Part shown: positions 1 to 64,000 of the stretch, in pieces
How the letters are laid out: each line of letters begins with the position of its first letter
How positions within the stretch are numbered: position 1 is the stretch's first letter
Origin: Liopterus haemorrhoidalis
Lineage: Eukaryota > Arthropoda > Insecta > Coleoptera > Dytiscidae
Direction: 5' to 3'
Length of the DNA stretch: 64,000 nt
Assembly: GCA_963971575.1 (NCBI GenBank)
Contig: OZ020619.1
Coordinates: 21,148,813-21,212,812, forward strand
Program-made: the position numbers and the translations under genes
Notes under the pieces: generated by a model
What the model was told of the DNA's origin: nothing
Databases searched by the model: none
What the model saw: the letters and a program-made list of their open reading frames with translations, nothing else

Positions 1-338
1 TATTTGAAATTCCGCCATAAATGTACACCGATAAAGATCCCAACATAAAAAACAGTGATAACCCTTTCGCATGACAATTATGTACGTAATAAATCAAAAC
101 TATCACAGGTACTTATTTTACAAATTAGAACACAAATTAAATGAGTGAGTATACGCCTACAAGGGAATCACTTGTCATGACAAGCGATAGAGTCTTATTC
201 TAAAAACTCCTATATCGTAACACTCTTGTTAAATGATATAGACGAACCAAGGAAGAGGTAACCCAATAATTAATTGACGAGACAGTCAATGGCCAGTACG
301 GGCCTCGAGAAAATACTTCGTTCCTTCGTTCTTAAATA
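1..338. other. Non-coding sequence, no gene seen
   Basis: AT-rich sequence with no supported gene. The only structure I see is a small perfect palindrome at 171-184 (cttgtcatgacaag). It leads into the target duplication of the MITE that starts at 347. Confidence 0.6.
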
Positions 339-346
339 TGTATATA

Positions 347-621
347 CAGTGGCGCGCCAACGAAATTTGCCGCCCGGGTGCAAGACTTTATTTGCCGCCC
401 CTACGTATGTCGACAATAAAACACAAAATTTTAAATATATCTATATAATCTCATATTTTTAAATCCATTTGAAAATTATTATTTGACTGTAAAAAATAAA
501 AAATAAAAACTCACATTTTAAATAACTGTATTAAATAACATTGGCGAGGCTTTTTGCCGCCCAAGAAATTTGTCGCCCGTGTGCGGTGCGCTCCTTGCAC
601 CCTCGGGTTGGCGCGCCCCTG
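347..621. mobile_element. Short hAT-type MITE with 8-bp target duplication
   Basis: A 275-bp element with inverted ends: CAGTGGCGCGCCAAC on the left, and on the right the reverse complement of CAGGGGCGCGCCAAC (one mismatch in 15). The same 8 bases, tgtatata, lie directly outside both ends (339-346 and 622-629). An 8-bp duplication and CAG...CTG ends are the hallmark of hAT transposons. A GCCGCCC-rich motif follows each end as a subterminal repeat. There is no transposase inside, so it is non-autonomous and was presumably moved in trans by a hAT transposase encoded elsewhere. Confidence 0.85.
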
Positions 622-629
622 TGTATATA

Positions 630-1684
630 ATTAACTGTCAGATTTTGACAGATGACAGTTAATAGTAATATTACAAAAAATATCATTAATAAATATCTGA
701 TTTGGCGTATTATACAATTTTTTCGGTTATACAAGTTAAACAGAAGGGAAATACCGTCATCTTGAAACCATAAAACATAGATTATGCTGTCCAATGATAA
801 CAATTTCAAGGGCGAACCTTCCATATAAGGTCTTCATAGCTCCTTTTTAACCAGAATGCACCTCTCCAAAAATTACTACCGGGGGTACAGCTCGCTACTT
901 TCCGTCTCGCTACTTTCATAGATGCAGAACACCAAAAACCATAACGCAGGAACGGATGCAAAACAAAACTCCATAAAGATGAAGAATGAAAGAAACGAAG
1001 AAGAGAAAATAACAGAAAAGAAAAGAAAAGAAAATAAAAGAAAAGAAAATGCTGCAAACAATATAAACATTAGTCTCATAAATGTAAATAGATGTAAATT
1101 TGCTTACAATTTCAATTGAAATTCCTTCTCTTTTATATGTATCTAATTACGGTTCTCTTAAATCCGGTAAAATAACGATGGTCTCTTTGCCAGAGACACA
1201 ATATATTTCGTCTACTAAAATATATAAATATTTCAATTTGAATATAATAAACTTGTGTAGTAAGACTGCGTTCAACTTAAGCTTAACACAGGCGGATGTT
1301 ACCGGCTCCCATGCGCTCCCATGCGCATGAAACCAAATTTCGTCTATTACGTTATCAACAGTTAGTTTAACACATTTGAGTAGCGTCACTTACTTTGATT
1401 TGTTTTTGACTACGCGTATTTATTTCTAATACGTTTCAAGGTATACCGTGTACTAAAATGAGAAAAATATATTTGAAATACATGATTTTATGTGTTTGGT
1501 ATCCACAACAATTGTTTAAAACCCTTATGTACGTCAATGTGATCAGCAGTTTTCTCGCCAGAATTGATAACATAATTTAAGATACCCTGTGTTGTACTTA
1601 AGTTGAACGAAGTCTAGCGGTTTTATCAAGATATCAGTTTTTATTAAGAGTTATGTTTATACAGAAAAACACATTTTGAATGAG
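630..1684. other. Non-coding sequence, no gene seen
   Basis: No supported gene. A purine-rich run at 985-1050 (aaagaaaagaaaa type) makes short frames on both strands that are compositional artefacts. Near 1300-1330 the motif ctcccatgcgc is directly repeated. Nothing else was recognised before the Gypsy LTR at 1685. Confidence 0.55.
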
Positions 1685-1867
1685 AATTAAGTGATCGATC
1701 CACGGAGATAAGTTTTTAAAAAACAATCTTTATTTTATTACATTGAAGTTGAATGTAAAAACTACAACTAAACTTATCTCTAACATGTATTCTAAGATTC
1801 TAAATTCATTCTACTCCGTTACATTGCAAAACATGATCTTTTTATATGATAATGTTGGGTGCTGAGT
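1685..1867 (-). repeat. 3' LTR of the Gypsy element (shared part)
   Basis: Direct repeat of 9143-9325 with one mismatch. The purine-rich PPT candidate lies further right, at 1979-1992, and the 115 bp between 1868 and the PPT have no counterpart beyond the other LTR copy. The real 3' LTR may therefore reach about 1982, with the 5' LTR lacking the outer part of its U3. The four bases before it are tgag; tgag also follows gggtgc at the other end (9321-9324), so a 4-bp target duplication with a shorter LTR is the alternative reading. Confidence 0.85.
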
Positions 1868-1933
1868 AGGCAAGGTGTCCGATGGCTGAGACGGTATGTA
1901 ACACCTTCGGCCGCAGTCGAGAACTATTGGGGT

Positions 1934-3556
1934 TCACCACAAAGTTCGAGCTGTAACTTGAGGAGCCTGGATTGTTGAGACTTCCTCCTTGGATGATGAC
2001 ATCTCGGGGTCAGTGGACGTAGATTTTTCCTTGAACATTTTAAGTCTGTAACATGTGTAACTGATTATTGCAATTCCAATCAGGGCGTATAAAAAAATGG
2101 TATAGATCGTTTTTCACTATATCACTAGAGTATTTTATCTCTGGCAAGTTAATTTCTTTAAAGATTAATTTAGAGTTTTTTGCGGTTTTTAACAAATTGT
2201 TTCCTACGTACACTTCACACATATTGTCCATTTCGATAAGAAAAGTTCCATTTAAAGGAATATTGTCTTTGTCGTCTTTGCAACTTTTTACGGCCACAAT
2301 TTTATCGGGGATGATGATTATCCACTTATTATCTTCGATTTTTCTGACTTCATTTTCTTCTATGTCCATCGTAATTTGTTGGCAGTTGTCGATGTTCGAT
2401 GAATATTTCAGCAGTTGTAATTCGCACGGGATCTTGGTGTCTCTAGTCTTGGTCAAATACACTTGTCTGCATATGAAGAGTCCTTGATTGATTTCTAGGC
2501 AATCGTCTTCCAAAAACGCGTAGCTTTGCTCATTAATGATGAGGAATTTTGAATGTGGAATTATAACTTTAAATGATTTTGATGTAGGGGTAGGTAATGG
2601 GTGAAAGCGGTAATATTCATAAGTTTCAATCTCTACGATAGGTATTTCTAAAATGAAAACTATCTCATTACCTCTAATATAACTTTTTACTTCTGTTATT
2701 TTTTCTAATAATTTTATATTGTCTAAAGTTGTTTCAAAAGGAAATTTGTTCGTCTTTAGATTATGAGTAACATTATTCATTTCATTTTGAAGTATTTTTG
2801 GGTCTACAATTGAGTCATGTAGAGTATTTAATTTTGAAAAAGTAATTGCCACTTCAATTTTTTCGAAAGTGCCGTATATAATTTGCATGAAACTTGAAGT
2901 CTGTGAAATTACTACATTTAATAGAAAATAGTGGTAATAATCGATTTTTGTCACACGTGTGGTTTGGATCATTTGTTCTAATTGCATAATCCTTGATTTA
3001 AGTATTAATTGATCATGTTCTAAAATTTTTATATTTGATTGGAAATTCTCGATTGACGTTTGTAAAAGAGTAATTTGATCTTTTACTACGGTTCTAATTT
3101 TATTCTGATTTTTAACCAATGTATCAATTGCTAAATTGTATCCCTAAGCATCTTGATAGTCAAGATTTCCGGTAATGGTTTTGATTATCGAACCAAGGCC
3201 GTTCAATAGTGCTCGTTTTGATCTTGGTCTATATTTCGGGCTTAAACGGTTAATCTGGGATTCAATTTTATTTTCTAATATTCCTATTATCTTAAATGAA
3301 TTTCTAAATTCCCGTTCGTAGTCATTATGACTATTTCTTTGTATTGAAATTTTGATCTGTTTGAGTGAATTTTGTAATTCTAAGAATTCATTAATTAATC
3401 CTGTAATATCGTATATCTGTATAAAATTCCAAAAGTCTACGTTGTTATAAGCTTTTCCTAATTTAATTGGAAGTAGCCCAGGGTTTTTATTTAAATCGTG
3501 GAATTTCGGGTCTGCTCTGGCGGTGCAGATGGTGAATCTGTAAAAATTGGTAATTT
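1934..3556 (-). pseudogene. env: env-like gene (errantivirus F-type fusion protein), broken
   Basis: Downstream of integrase, on the element strand, the frame is open from about 3556 to 3147. It contains a furin-type R-S-K-R site (3213-3224) followed by a glycine-containing hydrophobic stretch like a fusion peptide. This arrangement is known from insect errantivirus Env and baculovirus F proteins. An in-frame TAG at 3144-3146 interrupts it. The frame then continues 359 codons from 3119 to 2040 with coiled-coil-like heptads and several Cys. An A7 run at about 2089-2095 puts the transmembrane segment and short tail into another frame, ending near 1934. The product would be a membrane fusion glycoprotein, but as written it cannot be made whole. 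There is no obvious start codon of its own; errantivirus env is usually made from a spliced RNA. Confidence 0.8.
1979..1992 (-). other. Candidate polypurine tract of the Gypsy element
   Basis: On the element strand this reads ccaaggaggaagtc, the only purine-rich tract between env and the shared LTR repeat. It lies within the out-of-frame env tail, as is common in errantiviruses where env runs up to the LTR. It implies an LTR starting near AGTCTC, longer than the 183 bp shared with the right-hand copy. Confidence 0.5.
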
Positions 3557-4650
3557 AGGCGGTTTTTTCAATTCTTTAATATGAACAATTTCGGTTTTAT
3601 TATTTCTTAAACGGTCGCTACTTATTTCAACGCGATTTCTACTTAATATTTTTAAGATTTTATAGGGACCTTAGAATTTTTTGAGTTTTTTATTTCTTCG
3701 AGAATAGGGGTTCTGCTTATATACTATCTGTCCTACTACGAATTCATTATTCGTGTCACCTTTAGCGTTTTCTTTATTAATTACTTTCTCTTTTTGGGAT
3801 GTTAGTTTTTCATGAACGTTTTTATAGACATGTTTAAGCTTGCTTTTATGATTTTCAGCGTATTCGGTAAAAAATGAATTTGGGGTGAAAATCTCTATCG
3901 GGTTACGCGAATCCGTATGTCCGAATGTGAGTTCGAATGGGGTGAAGTTTGTCGCGCTGTGGATGGTATTGTTATATGCTATTATTGCATAGTCCATCAA
4001 ATCGTCACGTTCGTCAGGGTATATTTCTTTTAAAATTCTCAAGTGTTCTATTATACTTGAATGGAATCTTTCGACTATTGAATTTGATTCGTGGTGTGCG
4101 GGGGTTGTAAAATGCACATCTATCTTATGTAATTTTAACATTTCTTTGACTGTAATATTGTTAAATTCTTTACCTTTATCAACTATTAAATTTCGTGGTA
4201 CTCCAAAGGATGTAAAATACTTTATTAATGAGTTACTAATATGAATGGCAGTTTTTCCGGTAATTAAATAGGCTTGGGCGAATTTTGAAAATGCGTCTAC
4301 GATAGTTAGACAGTTTCTATCGTCGAAAGTAAAAACGTCTATATGTACGACTTGAAACGGTTTAGTCGGTGTTTCAGTAGTCATTAGCGGCACATATGGT
4401 TTTTTTCTAGCGTACTTAGATCTTTGACAGATCTCACAAGAATTAATAAAATTTGTTATAGTGGATTTCATTCCTTTCCAGTAATAATTGGTTTTTAAGT
4501 ATTCAAGGGTTTCGTTTATGCCACGATGGTTAGTTTTACCTTCGTGATGGTGTTTCATTAAGAGAATTTGTTCTTCTTTATCAGTTACAGTGTTGACTCG
4601 TTTTAAACATCTAATAATTTTTGCTCCTTTTTCAGAAAAATGTTTCAGAT
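3557..4650 (-). pseudogene. pol: Gypsy integrase
   Basis: The main open part is 3671-4558 (295 codons). An N-terminal zinc-binding region has His residues near 3-11 and a C-x2-C at residues 41-44. The catalytic core has D74, D127 and E163 with 35 residues between the last two, the DD35E pattern of retroviral-type integrases. It would insert the element cDNA into host DNA. A TAA at 3671-3673 replaces a lysine-type codon, and the same frame stays open after it towards 3557, so the C-terminus is cut by one nonsense codon. Upstream, the link to RNase H is lost by a frameshift near 4640-4660. All other core motifs look normal. Confidence 0.88.
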
Positions 4651-6737
4651 ATACTCAAAAATGTAAGATATAAACGGTCGTATTGGAAATGAATATAGTA
4701 TGTGATTTTAGGGTCTGTATAGGTTTTGAAAAATTCTAGAATTAATTTTTCGTTTTCAACTTCAGGGATTTTTACAGTAACAATTTTTGAATTTTCATAT
4801 TTTTCAACGCTAACATTTATTTTTGGGTAAGGGCTTCCAAAAACTAAAATTTGGTTAATTTTGTTATTAATAATTTCATTCATTGTGGGAATGCCGTCAT
4901 AAGTAGTTTCGTTGTCTGTCGAATGTTGAGTAGAAGCACTAAGTGTTTCTTCTTCTGAAATTTCGATTGTACTCTCAGAATCTCCACCAGTTTCAGTTTC
5001 ACTATTATTTTCAGAATAGGAATTTGAAAGGTTGTCAGTGGGTAATTTACTAGTACTTGGAATAGGAGGTCTGAGTTGAATATTTGAAATGATTTTAATT
5101 TTAGGTTTGTCTTTACTGACTGGTTCGTCAAGGATAGGGGTTTGCGAACTTGTTGAGGGTAAGTTTAGGTTTTCTGCGAGATGTCTTAAATAATCTACAA
5201 CAGTTTGGTCAGTGTCACCTGGGTTATTAATTATAGATTCGGTTTCTAAGGCGTTAACGCAAATTCGTGAAAGACAATCGGCGTTCGTATTATATTTGCC
5301 TTTTTTATATATGATCTGATAATCATATTCTTCCAATTTTAATCTCCAACGTACGAGCTTGGAGTTTGGTTCTTTCATACTGAATAACCAGGTTAGAGGG
5401 CGATGATCTGTATAAATTTTGAATGTTTGTCCGTAAAGGTATGGTCTAAAATGCTTACAGGCCCAGACAATGGCAAGTAATTCTTTTTCGATGGTCGATT
5501 ATTTGACTTCCGTGTCATTTAAGGTCCTAGATGCATAAGCAACTGGTTTGTCGTGTGGTATATCACCTTGAGAGAGAACTGCGCCTAATGCGAAGTTACT
5601 GGCATCGGTGGTTAATATGAAGGGTTTTTTAAAGTCAGGGTACTGTAAAATAGGGTCGTTAATTAAGAGGTCTTTACACATTTTGAAACTCTCTACGAAC
5701 TCATGATCATGTATTACTTTACAGTTTTTCTTTAAGCATTTTGTCATTGGTTTCGTAATTTTGGCTAAATTCGGGATAAATCGTCTGTAGTAACCGAGTA
5801 ATCCGAGAAAACTTTTAATCTCTGTTTGATTTTTAGGAATAGGAAAGTTTTTGATGGCGAATATTTTTTCTGGATTAGGTTTCACTTCTTCAGGCGTAAT
5901 CACATGTCCTAAAAATTGCACGGTCTTTTGTAAGAATTCGGTTTTGTCTAATTGAACTTTAAATTTGCTTGCTCTTAATCGGTCGAACACTAATTTTAAT
6001 CTGTCAATATGCTCTTGCAGGGACGTACTAAAAATAATTATATCATCTAGGTAGACGAGACATATTTCATTTTGTAATCCTCTAAGAATATTGTCCATAA
6101 TTCTTTGAAAACTAGATGGGGCGTTTTTTAGACCAAAAGGCATGCGCTTGAATTCGTAATGGCCACCTTCTGTCGAAAATGCCGTTTTAGGTACATCTTC
6201 TGTATCTACTTCAATCTGGTGAAAGCCACTCGCGAGATCGATAGTCGTAAAATAGTTTGCTTTACCGAGTTTATCTAAAATGTCACTGATGTTTGGAAGG
6301 GGGTACTTGTCATCTACCGTTCTATCGTTTAACTTGCGATAATCTATGACTAATCGCCATTTTTTCTTACCCGACGCGTCCATCTTTTTTGGTACTACCC
6401 ATACAGGACTAGACCATGGGGATACGCTGTCTTGGATAATTCCTTGATCTAACATTTTAGTAATTTGAGATCTTACTTCCGTTTTATGAATTTCCGGGAA
6501 TCTGTACGATTTTGTAAAAATCGGTGAAGAAAATTCATCTTTTAATTTAATTTTCTGCGTCATTTGATTTGTGAAACTCAAAGGAATTTCTTCACAATAA
6601 AAAATGTCGCGGTAGTCGAAACAGAGTTTTCTAAGTGTTTCATATTCCTCTTTATTACAATGATCTAAACGGAGGTTTTTTAAATTTTGTTTTAAAAGAT
6701 TATCGTGTTCATTTGTTAAAATTTCTTCAGTTTCCAT
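4632..6737 (-). pseudogene. pol: Gypsy reverse transcriptase and RNase H
   Basis: The frame from 6737 to 5499 (412 codons) carries the RT fingers and palm. Motif [13 protein letters not shown] is near residue 164, MPFGLKNAP near 199 and the catalytic YLDD at 229-232. The tether and RNase H start (TTDAS) follow near residue 385. A TAA at 5499-5501 stops it where family members have a tyrosine or similar residue. The same frame then continues from 5498 to 4632 with the rest of RNase H and a long Ser/Thr/Glu-rich linker before integrase. The enzyme copies element RNA into DNA. It could be functional only by readthrough or if the stop is an error. Confidence 0.9.
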
Positions 6738-6740
6738 TTT

Positions 6741-7433
6741 TTATATGAAATTTACTTCGATTAAATTTAAAGGTTCAATTTCAATGGGTTCGTGAAAATT
6801 TAATTTTACTGGGTTTTCTTTAATATTTGTAAGGGTTGTAATTGCAAAATTATTTTCAACATTTACTATAGCTTTTGGCATCTCAAGTCCATTTCCGAAA
6901 TTTTTGTAATCTAATATACCTGAAGAACAATTTTGATTCACGGGCAATTTAACTACTTGTTTACTACGGGGTTGAACTATAATCGAGTAAACTTTTTCAT
7001 TATTGCTACCGGTATTACTTGGATCTGAATCTTGATTGGAAATTATAGGAATTGATGTACGAGGCGTTTCTAATAATTTTGTACTCACATTTACTGTGGC
7101 GTTTAGTTGTTTTAGTCTATTCCGATTAATCCATCAAAGTTTTGACTGAATTTAAAAAGATAGAATTTATGTGTCTGATTTACTTTAAAAACGTCAAATG
7201 CTGGGATTTCAGCTACTTCATCGTGATATGATATATTGTGAGCTGATTGAATATTAAAATTTTCCTTAAAATTTTCCTTGAGGCTAAATTGGGATGTATT
7301 AAACTTTTGGTACTTCCGGTATCGATTAAGAATTTGGCTTTAATTTGCGGGATGTAAATGAAGGGCAAATTAGAATTTAAAGCATGTATCTGTATTACGT
7401 TTGGTTGGTTTGTTGAAGTTCCGTGTGAAAATT
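6741..7433 (-). pseudogene. pol: Gypsy aspartic protease region
   Basis: Between gag and RT, the element strand codes for a retropepsin-like active site L-I-D-T-G-S-T around 7309-7326. A second conserved block (D-G-L-I-G type) lies near 7120-7140. Stops and frame changes lie between them, so the protease core is broken. The open part 6741-7088 (115 codons) is the linker to RT and ends just 3 bases before the RT start. The protease would cut the Gag-Pol polyprotein. Confidence 0.75.
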
Positions 7434-8738
7434 TTAATTGTCACTGGAATATTCGTCTGGAATTGTACCGCTGGCGTAACATGAGGGTTCATTACACTCA
7501 TATTCGTTCGGGTTTTGAGAATAATACGGTTCAGAAATTTGAGTGCAATAATTCTGATCGTGTTCTCCATAATCTATATTATTTGAATATTCAAAATTTT
7601 GATATTCGCACACATTTTCAGGGGTTTCATTTTCGTTAACATTGTGAGCAAAAAGCTCTTCTGAAACGAAGTTTGGGCGTGGTCTAATATGGGACCTGGC
7701 GGATGTAGTATCCATTGGTTCTGGCTTATACGGTTTACTTTGATTTTGACTTGATTGGCCAAATCTTTGATTAAAATTTTGATTATTCGAGAATGAATTA
7801 TTTTGGGCTGGACGTTGCGTAAATTGGGGTTGTCTCACTGGAAAATGAGTTGGTCGCACGTTTTGCCTGTTATTAGGGTTGAAAAAGGGGTTAGGTCTTT
7901 GCTGAGTAGTGTTAAAACTACTACTATTTTGGAAAGCGGGTTTCTGTTGGAAACTCGTTTGATATAAAATGTAAAAAGTGGATATAAAATGGTTTTGATT
8001 TTGGAAATTTGGTCTGAAACTCGTGTTAAATTTAACTGGAGTAATTCTTTGAGCAGGTCTATATGACGTATGTGTGTTTAAACTATTCGCTCTTTGGTTA
8101 GAATAAAGAAAATTCTCTTCTTCGATCACCAAACTCATAGCTTTTTCTAAACTATCGGGGTTTCTTAAGCGAACATTTAATTGCAAATGTGGTGGTAAGC
8201 CGCGTATATAGGTTTTGAGGGCTAAATCGACGTAACTCCTAATATAAATTATCTTTTGTTCAGGGGTTATTCTTGAGTCTGAATTTAATTTTGAAATTAT
8301 CAAACTTCGAGAGTCTTGACATCTCATACCGAAATTATATGGCGTTTCGTTTTTGTTCGGCCTTAAATTAATTAAGTCTTGGATCAAACAGTCTACATTA
8401 CGCTGATCTCCAAAGCTTAAATTTAGAGCTTCTTTAATTTCGGCCCATGTTCTTAATTCTAAACGTGATTCAATTAATATGAGGGCACGTCCGGTTAATT
8501 TACCTGATAGCGCTCTAATCAAAAAATTATTAATCTGTAAATCGGTTTGGCTGGCAAAAGTATTAACAAAATTTTCACAGTTTTCTATGAAAATCGAAAG
8601 CGTGTGTGGGTTTCCATCGTAATTTGGAATACTGTCTAAATATAGGCGAATTAACTGGTAGTTTTGCCTTTCGGTTGCCATTTCGCTATCTAAGTTAACT
8701 ACACTTAATAATTGTGCTAAACTATCTACTTCCGACAT
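7434..8738 (-). CDS. gag: Gypsy Gag capsid protein
   Basis: 434 codons, uninterrupted. Residues about 30-190 resemble the capsid-like Gag core of insect errantiviruses (a helical region with several Leu/Ile-rich helices). The C-terminal half is very rich in Asn, Gln, Phe and Pro (FNPNNRQN, NFNQRFG type) and lacks a CCHC zinc knuckle, as is usual for this group. It would form the retrotransposon particle and bind RNA. The start at 8738 is the first ATG after the leader. The stop precedes the protease region, so pol would need a frameshift. This is the best-preserved gene of the element. Confidence 0.88.
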   Translation of the reverse strand: MSEVDSLAQLLSVVNLDSEMATERQNYQLIRLYLDSIPNYDGNPHTLSIFIENCENFVNTFASQTDLQINNFLIRALSGKLTGRALILIESRLELRTWAEIKEALNLSFGDQRNVDCLIQDLINLRPNKNETPYNFGMRCQDSRSLIISKLNSDSRITPEQKIIYIRSYVDLALKTYIRGLPPHLQLNVRLRNPDSLEKAMSLVIEEENFLYSNQRANSLNTHTSYRPAQRITPVKFNTSFRPNFQNQNHFISTFYILYQTSFQQKPAFQNSSSFNTTQQRPNPFFNPNNRQNVRPTHFPVRQPQFTQRPAQNNSFSNNQNFNQRFGQSSQNQSKPYKPEPMDTTSARSHIRPRPNFVSEELFAHNVNENETPENVCEYQNFEYSNNIDYGEHDQNYCTQISEPYYSQNPNEYECNEPSCYASGTIPDEYSSDN

Positions 8739-9125
8739 GAAGTTTTTCTAACTTAACGTATAAATTTCCTTTTAAAATTATTTCTTTTTACTTCTCTTTT
8801 ACTTGAAATGTCATTCGTATAGATTTTAACTTTTTTAGTTTTGAATGGGAAAAATAAAAGGATGAGCAACTTACAATATTGGAATCCAAATTTTCATTTG
8901 TATCCTACGTTGCCTATAGGGTCGTCTGATATGTAGATCTCCCCAGGACTTCTTAGATTATCTTCCTTATTCTTCCGTGGACTGCTGGTTGAACTCTGGA
9001 ACGCTGGAACGATTTGGTTTCCACGTGCTCGCAGGTCTATCCGTATCACTCTTGTTCACTTTATTGTTCGTTAATCGTAAAAACGAAAAAAATCACTTCC
9101 GCGATGGATTAGATTTCCGATCAAT
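8739..9125 (-). other. Gypsy 5' leader between primer site and gag
   Basis: About 390 bp of untranslated element sequence between the primer binding site and the gag start. It would contain the packaging signals. I see no reading frame in it. Confidence 0.6.
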
Positions 9126-9143
9126 ATCCTAACGACTGCGCCA
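9126..9143 (-). other. Primer binding site, tRNA-Ser type
   Basis: On the element strand this is TGGCGCAGTCGTTAGGAT, directly after the LTR end ...AATT and overlapping it by one base. It is complementary to the CCA end of insect tRNA-Ser (acceptor arm CGACTGC plus GCCA), the primer known for the 17.6/297/ZAM group. It primes minus-strand DNA synthesis. Confidence 0.8.
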
Positions 9144-9325
9144 ATTAAGTGATCGATCCACGGAGATAAGTTTTTAAAAAACAATCTTTATTTTATTACA
9201 TTGAAGTTGAATGTAAAAACTACAACTAAACTTATCTCTAACATGTATTCTAAGATTCTAAATGCATTCTACTCCGTTACATTGCAAAACATGATCTTTT
9301 TATATGATAATGTTGGGTGCTGAGT
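9143..9325 (-). repeat. 5' LTR of the Gypsy element (shared part)
   Basis: Same 183 bp as 1685-1867 with one mismatch. It abuts the primer binding site on its left. Beyond 9325 the sequence leaves the LTR, so if the LTR really runs to the PPT this copy lacks the outer part of U3 and with it promoter sequence. Confidence 0.85.
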
Positions 9326-10155
9326 TGTCTGTAACATGAGTTTGTTTAATTGGCTCTGTATATATAAATATTTTTGTTTATAATGCAAGCATTTTTTTAT
9401 ATTGGATTGTTGCAGTAAAAAATTGATATTTTTTTTGTAGTTATTTACATATGTAATTGTAAATTGTATACATTTAATTTTATTCGTATTATAACTGAAT
9501 TTGAAGCACAGTCTTTTTACTAATATTCCTAAAATTTATTTTAGGAATCCACCCCCCCTTTCTGCGGTTCTGACAACAGGGGAAGAGCTTGAGGTTAACA
9601 GTGTGTAGGTTTAGGAAGCAGACTATGGTACTTCTATAGCATAGCACTCCTGTTGTATTTCTCTAATATCTCTAATATGTATTATAGTTTGTATTTATAC
9701 CATGTTTTGTAATATGTATTATACTGTACGAATATTATATATTGTTATTTTTTTGACTGACTGGAATTATGTTCAATTTTTTGTATCTAATATTTCAATA
9801 AATCTATTCTATTCTATCTGATGTTGCGGTCAAGATAACATTCGAATATTATAATCTGTTCAAATATTCTAATTTTATTACGTTAATGAAACTCCCACTG
9901 CTTATATTTACGAATTTCTAATCATTTGTTTTTAATGCACACCGGATGTTTTGGGGAACCGTTTCAGTATTACTAAATTACTAACTTCTTTATTATAAAC
10001 GCTATGAACGAGGTTGAATTAGGAAATATGAAGTAAATATAAAGTTGAATAAGTCGTAAAATTGAATAACTTATTAAACGTTCCTATAAATCTAATTTGT
10101 AAATGTGAGAATGTCAACTGAAATTTTGTTCATAAATTAAATTTGTATGGAATGA
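9326..10155. other. Non-coding; possible LINE 3' tail at 9560-9820
   Basis: No gene. Sequence 9560-9820 ends with an AATAAA-like signal followed by (TCTAT)n at about 9801-9819, which is how many insect non-LTR retrotransposons end. The body was not recognised, so this is a weak call. The rest is AT-rich and unremarkable. Confidence 0.35.
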
Positions 10156-11073
10156 GAAAAAAAATCATATATTTCTTAGCAGTATATTTTTATTGGTGAT
10201 CGGTTAAAATGATCGTGATATTACACGAATTCCACTTCAATTAGGGCTAAAATTTGATTGAAAGGAACAACCTCTTAACAAGAACATAGCTGCATATCTA
10301 TAAGATAAGATTAGTCTTATAGATACGCAGCTCATATGTTAGCACATGTGGCTAACATAATACATACGTTATATAGTACAAATTTATTCCGTAGAATAGT
10401 GTTTTACCTTGAATTTAGTAGACTTTTTGTGATGTCACGGTCATTTTTGAACAGCCTGTATAATACTGATTATACTCTATTTCAGAAAGACTGATAGTAA
10501 TAATATTTATTATTTGTAAAAAGTTGTTTTTTTACACAGAAGCGGCCCACAAAATATGAATAGTTCGAACCGAAATATTGTTAAAAACAAACGAGTGTGC
10601 CGCACATATTATATGGGAATACGAACTAGGGTTAAACACAACTCATATCATAAAAATGTTACCCTAAAATTTTGAGGAAAAATATTGTCACAGGGGTGCG
10701 TTTAATGATATGATAAATATGGTCACAGGCGTACATTTAATAAAATGATAAATAGTAATATAGAAATACACAAAACCAATTTAAACGTGTTTAAAATGTG
10801 CACGCCACTGGTAACTGCCTGACAAAAAGATTTATTACTATCAGTCTTTCTGAGATAGAGTATAACATGCACTGTTTGTTTGGTAAAAATATGGTATTTT
10901 CATTTTTCAGTGTTTTTTCAAAAGTATCTAGCTGTATCTAGATACAAATATTTTTGGCATGTATCTGTATCTAGATATGTTTGATAATTCTGTATTTGCA
11001 TCTAGATACAATTTTTCTGAGGTATCTCTATCTGTATCTAGATATTTTTTTAAATGTATCTATTACAACACTG
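10156..11073. repeat. Old repeat family, copy A (interrupted by a MITE)
   Basis: Homologous to copy B (11496-16242). Both share blocks such as cacttcaattagggctaaaa and tttttgtgatgtcacggtca, and a region rich in the palindrome TATCTAGATA. Both end in attacaacactg, which read backwards (CAGTGTTGTAAT) resembles a hAT terminus. No coding capacity. Copies A and B are roughly 85-90% alike by eye, so the family is much older than its insertions. No matching left terminus or target duplication was found. Confidence 0.7.
10473..10862. mobile_element. 390-bp TIR MITE with TA target duplication
   Basis: Terminal inverted repeats of about 31 bp (tactctatttcagaaagact... against its complement at the other end, one mismatch) are flanked by TA on both sides (10471-10472, 10863-10864). 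The homologous site in copy B at 16026-16027 has a single TA and no insert, which shows the pre-insertion state. TA targets point to the Tc1/mariner superfamily. No transposase inside. Confidence 0.88.
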
Positions 11074-11495
11074 ACAAAATCCTTTTCAAAGCTTGCTATG
11101 TTTAACTTTGTACGATTTATATTATTTATTATTTTGTAAATAAATGGTCGCCATTTTGAAATGGTTAAAATTAAAGTATGATATTTTGATATTCTTGTAA
11201 AGCCGATTTAATGTACATAATTTCAAGAAAAAAAAATTAAAGTACCGATTCCCTATGCTAGATAAAAAGATGAAACAATTTCCGTTCAAACCGGAAGTGA
11301 TGCAGAATCCTTATTATAGTCCTTAAGTGGGCCCTTTTATCTAGTTTAACTTTTCTTCTGAATATTTTTATCTATGTCTTAATATAAAAGAGTTATTCGA
11401 GGTGCGGCGTTTTGAACAAACACCTTGTATATTCGCAAAAGACGAATCAATAGGAGTAAAAAATATTGTGGAAAATGTTATACTCTCTTTTCGCA
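11074..11495. other. Spacer between the two old repeat copies
   Basis: AT-rich non-coding sequence; nothing recognised. Confidence 0.5.
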
Positions 11496-11627
11496 CAAAA
11501 AAAAATCACATATTTCTTATCAAATTTTTTTATTAGTGATCTGAAATGATCGTGACATTTCGCGAATTCCACTTCAATTAGGGCTAAAATTTGATTGAAA
11601 GGAAAATCCTCTTAACAAGAACATGCG

Positions 11628-11759
11628 TGTTAAAATGAAGCTCATGTGTTGAGTGTTTAGCACAGACTTTTTTATTTATATTCTGGTTGCCTAGCACATG
11701 AATGTCAACATATGACAGCTAGGCGATACATTGTTGTAATGTGAGATATTATTCCAACA
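11628..11759 (-). repeat. Copia 3' LTR
   Basis: 132 bp, identical to 15712-15843. On the element strand it is preceded by tagttgggg, a short polypurine tract. Confidence 0.93.
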
Positions 11760-11769
11760 CCCCAACTAT

Positions 11770-12663
11770 ATCGAAATATTACAATTTCTTAATGCCTAAA
11801 CAATCTAAAAATTTATAATGTTTTGCGGAATCTAAACCTTTCGTAAGTATATCCGCTGGCATATTAGCTGCCTGTAAATATTGTACTTTTACCTAATTAT
11901 TAATTATGGCCTCGCTTATAAAATGGTGTCATCACATCTATATGTTTCGACCTGTTATGAAATACTGGATTTACTGACAGCTTCTGTGCACTCTGATTGT
12001 CATTAAACAATGTAACAAACTTGAATTATTAGTAAGTTCCTTAAGTAAATTTCTTAAATATAAAGCCTCTTTAGAAGCTTCGGAAATAGCCATATACTCG
12101 GTTTCCGTACTGGATAAAGCTACAGTTTTTTGTGTTTTGCTTTCCCAAGAGATTGCAGAACCAGAAAATTTAAAACAAAACCCAGTATATGATCTTCTGT
12201 CATATACGTTACTTGCCCAATCGGCATCTACATATCCTTCTAAGTCTGTATTCTCTTTCACAAATTTTAAACAAAAATCTTTGGTACCTTGCAAATACTT
12301 TAAAATTCTTTTTGCACAATTCCAATGACTTGATTGTAAATATTATTAAACTGACTTAAGAAACTTACACTAAAGGCAATATCAGGTCTTGTAAGCACTG
12401 CTAAATACATCAAGCTGCCTATAAGCTCTTGATATGGAGCTTGAGTATTATCAGCATCATTTGTCTTAAATATAACATTTGTTTCCATAGGTGTAAGAAC
12501 CGCTTTACACTCCGACATATTAAATTTCTTTAATAATTTATCAATATAATCGGTTTGATCTAATGTTATCATACCTTTCTTTTTGTCAATATGTATTTTC
12601 ATACCAAGGCATTGTTTGGCTTCTCCTAAGTCTTTTATTTTAAATTTTGAACTTAGTTCATCT
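11770..12663 (-). pseudogene. pol: Copia RT C-terminus and RNase H
   Basis: Read on the minus strand in three pieces. 12602-12300 holds the end of the RT (LMYLAVLTRPDIAFSV, a signature of Copia pol). After a frameshift near 12335, 12294-11971 holds RNase H with D-A-D-W-A, SSTETEYMA and an E-A-L-Y block. After another shift near 12000, the C-terminal MPADILTKGL block runs to about 11780. The RNase H would remove the RNA template. The first upstream stop is near 12662. All conserved blocks of Copia RNase H are present, only out of frame with one another. Confidence 0.85.
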
Positions 12664-14372
12664 TATAAAAATTCTACTTCAACCTTATTATTAGAAAAAA
12701 TCAAAAAATCGTCTACATACAAGGCAACAAAAGTAAACTATTATTATTATTATTATTATCCTGATTTTTAATGTACAAACAAGCCTCATATTTAGACTTT
12801 TTATAACCTAAATCAATCAAAACCTCATCAACCTTTCTATTCCAAGCTCTAGAAGACTGTTTTAAGCCGTAAATAGCCTTCTTTAACTTCAGAACTTTGT
12901 TTTTATTTTCTGATGCTACAAAACCTTTAGGTTGCATCATAAAAACGTTTTCTTTTAAGTCACCATTTAGGAAAGCGGTTGTTACATATAAATGCCTTAT
13001 ATCTAAATCTAATTGTACTGACAAAGCAATCAATAGTCTTAAAGTTGAATGTCTAACAACTGGAGAGAAGGTTTCATCAAAGTCAATTCCTTTTCTTTGT
13101 GTAAAACCTTTGGCCACTAACCTTGCTCTGTATCGCACATTATTGTCACTATCATTTTTTCGTTTAAATACCCACTTGCACTGCACAATCGGTTGATTTT
13201 CTGGAACATCCACCATTTCCCAGGCTTCGTTTTCGTCAAATGATTGTAGTTCATCTAACATCGCCTGTCTCCATTTTTCTTTATCTGGTCTCGACAAAGC
13301 TTCTGTGACGGTAACTGGGTCCTCTAAACCAATTGTGTCAGTACACATATACGTCACATAGTCCTGGAAATATCTTGGTTTGGGCTTCCTTTCTGACTTT
13401 CGTACAGTTACTGGAATTTCTTCAGTACCTTCGAAGACAAAGTCGCTGTCGCTTTCTCTAGTCAGATTGTCTTGATCAAAACTGTTTGTCATAGTTTGCT
13501 CTTCTTTATGCCCAAATTTTTCAATGTTGTCCTTGTCCCCCACTGCAACCCAGCTTTTTTCTTTATCATTTTCCAAATCGGTGTCCAGCCCCGTGGTTAT
13601 CATTATATCCATTTTATTTTCACTGTCCTCCATTATGACAACATCCCTGCTCGTTGTCACATTATTGTTTCTTGGATTGTACAGTCTATAACCTTTTGTA
13701 TTATCACTGTAATCCACTAGGATCATTTTTGTAGATTTCTTATTCCACTTTACTCTTTTTTCTTTTGGAACGTGCACCATTCCCTCACTTCCAAAAATTC
13801 TCAAATGACTTACGTCTGGTTTCTTGCCTGTCCAAAGTTCAAAAGGAGTTTTATCATTTGTTTCTGATGCCACTGATCGATTTCTCAAATACACAGCAGT
13901 ATTTACTGCTTCCGCCCAAAATTTTCTTTCCAGATCTGCATCAAACAGTAAACACCTTGCTTTCTCCACAATGGTACGGTTTAGTCTCTCAGACAAGCCA
14001 TTTTGCTCAGGACTATACGGGTTTGTTGTCTGGTAAATAATTCCTTGCATTTTCAAAAAACTTTCAAATTCTTTGCTACAAAATTCACCTCCATTATCAG
14101 TTCTGAATATTTTGATTTTAGTATTTTTCTGATTTTCAACTATGCTTTTAAAATCTTTAAAACAATTGAAAACGTTATCTTTCGTTTTTAGAAAGTACAC
14201 AAATGCCATACGTGTGTAATCATCTACAAAAAATAAGAAATACTTGGACCCACCTATAGATTTTATATCCATTGGTCCACAAACATCAGCATGAATCACT
14301 TCCAATGCAAAGTCGCCCTGGAGCCCTTGCGTGGAAACGGTAACCTTGTTTGTTTTCCTTCACAACAAACTA
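12664..14372 (-). pseudogene. pol: Copia integrase and reverse transcriptase
   Basis: An open frame from 14305 to 12713 (530 codons) begins inside integrase. Catalytic D7, D70 and E106 are spaced as DD35E. The RT follows with VAKGFTQRKGIDFDETFSPV and AIYGLKQSSRAWN. The RT active site YVDD lies at about 12710-12721 but in another frame, because an (AAT)n tract at 12740-12759 has changed length. The codons between 14372 and 14305, with a C-x2-C pair, complete the integrase zinc region in this frame. A T13 run at 14378-14390 separates it from gag-protease. Confidence 0.88.
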
Positions 14373-15656
14373 CACAATTTTTTTTTTTTTAATGTTAATA
14401 TCATTCTTGCAGCTCATACCATCGATTATGCCATTCTGCATCTTCCGTAGGTCGTTATAATTTATGTGTCCAAATCTGCGGTGCCATACGTCAGCTGTCA
14501 CTTTTGATGACGTTAAAAAACATTTTTGTGGATTTTTGACATTTAATTTATAAACATTATCCACCAAATCTGCTGTAACAACCAATATATTTTCCTTATT
14601 ATAAATTTTACAACCCGTTACAGTAAATTCTACAGTATTCCCATTTTTAATTAACTGGCTTACTGAGAGCAAATTTGTTGCAAGTTCTGGAACATACGAC
14701 ACATTTTTTATGCTGATATCAAACGTCGCATTCTTGACTATGGTTGTGATATTTATATCACCTACACAGCACACCGGTACTTTGGTTTTATTTGCCAACA
14801 CAATTTCTTGAAACTTTGTATTTTTTGACATTGACAGATCTTCTAACCAATTTTTATTTGCAGTCAGGTGAACACTTGTCCCGGAGTCTATGTACCAGTC
14901 ATTTTTATTAAATTCTCCACTCGAAAAAACTGCACTAAAAGCATTTGGTGCCTTTTGTTTATTTTTCATGAGTTTCGGACATTTGCTTTTAAAATGACCT
15001 AATTGTTTACAATTATAACATTGGATTTCTTTCTTGAAATTAGATGAAATGTTTCCAAACTGCTTATTTTTGTGACTGTTGTTTCCATTTATCTTACCAG
15101 CAAACGCACTGCCTGTTGAACGTACATCAACTTCCATATCCATTAACTTAGTTTTAATAGAATCTGCCGTGATGATAATTCCGGAATGTTCAATTACCAT
15201 TATCATCGACGAAAACTTCTCCGGTAACCCTGCAAGAAGCAATGATCCAATCCATTCGTCGTCTATTTTGAACCCTGTTCCTCGTAATTTTTGACCAGTT
15301 TCAACAATTTGATTGATATAATTCGCCATCGAATAACAATTTTCTAAACGGGTAGAAATTAGAGTACGTAGCAAACTGATTCTTCTCGTGAAGCCCGAAT
15401 CGTCATACAATGATTTTAATTTGTCCCAAAGTTCTTTGGTAGACGTCGCACTTCTGATATGAACATATATAGAAGCGTCTATAGTTAAAATCAACTTAGC
15501 TTTGGCTTTGGCGTCCTTATCGATGCTTGCCTCGGTTCCATTGATGCAGTCAGCCAGACCATCAAGTATCAGAAAATTCTCCGCGGCGAATGCCCAATTG
15601 TCGTAATTTTCGCGTCCTTTCAACTTAGGAACATTAGACATGTAATTGACAGCCAT
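14370..15656 (-). CDS. gag: Copia Gag, protease and pre-integrase region
   Basis: 428 codons. The N-terminal Gag domain (LKGRENYDNWAFAAENFL) is typical of Copia. A CCHC zinc knuckle lies at residues 213-226 and the protease active site D-S-G-T at 257-260. The Copia-specific pre-integrase block VWHRRFGHINY is near residue 390. It ends in a run of lysines coded by the A13 tract at 14378-14390, where the frame is lost relative to integrase. The start at 15656 is the first ATG after the primer site. Gag forms the particle; the protease matures it. Confidence 0.9.
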   Translation of the reverse strand: MAVNYMSNVPKLKGRENYDNWAFAAENFLILDGLADCINGTEASIDKDAKAKAKLILTIDASIYVHIRSATSTKELWDKLKSLYDDSGFTRRISLLRTLISTRLENCYSMANYINQIVETGQKLRGTGFKIDDEWIGSLLLAGLPEKFSSMIMVIEHSGIIITADSIKTKLMDMEVDVRSTGSAFAGKINGNNSHKNKQFGNISSNFKKEIQCYNCKQLGHFKSKCPKLMKNKQKAPNAFSAVFSSGEFNKNDWYIDSGTSVHLTANKNWLEDLSMSKNTKFQEIVLANKTKVPVCCVGDINITTIVKNATFDISIKNVSYVPELATNLLSVSQLIKNGNTVEFTVTGCKIYNKENILVVTADLVDNVYKLNVKNPQKCFLTSSKVTADVWHRRFGHINYNDLRKMQNGIIDGMSCKNDINIKKKKIV

Positions 15657-15697
15657 ACTTGTGCCACTCTACACTAAAATAACAGTAAACCGCGAAA

Positions 15698-15711
15698 CTG
15701 GGCCCATAACC
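15698..15711 (-). other. Copia primer binding site (half tRNA-iMet)
   Basis: On the element strand this is GGTTATGGGCCCAG, directly after the 5' LTR. It is the same as the copia primer site of Drosophila, which pairs with an internal fragment of initiator tRNA-Met rather than with its 3' end. Confidence 0.88.
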
Positions 15712-15843
15712 TGTTAAAATGAAGCTCATGTGTTGAGTGTTTAGCACAGACTTTTTTATTTATATTCTGGTTGCCTAGCACATGAATGTCAACATATGAC
15801 AGCTAGGCGATACATTGTTGTAATGTGAGATATTATTCCAACA
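15712..15843 (-). repeat. Copia 5' LTR
   Basis: 132 bp, identical to 11628-11759; flanked on the outside by atgcg. Confidence 0.93.
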
Positions 15844-16282
15844 ATGCGTATCTATAAGACTAACATTAGTCTTACAGATACGTAGCTCATACGTTAACAC
15901 ATATGGCTAACATAATACGTACGTTATTTAGTACAAATTTATTCCGTAGAATAGTATTTTATCTTGAATTTAGTGGACTTTTTGTGATGTCACGGTCATT
16001 TTTGAACAATCTGTATAATACTGATTAACAGGCACTGTTTGTTTGGTAAAAAATATGATATTTTCATTTTTCAGTGTTTTTGAAAAGTATCTAGCTTTAT
16101 CTAGATACAAACATTTTTGGCATGTGTCTGTATCTAGATATTTTTTATAATTCTGTATCTGTATCTGCATCTAGATACAATTTTTCTTATGTATCTGTAT
16201 CTGTATCTAGATATTTTTTTAAATGTATCTATTACAACACTGTATATATATGTCACTGATAACTCAGTGTTGATTCACGGTA

Positions 16283-17173
16283 AGTTCATCGAAAATCAAT
16301 TAATCGAGAATCAATTCATCGAAAATCAATTCATCGAAAATCAATTCATCGAAAATCAATTCATCGAATGATCAATTCATCGAATCGTCAATTCATCGAA
16401 AAAAAATATTTTGTAAATATTTGAGAGGAATGCCGAAGGGATCGGAAAGCCAAAAAAGCAGTGGTCAATAAAAGTTGACAGACTAAAATAAAAAGTGATT
16501 CTAAACAGGTGGCATTGTTATGGTTATTTATTAATTATCGCTTCGCTCGGCTTCTTCTAACTAAACCCTTACTAACCTAACTTAACCTAAGATAGTGTTT
16601 TGTCATTAAACTAGAAGATGGGTAGCTCGCTTCGCTCGGCTTCTTCTAACCAAACCCTTACTAACCTAACCTAACCTAAGATAGTGTTTTGACATTAAAC
16701 TAGAAGATGGGTAGCTCGCTTCGCTCGGCTTCTTCTAACAAAACCCTTACTAACCTAACATAACCTAAAATAGTGCTTTGTCCTTAAACTAGAAGATGGG
16801 TAACTCGCTCCACTCGGTTTTAGACTTTTACTAACTAAACCTAACCTAATTACCTTGTTTTTAGATGCATAGTACTTTATTTTCTCCCATATTAGCCCAA
16901 TTAAAATGCGTATCATTGTGTATGAATTTATAAAAATTATTTGCGTGCAATTGCCCATAACCTTTCTTATTAAACCTTAAAAACAAAAAAATTATTTGTT
17001 TTATTATTAGTCTACTTTTATTGACCGCTTTTTTGACTTTCCGATCCCCTCGGCATTCCTCTCAAATATTTACAAAATATTTTTTTTCGATGAATTGACG
17101 ATTCGATGAATTGATCATTTGATGAATTGATTTTCGATGAATTGATTTTCGATGTATTCATTTTCGATGAACT
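16283..17173. mobile_element. Foldback-like element with repetitive long inverted ends
   Basis: Inverted arms 16283-16484 and 17009-17173 are built of tandem copies of a 15-mer, roughly tcaattcatcgaaaa. Each arm then has a unique stretch that is also inverted (atttgagaggaatgccga on the left, its complement on the right). Long inverted ends made of short tandem repeats are typical of foldback transposons. The middle holds an 89-bp tandem array. No reading frame codes for a transposase. Target duplication not identified. Confidence 0.7.
16539..16825. repeat. 89-bp tandem array, 3+ units, with CCTAA motifs
   Basis: The block cgcttcgctcggcttcttct begins at 16539, 16628 and 16717, with a diverged start at 16806: exact 89-bp spacing. 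Each unit contains ctaacctaacctaacctaa or variants, i.e. 2-4 copies of CCTAA, the insect telomere unit. Confidence 0.85.
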
Positions 17174-17487
17174 CGTCGGTTACCCTCAGGATTAGTTGTC
17201 ATTTTGTAGTTGGTCAATTTGGCTTATCAAGTTAAGCTGGATGAAAAGTCTGTTCGTTCGCGTCTCCACACATATCAAGTTATTCGGCTATTTCTAGAAC
17301 AACTTAAGTGGTTAGTTCGGTACCAAGTAATAATAATATCTTATGAAATACTTATTGCCAGAGCTGCTGCATTATATGTCAAATAAAAAGTAAAAAAAAA
17401 AAAAACAAAAAATTATGATGAACAAAATATTGGTTATAAAAAATTGATGTGAACTGTAAATTTTCACTCATTTCAGGGTTTTGTAAG

Positions 17488-18198
17488 TGTTGCGACCACT
17501 TGAGTCGCAAAATCATTCAAAATTACCGCTCCTGGTAAATTTTATCAATTTTTAATTTTCATATACAATTCTAGCCTTCATTGTATGAACCGCTAGAATC
17601 TTGCAAATTTCTGTCTGAGACAGAGACTACTCGCTTGACTATTAACAAGAACAGACGTCTTTTTGAGTTTTTTGTGTAAATCATATGGCCTGTGCCTTAG
17701 AGGCCTCACAAGTTTTTTTCCAAAACTAGTATACTGTGTTTCAAGTTTACCAAGACGAGATCTACGTTTTTTCTGATAACAAACCCCCGTTCAGGACCGC
17801 GTCAAGAAGTTCAAGATTTATAGATATTTTTCACCATCAAAAAAATCTATACATTTAGTTCTCAAGTAGCGTATATTTGGAACTACCAAATAACCAGACG
17901 CGAACCAGGAGAATCTAGACCACTCCAGAAGTTGGTCAACCAACATCGGCGATTCCACCAGGAAATTGTAGGGTCCGATTGCGGATAACTGAAGCCAACT
18001 TTTGTATCAGTATTCCACGCTAAGTATTTTTCCGTATTTTCATACGGAACGCGTCAGTACAATTTTTAATTCATAATTTTTATTGTATTTTGACATTGTA
18101 ATTTTTGCCATTTGTTAATTTAGATTCCGTAAATTTTAAATTATGTGACGCCGCGACGCCTGCGTCTCCCCTACGAAACCAGCGCAACGGGCGCCACA
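17488..18198. mobile_element. Solo LTR, 711 bp, with 5-bp target duplication
   Basis: Starts TGTTGCGACC and ends GGGCGCCACA, the TG...CA pattern of LTRs, and is flanked by gtaag on both sides (17483-17487 and 18199-18203). It interrupts the dispersed repeat exactly where another copy (19125-19135) is continuous, which supports the borders. No internal region remains, so it is best read as a solo LTR left by recombination between two LTRs. Family (Gypsy or BEL/Pao) not determined. Confidence 0.78.
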
Positions 18199-18870
18199 GT
18201 AAGTATTTATTAAGTGATAACAAATTGTGGGTATATATTAAAAATCATAAGTTTTGATAACTATAGACAGAATAACCCACGTGTTTCCATCTAGAGACTA
18301 ACACCCGTACTTGAAATCGTGAATCAAGATCCAGCTATAGCTATCCAGTTGTTTGGCTAGGGTAAACGAAACAACTATTAACATCTAATATATGTATAAT
18401 AAAAAAAAATCAGCTGTGGCCACCACAGGACCGACCTCCATCATAAAGTACTTGTATAAAATACATTCTAGTAGCAGAGTAGAAATATTTGGCCTAATGT
18501 TTTCTAACAGAGATATTATTTATCATGACCATGGAAACGTTACATATAAATATGAAAAAATTGAGACTTGGAAATTTTTTTAAAAATTTTACAAAAATTT
18601 TGTAAAATTTTTCGTTTTATCAAAAAACGTCTCAAATAAAAGTTATTAGTTATGGCATTTATAGTAACTTTTGTTCAATAAATTTTTTCGAAATAGTTTT
18701 CTGTTACTAAATATTCGCAAAAATCTTAAAATCGACACGAGTTGGTCGATTTCCCATTTCTAGTCAACCGATTTTTACCAAAAGTTGATCAACTTGTGCC
18801 ATTGATGTCAAAAGTTTAAATATGTAGTTTCATAAAAATCCTTTTAGCCGAATTTGCTCTGCACGTGTAC

Positions 18871-18921
18871 ACAGACAGACAGACAGACGGACGAACGGAC
18901 GGACGGACAAACAGACAGACG

Positions 18922-18952
<31 letters not shown>

Positions 18953-18960
18953 CGACAGAC
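18871..18960. repeat. CAGA/CGGA microsatellite
   Basis: Run of cagacagacagacggacgg-type tetramers. It is part of the dispersed repeat; similar tracts are at 21680-21693, 22806-22927 and 40137-40156. Confidence 0.9.
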
Positions 18961-19349
18961 ATCATGCTAAAAATAGTTAAACCGTTATGTAGGGACCTCA
19001 ATTCGTGGAGATCCATCGAAATCTCCAAATGTCAAAATCGGTATGATCACAATACCTCCCTTATATATGTTGACGGTCGGTAAAAAGTGATGTGAAGTGT
19101 GAATTTTTACACATTTCAGGGTTTTGCAGGTACATATTAAGTAAGTGATAACAAATTGTGAGTACATATTATAAATCATAAATTTAGATAAATCTTGAAA
19201 AAATATCCACGTACCAGGTACGTGGATACGTCGTACCTCCATCTAGCTATCCAGCTCTACAGTCAGTCAGATATACATATATTGCAAGCACCATGCAGCA
19301 AAAAGATAACTTGCAGTAAAAAGATTCCCGTGGTACAATTCCGGTTTAC

Positions 19350-20331
19350 ATTATTATGCATTACCCAGATTTTTTTCAGATTTTTAGATTAACCCTCCTA
19401 GAGTATAAGGTACGGGAAAATTTTTTTTTTAGCACATATTTAGCTAAATCGTGTTTAAATAAAGAAATTAAAAAGACTACTTTTTATTTCTTTATTTACG
19501 TATTAAGAGCTACAAAAAATCGATATTTTTCGAAATCAAATTTAATCAGAAATTCCTGTTGAACTATTACGGTTTCCATCAATGTACATTATTGAGAATT
19601 TTTCAGATTTTTAGATCAACCCCTCTCCCTGGAAAATAGGTTTATTGATCCGTGACTATACCGGATCTTAGTACGTTTTCCCGAATCAGTAAATGTCCTA
19701 GAAAATGTTTTGGATTTGCAAAGCCAACCCGTTTCTTGTTATCGTATTTTTTATAAACAGGTATAATATTTCAAACAATTATAAACAAGCATTTCAAAAG
19801 ACAATATATTAGTACATATTGCATAAGAAACTTATAAAAATATCTTGTAAAAATGCAGGATATTTCTGTGAGCCATTTAAGCAGTGCTAACTTTTTTATA
19901 ACAGATACGACGGAGGTTAAATTACGAAAGATGAAATATTTTACTCCACAAATAAGAATATTAAACTGGAATACAATGGAACATCAACCAAGTAAGATAA
20001 ACGAGTTATAAAAAAACATTTATTTTTAATGGAACTTTCTGCATTTTTATAATCTATCACACAGAAATCTATTAGTCAGTCACATTTAACCGTTTAAGCA
20101 AGTAAAACATATTTTGTTTCTGTTTTTCGTATTTGTGGACCTCGCCCCCCAGGAACGAAAAAATCATAAACATATTTAATAAAAACTAAGCAATTGAAAA
20201 TAATAATTAACTTTTTTATTAATAAAAATTAAATAATTATTAAAATTAAATGAATATATAAGCTCATACCCTCTCCGTAAAAGATCAGTAATAAATTTGT
20301 ATTATTATACGAATATTTATTTCGTGTAGAC
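19350..20331. other. Dispersed repeat remainder and AT-rich sequence
   Basis: Two related blocks (attcctgttgaactatt followed by cagatttttagatcaaccc) at 19551-19625 and 19340-19400 recur inverted at 23250-23330 and again at 39780-39850. They are therefore part of the same repeat family. No gene. Confidence 0.5.
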
Positions 20332-21009
20332 CAGTGGTCTTCAAACTTTTTCGAGGCGTGGAACCCTTTACAGTCTAGCAATATTCAGTGGAACCCAAAA
20401 AAAAAAAAAAATAATAATAATAATAATAACTTAAAGTTTGATACCTATGCAGGGTATATTTCAGTTGAGGTAAACACTAAGATTGAAAAAAAAAAAAATT
20501 AGAAATACATTAAATTTGATTAATTTTTGCTCACCTCCTAAATCCAAGTGATGAGTAAAAAATAAAGAAAGGGGTCCTCACTTCCAAAATCCAAGTAATG
20601 AGCAAAAAAAGGTCCTCACCTCTAAAATCCAAGTAATGAGCAAAAAAAGATATTTTCTGAACGAAAATATGCCAAGTTGAATGTATGTCCGAGTAATTTC
20701 TGACTCTAGCCGGTTTATGACTCTATGGAAAGCTGGAATGTAATTAGCGAGATGCATTTTTGTTTGAATAATCCGCATGTATTTTGATTATTTTCTTCAT
20801 TTTATAAAAATCTGTTTATCTATCAATAAGTGAGTTGTGAAAGAGCAAAATTAATTTATAGTAAAAAAATCTACTCCCTCTCCCGTAAAATTACTTTGTA
20901 ACATTAATTACACCATTAATTTGTAAGACATAGGATATGCCTAAGGGGCTCCACCATAGAAATTGATTCTGAAAAGGGCTTCGCAAGTCAGAAAGGTTGG
21001 GAAACACTG
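20332..21009. mobile_element. Old hAT-type element, non-coding
   Basis: Left end cagtggtcttcaaacttttt; right end reads backwards as CAGTGTTTCCCAACCTTTCT. Both are classic hAT termini. The flanking 8-mers (gtgtagac and cttcagac) agree at only 5 of 8 positions, so the target duplication has decayed or is not certain. The interior has an AAT microsatellite near 20412 and near-repeats of ctcacctccaaaatccaagt at 20530-20640. No transposase. Confidence 0.6.
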
Positions 21010-21706
21010 CTTCAGACGAATAAGGATTTGTTTGTTACTAGGTTTTTGTTATACTTGTACATTTTTGTATAGTCATCTGTAACGTAAATGATAAGTGAGA
21101 TACTTCGTTTATAGATATCTCTGCCCATAGCTCCCCAAATATATATCTTATTAAAAACTGCGTTGAACATAGAAGAATAGTTTCTGTTTTCGTATTCATT
21201 TTTGCTGTTAAGTAAATTATTAATTAGATGTATCAACCTTGCCCCCTTAATAAATTACTAATAAAAAACTATATTGAAGAGAAAAAAAAATGTTTCCTCA
21301 AACACATTTTTTGATGTTAAGTTAATAGTAAGGGAGATATCTCAAGATTTTAGTTTTAGGGTGCCCTCCTAACTCTTCCCCCCGTAACACACCAAATATT
21401 CATCCAATCGAAAAAGTATAAAGAATAAAAAAGATTTTTTTTTTCTTATTATATACAATTTTTGTCATACACGTTTTTGCTGTTAACTCAATAATAAGGT
21501 AGATATTTCAAAAGTTAAGAGATATTTTAAGTTTTTTAATAAACAGTTTTTATCCCGAAACATACTTCTAGACTAAAAATTTTCAGATGCCTTATTGCTT
21601 ATATTCGAATCCTGGTTTTACTCTAACATTATACCAAATTACGTGAAAATATGTCCAGCCGTTTTTACGTGATTCTCGGACAGACAGACAGATAGGACAT
21701 GCAGAC
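21010..21706. other. Dispersed repeat sequence up to the hAT insertion
   Basis: AT-rich. The stretch from about 21640 (gaaaatatgtccagccgttt... cagacagaca) is the lead-in to a CAGA tract of the dispersed repeat. No gene. Confidence 0.5.
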
Positions 21707-22805
21707 TAGGGATTGTATTACCGGTTTACCGGCAAATTGTCAAATTAACGTTCAAATTTTTTACCGGTAAATTTTTGTATTTTTTTTTTGTAATTTAATA
21801 ATGCGGTGAATAAAAAATCTAAATTCGAAGTTTTTGTATATAAAATATTGTGTTTATAGGTATTTAAAAGGGTATTTAAAATGAAACTAGGTAAGTAACA
21901 ATATATATATTTAACACATTTTTAAGCATTGAACTAAAAAAAGCATTAATATGTAGCATAAAGGAGAGAAGGACAGACGTGTTACGTTGTTTAACAGACC
22001 CTAATTTGGTTTTTTCGGTTGAAGAAAATTATGGAGTTTTTAATATAAGCAGTAAAGCCACAATTATTAAAAGTATTGTTTATATTGTAGAGAGCATCTC
22101 GTACAATAAAACAGACTCCGGCGATAGTAGTCAGAGTCACTTAAATGATTCGGATTTGGATTCAGATAACGAGATTAATACTTCTACGTCAAATGTTGAA
22201 TTATCTATGATGGAAAAACTTTATGTCCTTATTAAACAAACAACGGATATGACACAGAGAGTGTCAGTTTTAGAAGAAAAGAACACTAAAGATCTGAAAG
22301 AGCTAATAAAAAAAGAATTAGAGTACTTTCGACAAGAAAAAATACGAGGGAAGTACATTCAAATAGTTTTTGATTATTTGATGACCATTCGTCCAACGAG
22401 TGTTGCATCTGAGAGAGTATTTTCGGGAGCTGGATTATTTTGCACCAAAATTAGATCTCAATTAGGAGATAAGACTTTGGATAAGTTAAACTTCTTAAGA
22501 CATTTTTTTTTTTAAATGTTATTTAATAAAAATGGTATTACATTGCTATTTCTGTATTATTTTATTAATATTTTGTTTAGAGTAATATTTCAATTTATAT
22601 ATTTTTTATATTCTATTTTTTTCGTTACTTTGAAATAAATGTGAAATGCAAATCGAAATTTCTTATATAAAAAACCTTAAGAAATACCTTAATATTATTT
22701 TTCAGAAAAAAAAAAAATACCGGTTTTTTATCGGTAAACCGGTATTTCAATTTTCATTTACCGACTTACCGGTAAATGAAAAAGTCGGTAAATTTACAAA
22801 CCCTA
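21707..22805 (+). mobile_element. hAT element with 8-bp target duplication, internally deleted
   Basis: Ends TAGGGATTGTA... and ...TTTACAAACCCTA are flanked by atgcagac on both sides (21699-21706, 22806-22813). An 8-bp duplication supports hAT. Both ends carry clusters of the subterminal motif TTACCGG (21720-21775 and 22720-22795), likely transposase binding sites. It sits inside a (CAGA)n tract. At 1.1 kb it keeps only the 3' part of a transposase gene, so it cannot move alone. Confidence 0.88.
21979..22515 (+). pseudogene. hAT transposase C-terminal fragment
   Basis: 178 codons. Residues about 125-178 (IRPTSVASERVFSGAG, then FCTKIRSQL) are the hAT C-terminal dimerisation domain. Residues 1-110 are acidic and Ser-rich with a possible coiled coil, and may bridge a deletion. 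The DDE catalytic core and BED zinc finger are missing. The start ATG is not at a natural N-terminus. It might at most act as a dimerising fragment; no evidence that it is expressed. Confidence 0.8.
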
Positions 22806-22927
22806 ATGCAGACCGATAGACAGACTGACAGACAGACATACATACAGACATACAGACATACAGACAGACATACAGACAAACATACAGACAGACGGACGGA
22901 CGAACGAATGGACAGACAGAGAGACAG
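22806..22927. repeat. CAGA/CATA microsatellite right of the hAT insertion
   Basis: Continuation of the tract into which the hAT element jumped: cagacagacatacatacagac-type tetramers up to gagacaggcaaac. Frames on both strands here are artefacts of the repeat. Confidence 0.85.
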
Positions 22928-22934
22928 GCAAACA

Positions 22935-24031
22935 TTGATTTTTTGGGGATATCGTCTTATAATCATCTGAAACGTGTAGAATCCAAATATGAAGACGAAA
23001 AGATAAAAACAGATACAGCCTCCAATTTTATTAATATAGATAGAGCCCAAAAGCAATTCAGTTTAATCAAAAAGACACATAGAGGAAAATATATAAACAA
23101 ATACGTATTTAACGAAAAAAAATTAAATATTGAGTGAGGCAGCCAACGAAACTCCTTAATTCAACCAAATTTAAATTTTGAAAATCAAATATTTTTAAGG
23201 AATTTTCACCAAAAGTGTGTCAAAAAAAAAGTACCCCCCCCTAGTTTCCAGAGGGGTTGATCTAAAATCTGAAAAAAATCTCATTGATGTACAATGGTGG
23301 GAACTGGGATAGTTCAACAGGAATTTTTATCAAATTATTATATAGAAAAAAATCGATGTTTGTGCCGTTGAAAAAAAAATATTTTTTTAAATTTATTGTG
23401 TGGTATCAAACGAAAGTTTTTTAGACGTAGATTAAAGAACAAAATGTAGTTATTTTTTAATTTTTTAAAAATAGGCTAAATAAACTATATTGTCCCGCAC
23501 CTTATAGCCCAGGGTGGTTAATTTATAAATCTGAAAAAACCTGAGTAATGCACATTAATGTGAAATTCAAGTGTTACTATTCAGTAACATTTGAATTTTT
23601 GATCTAATAATAATTAATTCGAAGGTTATTGAGTTTTTACAAACCTCCTGCATACAATATTTATTTGACAACTGGATAGCTATAGTTAGGTCTTTACAAC
23701 TGCATCTCAATGGTATAATTATAAGTCTCTAGATGGAAGCATATGAGTTTTTCTTTCAAAAGTTATTTTTATTAAAAAAAAGATCTTTCAAAAGTAATTT
23801 TTTATTGATTTTTAATATGTATCCACAATTTGTTATCATTTAATAAATACGATACCTTCAAAAACTTCACACTTCTCATAATTTTTTTGTAGAATATAGA
23901 TTTGCTGTAATGCAGTGGAGCGCGATGATTTTTTGAACGAGAATTCGCTATAGTTTTATATATTATACCTACATTTTATTAATTTGAAAAACTAATTTTT
24001 ATTATTTGTCAACTTTTATTTTTATCTCTTA
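22935..24031 (-). repeat. Dispersed repeat family, inverted copy
   Basis: From about 23150 to 23890 this is the reverse complement of blocks seen at 18200-19700: the ttcaacaggaattttt block, the gataactggat-type block and caatttgttatca near 23825. The segment 22935-23150 has short frames but no recognised product. No gene. Confidence 0.55.
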
Positions 24032-24033
24032 TA

Positions 24034-25292
24034 CCAGGTCTACAAGTATGAAATGCGGATTTTTTTTTTAAAATAAAACTCAAAAGAACTGTAAAAGTTT
24101 ATGTATTCAAAGTATGCTCCATTAGAAGTTATACATTTTTCCCATCTTTCAGGCAATTTGTGAATACCTCGCCAGGCAATTTGTGTAGAACTCTTACCCT
24201 TTCCCCGCAAACCATTCATCTAGCCATTCTTTTACATTTTCATATGAACAAAAGTGCTGCTCGGCAAGTGCGTGACCCATCGATGCGAACCAGTGGTAAT
24301 CTGAAGGGGCCAAGTCTGGTGAGTAAGCGGCATGGGGTAGCACTTCCCACTTGAGTGCCTCCAATGTGTTGCAAACTGCTTTTGCCTTATGTGATGGAGA
24401 GTTTTCGTGAAGAAAGATTACGTTTTATGAGCAGCGAATGGTTCAATTCGATCAGTTGTTGTTGGTAGCGTTGGGTAATAATTGTTTCACCAGGTTTTAA
24501 CAATTCATAATAGACCACACCCTTTTGATCCCACCAAGTACAGAGCATTGTCTTTTTGCCAAAGCGATTCGGTCTTGCAGTTGATGTGGATGGTGAGCCT
24601 GGGTTCACCCATGATTTTTTGCGTTTGGGATTTTCAAAATAAATCCATTTTTCATCGCCAGTAATGATACGATGCAAAAAAGACTTTCTTTTGTATCGTG
24701 CAAGCAAAATGTCACAAGTGTTTTGCGTTTTTTCATCTGCCTCTCATTCAATGCATGTGGAACACATCTGCCGACTTTCTGGATCTTACCCATATTTCGT
24801 AGGCGATTGGAAACAGCTTGTTGACTAACGCCTAACTGCTCTGCTAGTTGTTTTTGTGATTGACTATCGTCTTTCTGTAGCAATGTTTCCAATTTTGTAT
24901 CTTCATATTTTTTTGGAGGTTTTCCATGTTCTTTGTCTGTAAGATCAAAGTCACCACTTTTGAAACGCCGAAACCATCGTTCACACGTATCTTGCGATGG
25001 AGAATATTCACCATATGCTTCTCGAAGCAGTCGGTATGATTCAGGAGCAGTTTTTTTTCAAATGAAAACAAAACAGTAGTACTGTCCGCGAATGTTCTTT
25101 ATTTGGCACAAAATTTGACATTTTTAACACAGTAAAACAAAATTATATGATCACTTTGCAAATTATAACCTATACGCATTTGACACTTAATGATAATTTA
25201 ACAAAACGCCATATGTGTTGAAACTTTGAACTATACACTCTGTTTGCGCGGCAAGTTTGAAAAAAATCCGTATTTCATACTTGTAGACCTGG
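24034..25292 (-). mobile_element. mariner transposon, decayed
   Basis: 1259 bp with inverted ends ccaggtctacaagtatgaaa at both sides (about 28 bp, one mismatch in the first 28) and TA on each side (24032-24033, 25293-25294). Length, TA target and the encoded DD34D transposase identify a mariner element, of the type close to the cecropia/mellifera groups. Confidence 0.95.
24135..25075 (-). pseudogene. mariner transposase, several frameshifts
   Basis: Read on the minus strand across at least three frames. The N-terminal HTH (SQSQKQLAEQLGVSQQAVSN) is at about 24805-24865. The first catalytic block RIITGDEKWIYFENPKRKKS is at 24600-24680, and MLCTWWDQKGVVYYELLKPG with the second Asp at 24500-24555. 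The third block YSPDLAPSDYHWF is near 24300-24340. All three Asp of the DD34D triad are visible. At least three frameshifts and a stop near 24200 make it inactive. It would cut and paste DNA at TA sites. Confidence 0.88.
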
Positions 25293-25294
25293 TA

Positions 25295-25640
25295 CAATAA
25301 CTATAACCTTTTTTGTAAGTTATTTTCGCCATTTTTGATAATTCTAATAATAATAATATTGACTTTTTGAATAAAATTAATTTCACGTTTGGCACAGTAA
25401 AATTTAACAATTGAACTGAAAAATATGACAATTAGCTTTTTACACCCTGATAAGTGTTTTCTTCCAAACCCTTAAGCATTTTTGTTCTTAAATTTATTTA
25501 TTGTTATATTTGTCTATTTTATATTAAAACTATTTTTATTACCAATATTTAATATTTGCTATCAAATGATAATTTATTTTAAATTCATGTGCATTTATCC
25601 GTATGCATAGTGTAGCAACTAAGGTCTCGTATAGGGTAAG
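25295..25640. other. Spacer, no gene seen
   Basis: AT-rich sequence after the mariner element; nothing recognised. Confidence 0.5.
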
Positions 25641-27755
25641 CAGGGCCGCCGAGAGTGGGCCTGCGCCCCGGTTAAATTATAATTCCGGGCCCGGGAAGAA
25701 AGTAGTTCCGTCCCACCCTCTGAAAACGATAATTACAAATCCGATATCAAATAAAAAACTGCGCGTATATAGAAAGTATACTTTATTATTTCTATAATAT
25801 AATATAAAAGATACGTTTACTTGACGTTGTCCACGCGGAAACTACCAATAGAAAGGCCACAAAGGGGCCAAAATTCTGACAACTGATGACAGCTAAATAC
25901 ATAAACAAAGTGAGCAGTCATATCAGGTCTGGCCCGGACCTATAAACACTATTATTTCAATTATTATAATAAAATGAAAACAGTTTGAATAAGTTAAGAG
26001 TGCGCAGGAGAAAAGTTAGTAATAACAAAGTAGATTTTATAAAAAAGTCATTAATTAATTTGCTAATAATAGCAGAGGCCTTCGATTTCTATTTAAACAG
26101 TGTTCTGTATTTATGAACGTTTATTTAATAAACTAGGTTATTACCCATCAACAATGACGGATTGATAATATAAAAATTTCAATTGTTTGTATTTGTATTT
26201 GGTTTTATTTTTTAACGTATCTTAATATCATCGCCGATCAGCGAATCACGGGACAGGATATCACCCATTAGCCAATCACGGGAGAGGGTGTCACCTGTCA
26301 GCCAATCAAGAGACAGGGTGTTCCCAGTTAGCCAATCACGAGAATCTTAGGAAAAATTGACGTCATAATGTTACCGACACTATATACAGACACTTGCCAA
26401 TTGTATCGTTAGATTATTTATTTATGAACTTTTTAAGATTTATATTATTAAAACCAAATATTATTTGAGACGTTAATTTATGCCTACGAAACCTTAGACA
26501 TTTATGTATGTAATTATATTCATAGATTTTTAGAGAATAAATTTGCAAAATATTGTTCATATCGGTCAAAGGATATGACAGTGTCTAGAGTTACTTGTTT
26601 ATGCCTACGAAATTCTAGATATTTCTATACGTTGTTTTATCCGCAGATTCTTAGAGAATAAATCTGCAAAATATTGTTCGGATATAGGATTGTCTGCCAA
26701 TCACGAGATCTTTAGGAAAAATTGATGTTATAATGTTACAGGCACTACATATAGACACTTGCTAATTATATATGTCAGATTTTTAGAAAATAAGTCTAGA
26801 GTTTCTTGTTTATACCTACGAAACCCTGGACATTTCTGCAAAAAATTATAGTTGCAGATTCTTAGAAAATAAATCTGCAAAATATTGTTCCTCTCGGTCA
26901 AATGATATAGCAGTGTCTAGAGTTTCTTGTTTATGCCTACGAAACCCTAGAAATTTCTGTATGTAGTTATTTTCGTAGATTCTTAGAGAAAAAATCTGTA
27001 AAATATTGTTGATATCAATCAAGGAACATAGGAGTGTCTTAGAGTTTTTTGTTTATATCTACGAAACCCTAGACATTTCTATATGTTATTTTATCCGCAG
27101 ATTCTTAGAAAATAAATCTGCAAAATATTTTTCATATCGATCATAGGATATAGGAGTGTCTAGAGTTTCTTGTTTATGCTTACGAAACCCTAGACATTTC
27201 TGTTTGTAATTATTTTGAAAAATTTCTGAAAAATATTGTTGATATCAGTCAAAGAATATACGAATATCTAGAGTTTCTTGTTTATGCTTACGAAACCCTA
27301 GGCATTTCTATATGTTATTTTATACGCAGATTTTTAGAAAATAAATCTGCAAAATATTTTTTATATCGATCATAGGATATAGGAGTGTCTAGAGTTTCTT
27401 GTTTATGCCTACGAAATCCTAGACATTTTTATATGTTATTTTATTTGCAGTTTCTTAGAGAATAAATCTGCAAAATACTGTCATATCGGTAAAATCATAT
27501 AGGAGTATCTAGAGTTTCTTGTTTATGCCTACGAAATCCTGCACATTTCTATATGTGACTATATTCGTAGATTCTTAGAATAAATCTGTAAAATACTTGT
27601 TAATTGAGAAACCTCAAGAGTCCCTAGCTAGCCAATCAGGAGAACCTTAGGAAAAAATCACGTCACAATGTTACCCAGATCACAAACACACACTTGCTAA
27701 TTATATATGTACGATTACTAAATATTTTCCAGTGACAAAAATCTACGGGCCCCCA
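25641..27755. mobile_element. Possible hAT-type element filled with minisatellite
   Basis: The left end cagggccgccgagagtgggc is like the terminus of a widespread hAT family. The opposite end is not clean: ctacgggcccccatgctgat near 27742 resembles the usual inner end but the final bases are missing. The interior is non-coding and holds a 120-bp array. This could also be two unrelated pieces. Confidence 0.4.
26230..27720. repeat. About 120-bp minisatellite, nine to ten units, with a second interspersed unit
   Basis: The block ttgtttatgcctacgaaacc (variants) recurs near 26475, 26597, 26808, 26930, 27051, 27171, 27282, 27401 and 27521, mostly 119-122 bp apart. Each unit has tagagaataaatctgcaaaa. 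A second module, gccaatcacgaga followed by ttaggaaaaattgacgtcat, appears at 26330, 26697 and 27635. The 213-bp gap between 26597 and 26808 is one second-module insertion. Confidence 0.85.
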
Positions 27756-28079
27756 TGCTGATACCTAATAAGAGATAATAACAAATTAGAATTTGATGTA
27801 AATCGTAAACAAACTAGCACTAAAAGATTTAGTTGAAAAGGCACTGAAATGAAAAAAGAGAACTAGTGTTGCGGAGAGATTTGAAATAAGGCGGCAGCAG
27901 TCAAGATGGCGCGCAACGGCGAACCAAGGACGAAGAAGAGAAGCGGCGGCAGTCAACTAACGGACAGCGTAATTACGGAGGACCTTATTACGGAGGAGTG
28001 TACGAGGTGATTGAAATGCACCTTAATAATGACGGGGTGAACCCTTAGAGGGTTTGGTGACGGTGTTGTGAAGACACTG

Positions 28080-29600
28080 GACGTCGTTACGGTGGTGCTG
28101 ATCTGCAGGTCACTGCGCAGATGGTTAGTTGTGACCTAGCGGGGGCAGATATCTTGCTGGGCCGACCGACGCTCGCTTCAGGCGAAGTAGTGTTGGTGGT
28201 GCGTGATTGGAAGGCGTCCCTAACGCGCGAAGAGAACTTTCTAGCGGGTATTCGGCTGGAAGCGTGAGTTGCGGAGGATGCGGCAAAACGTAAACTGGCG
28301 GTGAGGCTCAAGAAGGACTTGGTGCTCGAGCCAAGAACGAAGGGGGCAGCTGAAGTGGTGGTGGACGACCTACCCGAAGGTGAGTGTCTATTATGCAAGA
28401 CAAGGGCGTGACCAGAGGCGGTGTGTACCTTTGGCAACAGGGGAACATGCTTGGCGCCGGCAGCTCCAGGATTACGGTGTGGAATCAGAGCAGCAAGCAG
28501 GTTACCTGGCCGGCGAAGGACGAGCTGGTTCGCAGTCGCATCTTCAGGCTGGAAGAGCGTAAACCTTTGGTGAGTATGGTGGCGGCTGATTCTAATGTTA
28601 ATTTGCATTTCACTGACATAGATGCTGGCGATACTGCTGGGGATGAGAAAAGGGTACTAGAGGGAGTATTGGAGAGACGGCGTAATTGTTTCGCTACAAA
28701 CGACGGTGATTTGGGGCTTACTAATCTTGGCGAGATGAAAATCCAATTAACAACGGATACTCCGGTTTACCATCGGCCATACAGGTTGTCCCAGGCGGAG
28801 AGGGTAGTGGCAAAGCAAAAGGTGCAGACACTTCTCGACAACGGTGTCATACGGGAGTCTGAGTCAGAGTATGCGAGCCCTACGTGCTCGTGCCCAAGAG
28901 GAATGGCGAGTGGTGGATGTGTGTCAACTACCGGGCGTTAAACAAGGGAACAATGAAGGAAAGGCATCCCATGCCGCTAGTGGAGCTTATCCAAAGCTGA
29001 CAGGTAAAAGTTATTTTACCACGTTAGATTTAGCACAGGATTATTATTAGGTGCCTATGCACGAGGAGTGAGTGCATAAGACAGCGTGTGTGACTCCTGA
29101 TGGCCACTACGAGTGGCTACAAGTCTCCTTTGGGCTCGCGAACGCCCCCGCGGTGTTCCAGAAGGTAATTAAGCGAATTCTAAAGAGCGTCTCAAATGAT
29201 CTGGTCCTGGTGTACATGGACGACCTGTTGATTGCCTCGGAGACAGTGGCGGGTGGCCTCCGTCTGCTGGAGCAAGTACTGCGGTTTTTGGAGACGGGGT
29301 TAAAACTGAACTTGGCGAAATGTTCATTTCTAAAAAGAAATGTGGTGTACTTGCGGCACAACATTGGGGCTGGTGGCGTGAGGCCGGGGGAGGGGAAACT
29401 CACGGCGGTGCGCGATTTTATTCTACCTCAAGATGTGCACAGTGTCAGACAGTTCCTGGGGCTGACAAGTTATTTCAGGAAGTTCATAAAAAACTTTTCT
29501 GTCTTGGCGAGACCTTTGACTGAACTTACTCGAAAGGAGGCCAGCTGGAGATAGGATGATGCGCAGGAGACGGCATTCAATATTAAAGCAAAGACTGGTG
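28080..29600 (+). pseudogene. pol: Gypsy-2 protease end and reverse transcriptase
   Basis: The end of a protease is visible at 28090-28180 (a GADILLGRPTL-type block). The RT N-terminus runs in 28384-28941 (PVYHRPYRLSQAE, LLDNGVIRESESEYASP). After a frameshift near 28880 and stops at 29048 and 29069, the palm continues in 29072-29554 with FGLANAPAVFQ and the catalytic YMDD near 29214-29225. A TAG at 29552-29554 stands where a Trp is expected before RNase H. Several stops look like C-to-T or G-to-A changes of Gln or Trp codons. Confidence 0.85.
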
Positions 29601-30086
29601 GAGCGACCGGTGCGGGCCCTATATAAAGGCAAGGCGTAGACGAAGGTGCACACAGATGTATGTAATTATGGTCTGGGTGGGATTTTGTTACAGAGACAAG
29701 CGGACAAATCATTGCGGTCGGTGAATTACTACAGCAGGGCAACCACGCAGGCCGATCAGGTGTACCACAGTTATGAGCTGGAGACATTAGCGCTGGTGGA
29801 GACGGTAAGACGTTTCAGAGTGTACTTAGTAGGTGTACACTTCAAGGCAGTTATTGATAGTTCGGCTGTACGGGCCACTATGTTAAAGCCAGAATTAGTG
29901 CCCCGCATAGCCCGTTGGTGGATCTTGTTACAGGAGTACGACATGGAGGTGGAATACAGACCAGGAACTCGAATGCTGCACGTGGATGCGCTTAGTCGTA
30001 ATCCGGTCCTTGTGAGTATGGTGCAGATCAACACTGACGATTGGTTTCTAACGGTGCAGCTGCAAGTCGAGCTCGATTGTGCATAA
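29600..30086 (+). pseudogene. pol: Gypsy-2 RNase H
   Basis: Frame 29646-30086: T-D-V-C-N-Y-G-L-G-G-I-L-L at the N-terminus is the RNase H start with its first Asp. YHSYELETLALVETVRRFRVYL follows with the catalytic Glu, then the EYRPGTRMLHVDALSRNP block that closes Gypsy RNase H. The order is complete for this class. Its link to RT is cut by a stop at 29552. Confidence 0.85.
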
Positions 30087-30089
30087 AGA

Positions 30090-31730
30090 TATCGGCCGAT
30101 AAAGGTATTACTGTGATTTTAAGTTTCAGGGCAGGCGGTTATACCGTAAGACTTTGCTGGGTGACCGGCTGTATGTTCCCGCAAAGGTTTAACCTGGTGC
30201 ATGATGTTGGCCACCCGGGATTGGAAAGATGCTTGAAGCTGATCAAGCAAATGTACTGGTTTCCTAAAATGGGGCTCTTTATTAAAATGGCTAAAAACAT
30301 AAAATATCTTGGTGTGGTGATAGATGACAGACTGAGTATGGAGAAAACACTGATTATGTTATAATTATACTTTCTGAGACACATAAGAAACAAATTAACT
30401 TATATACAAGCAGTTAATTTATACAAAACTATAGTAGCTCCGCATATTGATTTCTGTGCTACAATATTATTTCTATGTAATAAAAAACAAATGTTGCGTA
30501 TACAAAAATTACAGAATAGAGCTATGCGAATAATTTTAAAAGTCAATAAATATACAAGTGTTAAAAGAATGTTAGACGCTGTCAATTGGCTTGATATCAA
30601 GCAAAGATTATACTTCCTGACTCTAGTTTTCATTTATAAAATCAAACATGGTCTTGTGCTGGAGTACCTCTTTACTAACATAAAATGTGTCAAGGAAATT
30701 AGCAATTATAATTTTAGAAATAGAAACGATTTCAACATAGTAAAAACAAAAATGATGGGAGCCCAAAACTGTTTATATTTTAAGGGGTTGCAATTATTTA
30801 ATAGTTTATTGGAAAATTTAAAACAAGAGACAAATTTAAGTAGATTTAAAAAAGGATGTATTAGTTATGTAAGAGAGAATGTTTTTCTGTAAAATAGTTT
30901 TGTAATTTATTTTATAAATATTTTTTTTTCTGGATATGTATATATGTTTTGTAAATTAACTATATAGTTAAATAAATATATATTATTATTATATTATTAT
31001 TAAAAAGTATACTCAGGCGTGTATGATTTGTGCATTCAGCAAGGGCGGCTATGGCCGGGCTGAAGGTCTATTACATCCTATTGAAGGCGGCGGTACCCTT
31101 TGATACGGTGCATGTGAACCAATTGGGACCTTTTGCGAGAAGCGTGAGGGGCTACTCGTATGTACTGATGGTGGTGGATGCGTTTACTAAATATACGCTA
31201 GCTAGTGCGACTCGCACATTACAATCAGCGGAGGCGATACAGATATTGCGTGCGATATTTAGCGGCTATCCCACGCGGGTGATTTCTGACAGAGGCTTGG
31301 CATTCACTAGTAAGGCGTTTGCTGAGTTTTTAGTCAGTCGAAGGGTGCGGCATGTGTGCAACACAATCGATACCCCCAGGGTGAATGGTCAGGTTGAGAG
31401 ATAAAATCGTACGATCGTAGAGGCGATCGGTGCGACGGCGTGCGATGAGTCCAGGTGGGACAAATCCTTCCCGGACATAGTGTGGGGGATGAACAACTGA
31501 GTGAACGCGATCACGAAGTATTCACCGGCGCAACTAATGTTCACACTAAAGGGTGGCGTGATGGCGGACTTATCAGATGGTATGCAGGGAACAAGTACCA
31601 CGGGTGAAGGTGAACTCTCTGGTGCCAGGCGGGCAATCGTGCATAAACGGCGAGCGGCCGCTGGCAATTTGGCGACAACAGCTTACAAAATGTCGACGTA
31701 ATTCAATAAAAAGCGAAAGGTAGCAACCCA
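30090..31730 (+). pseudogene. pol: Gypsy-2 integrase, split by a LINE and with Asp-to-Asn change
   Basis: The His pair of the zinc region (H-D-V-G-H-P-G) is at about 30198-30218. The Cys pair (C-M-I-C) follows at 31020-31031, after the LINE insertion. The core lies in 31030-31404. The first catalytic position, normally Asp in an H-x-D motif, is AAC (Asn) at 31117-31119. The second Asp (SDRG, near 31290) and the Glu (NGQVER, near 31400) are present. Further stops at 31402 and 31498. The integrase is inactive on three independent grounds. Confidence 0.85.
30272..31003 (+). mobile_element. 5'-truncated CR1/Jockey-like LINE
   Basis: Sits inside the Gypsy-2 integrase zinc region. It starts in the middle of an ORF2 C-terminal part (KNIKYLGVVIDDRLSME), with a stop near 30361. 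A frame at 30491-30892 (133 codons, LQNRAMRIILKVNKYTSVK block) ends the protein. An AT-rich 3' region and an (ATT)n tail at 30984-31002 follow. No target duplication is certain; a short taaaa may be shared. Severe 5' truncation and a simple-repeat tail are typical of CR1-like insertions. Confidence 0.8.
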
Positions 31731-32084
31731 CTATAAAATAGGCGATTTGATATTGCGGCGCGACGCAAGCACTTGTTCGGGTGAGAAAGGTGCTAATAGG
31801 AAACTGGTGAATAATTTCAATTGCCATTACAAGGTTATGGCGATATTTGGGAATGACAGGTACAAAATATACTCGATAAAAGGCGTGTGAGGGTATAACA
31901 TTTTTACAGCTATCGTGCCTGCAGATTCACTTAGGCGATATCGCAGCACTATGGCTGAAATTGAATTAGCTGTAGCGGCGAATTTGACACAGGTGACCGG
32001 GAGGCCGATTGACAGGATTTGGTCGACCTTCTGGAAGGGTAAGTTGAATTAATGGGGACATTAATTGTTGCAGGAAGGCCGAGT

Positions 32085-32200
32085 GTTGCGGAGAGATTTG
32101 AAATAAGGCGGCAGCAGTCAAGATCAGCGGCAGCAGTCAAGATCAGCGGCAGCAAGTTTTATTATTATTTTTATTTAAAATTAGTTTTATTTTCGTTAAT
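32085..32200 (+). repeat. Start of Gypsy-2 3' LTR with 19-bp tandem repeats
   Basis: Begins with the 41 bp shared with 27867. The block cagcggcagcagtcaagat then repeats about two and a half times, followed by AT-rich sequence with an AATAAA-like signal near 32198. The LTR 3' border was not found. Confidence 0.55.
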
Positions 32201-32259
32201 AAAATATATTATATCGTGTGTTGAACATGTACAATAGTGATAGCTTATACTTCTAGTAT

Positions 32260-33436
32260 TTATCTTATACTATTTATATATAATTATGTTTTTAAATTTA
32301 GCACTATTTAATTTTTTACAATGTTGGATTTTACAGGAAAAATAAACTGTAAAATAAAAAACCTGTACTGATTTGATTAAAGATGGGGAAAAAATTGCTA
32401 TATTTTAACATTATTTAGCTAATTAGTTTCAACAAGTACGTTTGTGTTTATATTTTTATATCTTAGCGAGTTTATAGTATTGTTACATATGTTCTGTATT
32501 AAAGGGTTTATGTTCTGTATTTAAGGGTTTGAGTGCTGTACACATGCATTGAAGAATTTAAATCAGATTTTGTGGATATAATCTTTAACATAAATCATGT
32601 CTGTTTCAGGGTGAATCTTAGTTATTAGTTTGCATCTGGGTGAGTTTGATATTATACTTAGACATTTATTCTGCACTATTTGTAGTTGATTGTACTTGGT
32701 TATACTAATGTTGCTCCAAATGGGACAAGCAGATCTGCGGGCGAAATATTATTCTATATATCTGACAGATAATGGTTTAGGTCTTCGCAAGTTTTAATGT
32801 TAATATTAATATTCCTAGAATTGTGTAATAGTGTTCTGTATTTACGCCAATCAGCTAGTTCAAAGTTATATCTGGGCTCATTATTTTTAGTTATTTGTTT
32901 TTCTAATATTTTTACAAAAATTGGATTGTAATCCGATGGTAATTTAGAGGTAGACTAAGGTCTTGTAGTATGTGCATAGAAGTTTTCAGATAGTAGTAAA
33001 TCTATTACGCTGTGTTTGTGCAAAGGGTTTGATGGATAGTGCGTCGGTTCCAGTGAAAAATTAAAATTTATATAATTAGATGGACAATATTCTAACAATA
33101 TTTTCCCGTTTTTGTTATTTACTGGACAGTTCCATGAAATATGCTTGCAGTTAAAACTCCCAGTATTATAACATGATTGTTTAGAGAAAATAAACTATGT
33201 AATTATTGTTTAATTAGATGTTTGTCAGATGGGAAGTAAACAGAGACAATTAAGAGTTTTTTATTCTCATGGTGGACCATTACGGAATAATTCTTTTGAT
33301 AAAGAAAAATATCAGGTAAGGAGTTACCTTGATTATTATTATCCATCGAACCGGACGATGAATGAGCTTGTTCTTTGTCTATTCTGTTTCCATATTATTG
33401 CAGTTTGGTGTTTTTACTTCATATTGTTCTACATTG
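32260..33436 (-). pseudogene. Jockey-like LINE, endonuclease C-half and ORF2 end
   Basis: Minus strand. From 33250 to about 32780 it codes, through many frame changes, for the second half of an AP-type endonuclease (an I-I-L-G-V/D-F-N block near 33130-33170, an S-V-I-D-L-L block near 32990 and an L-P-S-D-Y/H-N-P-I end near 32930). At about 32780-32600 it jumps to the C-terminal tail of ORF2 (LQIVQNKCLSIISNSPRCKL). The whole RT domain is therefore missing. Its N-half is at 38024-38250, on the other side of the inserted LINE. Confidence 0.7.
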
Positions 33437-33879
33437 CTTAGTTAGTTAGTTAAAATTTTTGGCGCACAGCAAGAGCTATTTGCGCCTAACGCAGCCCATC
33501 TAAATGACTCCACTACATATTAAAAACAATAAATTAAACAATTAATAGATAGATAAAATCAATAAAATTACACATACTCAATAAAAGAAATCTTGCACAG
33601 ACAAACACAAATAAATAAGATAAAAAGTCTGTTCGAAAATTTGAACAGACTTAGGGTGGATGGTAAGAGGCTGTAAAGGTGCCAATTACCATCGAATATC
33701 ACAGTTTAGAAATAGAATACATTAAAATAAGGTGCAAGACTTCACACATAAAACAGTAAGTTCGATTCTCTCAGGAAAAATATCAGCCTGTCCATGAGTA
33801 CTCTGTCGTCACCTAAAGCAACTGACAGGTCATAGCACAGGCCTAGCCTCTCCCTGGTATCCTCGAACTGCGCACATTC

Positions 33880-34900
33880 GATTCAAAAGTGTAAGACAGA
33901 CAAATCTGTGTTACACGTCTCACAGATAGGAGACCCTTCACCTCGAAGAAGGTGCCCATGGATACACCAACAGTGACCTATACGAAGGCGTGTGATGGCG
34001 GTTTCCTCCCTGCGGTTAATCCTGCAGGAAGAACCCCATGGTTTAACATCTCCTTTAATCTGTCCCAACTTAACGTTCTGTATGCTGCTCTACTCATGTT
34101 GCCACATGGCTAAAACAAGATGTTTCAGATGACTCTTTGCGTCATCTGGAAATATGAAACTCACATCAATCATAGGTCTGTGGGAGGCGGCTTTTGCAGC
34201 TACATCAGTCGCTTCGTTGCCTTTAATACCAACGTGTCCCGGTATGCAAAATAGCTCTACCCTCACATTCTGAGCATTCAGATTGTAGAATAGCAACCGG
34301 ATCTTTAGTACAAGAGGATGCACTGGATCTGGATCTTGCTCAGCAGTGTACACACTCGTTATGGAATGCAGACGGTACTGAAACTGTTGGCGTGGATTCA
34401 AAACAACGAACGCACTCCAAACCCTGGTTCCGGATTTTGATCCGTCAGTGAAAATGACAGTATCCTCGAACCTAGTGACCAGTGTTCTTTGTAACTCATG
34501 TTGCTATTCGTTAATGTGAGGTTCACAAGTAGACGCTTCTATGGTGGAAAAGCACACAAAACGAAACTTGTCATTTCGGGCATATTAAAATCAATGTCAC
34601 TCAAAATGTCGAAAGTCCTCAGACCAAAAGGCCTATTGGCTCTTGGTTTTCTGGTATGAATCTCTGTATGCCTATTTTGTAGAATAGGGTCATACGCGGG
34701 ATGATCTGGCTTGGCACTGAGTGCAGCCATATACCGCAGGGATAGAATTTTACGACGATTGTACAGTGACGGCTCACCTGCTTCACACAGCAAGCTTGGT
34801 ATTGGGCTGATGCGAAATGCACCTGTGGCCAATCTAACCCCAGTGTGACGTACAGTGTCAAGAATTCTTATCTCTTGGTGTTTAGCTGACCCATAAGCTA
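33880..34900 (-). pseudogene. I/R1-like LINE RNase H and C-terminal zinc region, deleted
   Basis: Frames 34832-34539 and 34401-34090, then 34068-33883, together match the intact 52706-53910 protein. Compared with it, 32 codons are missing within 34090-34401, and these hold the RNase H Glu and second Asp, so RNase H cannot be active. A further frameshift lies near 34505. The C-terminal C-x2-C (ICETC) zinc block is at about 33925. Confidence 0.82.
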
Positions 34901-35991
34901 GACATCCATAGTCCAGCTAAGAGCGCACTAAAGAACGATATAAAATCGCAACATGATAGTGCGGTCTGCACCCCATGTCTTGTGTCTGAGGACCCGCAAC
35001 AAATTGAGTGACTTTCGGCATTTTTTTCTTGACGGACAAAAAATGTGCCCGGCAAGTTAGACGACTATCGAACACGAGACCCAGAAATCTGGCAGTATCG
35101 ACAAATGGTAACTGTGCTCCATTTAGCGTGAGTGTAGGGTTGGGATGGACACCCCTTTTCATACAAAAATGGACACAAAGTTTTGCTGGTCGAGAATTTG
35201 AAGCCATTTTCGGTTGCCCATGTATCGAGACGATTGATGGTCAGCTGGAGCTGACGTTCGATCGTACTAGTCTTTTGTCCGACGACAAAGATACCAATGT
35301 CGTCCACTAATATCGAACTCTATACAGGTAATCGAATACATGAAGCTGCACTGTTAATGGCAATCAAAAAATAGCGTATCGCTCTCAGTATGGAGCCCTG
35401 TGCGACCCCACTGTCCAGTGCGAACATTTGTGACAGGGTATTTCCGATCCGCACCCTGAAGCGCCGGTTCGACATGAAGTATCTTATAAAGAACATCAAG
35501 CGTCCCCGGAGACCCCAAGAATGCAAAGTACGGAGAATCCCATAAATCCATGCAGTGTCACAGGCTTTCACAATATCGAAAAACACAGCTACCAGGTGTT
35601 TGTTTTCAACGAAAGCATTCCTGATAGCTGTCTCTATTCTGACCAGATGATCTGCTTTTGAACGGTAACGGCGAAAGCCGCACTGTGTGTTGGCCAGCAA
35701 GTCGCTTGATTCCTAAAACCAAATCAGACGCTTGCTGATCATTCGCTCCATGAGTTTGAAGAGGCAACTGGTCAGCGATATAGGTCTATAGCTAGAAGGC
35801 AAGTGTTTATCTTTCCCGACTTTGGGGATAGGAATTATATGAGATTCCTTCCACTTGGTCGGGTACTTGCCCTCAGTCCATATCCTATTATAGACATGCA
35901 AAAGCCTAGACTTAGATGATTCCAGAAGATTTCGGATCATACGATAATGTATCGCATCTGGACCAGGAGAGCTATCCTTACACTTTGACAT
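34900..35991 (-). pseudogene. I/R1-like LINE reverse transcriptase
   Basis: Minus strand. 35991-35713 carries SPGPDAIHYRMI and YRPISLTSCLFKLMERM, RT motifs 0-1. 35700-35320 carries NTQCGFRRYRS, the first catalytic block F-F-D-I-V-K-A-C-D and an AQGS block. In the next frame near 35290 is a V-D-D, in place of the usual Y-A-D-D, at the active site. 35307-34917 holds the thumb. Stops and frameshifts separate the pieces. Confidence 0.82.
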
Positions 35992-35994
35992 CGC

Positions 35995-37594
35995 CAGATA
36001 CCAGTTCTCACTGGTATCCAGTGAGAACCAACGGATCCCTTATCAGTCTCCATTCCAGGAGTAACTGATGAGGGCTTTGTAGAAGCGACCATTCTCTGGT
36101 CGCTTCTCGTTTGTGGAGAAGACTGTGGGGTCTTCTCCTTAAGTGATGGGGAGAATTGAATTTGAGTGCATTCTCCTTTAGAGGAGGGGGGTTTATTCAG
36201 ACCCGATCCTCCAGGTTGTGGGGTCTGAATTTTGGTCTCTGGTACCAATACCATCTTTTCTTTCACAGTATTCGTCGCAACTGTTACTGCTGCTGCAGTT
36301 GTCGGACGAGGCACTAACTCTGTCTGAGTTTGGACACTTGCAGTTCGCTTTGCAGCTACTTGTGCGAAAGATTTCGCAAAAGTAGCCGGCGCGCTCTCCT
36401 TATACTTCCTTTTGGCGTCGAAATACGGTAACCTGTCTTGGGTTCTAATAACCTGTATTGCCTTCTCCTCCAAGTACGTTGGGCAGTGGCGTGAAGTGAA
36501 GGCATGCACCCCTTTGCAGTTCACGCAGTGTGCCGCTTTTGGACAGGTTTCAACTTCATGTTGATCCTGTCCGCAATTGGCACAGATGGTCTGCTTACCA
36601 CAACGACTTGAGGTGTGTCCATAACGCTGACACTTGTAGCATCGCATCGGGTTAGGGTAGCAGGGGCGAACGTTACAACCGTTACAACCGTTACAACGTT
36701 ACAACGTTATACCCCACCCTTACCGATGTTGGATACCTGGTACCAGCGAAGGACACCACCATAGAGATCGAAGGCTTGCCGTTGCAAGGGTTGAGCTTCC
36801 TGCATTCAAATATACCTTGCGATGCCATTTCCTGCACGAACTCTTCCTCCGTAACATACGCCAGGTCATAATCCGTTACGACGCTTTTCGAACAGTTCAG
36901 TGCCTTATGCGGCTGTACTGAAATGCCAAACTCAGCAAACTTCACACATTTTTGCAGCGTTGACGACGCTTCAGTCTCTGCTTCTATTAGCAGTGTACCG
37001 TCCGACAACTTACGCACCGACTTTATACCAGTATGGAACGTATTTCTCAACGTTCGGGAAACGAAGAAAGGGAACATCTCCTTAAAAGACTTACCCTCTT
37101 CTTGTACCTTCACAATGAGAAATCGTGGTAATGGCGCACAAAACTCAATATTCCTCTTACCTTCTACCTTCTTGACAGCTGGACTAATACATCCCTCGTC
37201 AGATGACTGAGCATTACGACGAGGTCTCGTGTTTGATTTTTTACGGAGTTTAACTCTCAACTGAGGCGGAAATTAAAAAGTTTTTATCTTTCTGGGTAGT
37301 CGCCATACCCGTATAATAAGTTTCATCACCCTGCCATGCCCACCCACCAGGGAGCCCCACATAGGGGACGTTGGCCGCAAACCGGCCCATTGCGCCAGGC
37401 ATGTCAGGATGATATAGCATCGGGGAAAGTAATGGCGGGCTGCTCGACCCGCTCGAGAACCAAGAGTAGCCAACTCTGGAACCTTGCGAGCAGCAGCCGC
37501 TCCCACAGACCCCCGAATACTTTTCTAGTGTCACGGCATTACCCCGGCATCCACGATACAGTAGTGGAGCCACTCTATCCATGAACCGTGACAC
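35995..37594 (-). pseudogene. I/R1-like LINE ORF1 (nucleic-acid-binding, CCHC zinc knuckles)
   Basis: Two main frames. 37260-36691 (189 codons) has an RRM-like fold region (LPRFLIVKV..., RKLSDGTLLIEAET). 36647-36000 begins with three zinc knuckles: C-x2-C-x4-H-x4-C, then C-x2-C-x4-H-x4-C, then a C-x2-C-x3-H-x6-C-type third. They are separated by a frameshift caused by four 9-10-bp tandem copies of cgttacaac at 36670-36705. ORF1 proteins of I/R1/Jockey elements coat the RNA. The last codons run straight into RT sequence (...ALLVQMRYIIV is the RT in another frame), so ORF1's end and the endonuclease are deleted. An upstream frame 37594-37250 may be leader. Confidence 0.8.
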
Positions 37595-37846
37595 CAGCCG
37601 ATTGACTGAGTTGACCAGACTCAGCCTCCCGTTTTATCGAATCCGAGGCCAAATAAGGCGTGTTGGGATCGTACTGTCCGCGGGCAGCAGTTTCCCTCAA
37701 CCGACCAGAATCCTCTTCTCCGGCGTTACGGGTCTCCACGCACGGCAAACACGTGGGTAGGAATTTAAGTGAGAGACAAAAGAGACAACAGATAAGCCTA
37801 TTCCCACAATCGGCTTCTCTGAACTGTCTCCTCCCAAATTATATGT

Positions 37847-38006
37847 GATTCAGGGTACATGGGATCATCAGGCCCAAAAGCTCTATATGGTCAGGTGATG
37901 CGACCATTATGAACTTCCCTTGCGTGATTGAGGGTACGCGGGATCATCAGGCCCGAAAGCTCGCCAAATGGCCAGGTGTTATGGCCATTATGAACTTCCC
38001 CTGCGG
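37847..38006 (-). repeat. Two 78-bp tandem units at the LINE 5' end
   Basis: gattcagggtacatgggatc (37847) and gattgagggtacgcgggatc (37925) start two units exactly 78 bp apart, both containing atcatcaggccc and cattatgaacttccc. Tandem monomers at the 5' end are where several LINE families keep their promoter. They abut the target duplication, so this is the true 5' end of the inserted copy. Confidence 0.75.
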
Positions 38007-38008
38007 GG

Positions 38009-39110
38009 TATTGTTCTACATTGTTTTTAATAATCAAGAAGACTCCTCCTCCATATTCATCTCTATCTTTTCTGTATATTGTAAAACCTGTTACTTTAAA
38101 CTTTTTATTATTATTTAGATGTGTTTCATTTAGGGAAATAATATTTATATTATAATCTAATATTAGTTGATTTAATTCATCACATTTATGTTTTATGGAA
38201 CATGAGTTCCAATGTATTATATTGTAAAAATTACTGTTGAATTTTAATCAAAAATTTCACAGAAACCATCTATTATGGCAATAAATTTGTCTGTACTACT
38301 TTGAGCAGAACATATTTTATTAATTGTGATTTTTAATACTATCTTCAGTTTATTAATATTTAAATTTTGAAATATTTCTTTAAGATTCTTCCAGATAAGG
38401 AGTTACCTTGACTATTATATATCCATCGAGCCGGGCGATGAATGAGCTTGTCTATTGTGTTTTGGGTTAGGCCAGGGACGTACTGCAGAGATATTTGGGT
38501 TTACTGCATTTAGTCGTGGAACTAGGTCTTGTAGATCTGCTGTTGTTATTCTCCATCTGCCTTTCATATACTAAACAGTCTTTAGATGAGGCTGCGTGCT
38601 CTTCTTGGCAGTTTGTACATTTAAGGATATTATTTATGCAGGTTTTTGAATCATGCCTCCCACTACACCTGACGCATTTAATTTTTATAACAATTTGCTG
38701 CACTATACCAGAAGCTTTGGCATTTGTAGCACTGTATAACTTTATTGTAATTGTTCATTTTCTCCCACTCCACTATGTAATAACACACTTTTTTAACATT
38801 TTTCACTTGTGACATAAATACACCTTTATCAAAGGACACAGTTATAGAAGGAGTGGTAGTTTTATCACACTGTTATCACTCTTCTTCTTGACTATTTGTG
38901 TGACTTTGGTGGGTTTTATATATTGTTTAGTTAGGTCTACATGGATTTCTTCAACTGTCACATTTGGGGGACGTTACGTAAAACTAAACGAAGAGTTTTA
39001 TCATCCTTTGGGGTGGCTGTTGAGCTTCATTAATGATGAAGTCGTAGTCTTCCCTATTTTTGTATGGAACATTAATCTCGAACCTTTATTTTAATTCTAG
39101 GTCATCTTCT
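38009..39110 (-). pseudogene. Jockey-like LINE, ORF1 and endonuclease N-half
   Basis: Minus strand, upstream half of the LINE split at 33437-38008. 38250-38024 codes for the start of an AP-endonuclease (H-W-N-S-C-S-I...L, then I-I-S-L-N-E-T-H-L, then a Y-G-G-G-V-F block). 38703-38467 codes for Gag-like zinc knuckles (C-x2-C-x4-H-x4-C, then C-x2-C-x4-H-x4/5-C). Sequence 38710-39110 likely codes for the rest of ORF1 but is too frameshifted to define. Confidence 0.68.
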
Positions 39111-40315
39111 AGTTTTTTTTTTTTTTAATTTTCCAAGTTTTGGGTATGATTGTCAATGTAGTTGTACATAAAAAATTGATGTGAAGTGTGAAGATTTTCA
39201 CCCATTTCAGGGTTTTGCAGGTATTTAGTAAGTGAATGATGATTATTTGGGATGCCAAAACAAATTTTATATTAAAATATTTTTTTTGTTAATTTTAATT
39301 CGAACGCCTAATACCATTATTTAGGTTTCTAAATATGTGCAGTATTTTTTTTTACATAGCAACGTTCATTTAGAATTTTAAAAATTGCGCCTATGGCTTC
39401 CATTGGTTGTTATAAGTTCCGCCCCTCTAATTGCGTGTACATTGAAACCGAATTAAATTATAATTTAAAGAATTTCCACTGGTTATTAAATTTACGCTTT
39501 TAAAAATTAAATGCAACATTTGCCAAAATATAACTAGAATTTTGAAAAAATAATTTAAACAATATAAAAATTAAAAAAAAAAAAACAAAAAATAATATTG
39601 TTGCTTCTCGCAGGGTTCTATTCCTTTCGGATCGAGTTACTTGGGTGAAAAGTCAGCGTCAAAACCACTACAGAAGCATACACGTTCCAGTGTAGCGTGT
39701 TACAAAGCTAGAACTTATGTACATTATTAGCAAAAAATCACAAAAAATGTGTTTTTTTTCCAAAAACGTAATCTGATCAAAAATTCCTGTTGTACTATTC
39801 CGGTTCACACCAATGTACATTACTTATAATTTTTTCAGAATTTTAGTTTAAACCATCTGGGCTACAGGGTGTGGGACAAAAATTTTTTTGGACAATTTTG
39901 GCAAAAATCGCTTCAAAATAATTTATTTTGCAAAAATAAAAATTTTCATTTGATACCCTACTCAGAGTTATAAAAAATATTATATTTTTTTTCGATGAGC
40001 ACATATTTGTTTATATTTTTAGGGGGATATGGTTTTTAGATGTTTTAGTATTTTTCCTATGTGCGGATCAAAGAGTTGTATAAGCATGCCTAATTTCAAC
40101 TCTCTAGGTTTAGCCGTTTGGCTACAATTTTTACCGAACAGACAGACAGACAGACGACAAAATGACGGTATAAGGGTCTTTTGGTCATACCTACAAAACT
40201 CTAAAAATGGTGGGGGTGGTTTTATTCTTTTTTGTCTTACCGCTGCATCTACAGACTCGGATTCTGATTCAACTGAGAGTGGATCGACCATACTTTTCAT
40301 TGTAACTGATACAGA
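39111..40315 (+). repeat. Dispersed repeat family with CAGA tract, third copy
   Basis: Contains gatgtgaagtgtgaagattt and tttcagggttttgcaggta (39175-39225), the attcctgttgtactattccg block (39785) and, after an AT-rich stretch, gtttggctacaatttttacc followed by (CAGA)4 at 40137-40152. Some parts are AT runs. No gene. Confidence 0.6.
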
Positions 40316-41960
40316 ATAATAATAATAATGTTTATTAAAGGTTAGTAACATACATATAGTTGTATACCTTAAGTAAAATTACATATTAATAATATATTTA
40401 GTACATAAGAAACGAAATCTATTAATATATCTTACTATGGCTATAGCACACAGTTCAGTACATTTATTACATATTCTCCAGTTTGGTATCTAAGAATTCT
40501 TTAATACTATAGAAACTAAATTCAACCAATAAGTTCAAAGTAGCCCTTTTAAATTTGCTGAAAGTTAAATCTCTTATATGTGATGGTAGTTTATTATAAA
40601 AAACAGGTCCATAATAAGAGATACTTTGTTTGGTTTTATTTAGTCTCAGTTTTGGTAGCACAATGTTGTCCTTATCGCGTGTGTGGTGTGTATGTATATG
40701 TGAGTGTGTATTAAAGCTATGTAAGTGTTTTTTTGTGTATAAGAGGGAATTATAAATGTATATGCACGGGAGAGGAAGGATTTTTTTGAATAAAGGCCTA
40801 CAATGGTCTCTAAATTTTGCATTGGCTAGAATTCTTATTGCTCTTTTTTTGCAGTACAAAAATTTTATCTGTATCTGTGCTTGAGCCCCATAGGATGATG
40901 CCATAATTTATGTGAGTATGGAAAAGAGCAAAGTAAGCCATTCTTACTGCTTCTTTCGTTATTACCTTACTAATCCTCCATAACGCGAAGATAGCTCTCG
41001 ATAACTTTGTACACCGCTGTTTTATGTGTTCCTTCCAAGTTATTCTTGCATCTATATGTATTCGTAAAAATTTTGCACTGTATTCTTCTGCTATCTCAAT
41101 GTGCTTATTTGTTATTATGAGATGATTTGTTTTCTCGGTGTTTAACAACAGCTTGTTAGCGTTAAACCACTCCGTTGCTAGATTTAGACACGTGTTTCTT
41201 AAGGCAATTAAGGAATTCAGCTCTTCAGTTGAGCATAAAAAGTTTGTGTCATCCACAAATAATACAGTCTCGAAACCTACGTATTTAGGAAGATCATTCA
41301 TGTATACAACAAACAATATAGGCCCTAATACTGAACCTTGTGGGATTCCTATTTCCACGTTTAGGAGTTCAGAAAATATTCCCCCAGAATACACACATTG
41401 TTTCCTATTATTTAGATAAGATTTCAGAAGTTCCAGCGCTGGTCCTCTAATTCCTATCTCTTCCAACTTGCTTAGAAGTATTTCAAAGTCAACACATTGA
41501 AATGCTTTTGCCAGGTCACAAAATGATAGTGATATAATTTTTTTTTCATTTAAATTTTTATAAATAAATTCAAATGCTTTAATTAATGCATCTGTAGTGC
41601 TTTTGTTTTCCTGGAAACCAAATTGTGCAGGTGTGATGATTTTATTTTTGTTTAAGAAAGCAATAAGTCTATTTTTTATTATGTATTCAAACACTTTTGA
41701 TATCACTGGTAAAACGGATATAGGTCTAAAATTCAGTTTCACCTTTTTTGTAAATAGGTATTACTTTTGCTACTTTCAATTGTGCAGGGACAACTCCATC
41801 GCTCATACATAAATTGAAAATATGTGCTAGAGGTTCCGAAACTTGATTATAGACCGATTTAATAACTTTAGTTGTAAAACCGTAAATATCACGACTTTTT
41901 GAATTTGTCATTCCTTTGATAATAGTTTCAATTTCGTACTTATATACCGGATTTAAAAAT
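40316..41960 (-). mobile_element. CR1-like LINE, 5' truncated
   Basis: Minus strand, ends with aataaacattattattatta ((ATT)n tail, 40316-40335). Encodes the RT and the C-terminal domain described next. The 5' part including the endonuclease is missing; its right border near 41960 is not exactly placed. Target duplication not seen. Confidence 0.82.
40467..41911 (-). pseudogene. CR1-like reverse transcriptase
   Basis: Three frames in order. 41911-41726 (RT start, PAQLKVAKVIPIYKKG). 41742-40810 (310 codons: FRPISVLPVISKVFEYII, QFGFQENKST, SFCDLAKAFQCVD, IPQGSVLGPILFVVYMNDLP and the active site F-V-D-D). 40904-40467 (C-terminal region, RAIRILANAKFRDHCRPLF and KTKQSISYYGPVFYNKLP). Two frameshifts, near 41735 and 40870. 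The active site has Phe-Val-Asp-Asp instead of Tyr-Ala-Asp-Asp; the two Asp are kept. Confidence 0.85.
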
Positions 41961-42062
41961 AAAGACCCGTGATTATAGTTCTATTCTATTCTATTCTACA
42001 ATTTGTTGGCTTCGGCTGTACGCCAGTCCGCCAGCGCATAGCATTCTTCAGGGGGTCTTGTT

Positions 42063-44150
42063 TTATATATTCATCTGTATTTTACTGAGATGTTCCATTA
42101 GAAGGGCACATGCTGCCGGAGTCGGATGTTGTAGTACCTCTTGTAGTGAAATAGGCGATGGATAGTGGAGCAGCAGGTTTCGATACAGAGAATTACAGGA
42201 TGCATTGTGGTCGGGGCATGAAAGAGATATATGTGTCACATCACCATATCCACCACACGAACATAAAGGTGTTCCGAGTATATTAATTTTATGTAGGTGG
42301 CTATAAGAGTGACAGTGATTAAGTCTAAGACTGGTGACGGTAGAGATGGTTTTCTTGTCAATGGGAAGGTTATGAAACCAGGGTTTAGCTGTGATGTACG
42401 GAAGAAGCGAGTGAAGGTGTGAACCTCGCTGTCGTGCTGTCGTGTCCCATTCTTGCTGCCATTTGGTTCTCAGCGATTGAAGGAGGGGTGGTAGAACATC
42501 TTTATAAAATACTTGGGCATCTGTAGGTTCTTCGGTTAGAGTGGCACCTTTCTTTGCGAGTTGGTCTGCAATTTCATTTCCATGGATGCCACAGTGACTG
42601 GGAATCCATGCCAGCTGGACTTCGTGATTCGCTGAGTTCAGGCTATATATCAGGGTCTTAATGTTTAGAATGGTTTTGTTATAGTTACGTATTCCAGTGT
42701 TGTTTAGTATTTGGAGTGAGGAGAGAGAGTCTGTGAGGATTAATGCCTTGCGGATTTTAAGCTGCGGGATCATGGACAATGCCTGTCTTATAGCTAAAAG
42801 TTCGGCAGACATTATCTGAAGTAACGCAGGGGCTTTCCTGGATACTTTGATGTTCATCGATGGTATGTAAATACCATACCCAGTAGTTCCTAGAGAGGGC
42901 GTTTTGGAAGCATCGGTGTATATATAGGTAAATTCAGAAAATTTCCTATCCAGGGTACTGAGCAGAAGAGCGTTCTTCTCTGATGTGTCCGTTGTTTTGT
43001 CAATTCCTACATTAAAGTGAAGAGGGATTGGTGTTATTTGTGGAGCATAGGGAGTTAAGTAGCAAGGGAGATTATTATGGCATGTAATCCGTCTTATGTG
43101 TGGAGTCAGCTGGTTAAGGGTAGTTAGAGCTAGGGGTTCGCGACACGAGGTAGGGCGCCTTGTTGTATTTTTCAGGTGCAGGAGTTGGTAGAGGCTCAAT
43201 AGAATAACACTGTTTTTGTATGAAGCTTGCTGCAATATAAATTTTGAGGTCAGCCATTTTGCTCGAAGATGTAGAGGGGGTTCCGCAGCTTCCACAAGCA
43301 GGGCGTTGGTTGGTGTGGAACGCATTGCTCCTAAACATATTCTTAGTGCCTGGTACTGTATTTTCTCCAGTCTTGTCCTTCTTTGAGCTGTAAGTGGTGA
43401 CATTACGGAACAGGAGTAGTCGATAATAGACCGCAAAAGACTGCGGTAAATTAGCAGCATTGTTTGTGGGTGGCCACCCCACCAGGTTCTTGACAAAGAA
43501 CGCAGAATATTGAGGATGTTTTGACATTTTTTCGCTATGTAATTTAGATGGATTTGCCAATTAAGTCTGGAGTCCAGGTGTATGCCCAAATAGCAGTATG
43601 ATGGAGTCATACTAATGGGTTGATTATTAAATGTTATATCTGAAGGACAGGCATCAAATGATATTTGTTGGCTAAATATAACAGATTTACTTTTATCTGG
43701 AGACAGGGTAAAATGATGTTCCTCAGTCCATGATTTAATAGATTGCAGAGCGAGATTTAATAGATGTACTGCCAACTGAACGTTTCTGTGTGCCAGATAT
43801 ATAACAATGTCGTCAGCGTATTGTAAATAATGAGCATAGGGGAATATTGAGGAGTAAAGGAGGGATGTATAGATATTAAATAAAATCGGACTCAGTACTG
43901 AGCCCTGTGGCAAACCTTTGTATGAAGATCGTGGACCATATAATTCGTTTTTATATTTAACGTACACATTCTTGTTCACAATTAACTGGAATACTGACCG
44001 TATTATTACAGAAGGCAATTTAATACTGGCGAGTGATTTTAGAAACGTTGGAATGTCCACATTATCAAAGGCACCCTTTAGATCAAGGAAGACTGCAACT
44101 AAGTGCTCTCTTTTAGCAAAGGCTATGTGTATATCTGTAGTGAGCTTCAT
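42063..44150 (-). CDS. LINE ORF2, reverse transcriptase and RNase H part
   Basis: 695 codons. RT motif A (VFLDLKGAFDNVD) is near residue 21, PQGSVLSPILF near 81, the active site YADD at 111-114 and the thumb after that. RNase H starts near residue 410 with T-D-A-S. It continues with the S-A-E-L-L-A-I-R block (Glu), L-T-D-S-L-S-S-L (Asp) and G-N-E-I-A-D-Q-L-A-K (last Asp): all four catalytic acids. A C-terminal C-x-C-x5-H-x4-C-type zinc block (CSCGGYGDVTHISLSC) closes the protein. RNase H in a LINE points to the I/R1/LOA side of the tree. No internal stop. The initiating Met given here is not natural; the frame is the continuation of the endonuclease frame. Confidence 0.9.
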   Translation of the reverse strand: MKLTTDIHIAFAKREHLVAVFLDLKGAFDNVDIPTFLKSLASIKLPSVIIRSVFQLIVNKNVYVKYKNELYGPRSSYKGLPQGSVLSPILFNIYTSLLYSSIFPYAHYLQYADDIVIYLAHRNVQLAVHLLNLALQSIKSWTEEHHFTLSPDKSKSVIFSQQISFDACPSDITFNNQPISMTPSYCYLGIHLDSRLNWQIHLNYIAKKCQNILNILRSLSRTWWGGHPQTMLLIYRSLLRSIIDYSCSVMSPLTAQRRTRLEKIQYQALRICLGAMRSTPTNALLVEAAEPPLHLRAKWLTSKFILQQASYKNSVILLSLYQLLHLKNTTRRPTSCREPLALTTLNQLTPHIRRITCHNNLPCYLTPYAPQITPIPLHFNVGIDKTTDTSEKNALLLSTLDRKFSEFTYIYTDASKTPSLGTTGYGIYIPSMNIKVSRKAPALLQIMSAELLAIRQALSMIPQLKIRKALILTDSLSSLQILNNTGIRNYNKTILNIKTLIYSLNSANHEVQLAWIPSHCGIHGNEIADQLAKKGATLTEEPTDAQVFYKDVLPPLLQSLRTKWQQEWDTTARQRGSHLHSLLPYITAKPWFHNLPIDKKTISTVTSLRLNHCHSYSHLHKINILGTPLCSCGGYGDVTHISLSCPDHNASCNSLYRNLLLHYPSPISLQEVLQHPTPAACALLMEHLSKIQMNI

Positions 44151-45721
44151 TGTGCAATGTTGACAGGATTTGCCTTTCCGAAAACCAAGCTGTTGGAGTC
44201 AAGTCTCAGTTTTAATAAATGTTCCGCTGTTTTAAGTAAACAAGATGAGAGAGCAATTGGGCGATAAGAAGATGGTAGTTCTGGATCTTTTCCTGGCTTA
44301 TGTATAGGCACTATATACGTGTCTCGCCATGCAGGTGGTATTTCATGTCCTAATAATATCATGTTTGTAATGTTCAAGTGCCACTCTTTCATTACGGTTG
44401 GCAGATGTTTTAAGTGAAGATAGGAGATTCCATCAGGTCCAGGCGCCGAATTCTTGACCGTAGTAATAACTGCATTATATTCATACATAGTATAAGGGGA
44501 TGTTAAGAATGGATCATCTGTTTCAGTTAATGGCAAAGATAATTCAGGGCTGACATAAGAAGGTGTGAATGCATTTAAAAATTCTTCTACGCATGTCATT
44601 GGTTTGTTGATGGACGTCAGAGTTGATTTTTTGTAGATCTTGATTTTCTTACACACCTCAGATATAGGAGTTTCTGGATTGAGGGATTGACAGAAATCCT
44701 TGAAGGCCAATTTCTTTTTTTCTTTGAACATACGTTTTGTTCGGGCTATTGCTTGTTGAGCATTTAAAAAGTTGTCTGGTGTAGGTGATTTCTTGTATTC
44801 CGATATAGCTGCTTTTCGTGCCTTTTTAAGATTTCCGCAACATTCGTCCCACCATGGAGTAGGGCAATAAGACTTCTTTTTTTCCGAAATTGGTATTGCG
44901 GCCGCAGAAGATTTATGTATAATGTCACATAGGATCTTGTTTTTTTCTTCACCGTTACAATTGGTGCTACTCATGTTTTCAAAAAGTTGGATACATGTAC
45001 TGTGATATAGTGACCAATCCGCTTTCTTAAGGTTATATGTTGGGAGGTGGTAAGCGGGTTGATTATTATTGCGATGACATGTGCTGATATGATTTTCTGT
45101 TAATAAGGGGAAGTGATCACTGCCATATGTATCGTTCAGGGTGATGCAATTAATGTTAGGGGCAATATCAGCAGTACTCAATGCAAGGTCAACAAAGCTA
45201 TCAGCGTATCCAGGGCGAGATAGTCGTGTCGGTTTTCCATCGTTTAGGATGCAGAGGTTATACAAATCTATAAGATCTTCAATTGTTTTACCTAAGTTGT
45301 CTGTGGTATGACTACCCCAGACAACGTTATGGCCATTGAAGTCGCCACATAGTAAGTATGGGGCTGGCAATTTGTTTATAATTGTTCTCAACTGATTTAC
45401 GGAAATAGTACGGGGAGGAATATAAAATGATGCTACTGTAATGGAATAAACCTTTACAGCTGTTACCTGACATGAAGTGTGTCTACAGTTGAGCGGAATT
45501 TCTGTAAAGTTTATGTCATTGCGTATAAGTAATGCTGATCCTGCATAACCATCAGTTCTATCGTTTCTTATGATATTGTATTCGCTAATACGGCAATGGA
45601 CATGGGGTTTCAGCCAAGTTTCAGACAAGGCTGCCACCTCAATTTTGTCGTCATGTAGTAAACGAAGTAAGTCCGTTTTATTGCTGTGGAGACTTTGGAT
45701 ATTCCACTGACGCACTTGCAT
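44147..45721 (-). CDS. LINE ORF2, endonuclease and RT N-terminal part
   Basis: 524 codons. The AP-type endonuclease fills residues 1-220: W-N-I-Q-S at the start, A-L-S-E-T-W-L near 32, L-C-G-D-F-N-G-H-N near 123 and Y-G-S-D-H-F-P-L near 200. A linker and RT start follow (SAPGPDGISYLHLKHLP, SSYRPIALSSCLLKTAEHL). It would nick the target and start RT priming. A one-base frameshift near 44195-44205 breaks the join with the next frame, where the coding continues as an L-G-F-R-K-G-K-S block. The natural start is uncertain; the first Met lies right at the endonuclease start. Confidence 0.88.
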   Translation of the reverse strand: MQVRQWNIQSLHSNKTDLLRLLHDDKIEVAALSETWLKPHVHCRISEYNIIRNDRTDGYAGSALLIRNDINFTEIPLNCRHTSCQVTAVKVYSITVASFYIPPRTISVNQLRTIINKLPAPYLLCGDFNGHNVVWGSHTTDNLGKTIEDLIDLYNLCILNDGKPTRLSRPGYADSFVDLALSTADIAPNINCITLNDTYGSDHFPLLTENHISTCHRNNNQPAYHLPTYNLKKADWSLYHSTCIQLFENMSSTNCNGEEKNKILCDIIHKSSAAAIPISEKKKSYCPTPWWDECCGNLKKARKAAISEYKKSPTPDNFLNAQQAIARTKRMFKEKKKLAFKDFCQSLNPETPISEVCKKIKIYKKSTLTSINKPMTCVEEFLNAFTPSYVSPELSLPLTETDDPFLTSPYTMYEYNAVITTVKNSAPGPDGISYLHLKHLPTVMKEWHLNITNMILLGHEIPPAWRDTYIVPIHKPGKDPELPSSYRPIALSSCLLKTAEHLLKLRLDSNSLVFGKANPVNIAQ

Positions 45722-45950
45722 TATTACGTATTTGGGTTTGGTGATCGGAATTAACCTGAGAGAGGATGCTATAAAAAAGTGATATTAAGGATTCATTTTG
45801 TGTGTGAGTACGAAGTAAATTAACAAATTTCTTGACGTGTTGTTCCTTCACTCGACTTGAAGTGGAGGGACTTGATATTGCCGTAGGGGTGTTATTATTG
45901 TAAACGGGTGAGCTATACGTGAAAAGATTTCCGTTTTGGGTCAGTAACAA
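45678..45950 (-). pseudogene. LINE ORF1 C-terminal fragment
   Basis: 90 codons ending in a frame that overlaps the ORF2 start by about 40 bases. Ser/Thr/Gln-rich with a VKKFVNLLRTHTQNESLISL helix-like part. Its position and overlap suggest the end of ORF1; no zinc knuckle remains, so the call rests on context. Confidence 0.45.
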
Positions 45951-45985
45951 ATCCTGGTGTGCACTCCTGTCATATCCCGGGGAAG

Positions 45986-47920
45986 ATGGGATTGTGTTCT
46001 GCTTCCGCTTCTTCGGTGTATGTTACGTAAATTATTCGTAACACAATATTTATGTATATTTCTGAATTGGAAATTTCGTACGCGTGGTATTTGGTTTTGA
46101 TACCAGCGCTGCCATCTATGGGGGGCGCGTGAACTAACCGATCCTTGGATCGATAAATTAGATTGTTAGTAAATCGTAGGAAACAAAATGGCACTTGTGT
46201 TCTTGTCATCGATCGAAGCAGTACACGATTGACTTTTTATCTCGTATCATCCCTTCAACTGGCCGGATTTAATTCAACTAAAAGGCATAAATTGATCGAG
46301 AGATAGTTCATACATCGACTGACATAAGCATTTTGTCATATTGAAGGCGTATTACATCTAAACGCGTAAGTTTTTCATTTTCAAGATATAGCTCATGGTT
46401 AATACACCGAGCACATGGTTATATCAGTTGTTTTCGTTGATTTTTAGCGTTTTGGGACCGTTAGAATCGTTTGAAACTGTTATTGTACCCTGCTGAATAC
46501 GTGAAAAGCATTTATGGAGCCGTTGTTCGTCTGGGAGACGAAATATTATTCCCATTGAGTCCAATTGAGTAGCACGTTTGTGAGCCCTTTGGAGTTATTT
46601 TGGGGCTAGCGGAGAGGAAGTTACTTCGCGTTGCATGTACATCAGGGAAGATTTCACTGAAGGATTTGGAGGATTCAACCGTATTTATATTTTGTGTAAA
46701 ATCGTTGTTTAGAAGACGACTTGTATGCAGATAAGTGTTTATTGAAAGTAATAAGCTCATTTGTACGTGGTTATAGAACTTGTGACACACGTTTTTGGCG
46801 TGTATTTGTGTTTATTTAGTGTAACCGGGTTAATTGATTATGTTTTTGTTCGTTGCCACGTCAAATGATCTCAACTTTCTAAATAGATCTATGTAAGAGA
46901 GCTCTCAGGTTCTAATTTAAGTGTAATTAAGGTTGTTCTCTCCAAATACTGTCGTAGAGCCATTTTGTCAGTGAAATTTGAGTTACATTTCGGTTCGTGT
47001 TTGGTACGATTTCGGTTTACTTGACACTTTGTTGTCCGTGGTTTAGAGTAGTGGGGGTATATTATTGTTCATTTGGGGAAGGAGGTAGTCTGACGTTACT
47101 GTGTATCGTTTAGTTACGGGATATCGCATCCGTTCCCTCCCCAAACGACCACTTTTATATCAGGGATACATCCGAAAGGATAGTTTTTGATTTGCGAGCC
47201 GTACATTTGGGTTACGTGCTATTTTGATTTGACGTTTCGAATATTTGTTTTGATTTCGATTCGTAAACGTCTTGTTTTGACACAATCGTGGATTGTTTGT
47301 TACGATTTGGTACTTACCATTGCAACCTGTGCGTTTCGCATCCCGGCGTGCGGTTAAATTAGCCGAGCGGCTAGGGAACAACTAAAGGTCTCATTTATGA
47401 GCCTCCGTCGTAGATAATAGTACTTGTATGCTTTACGTTCCGGCATCACAGTTAAAACAGCCTATTGGTTGGAAGGATTGTACCATTTACTTGTCGTGAT
47501 GACAGTTAAACTTTGTTTGTTTTGTCTTTGGGTCGTTCGATATTTCGATTAGAATTTAAGTTCAGAATTGATCTGATGTAGTTTAGGTTAAGACTCCGGT
47601 CTTATTATTTGACAATTTTGTTACCACATTATTTAGATAGATCGAGACGTGGTCTCGAATTGTTTGCAAAATTGATTAATATTTATTGTATTATTTGTGA
47701 ATTGATTCAGTATTTGTGTGTTTAGACTTTCCACTCTGGAGAGCCTAATCTGTTTAACTTCAATTTCATTTATTAAATCTCACATTTTCTTTATTTTTTT
47801 TAATGAAAATTTATGATGTACGATACTCTTTAATAAAGATTACTTTATATCATATTTGTCGAGTATTGCTTGTTAGTCCTATTGAGTCACAATGTATTAA
47901 GCTTGGTTTGGGGATAATTG
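45986..47920. other. Non-coding, unrecognised
   Basis: About 1.9 kb without a supported gene. It is T- and G-rich on the plus strand from 46800 to 47700, unlike the surrounding AT-balanced repeats, with several frames below 100 codons and no motif. It could be host intron or UTR, or an unknown element; I see no splice-bounded coding exon. Confidence 0.5.
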
Positions 47921-47928
47921 GTAAGAAC

Positions 47929-49154
47929 TAGAGATGGGTCGTTCATGAACGAACCGGCTCACTGAGCCGGCTCAGTACACTGACCGAAGTGACACGGTTC
48001 ACCAAATTGAAATGAGCCGGCTCACGGCTCACTGTATAGTTTCAAGTTTCAAGGATACGATTGGTCGGGCGATTGTGAACAGTGACCGGAGTGATCCGGA
48101 TCTGGATCGATGTCATGTTGAACTTCGCGAGAACTTGGCTTGTAATGTATTATCATAAAGTGTATTTTGTCATCAATTTGTAGGGCAGTTTATTTGAAAC
48201 TAATAGGGTTAGTCTGTATTTTCTTACAACCATACTATATAAAAATATTAAAAATATTGCCCAAATCCCAGATGTCCGATTTATAAGGGCAATAAACATC
48301 GCCATAAACTTAACACATCTGGTTTAAAATACAGTAGCTACATAAAGTGAATTGCTTGTTTCAAAAATGTTAGATAAGAGTCGGAGCTAAGCGACGTTCT
48401 ACCTACGACCGGACGACCGGCAACTGACTGACCTGTGTCTCGGGATCATGTTTAAAAGAACCGGCTCTAAGCAAGAGTCGGTTCTAAGCGACGTTCTACC
48501 TCTAAGCTCTAAGCGACGTTCTACAGAACGACCGACCGACCTGTGTCTCGGGATCATGTTTACAAGAACCGGCTCTAAGCAAGAGTCGGTTCTAAGCGAC
48601 GTTCTACCTCTAAGCTCTAAGCGACGTTCTACAGAACGACCAACCGACCTGTGTCTCGGGATCATGTTTACAAGAACCGGCTCTGAGCAAGAGTCGGTTC
48701 TTAGCGACGTTCTACCTCTAAGCTCTAAGCGACGTTCTACAGAACGACCGACCGACCTGTGTCTCGGGATCATGTTTACAAGAACCGGCTCTGAGCAAGA
48801 GTCGGTTCTAAGCGACGTTCTACCTACGACCGAACGACCGACCGACCTGCGTCTCGGGATCATGTTTACAGTTCATATATTGCAAGAATCGGCTCTAAGC
48901 AAGAGCCGGCTGTAAACGACGTTCTACGTACGACCGAACAACCGACCGACCTGTGTCTCGGGATCATATTTACAGTTTATATATTGCAAGAACCGGCTCT
49001 AAGCGACTTTCTACCTACGAACTAACGACCGTCCTGTGTTTCGGAGACATGTTTACTTAACCGGATCACTGAGCCGGATCAATGAACCGGCTCAACAAAC
49101 TGAACGACCTCCACTGATCCGGTTCCGCAAACTGAGCCGAAATTCCCATCTCTA
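47929..49154. mobile_element. hAT-type element with 8-bp target duplication and tandem core
   Basis: 1226 bp; inverted ends TAGAGATGGG... and ...CCCATCTCTA; flanked by gtaagaac on both sides (47921-47928, 49155-49162). Subterminal parts are packed with GAGCCGGCTC palindromes and variants. The core is a 108-bp tandem array. No transposase; a non-autonomous hAT. Confidence 0.9.
48432..49010. repeat. 108-bp tandem array inside the hAT element
   Basis: cctgtgtctcgggatcatgt starts at 48432, 48540, 48648 and 48756 (108 bp apart), then at 48846 and 48950 with shorter units. Because 108 is a multiple of 3, frames of about 155 codons stay open on both strands (48448-48915 plus, 48399-48863 minus); these are not genes. 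Confidence 0.9.
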
Positions 49155-49162
49155 GTAAGAAC

Positions 49163-50644
49163 TACTTCTACTAGAAAAAGATTTAAGTTTATCTCCGGTT
49201 TAGTGACGTCAATCTAAACTTATGGCGTCCTTATAAATAAAATAAAGACTGTTAAAATTTCATCTCCCAGTCCTTGAGAATAGAAATCTCTAACTGTATC
49301 GAGCTAGTCGCTAACCGGTCTAGTAAATGCGTTTTTGGTGTAACCTCATATTTTGGATAACGCTTTACTTGCCAGATCAACTAACATCTACTTGATCATT
49401 TTAGTTATTTTTGATTTTGATTGAATTTATTACGTGTCATTTTTTTTAAAGATTGGTTTATGGTTACCAAAAATGTGAAAAAAAGCTGTGACAAAAGGTT
49501 TCCTACTTTCACCCTGCTTATGGATCCCGAACTAAATCTTTACTATCATAAACCTACCTACACACTAGAAACTTGAAATATCTCACTTATTATGGACTAT
49601 GGAAAGAATAAACAAATAAATAAAACTGTGTTGCTTTTTCTTTTTTTTTTTGACAAAATGAATTTAATCGAGGAACAACCTTTCATCGGTAGATAACTGA
49701 AATCTTCAGGTGTAATCCAAGTGAAATAAAAAGTATTTTATAGCATAGCGCAGTGCATCATATGCTCATTGTGATGGGCTTGTGATTGTATTATTATTTA
49801 TTTTATTAAAAGCTCGAAAAAAAAAAACAACAAACTAGTAATGTAAAAAAGGTCCTCTTATAAATGTAAACATATGTTAAATTGTTGCTAATATCATTAG
49901 CCAAAAAATAAACATAGTTTCAATTTAGAGTGTATAAAAATAAATAAATAAATATGAATTTAAAGGTGATTTTGTATTCTCAAACTTTTGTATGTTTTTT
50001 TTTTTTTGATAGGATGGAATCTAATGAAATCGATACTTGGCAGAAAATTCTTCCAATATACCCTACAAAAGAGTAAGATGTGAAGAATAATAATATAAGA
50101 ATTGCAAATTGATTTACACAACAGAAATCTAGATGCTGTAAGATTAATCGATTGTCAAAGAAATATCGTTCTAACTAGTATCACTAGACTCACGAGTCAG
50201 AGACATGTCACGAGTACAGGCTATTCCAAACGTTTAAGCGGAACTAAATGGGAATTTCATTCGTTTAGGTTGTCACTTGAAGGAACCTTGCTTGGGTTAT
50301 TTCATGTTTCATGGTTGGTATATGAAAATTTAAAATTCCAACAGTGAAACCGTGGAAACGAAAGATGACAAAAAAAATGTCAAATTTTATTAAGACTGAC
50401 AAAAAATTAAAATGCAATGAAAAGAACATTTTATAATGCCAATCAATTTAATCTAGAATTTGCAATGTGAGTATTATTTACAAAGCTTAAGCAAAATGAC
50501 CAAAAGTCCGAATTAATCGATAAAAATTACTAGATTTCAAAATCTAGTTCCGTCTAAATTTTTGGAATAGTCTATATGTTTATGTGAAGCCTGTGAAAAA
50601 TTATTTGACCATGCTATATGGGATGTCAGTTATATTTTGACGTT
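49163..50644. other. Non-coding, unrecognised
   Basis: AT-rich, no supported gene. A frame at 50102-50347 (81 codons) has no recognised motif and ordinary AT-rich composition. Confidence 0.5.
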
Positions 50645-50712
50645 CTCCCCCCGTTGCATTACCTCCCTCCGTTGCATTACCTCCTCCCGTTGCATTACTT
50701 CTCCCCGTTGCA
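50645..50712. repeat. Short tandem repeat, about 20-bp unit
   Basis: Four copies of cccgttgcattacctcct-type units in a row (ccccgttgcattacctccct, ccgttgcattacctcct...). No further function suggested. Confidence 0.75.
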
Positions 50713-50764
50713 ATTTTCTAGGCGCTATACCCTCTGATTTTTTACATGCATATACGTATACTAG

Positions 50765-50940
50765 TGAAGGGCGCGTGCCGTGAAATTTCCGTGTCACTTC
50801 GTCACACGGCTATTCACGGTAAATTCGTGAGTGAACGTGATTAATATTTTTCTTCCGTGCGTGATTGTGCGTGATTTAGAATTTGTCGTGACACTCCGTG
50901 ATTACACGCACGACATGTCACGACTCACGAAGTTTAATTT
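50765..50940. repeat. CACG/CGTG-rich block
   Basis: Many copies of CACG and CGTGA in both orientations. A similar block lies at 58300-58470 and, inverted, at 62290-62480. Looks like a terminal part of a non-autonomous DNA element, but no borders or target duplication were seen here. Confidence 0.4.
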
Positions 50941-51762
50941 CTAATAAATAGAAGGAATAAGAAGAAAGAATTGTCTATTTTGTATCATTATCTATGCTGG
51001 ATTTTGTATCTCTTTCTACGACGAAGCAACATGACTCCATTGTATGCAGATGTTGGAATTATGCAGTTTTTGTTTAATTTTGAGTGAATTTGACTGGATA
51101 TGAATAACTCAACAATATCATTCTAACTAGTTTTTCTCTAACCAGTTGGATTTGATGGGATCATACGTAACATTAACCAATATTCTTCATTTCTTAGAAA
51201 ATTTTCTTCATAAGTTATCTTTTCTTTTAAGTATCCTTTTCTTAAAATAAATTGAGCCCTGCAAATCCGTGGATTTTTCTGCCGTTGCAGATAAATTATT
51301 ATTTAAATCGTGAGGATGCAGATAAAATATCATATCTGCTTATCCGAAATATGCGCATGAACATAAAATCTTCGGTTAGACGCCTCTTCCCACGGAAGAT
51401 GCATTTAGATCCCAAAAAATGTATCGTTGGCAATTGTATTTGCTTATGGCAAGAGTGAAATAATGATACGTTACGGAACTTTTTACTTTTTACTCTTCCC
51501 ATAAAGACCTATTTTACGCTTACTTATATAGTTAAATATAGTAGAGTTTACATAACAGTCGTAGATACGAAAATTTCTTTGGATTTATTGCAAGTTTATT
51601 AATTTAAAAATAATTTGTATTGTGTATTCTTATTTTGAATTTTTTGAAATATTAGTATAAATTAACCATGGTAATTTGCCACATTTAAAAACATGTGGAG
51701 CTCGTATCAAATAAAAAAAAAAACAAAAATATCTTAAATTTCTTGAAATCGTCATATAACTA
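50941..51762. other. Non-coding, unrecognised
   Basis: AT-rich, no supported gene. A short frame at 51252-51458 has a counterpart on the other strand and no recognised motif. Confidence 0.5.
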
Positions 51763-52705
51763 CCCAGCAAACATTCAACTAACGGCCGAATGCCGGCAAA
51801 CTGCTTTTACTGCTGGTAAATTGCTGGCACCAAAAGTAAGTGCAACGCCAGTATTAATAATGTACTTCACATTTATATTTCGCATTCCGCCTATACGAAG
51901 TACTTTACCAGCATTTTATAAGCACTCCTTATTTGTATTAATCCAAGCAAACATTTTTATACGGGCTATCGTCTTTTCTTCACTCATACTTTTTACTTAA
52001 AACTAAACTTTTTTTGAATGTAATAATTTGAAAAGTCTGATTGTTCTTAGTCATAAAACGCCCTAACCGCGTGGCCTTCGAGGGCCAGTAAAAGTTGATA
52101 CGTGTTGGTGGACAGTTTGTCAAGATGTGTATTTAAATAGTTATTGTTTTGTGAACATTATACAGTTTTTTATTGTGATTTGTATGTGTTTTGTTAGATT
52201 TAAGGACGTAGTTTACACAAACTGTTTCATGTTAAATTGTTTAATTTTTAGTTTAGTTAAATCATAGTTTTTTTCATGTAATAAAATTTTCAATTATTAA
52301 TAAATCTGTTACAAGATTATAAATATGTCATTTAAAAAATATAGTTTGTCATATTTTATTTTCAATAGTGACATCTTAAATATTTTTAAATATAATACTA
52401 ACCTGAAATAATACAAACTTAATCCAATACTGTAAAGCTTTTTTTACAATATAACCAAGTTTCTAAAAGTCAGTAATACACTATAAAAATCACCAAAATA
52501 ACCAGATCTAGTTTGTTCTTACAAAAGTGAACAGCTTATAGCATTAATGCTTATAAAATTTGATTATTGAATTTATTTGAACAAGTATGATTTCTTTAGG
52601 TTGGCACTCTTCAAGTCAGGGAGAAAAGATGTGGTAGATAATACAAGCCGAATATTGGCGAAAATTATTAGTCACTACTTATATTTAGGATGCAATTTTT
52701 TGGCA

Positions 52706-53910
52706 ATACCAGCCCAATACCAAGCCTGCTGTGTGAAGCAGGCGAACCGTCACTGTACAATCGTCGTAAAATTCTATCACTGCGGTATATGGCTGCACTC
52801 AGTGCCAAGCCAGATCATCCTGCGTATGACCCTATTCTACAAAATAGGCATACAGAGATTTATGACAGAAAACCAAGAGCCAATAGGCCTTTTGGTTTGA
52901 GGACTTTCGACATTTTGAGTGACATTGATTTTAATATGCCCGAAATGGCCAGTTTCGTTTTGTGTGCTGTTCCACCATGGACGCTACCGCGTCCACTTGT
53001 GAACCTCACATTAACTAGGTTTGATAAAGATACTACGTTGCCTATCGAATACCAACATGAGTTACAAAGAACACTGGTCCCTAGGTTCGAGGATACTGTC
53101 ATTTTTACTGACGGATCAAAATCCGGAACCAGGGTTGGTTGTGCGTTCGTTGTTTTGAATCCACGACAACAGTTTCAGTACCGTCTGCACTCTATAACGA
53201 GTGTGTACACTGCTGAGCTGTATGCTATTTTCAAGGCCCTGTGTTTTGTTTCGTCAGAGCAAAATCGGTCAAGTGTTATCTTGACGGACTCGCTGAGCGC
53301 TCTGAACAGTATCCAAGATCCAGATCCAGTGCATCCTCTTGTACTAAAGATCCGGTTGCTACTCCACAATCTGAATGCTCAGAATGTGAGGGTAGAGCTG
53401 TTTTGGATACCGGGACATGTTGGTATTAAAGGCAACGAAGCGGCAGATGCAGCTGCAAAAGCCGCCTCTTACAGACCTATGATTGATGTGAGTTTTGTTT
53501 TTCCAGATGACGCAAAGAGTCATCTGAAACATCTGGTTTTAGACATGTGGCAACATGAGTGGAGCCGCACACAGAACGTTAAGTTGCGACAGATTAAGGG
53601 AGACGTTAAACCATGGGGTTCTTCCTGCAGGATTAACCGCAGGGAGGAAACCGCCATCACACGCCTCCGTATAGGTCACTGTTGGTGGACCCATGGACAC
53701 CTTCTTAGAGGTGAAGAGTCCCCTATCTGTGAGACGTGTAACACAGATTTGTCTGTGTTACACATTTTAACTGAATGTGTACAGTTCGAGGATGTCAGGG
53801 AGAGGTTAGGCCTGTGTTATGACCTATCAGTTGCTTTAGGTGACGACAGGGTACTCATGGACAGGCTGATACTCTTCCTGAGAGAATCGAACTTATTGTT
53901 TTATGTGTGA
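52706..53910 (+). CDS. LINE ORF2 C-terminal part with complete RNase H
   Basis: About 400 codons open without a stop. Counting from the Met at 52690, which lies in the flank, the RNase H acids are D141 (F-T-D-G-S), E176 (T-A-E-L-Y), D200 (L-T-D-S-L) and D253 (G-N-E-A-A-D-A-A-A-K). The C-terminal zinc region C-x2-C (ICETC) with a downstream H/C pair is near residues 340-360. The RT itself is truncated away. The minus-strand sister copy has lost 32 codons of this domain, so this copy shows what the intact domain looks like. Without RT it cannot move itself. Confidence 0.88.
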
Positions 53911-54215
53911 AGTCTTGCACCTTATTTTAATGTGTTTCTAGTTATTGACTGTGATATTCGATGGTAATTGGCCCCTTTACAGCCTCTTACCATCACCCTG
54001 AGTCTGTTCATATTTTTGAACAGACTTTTTATATTATTTATTTGTGTTTGTCAGTGCAAGATTTCTTTTATTGAGTATGCGTATTTTTTAATGATTTTAT
54101 CTATTTATTTATTGTCGAATATATTGTTTTTAATATTTGGTCTAGTCATTTAAATGGGCTGCGTTAGGCGCAAATAGCCTTTGTTGCTGTGCGCCAAAAA
54201 TTTTAACTAACTAAC
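52706..54215 (+). mobile_element. I/R1-like LINE, 5' truncated, 12-bp target duplication
   Basis: Flanked by aattttttggca at 52694-52705 and 54216-54227. 1510 bp with the RNase H part of ORF2, a 3' UTR and a ttaactaactaac tail. It is the same family as the minus-strand copy at 33437-38008: both 3' ends carry gcgcaaatagc and the gcgccaaaaattttaactaac end. The 5' truncation is normal for LINE insertion. Confidence 0.93.
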
Positions 54216-54364
54216 AATTTTTTGGCAGAAATGGCAGAAAACCATTTTCTTAAAATTCTTCATTAAATTAATAAATTAAATAAACTAATTCCTGTTATTA
54301 ATTATATTTATTTAATATTTATGAATAAATCAATAAATTATAACTGTTAATACAATTTACAATC

Positions 54365-54536
54365 GGCCAGTTTTACCATCGTTGAATAAATTTATTTAAC
54401 AACTTAAGTTAACAATATCGCATCATTCTATTGACAGCAATGTTAATTTCTTCATTAATAGTTCATTAATAGTACCGATGCGATATTGTCAACTTTATTT
54501 GTTAAATAAATTTATTCAACGATGGTGAAAATGGCC
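54365..54536. repeat. 172-bp foldback (near-perfect inverted repeat)
   Basis: Arms of about 62 bp (ggccagttttaccatcgttg... and its complement ending in ggcc) with about 6 mismatches and a roughly 48-bp loop. Likely a tiny MITE; no target duplication resolved. The single strand would form a long hairpin. Confidence 0.8.
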
Positions 54537-54690
54537 AAATGAGTATTTATTTTGCACCTAACCATTAATTTATTTTAATACTGGGTAAGTACACATATGT
54601 TACATTTGAAACACTAGAGAGTGGGTATAATTTATGCACTGGTCCGTCAGAAATAAATCTTGCAACTAATGCGATTATTTTGCACTTTAC

Positions 54691-54950
54691 CGTTGCTGGG
54701 CCAGCAACTGATACATCAATGGGCCAGCTAACGGCCACGGGGACACTGGGGTACTGGATCAGTGCAAAATGCCAGCACTGGCCCAGTGCGAAATGCCAGC
54801 ACTGGCCCATTACTTTCAATGCACTTAACCCGTTGCTGGGCCGGCAACTGATACATCAATGGGCCAATAACGGCCACGGGGACACCGGGGTACTGGCCCA
54901 GTACGAAATGTCAGCACTGGCCCATTACTTTCAATGCCGGGGAGTATGTG
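54691..54950. repeat. 142-bp tandem duplication, GGCCAGC-rich
   Basis: ccgttgctgggccagcaact at 54691 and ccgttgctgggccggcaact at 54833 start two units 142 bp apart, both with ggccacggggacac and agcactggcccattacttt. Part of the right end of the CCCAGC element. Confidence 0.85.
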
Positions 54951-55261
54951 CTTTACCAGCACTTTTACGGCCCGTATAAAAATGTTTGCTGGGTAAAGTA
55001 TCGGGAAAACCGCATTTTTTGAAAACTGCGGTTTTCGGTTTTTAAAAATCAAAAACCGCGGTTTCGGTTTCGGTTTTTCAAGTTTTAATTTTTTTCTGCT
55101 GTAGATACTCTAAAATAATTCAATAAATTTTTATTATGTGTTGAAATACACTATTGTACTTTACAATAAAAAAAAACTAATACTAATAAAAAACCATACA
55201 ATAATTATGCACTACAAGTACGTAGCTTGTACATACTATCTTAAGGTTTTTTTAAATTTAA

Positions 55262-55392
55262 ATTTAAAATTAAATAAAAGGTTTTTAAAAACACTAAACT
55301 ATTTAAATGTTTATCGTTTAAACGTGAACGCAATTTGGTGCAGAAGTTGGCGCTTAATGAAAATGTTCTTTCGGCGTAGGTGGATGTTCTTT
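55262..55392 (-). pseudogene. hAT transposase dimerisation-domain remnant
   Basis: Minus strand: A-E-R-T-F-S-L-S-A, N-F-C-T-K-L-R-S-R-L and an L-V-F-L-K block. It matches the C-terminal domain seen at 22390-22510 motif by motif (ERVFSGAG / FCTKIRSQL). Only the last 40 or so codons remain. Confidence 0.75.
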
Positions 55393-55479
55393 AATAGGGA
55401 ATAGTGCACTCTGGCGCACTGACTTTCCCATGCGCATTGTGTCTGGCGCCGATACATTTCTTTATGTTTGTAACATTTT

Positions 55480-56296
55480 CTTGTCTTTTTATATGTTTTT
55501 CTGTTAAAGCTTTGCATCTTGAATTAGTGTCAGATTTGACCACCGAAGCCTTCATTGCAAGTTTTAAAAGATTTATTTCACGTCGCGGTAAACCTTCACA
55601 TATTTATAGTGACAACGGTACTAATTTCATAGGAGCTAACAATGAGATAAAAGGTCTATTCACTTTTTTAACTAAAAATCAAAACAAATTGTCCGAATTT
55701 TTTGCCAATGAATCAGTTACTTGGCATTTCATCCCTGCTTCTTCTCCACACTTTGGTGGATTTTGGGAGTGAAATCAACTAAACATCACTTACGTAGAGT
55801 GATCGGTAACTCTATTTTAACATTCGAAGAGATGTATACTCTGTTGACAGAAATAGAATGTGTTTTGAATTCGCGTCCATTATCACTAATGTCGTCAGAT
55901 CCTAATGATTTGGAACCATTGACACCATCTCATTTTCTTATCGGAAAACCACTCACTTCTTTACCTGACACAGATCTAACAAATGTAAATATAAATCGTC
56001 TTTCAAGATTTCAGTATATCCAACAGCTTCAGCAACATTTCTGAGCGAGATGGTCTAAAGAATACGTGTCAGAATTACAACAACGCACCAGATGGAAGAA
56101 GAATCAGCACAACATACAGCGTGGCACCTTGGTTGTCATCAAGGACGACAATCTGTAAGTGGCGCCTCGGACGCATTATCGACCTGCATCCTGGCAATGA
56201 TCAGATAGTACGTGTAGTATCCATCAAGACAAGAAATGATACTATAAAAAGAGCCGTAGCCAAGTTGTGCCCTTTACCCATCAGCGACGGCCCATA
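55480..56296 (+). pseudogene. pol: BEL/Pao integrase, broken
   Basis: Frame to 55772: H-L-E-L-V-S-D-L, then I-Y-S-D-N-G-T-N-F with the second catalytic Asp and P-H-F-G-G-F-W-E with the Glu. A TGA at 55770 and a frameshift of the next part (55776-56044: LTEIECVLNSRPL, LTPSHFLIG) follow. A TGA at 56042, then in shifted frames R-W-K-K..., V-V-I-K-D-D-N-L and the closing block L-C-P-L-P-I. The first Asp lies upstream and is lost. Confidence 0.85.
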
Positions 56297-56340
56297 ATGC
56301 AATATACTTTGCAAAGCACTACCTTCCAAGGCCGGGGGCA

Positions 56341-56428
56341 TGTTCGCGCCTTAGAGCCTAATATATTTTACAATGCAATACCTACTATGTTTTCTATGTA
56401 TAATATATTAGGCTCTAAGGCGCGAACA
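56341..56428. repeat. 88-bp perfect hairpin at the BEL/Pao LTR position
   Basis: 27-bp perfect inverted arms (TGTTCGCGCCTTAGAGCC... and its complement) with a 34-bp loop. It directly follows a polypurine tract and has TG...CA ends, so it lies where a 3' LTR should start. Either an unusual mini LTR or an LTR deleted so that its ends fold onto each other. Confidence 0.75.
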
Positions 56429-56910
56429 ATGTTTGATATCTAATAAAAAAGAAAAAGTGTAGTTGGTAGCATACATTATGCACCTATTTACTGAAATTTT
56501 TTAAAAATCTAATAAAGACTTTATTCAAGAATAATACATTTATTGTCACATTTGAGAGATTTTCTTCTTTGTATCTTTTTGCTTAAGGATTAATTTCTTA
56601 AGGATAAACCGAAAACCACGTTTTGTTTGCGGTTTTCCGGTTTCGGTTTTTGCACTGAAAACCGCGGTTTTGCGGTTCGGTTATAACTGTTTCATAAACA
56701 TTACATATAACATTCATCTTTTATTATTAGGATGAATTTAAGAATATAGTTTTATTATTAAGAATTCATTTTTATACATTTGCTGATCTAATAGGCCTTT
56801 CCTTGTTATTTTATTGGTCATAAATGGGATAAATTAATTTGTTTAATTATTTCTAAATATCATCATATAATATATTTTGATTAGATGAGTTACGTCCGTA
56901 TGTTAGTAAT
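56429..56910. other. hAT end and AT-rich spacer
   Basis: Contains the right AAACCG-rich end of the hAT-type element (to about 56695) and then plain AT-rich sequence up to the Penelope repeat. No gene. Confidence 0.5.
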
Positions 56911-57384
56911 TATAGTTGGAGGTAATGGGATTCGGACCAGTCCGAAAATAAAAACAAATTTATTAACTTCGCTAACGTTTCGATTTTTATTTTAAATCTT
57001 CATCAGAGGTACAAAGATATATAGAAATATAGAATTATTCAATGTGTAAGTTTAAATGTATAAAATTATGATAGTGTTCAAAATTAACAAGTCAAGTAGT
57101 TAAAATAAGTATTACAAAATGATCGGAATTTAAAATATAACATAAAATAGATATTAAATAATAAAAACATATCAAACATGAGTTAAAGAATAAAAAACAA
57201 TGTTAAAATTTACAATACCTTAGTTAATAGTCACGATATAAAATAACAATTTTAAAATTTATACAGAACACATCATATTGTCTGGTATTGAACTCAGAGA
57301 TAAGCAATTGAATAAGCCACGTATGAATTTGAAAAAGGGTTTGAGATGGTTGAAACAAGTAAGTAACGCTATCTATTAATAAAT
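56911..57384 (-). repeat. Penelope-type pseudo-LTR, copy a (solo)
   Basis: 474 bp, same orientation and sequence as 58631-59104 with few mismatches. It contains cgctaacgtttcgatttttat, a sequence with an inverted counterpart as usual in Penelope terminal repeats. It ends exactly where the LINE fragment of the left arm begins, with no Penelope ORF of its own, so it looks like a strongly truncated insertion into the LINE. Confidence 0.8.
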
Positions 57385-57385
57385 A

Positions 57386-58066
57386 CCACTCCGCATCTCC
57401 AGTAATACTCCTTTCTCATCTCCCCCCATGCGTACCATCTTCCTTTTTGTTCCTCTCTGGCTCTTTCCTCCCAGCATTCCCTCATTATTCTTTTGTCTGT
57501 TTCTATTCTTACTTTCTCCTCGTACTTAACCGCCCTCCTTCCTGTACCCACTTTCATCTTATCCCTTTTCAGTTCCTCTCTTACAATATACCCTGGTGTT
57601 GTTCTATCTACCCCTAAGATCCATCTCAAATACCTCTACTGTACTCGTTCTACCTTCTCCCATTCCTTCCATCCCCAAATTTCCACCCCATATAGTAGGA
57701 TGTTATTCACCACGGCGTCAAACAACCTCAATCTCCATCTAATATCGTCATTAAACTTCCTCTCTCCTATACTCCACTTTCTTCTTTTCCTTCTTCGCCC
57801 CTTGACTTTTCCATATCCACCCTTTCGGTAATTTTTCTTCCCATAATTCCCGTTCCTTTTCCTCCGTCAACCATGTCTCCGTCAACCCTATTATCTCAAA
57901 TTCCTTCAAATATTCCTAAAATTCTTCATCCTTTCCTTTAATTCCAGCCACATTCCAGATGATTGCCTTTACTCCTTTCTCATCATCGACTAGGGATTTA
58001 TCCAGAGAGAAAGCTCGAAATATTGTTCTGATCATTATGAACTTCTCTTGTGAAGTTGAAGCCATA
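57386..58066 (-). pseudogene. LINE fragment in the left arm
   Basis: Minus strand copy of 62715-63395: a short endonuclease start fused by deletion to the ORF2 C-terminal region (RWILGVDRTTPGYIVREELK). Cut at 57386 by pseudo-LTR a, so the C-terminal part seen in the right arm is missing here. Confidence 0.8.
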
Positions 58067-58630
58067 GTAATTACTTCTTATCGCTGATGAATATAAACAG
58101 GGCAAATATATCATGTAATTCTAGCGGTAAAGTTTGACTTGCAGTATTTACATTAGGTATGAGTTGGATGTCCTAGAATCTATACTAATCAGTCTTGTGG
58201 AAAAGCTAATAATTCCTTCCAAAAAGCACGGAATCTCCTATATTACTATATCGAGGGCTTTAGTCATAAAATAAGCAGAGGGTATACGTTAGCGTTAGGC
58301 GCGTGAGTAAAATTTTGTCACGATCACGCACGCTCATGAAGTCAGGTTCAAAATTACACGCATGCACACGAAATCATAATTTTAAAATTTCACGGACACG
58401 CGTGTTTCGTTACTCACGCGTGAATAGTGATACGCGTGCATTTTTTCACGTTAGAATGGCCAACCCACGTCCCACGCCCGTCCCAAAATGTTGTTAATAA
58501 GAAACGACCGTTGTGTAGGAATGTAAAGAATTATATTTCTTTAATTTTCCTCTCTCCGCGTTACCGGAAAAATGAAGATACACCAGAAGGCGAATAGAAC
58601 ATACATACCAACACTTCCAAAATATATTAT
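58067..58630. other. Spacer with CACG/CGTG-rich block
   Basis: Between LINE fragment and pseudo-LTR. 58300-58470 is full of CACG and CACGCGTG. A 64-codon frame here (58303) is produced by the repeats and differs by 7 codons from its copy at 62263, which argues against a gene. Confidence 0.6.
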
Positions 58631-59104
58631 TATAGTTGAAGGTAATGGGATTCGGACCAGTCAGAAAATAAAAACAAATTTATTAACTTCGCTAACGTTT
58701 CGATTTTTATTTTAAATCTTCATCAGAGCTACAAAGATATATAGAAATATAGAATTATTCAATGTGTAAGTTTAAATGTATAAAATTATGATAGTGTTCA
58801 AAATTAACAAGTCAAGTAGTTAAAATAAGCATTACAAAATGGTCGGAATTTAAAATATAACATAAAATAGATATTAAATAATAAAAACATGTCAAACATG
58901 AGTTAAAGAATAAAAAACAATGTTAAAATTTACAATACCTTAGTTAATAGTCACGATATAAAATAACAATTTTAAAATTAATACAGAACACATCATATTG
59001 TCCGGTATTGAACTCAGAGATAAGCAATTGAATAAGCCACGTATGAATTTGAAAAAGGGTTTGAGATGGTTGAAACAAGTAAGTAACGCTATCTATTAAT
59101 AAAT
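58631..59104 (-). repeat. Penelope-type pseudo-LTR, copy b
   Basis: 474 bp directly downstream (3') of the minus-strand Penelope ORF; near-identical to copy a (direct) and copy c at 61656-62130 (inverted). Confidence 0.85.
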
Positions 59105-59137
59105 TAGAATTTGATTATTAGGTGAAATATGTTAGAT

Positions 59138-60556
59138 TTAGAATTTTTTTAATATATTACAATAGATGGCGCTTATATTATCACAGTCGGTTTTAAAGTT
59201 AACTAATTTAGGGTTCTGAATTATATGTATGCTCTCAGTAATCAACCTTTTACTGAGATTGTCTACTTTATCTAAGATTTTAGTTTGTTCAAAATTAAAA
59301 TTGTGTTTAGTGGTGAAGAAATGGGTACTGAGTGCCGTGTTTTCTTTTTTATTTTTAAATTTATCCTGACAGCTATTTTTATGTTGATATACTCGGTTTT
59401 TAAGATATTGTTTGGTCTGTCCAACATAGCCTAAATCACAATCTCCACAAGGAATGTGATAGACTACTGACGACATTTTATTAAATTCAGTAGGTTGTTT
59501 AATTTTTGAGTGGAGTTGATTAATAGTTTTAAGATTATAGAAAGCTAATTTTATATTATAGGGTTTAAAAAGTTTAGCAATTTTAAATGAAATATTTTTA
59601 ATGTGTGGAAATTTTAAATACGAACAATCAGTGATGATATCTGGAAGTGAATTATTATTGGTGGGATTATTGGGATTGTTATAAAAAATTCTATTAATGA
59701 TATTTCTAGGGTAGTTATGAATAATAAGATTGTCAGTGGCTTTTTTAAAATTTTCCCTATGGAATTTAGGGTCACTCAAACTGAGTATTTTATGTTTACA
59801 TGATTTTATAATGGCAATTTTTTGTTTATATGGATGTTCTGATAAGAAATTTAAAGTACGTCCTGAACTTGAGGGTTTAGTATACATATTAGTAGATAAG
59901 GTGCCATTAGAATTACGTATTAATAGAATGTCGAGAAAAGGGATAGTGTTATCATTTTCAGTTTCTATAGTAAATTGTAATTTGTTGTGATAAGAGTTAA
60001 AAATAGAAAGTGTAGTATCTACTTGATCTGAAGGTATGGCTAAAATAGTATCATCTACATAATATTTAATGAATCGTAAATGAAAAGTGAATTTTTTACT
60101 GACGGTATTAATGAGTTCATTTACCACTAAATTAGCTAATACAGGTGATGAAGGAGCACCCATTGCTGTACCGAACAATTGTTGGTAGTATTTATTATTG
60201 AATCACCACTATCAAACAGATATTTTATAATAGTGATAAATGAATCATAAGATAGGTTAGTATATGCTGAAATAGTATCCCATTCTTTATGTATGATAGC
60301 AATGACAAGTTCTTGTGGAATGTTGGTAAATAGTGATATAACATCTAACGATATAAGTATATAATCGTTAGGAAGGACGATATTTTTTGTGAAATTAACG
60401 AATTCATAGGAGTTTTTTATATTGTAGTGGAAAGTAGTAACTACCTTATCTAAAATATCATTAATAAAAGAAGCTAACTTGTAGGAAGGTGACATTATAC
60501 AGGAAACAATAGGTCTTAAGGTAGGTAATAGGTCAATAGGTCTTAACTTATTTCGT
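59138..60556 (-). pseudogene. Penelope-like RT with GIY-YIG endonuclease, left copy
   Basis: The main frame 60178-59138 has 346 codons. RT motifs G-T-A-M-G-A-P-S-S-P near residue 3 and the active site YVDD at 40-43 are followed by a linker. A GIY-YIG endonuclease (V-V-Y-H-I-P-C-G-D-C ... L-G-Y-V-G-Q-T) follows at about 235-265, with R and E in the usual later positions. Upstream, 60495-60136 codes in another frame for the RT N-part (an I-L-I-S-L-D-V-I-S-L-F-T-N-I-P motif A), and the frame is lost near 60203, next to the arm border. RT joined to GIY-YIG defines Penelope-like elements. The N-terminus is cut at 60556, where the opposite copy starts. Confidence 0.92.
60204..60556 (-). other. 353-bp spacer of the inverted duplication
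   Basis: Present once only. It codes for the RT N-terminal part of the left Penelope copy (S-P-S-Y-K-L-A-S-F-I, then motif A) and has no counterpart on the right arm, which begins abruptly at 60557. It prevents the arms from touching, so a cruciform would have a 353-base loop. Confidence 0.88.
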
Positions 60557-61622
60557 ATTCAATAATAAATACTACCAACAATTGTTCGGTACAGCAATGG
60601 GTGCTCCTTCATCACCTGTATTAGCTAATTTAGTGGTAAATGAACTCATTAATACCGTCAGTAAAAAATTACCTTTTCATTTATGATTCATTAAATATTA
60701 TGTAGATGATACTATTTTAGCCATACCTTCAGATCAAGTAGATACTACACTTTCTATTTTTAACTCTTATCACAACAAATTACAATTTACTATAGAAACT
60801 GAAAATGATAACACTATCCCTTTTCTCGACATTCTATTAATACGTAATTCTAATGGCACCTTATCTACTAATATGTATACTAAACCCTCAAGTTCAGGAC
60901 GTACTTTAAATTTCTTATCAGAACATCCATATAAACAAAAAATTGCCATTATAAAATCATGTAAACATAAAATACTCAGTTTGAGTGACCCTAAATTCCA
61001 TAGGGAAAATTTTAAAAAAGCCACTGACAATCTTATTATTCATAACTACCCTAGAAATATCATTAATAGAATTTTTTATAACAATCCCAATAATCCCACC
61101 AATAATAATTCACTTCCAGATATCATCACTGATTGTTCGTATTTAAAATTTCCACACATTAAAAATATTTCATTTAAAATTGCTAAACTTTTTAAACCCT
61201 ATAATATAAAATTAGCTTTCTATAATCTTAAAACTATTAATCAACTCCACTCAAAAATTAAACAACCTACTGAATTTAATAAAATGTCGTCAGTAGTCTA
61301 TCACATTCCTTGTGGAGATTGTGATTTAGGCTATGTTGGACAGACCAAACAATATCTTAAAAACCGAGTATATCAACATAAAAATAGCTGTCAGGATAAA
61401 TTTAAAAATAAAAAAGAAAACACGGCACTCAGTACCCATTTCTTCACCACTAAACACAATTTTAATTTTGAACAAACTAAAATCTTAGATAAAGTAGACA
61501 ATCTCAGTAAAAGGTTGATTACTGAGAGCATACATATAATTCAGAACCCTAAATTAGTTAACTTTAAAACCGACTGTGATAATATAAGCGCCATCTATTG
61601 TAATATATTAAAAAAATTCTAA
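60557..61622 (+). pseudogene. Penelope-like RT with GIY-YIG endonuclease, right copy
   Basis: Same protein as the left copy. It has a G-T-A-M-G-A-P block near 60590 and the active site Y-V-D-D near 60698-60709. A TGA at about 60683-60685, absent from the left copy, stops the frame before the active site. From 60873 the frame is open to 61622 (249 codons) and contains the whole GIY-YIG domain. The RT N-part is missing. GIY-YIG would nick target DNA for insertion. Confidence 0.9.
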
Positions 61623-61655
61623 ATCTAACATATTTCACCTAATAATCAAATTCTA

Positions 61656-62130
61656 ATTTATTAATAGATAGCGTTACTTACTTGTTTCAACCATCTCAAA
61701 CCCTTTTTCAAATTCATACGTGGCTTATTCAATTGCTTATCTCTGAGTTCAATATCGGACAATATGATGTGTTCTGTATTAATTTTAAAATTGTTATTTT
61801 ATATCGTGACTATTAACTAAGGTATTGTAAATTTTAACATTGTTTTTTATTCTTTAACTCATGTTTGACATGTTTTTATTATTTAATATCTATTTTATGT
61901 TATATTTTAAATTCCGACCATTTTGTAATGCTTATTTTAACTACTTGACTTGTTAATTTTGAACACTATCATAATTTTATACATTTAAACTTACACATTG
62001 AATAATTCTATATTTCTATATATCTTTGTAGCTCTGATGAAGATTTAAAATAAAAATCGAAACGTTAGCGAAGTTAATAAATTTGTTTTTATTTTCTGAC
62101 TGGTCCGAATCCCATTACCTTCAACTATAA
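61656..62130 (+). repeat. Penelope-type pseudo-LTR, copy c
   Basis: Reverse complement of copies a and b; it lies 3' of the right Penelope gene, so each arm has the same gene-to-repeat order. Confidence 0.85.
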
Positions 62131-62714
62131 TAATATATTTTGGAAGTGTTGGTATGTATGTTCTATTCGCCTTCTGGTGTATCTTCATTTTTCCGGTAAC
62201 GCGGAGAGAGGAAAATTAAAGAAATATAATTCTTTACATTCCTACACAACGGTCGTTTCTTATTAACAACATTTTGGGACGGGCGTGGGACGTGGGTTGG
62301 CCATTCTAACGTGAAAAAATGCACGCGTATCACTATTCACGCGTGAGTAACGAAACACGCGTGTCCGTGAAGCACGCGTGCGTGTCCGTGAAATTTTAAA
62401 ATTATGATTTCGTGTGCATGCGTGTAATTTTGAACCTGACTTCATGAGCGTGCGTGATCGTGACAAAATTTTACTCACGCGCCTAACACTAACGTATACC
62501 CTCTGCTTATTTTATGACTAAAGCCCTCGATATAGTAATATAGGAGATTCCGTGCTTTTTGGAAGGAATTATTAGCTTTTCCACAAGACTGATTAGTATA
62601 GATTCTAGGACATCCAACTCATACCTAATGTAAATACTGCAAGTCAAACTTTACCGCTAGAATTACATGATATATTTGCCCTGTTTATATTCATCAGCGA
62701 TAAGAAGTAATTAC
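62131..62714. other. Spacer with CACG/CGTG-rich block, right arm
   Basis: Reverse complement of 58067-58630 with an extra 21 bp (a second cgtgtccgtga unit near 62370-62390). No gene. Confidence 0.6.
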
Positions 62715-63838
62715 TATGGCTTCAACTTCACAAGAGAAGTTCATAATGATCAGAACAATATTTCGAGCTTTCTCTCTGGATAAATCCCTAGTCGATGATG
62801 AGAAAGGAGTAAAGGCAATCATCTGGAATGTGGCTGGAATTAAAGGAAAGGATGAAGAATTTTAGGAATATTTGAAGGAATTTGAGATAATAGGGTTGAC
62901 GGAGACATGGTTGACGGAGGAAAAGGAACGGGAATTATGGGAAGAAAAATTACCGAAAGGGTGGATATGGAAAAGTCAAGGGGCGAAGAAGGAAAAGAAG
63001 AAAGTGGAGTATAGGAGAGAGGAAGTTTAATGACGATATTAGATGGAGATTGAGGTTGTTTGACGCCGTGGTGAATAACATCCTACTATATGGGGTGGAA
63101 ATTTGGGGATGGAAGGAATGGGAGAAGGTAGAACGAGTACAGTAGAGGTATTTGAGATGGATCTTAGGGGTAGATAGAACAACACCAGGGTATATTGTAA
63201 GAGAGGAACTGAAAAGGGATAAGATGAAAGTGGGTACAGGAAGGAGGGCGGTTAAGTACGAGGAGAAAGTAAGAATAGAAACAGACAAAAGAATAATGAG
63301 GGAATGCTGGGAGGAAAGAGCCAGAGAGGAACAAAAAGGAAGATGGTACGCATGGGGGGAGATGAGAAAGGAGTATTACTGGAGATGCGGAGTGGATGCA
63401 GCAGAGGTGGAAAGGAGAAGAAAAGACGGGATAAGCGTGATTGAGGAGTTGTGGAGGAGGGATAAGGAAGTGGGGGAGCAAGAAAGGACATTCATAATAG
63501 ACAAATCAAGGAGCTCAGGGAGATATAAGGAGGTCAGAATTATAGGGGTACCAAGCTACTTGAAGGGAGAAAGAGGAAGGTCAGGAGGGAGAGTTAGGAG
63601 GATTGCGAGGCTAAGGTGCGGGAATGAAGAGAGGGGAAATAGATACTGGAGGAAACATGAGGATAAGATGTGCAGGATGTGCGGGGAGGAGGAAGAAGAT
63701 ATAGAGAACCTCGCGAAGAGGTGTAGAGAGATGACAGTATGGTCGGGGAGCACATTAGACCTGTTGCACGAAGATGGAAGGGGGGAGAGCTGGGCGAAGG
63801 AATTAGAGGCAAGAAGGATTGAGATCGGGGAAGGATAA
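62715..63838 (+). pseudogene. Internally deleted LINE: endonuclease start fused to ORF2 end
   Basis: 62716-63030 codes for an endonuclease N-terminus (A-I-I-W-N-V-A-G-I-K, then I-I-G-L-T-E-T-W-L), with a TAG at 62863-62865. Near 63020 it jumps to the thumb of an RT (L-L-Y-G-V-E-I-W-G-W) and, after a stop at 63144, an open frame of 228 codons (63152-63838). This is Lys/Glu/Arg-rich and has a zinc-type C-x2-C (C-R-M-C-G) and a later Cys near 63715. This highly charged C-terminal region is familiar from non-LTR elements of insects. The RT catalytic core is entirely lost. Confidence 0.78.
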
Positions 63839-64000
63839 CAGGAAGGGGTAAAGGAAGGAAGGAAGAGGCCTGGTGGGAGGCAGAAGGCGAGAAATGGAAG
63901 GAAGGAAGGGGGCTGAGGTCACCTGGAAATGGGGAGGAAGGGTGAAGAAATGGTTGGAAGGAAAAAGAATGGAATCAAATAAATTAAAGATGGGCGAGAG
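63839..64000 (+). other. LINE 3' region, runs off the window
   Basis: Very purine-rich (ggaagg runs) continuation after the LINE stop, with aaataaattaaaga near 63978. The element's end is beyond the window. Confidence 0.45.

Follow-up and report, generated by a model that had tools for sequence, protein, structure and literature searches.

A local inverted duplication inside a compound Penelope insertion of Liopterus haemorrhoidalis, with fold-back repair as a possible origin

Two Penelope-like copies lie head to head in the 64,000-nucleotide stretch of Liopterus haemorrhoidalis DNA analysed here (the window), and the inverted arms that contain them run on into DNA that is not Penelope. The question raised by this locus is how an element and its neighbouring sequence came to be copied together in inverted orientation. 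The left arm (57386-60203; 2,818 bp) and the right arm (60557-63395; 2,839 bp) could be aligned end to end as reverse complements. They are separated by 5 base substitutions and by one indel of 21 bp (62372-62392 in the right arm, missing from the left), which gives an identity of 99.08% with the indel counted. An earlier sequence-only reading had given exactly these coordinates and an identity of about 99% by eye, to which the alignment and the count of differences now put figures. The arms pass the Penelope 3' end by 1,264 bp, into flanking DNA and a LINE, and this non-Penelope part differs between them by one substitution and one indel. The core of that reading, a segmental inverted duplication that captured the neighbours of the element, is thereby confirmed. 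The joint of flank and Penelope sequence was found in the window only, among the scored genome matches (best 40 of 6490 candidates), and the runner-up inverted match in a self-comparison of the window was 903 bp at 92% (33441-34338 against 53314-54215). A third Penelope piece, C, had been overlooked and lies flush with the left arm. The features of the locus are as follows.

56869-56879, plus strand: left copy of the target duplication, AATATATTTTG; the last 3 nt possibly belong to the tail
56880-56908, minus strand: 3' tail of Penelope piece C; other compound insertions also have a tail at one end
56909-57384, minus strand: Penelope piece C, which is the 476-bp 3' part (pseudo-LTR) and forms the left end of the compound insertion
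57385, no strand: single base at the junction of C and the inverted LINE, matching neither side
57386-58628, minus strand: about 350 bp and a LINE fragment from the right flank, copied in inverted orientation and lying within the insertion
58629-60521, minus strand: Penelope copy A, with part of the reverse transcriptase (RT), GIY-YIG and a tail-less 3' end; 7-nt deletion at 60203/60204
60522-60547 (about 26 nt), no strand: head-to-head filler between A and B, with a copied 12-13-mer
60548-62131, plus strand: Penelope copy B, 5'-truncated, with one stop codon, tail-less right end of the compound insertion
62132-62142, plus strand: right copy of the target duplication, AATATATTTTG
62132-63395, plus strand: original right flank, source of the copy in the left arm; its LINE frame continues to 63838

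The surroundings are rich in transposable elements, with many long retroelement-like frames in 1-56000 (for example 2040-8747, 12713-15668 and 42063-45784), and self-comparison of the window also gave two diverged internal-repeat blocks (26331-27716 and 48376-49056). Close to the insertion, an 88-bp near-perfect inverted repeat (56341-56428) lies directly downstream of a frame that we take to be the end of a BEL/Pao-like element; Rfam matches of this repeat to miRNA families were weak and below gathering scores.

The Penelope read-through matched 310 proteins at E <= 0.001 (best 3.5e-133, 50% identity over 97%), and by these homologues it encodes a Penelope-type reverse transcriptase; the Pfam RVT_1 score of 27.2 bits lies under the cut-off of 29.6 for that family. 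A C-terminal GIY-YIG endonuclease domain was recognized by PF01541 at 26.0 and 26.3 bits (cut-off 22.6). The relatives named in protein searches are insects, and no relative was found among phage records and viral contigs. Hammerhead ribozymes have been reported in some pseudo-LTRs, and no Rfam hammerhead match at E <= 1 was obtained in 56300-64000; a CTGATGA...GAAAC string in the Penelope 3' region (62009-62064, with the same segment in A and C) does recall a hammerhead core. A scan of the genome (1.02 Gb in 91 contigs) gave at least 52 matches to the left arm, with the best 40 of 6490 candidates scored. Twenty stretches were fetched, one of which (L009) is only the right continuation of the window, and two more were added. 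Tandem units occur in three of the loci (L014, L023 and L024).

The inner edges of the arms required revision. The coordinate 60203 is exact for the alignment but is not the true end of homology, as A carries a private, frameshifting 7-nt deletion there: the 7 nt are present in 27 of 27 other aligned copies and in L041. B in turn continues as Penelope sequence inward to about 60548. On the evidence of the genome copies, these two facts rule out 60203/60557 as the meeting point of two junctions. The sequence-only reading took the spacer to be exactly the RT N-part missing from one copy; its 353 bp do hold the N-part that B lacks, as part of A (60204-60521), but also the roughly 26-nt filler (60522-60547) and some 9 nt of B. 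Of 115 usable homologous proteins, 105 have 18 residues and 10 have 19 where 15 stand in the window (5 of 120 were dropped for flanks that were too short). A and B are broken, truncated copies, and we propose no host function for them.

Several differences between the arms could be given a direction. The stop codon of B (60684) is derived in B, with 27 of 27 other pieces agreeing with A, and so is the change at 61755, where 38 of 38 share the state of A. At 60088-60089 it is A that has the derived state, a two-base change: B's state was seen in 27 of 27 other pieces and the leucine that B encodes there in 82 of 115 protein homologues. At all three isolated A-B substitutions a CpG in A stands against a TpG or CpA in B; the flank substitution could have arisen in either direction.

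What lies beneath the duplication is an insertion of a familiar form. We compared the locus with 14 others that have an outward 3' end on both sides; L023, a cut array that runs on into L024, was set apart from the 13 complete ones, and L011, L017, L020, L024, L027 and L028 (single, cut or one-sided) and L041 were omitted. All 13 complete insertions have a tail of about 32 nt at exactly one end and a target duplication of 10-14 bp; L023 has only 6 bp. In the window, C carries the tail, B is tail-less, and the 11-bp target duplication AATATATTTTG stands on either side of C...B. A first test for a target duplication, in which the tail had not been recognized, gave a best match of 6 bp (P 0.48) and is superseded by the 11 bp found with the tail. 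Four bases (p1686, p1687, p1716 and p1782, counted in the sense direction of A from 60556) are common to C, A and B and occur in none of 39-40 other aligned pieces. The tail rule, the target duplication and these shared bases together indicate a single compound insertion that has C at one end and B at the other. The earlier statement that the locus is 'not just two head-to-head insertions' is thus right in that flank was copied as well, but an ordinary compound Penelope insertion does underlie it.

Against this background the window departs from the other loci in one respect. Among L010-L028, inverted repetition reached at most 39 bp (the tail) beyond the outer element ends in 12 of 12 complete loci, as against 1,264 bp in the window; in the cut array L023 it continues for 411 bp after the last copy listed, up to where the stretch ends, and matches elsewhere in that array. 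Within the 14 other insertions, 11 have no uncovered stretch of at least 20 nt, L013 and L014 have fillers of 34 and 30 nt, and L012 has a 1,242-bp insert inside a copy. The window insertion has 1,245 bp uncovered, and these repeat the insertion's own right flank in inverted orientation. The LINE frame is uninterrupted through 63395 as far as 63838, so we take the right side as the original and the left copy as derived; 63395 is also spanned by four of five aligned LINE homologues. The LINE part at 63004-63395 recurs in at least 38 other genome places and as one short piece (best 40 of 4268 candidates scored). The joint between C and the inverted flank, at 57385, has no microhomology.

The duplication also looks younger than the insertion, unless the arms have been homogenized. 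C and A differ at 8 of 476 sites and A and B at 5 of 2,818 (Fisher p = 1.2e-4), and within the same 476 bp C and B differ at 9 sites and A and B at 1 (p = 0.02). Seven sites set C alone apart from the 38-42 other pieces aligned there. A base at p1666 is common to A and B but absent from C and from 39 of 39 others, a pattern that a change in B after insertion, later copied into A, would produce. One feature of these counts is unexplained: C has 7 private changes in 476 bp and the B side 4 in 1,575 (p = 0.005), a difference in rate that is not significant inside the 476 bp alone (7 against 2, p = 0.18).

The best explanation for these data is that a canonical compound Penelope insertion was already in place and that fold-back repair of a break then made a local inverted duplication within it; we consider it evenly balanced whether this is what happened. 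That C and B have the features of insertion ends and that the inverted flank of B lies between C and A is observed; the break-repair mechanism we infer. A double-strand break would have fallen within the original left-hand (minus) Penelope copy, leaving C on the left fragment. On the right fragment, the resected 3' strand would have folded back via the head-to-head inverted repeat, with the RT N-part and filler, the present-day spacer, as the loop. It would then have primed on B and copied the 3' half of B and 1,264 bp of flank up to 63395, and end joining with one extra base would have attached the new end to C. Breaks near natural inverted repeats in yeast lead to inverted duplications through such foldback priming (PMC10622511), and in humans foldback inverted duplication has been inferred (PMC3907307). 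A single repair event of this kind would explain the third pseudo-LTR at the arm edge, the overrun of the arms, the flank copy and the tail-less 3' end of A, which is expected of a copy made from B. One trait of fold-back, long near-identical inverted arms around a single-copy loop, is present at the locus. A Penelope head-to-head repeat is there too, and before the event it may have offered the inverted homology at the loop base that could prime synthesis. No terminal deletion, dicentric or translocation product is seen here: the duplication is interstitial and the right flank continues to at least 63838. A simple fold-back of one chromosome end with unchanged outer flanks is rejected, as it needs LINE sequence to the left of 57386, where C sits.

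If A and B still meet at their original junction, a single break in the left copy suffices for fold-back, and the filler between them bears on this. It holds a 12-13-mer copied from its neighbourhood (0 of 500 shuffles), and the fillers at L013:3853-3886 and L014:4440-4469 likewise repeat an adjacent 12-13-mer (0 of 500 shuffles each). The A/B filler is of the same templated kind, so A/B is most simply the original head-to-head junction, and it is possible that such fillers are a signature of how Penelope 5' ends get joined. At another head-to-head junction, L012:3785-3809, one copy breaks off near p336 and its partner extends beyond p36; the p336 cut lies within about 10-15 nt of the 5' end of B in the window, and this region is perhaps a preferred site of truncation.

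The distribution of A-B differences sets a further demand on fold-back. Three of the six difference events fall in 140 bp near the loop (binomial P = 0.002, or 0.02 when the deletion is left out), which would fit a loop-side part that alone predates the event; this 140-bp interval was chosen post hoc, and 2273 of 20000 shuffles had an equally tight cluster somewhere. Inside and outside p1453, the density of differences showed no significant contrast (p = 0.39 or 0.22). Had the left copy been kept to p1452, the C-B rate would predict about 21 A-B differences, against at most 4 observed, and fold-back therefore requires that the right end was trimmed to near the loop or that the arms were homogenized by conversion.

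The main rival to fold-back is template switching or fusion of sister ends, which we regard as rather unlikely. Here the original would have been C, ending at p1453, head to head with a longer B. Either the broken left end used another template to copy B and its flank in inverted orientation, or two sister ends on the right-hand side fused to each other and the resulting bridge broke within the LINE; the new end would then have been attached, through templated filler, to a B that had lost about 300 bp by trimming. The uniformly low A-B divergence and the survival of the N-part beside A only are both accounted for, and templated fillers also mark end joining by Drosophila polymerase theta (PMC2895639). 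Such a history needs two switches or a second break, however, and the like fillers at L013 and L014 stand at head-to-head junctions without any capture of flank. Template switching or fold-back repair, the two origins offered by the sequence-only reading, remain the best class of mechanism.

That reading had also allowed for an assembly artefact, which we now disfavour and hold to be improbable. A palindromic or chimeric read, or two alleles falsely joined, could have given such a structure: inverted chimeras are common products of whole-genome amplification (PMC6218980), and a divergence of 0.18% could be allelic. A palindromic read is made unlikely, however, by the private changes on both sides (two derived in B, one in A), and the loop is asymmetric and holds filler. 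The outer junction is with C, which tail and target duplication assign to the same insertion, and the 1.02 Gb lie in just 91 contigs, tens of megabases long.

Still less probable is a one-step aberrant retrotransposition, in which reverse transcription or second-strand synthesis jumped to the target flank and trapped it between direct pseudo-LTRs. There are precedents in its favour, as in Adineta vaga host DNA captured by Penelope elements lies between direct pseudo-LTRs, next to an inverted one (PMC3846280), and in vitro both strands of the target are extended by a Penelope protein (PMC11167929). The age difference between A/B and the insertion weighs against it, as A and B are much closer than C and A and only they share the base at p1666, and it is from the flank of the insertion itself that the DNA was captured. 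That the locus consists of two or three independent insertions of Penelope, head to head by chance, is very improbable: copies do occur in both orientations in 15 of the 19 loci L010-L028, which were picked from the best matches, but the arms share the 1,264 bp of nearly unchanged flank and a flank-plus-Penelope joint confined to the window among the 40 scored matches.

Host DNA within Penelope insertions has been interpreted as captured at the time of retrotransposition (PMC3846280). In the window the captured DNA is the insertion's own flank and seemingly younger than the insertion, which points to repair synthesis. We tentatively suggest, as a possibility that falls short of probable, that compound Penelope insertions act as ready-made fold-back sites at which break repair primes on itself, makes an inverted copy of an element end with at least 1 kb of flank, and reseals the chromosome in place. 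If so, Penelope would seed local palindromes from neighbouring host DNA through DNA repair and not through retrotransposition, and such palindromes would be possible sources of double-stranded RNA. A search of open-licence titles and abstract openings turned up no paper in which a Penelope insertion contains its own flank in inverted form, and we make no claim that such a case is unreported.

Among the closest known systems, compound insertions with inverted pseudo-LTRs, such as Pen2a and others of Adineta vaga (PMC3846280), share with the locus a head-to-head centre, element 3' ends on both outer sides, a short target duplication and a short tail that one end may carry; unlike them, the window insertion has its own right flank inverted between C and A. 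The Pen1 spacers and the Pen3a NRPS insertion (PMC3846280) also have about 1 kb or more of host DNA at or between direct pseudo-LTRs, and the NRPS case has an inverted pseudo-LTR, as here. Their capture was read as a step in retrotransposition, whereas the DNA in the window is adjacent flank and seemingly younger than the insertion. The foldback duplications of yeast (PMC10622511) and human (PMC3907307) share the near-identical arms, single-copy loop and overrun into flank; they end dicentric, translocated or telomere-capped, whereas the present case is small and resealed in place. Alternative end joining by Drosophila polymerase theta similarly copies filler from adjacent sequence (PMC2895639), but here the Penelope reverse transcriptase might be the maker of the filler. 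The event looks real; both the rearrangement and the element are of known kinds, with the twist that the fold-back site was probably supplied by the element's own architecture.
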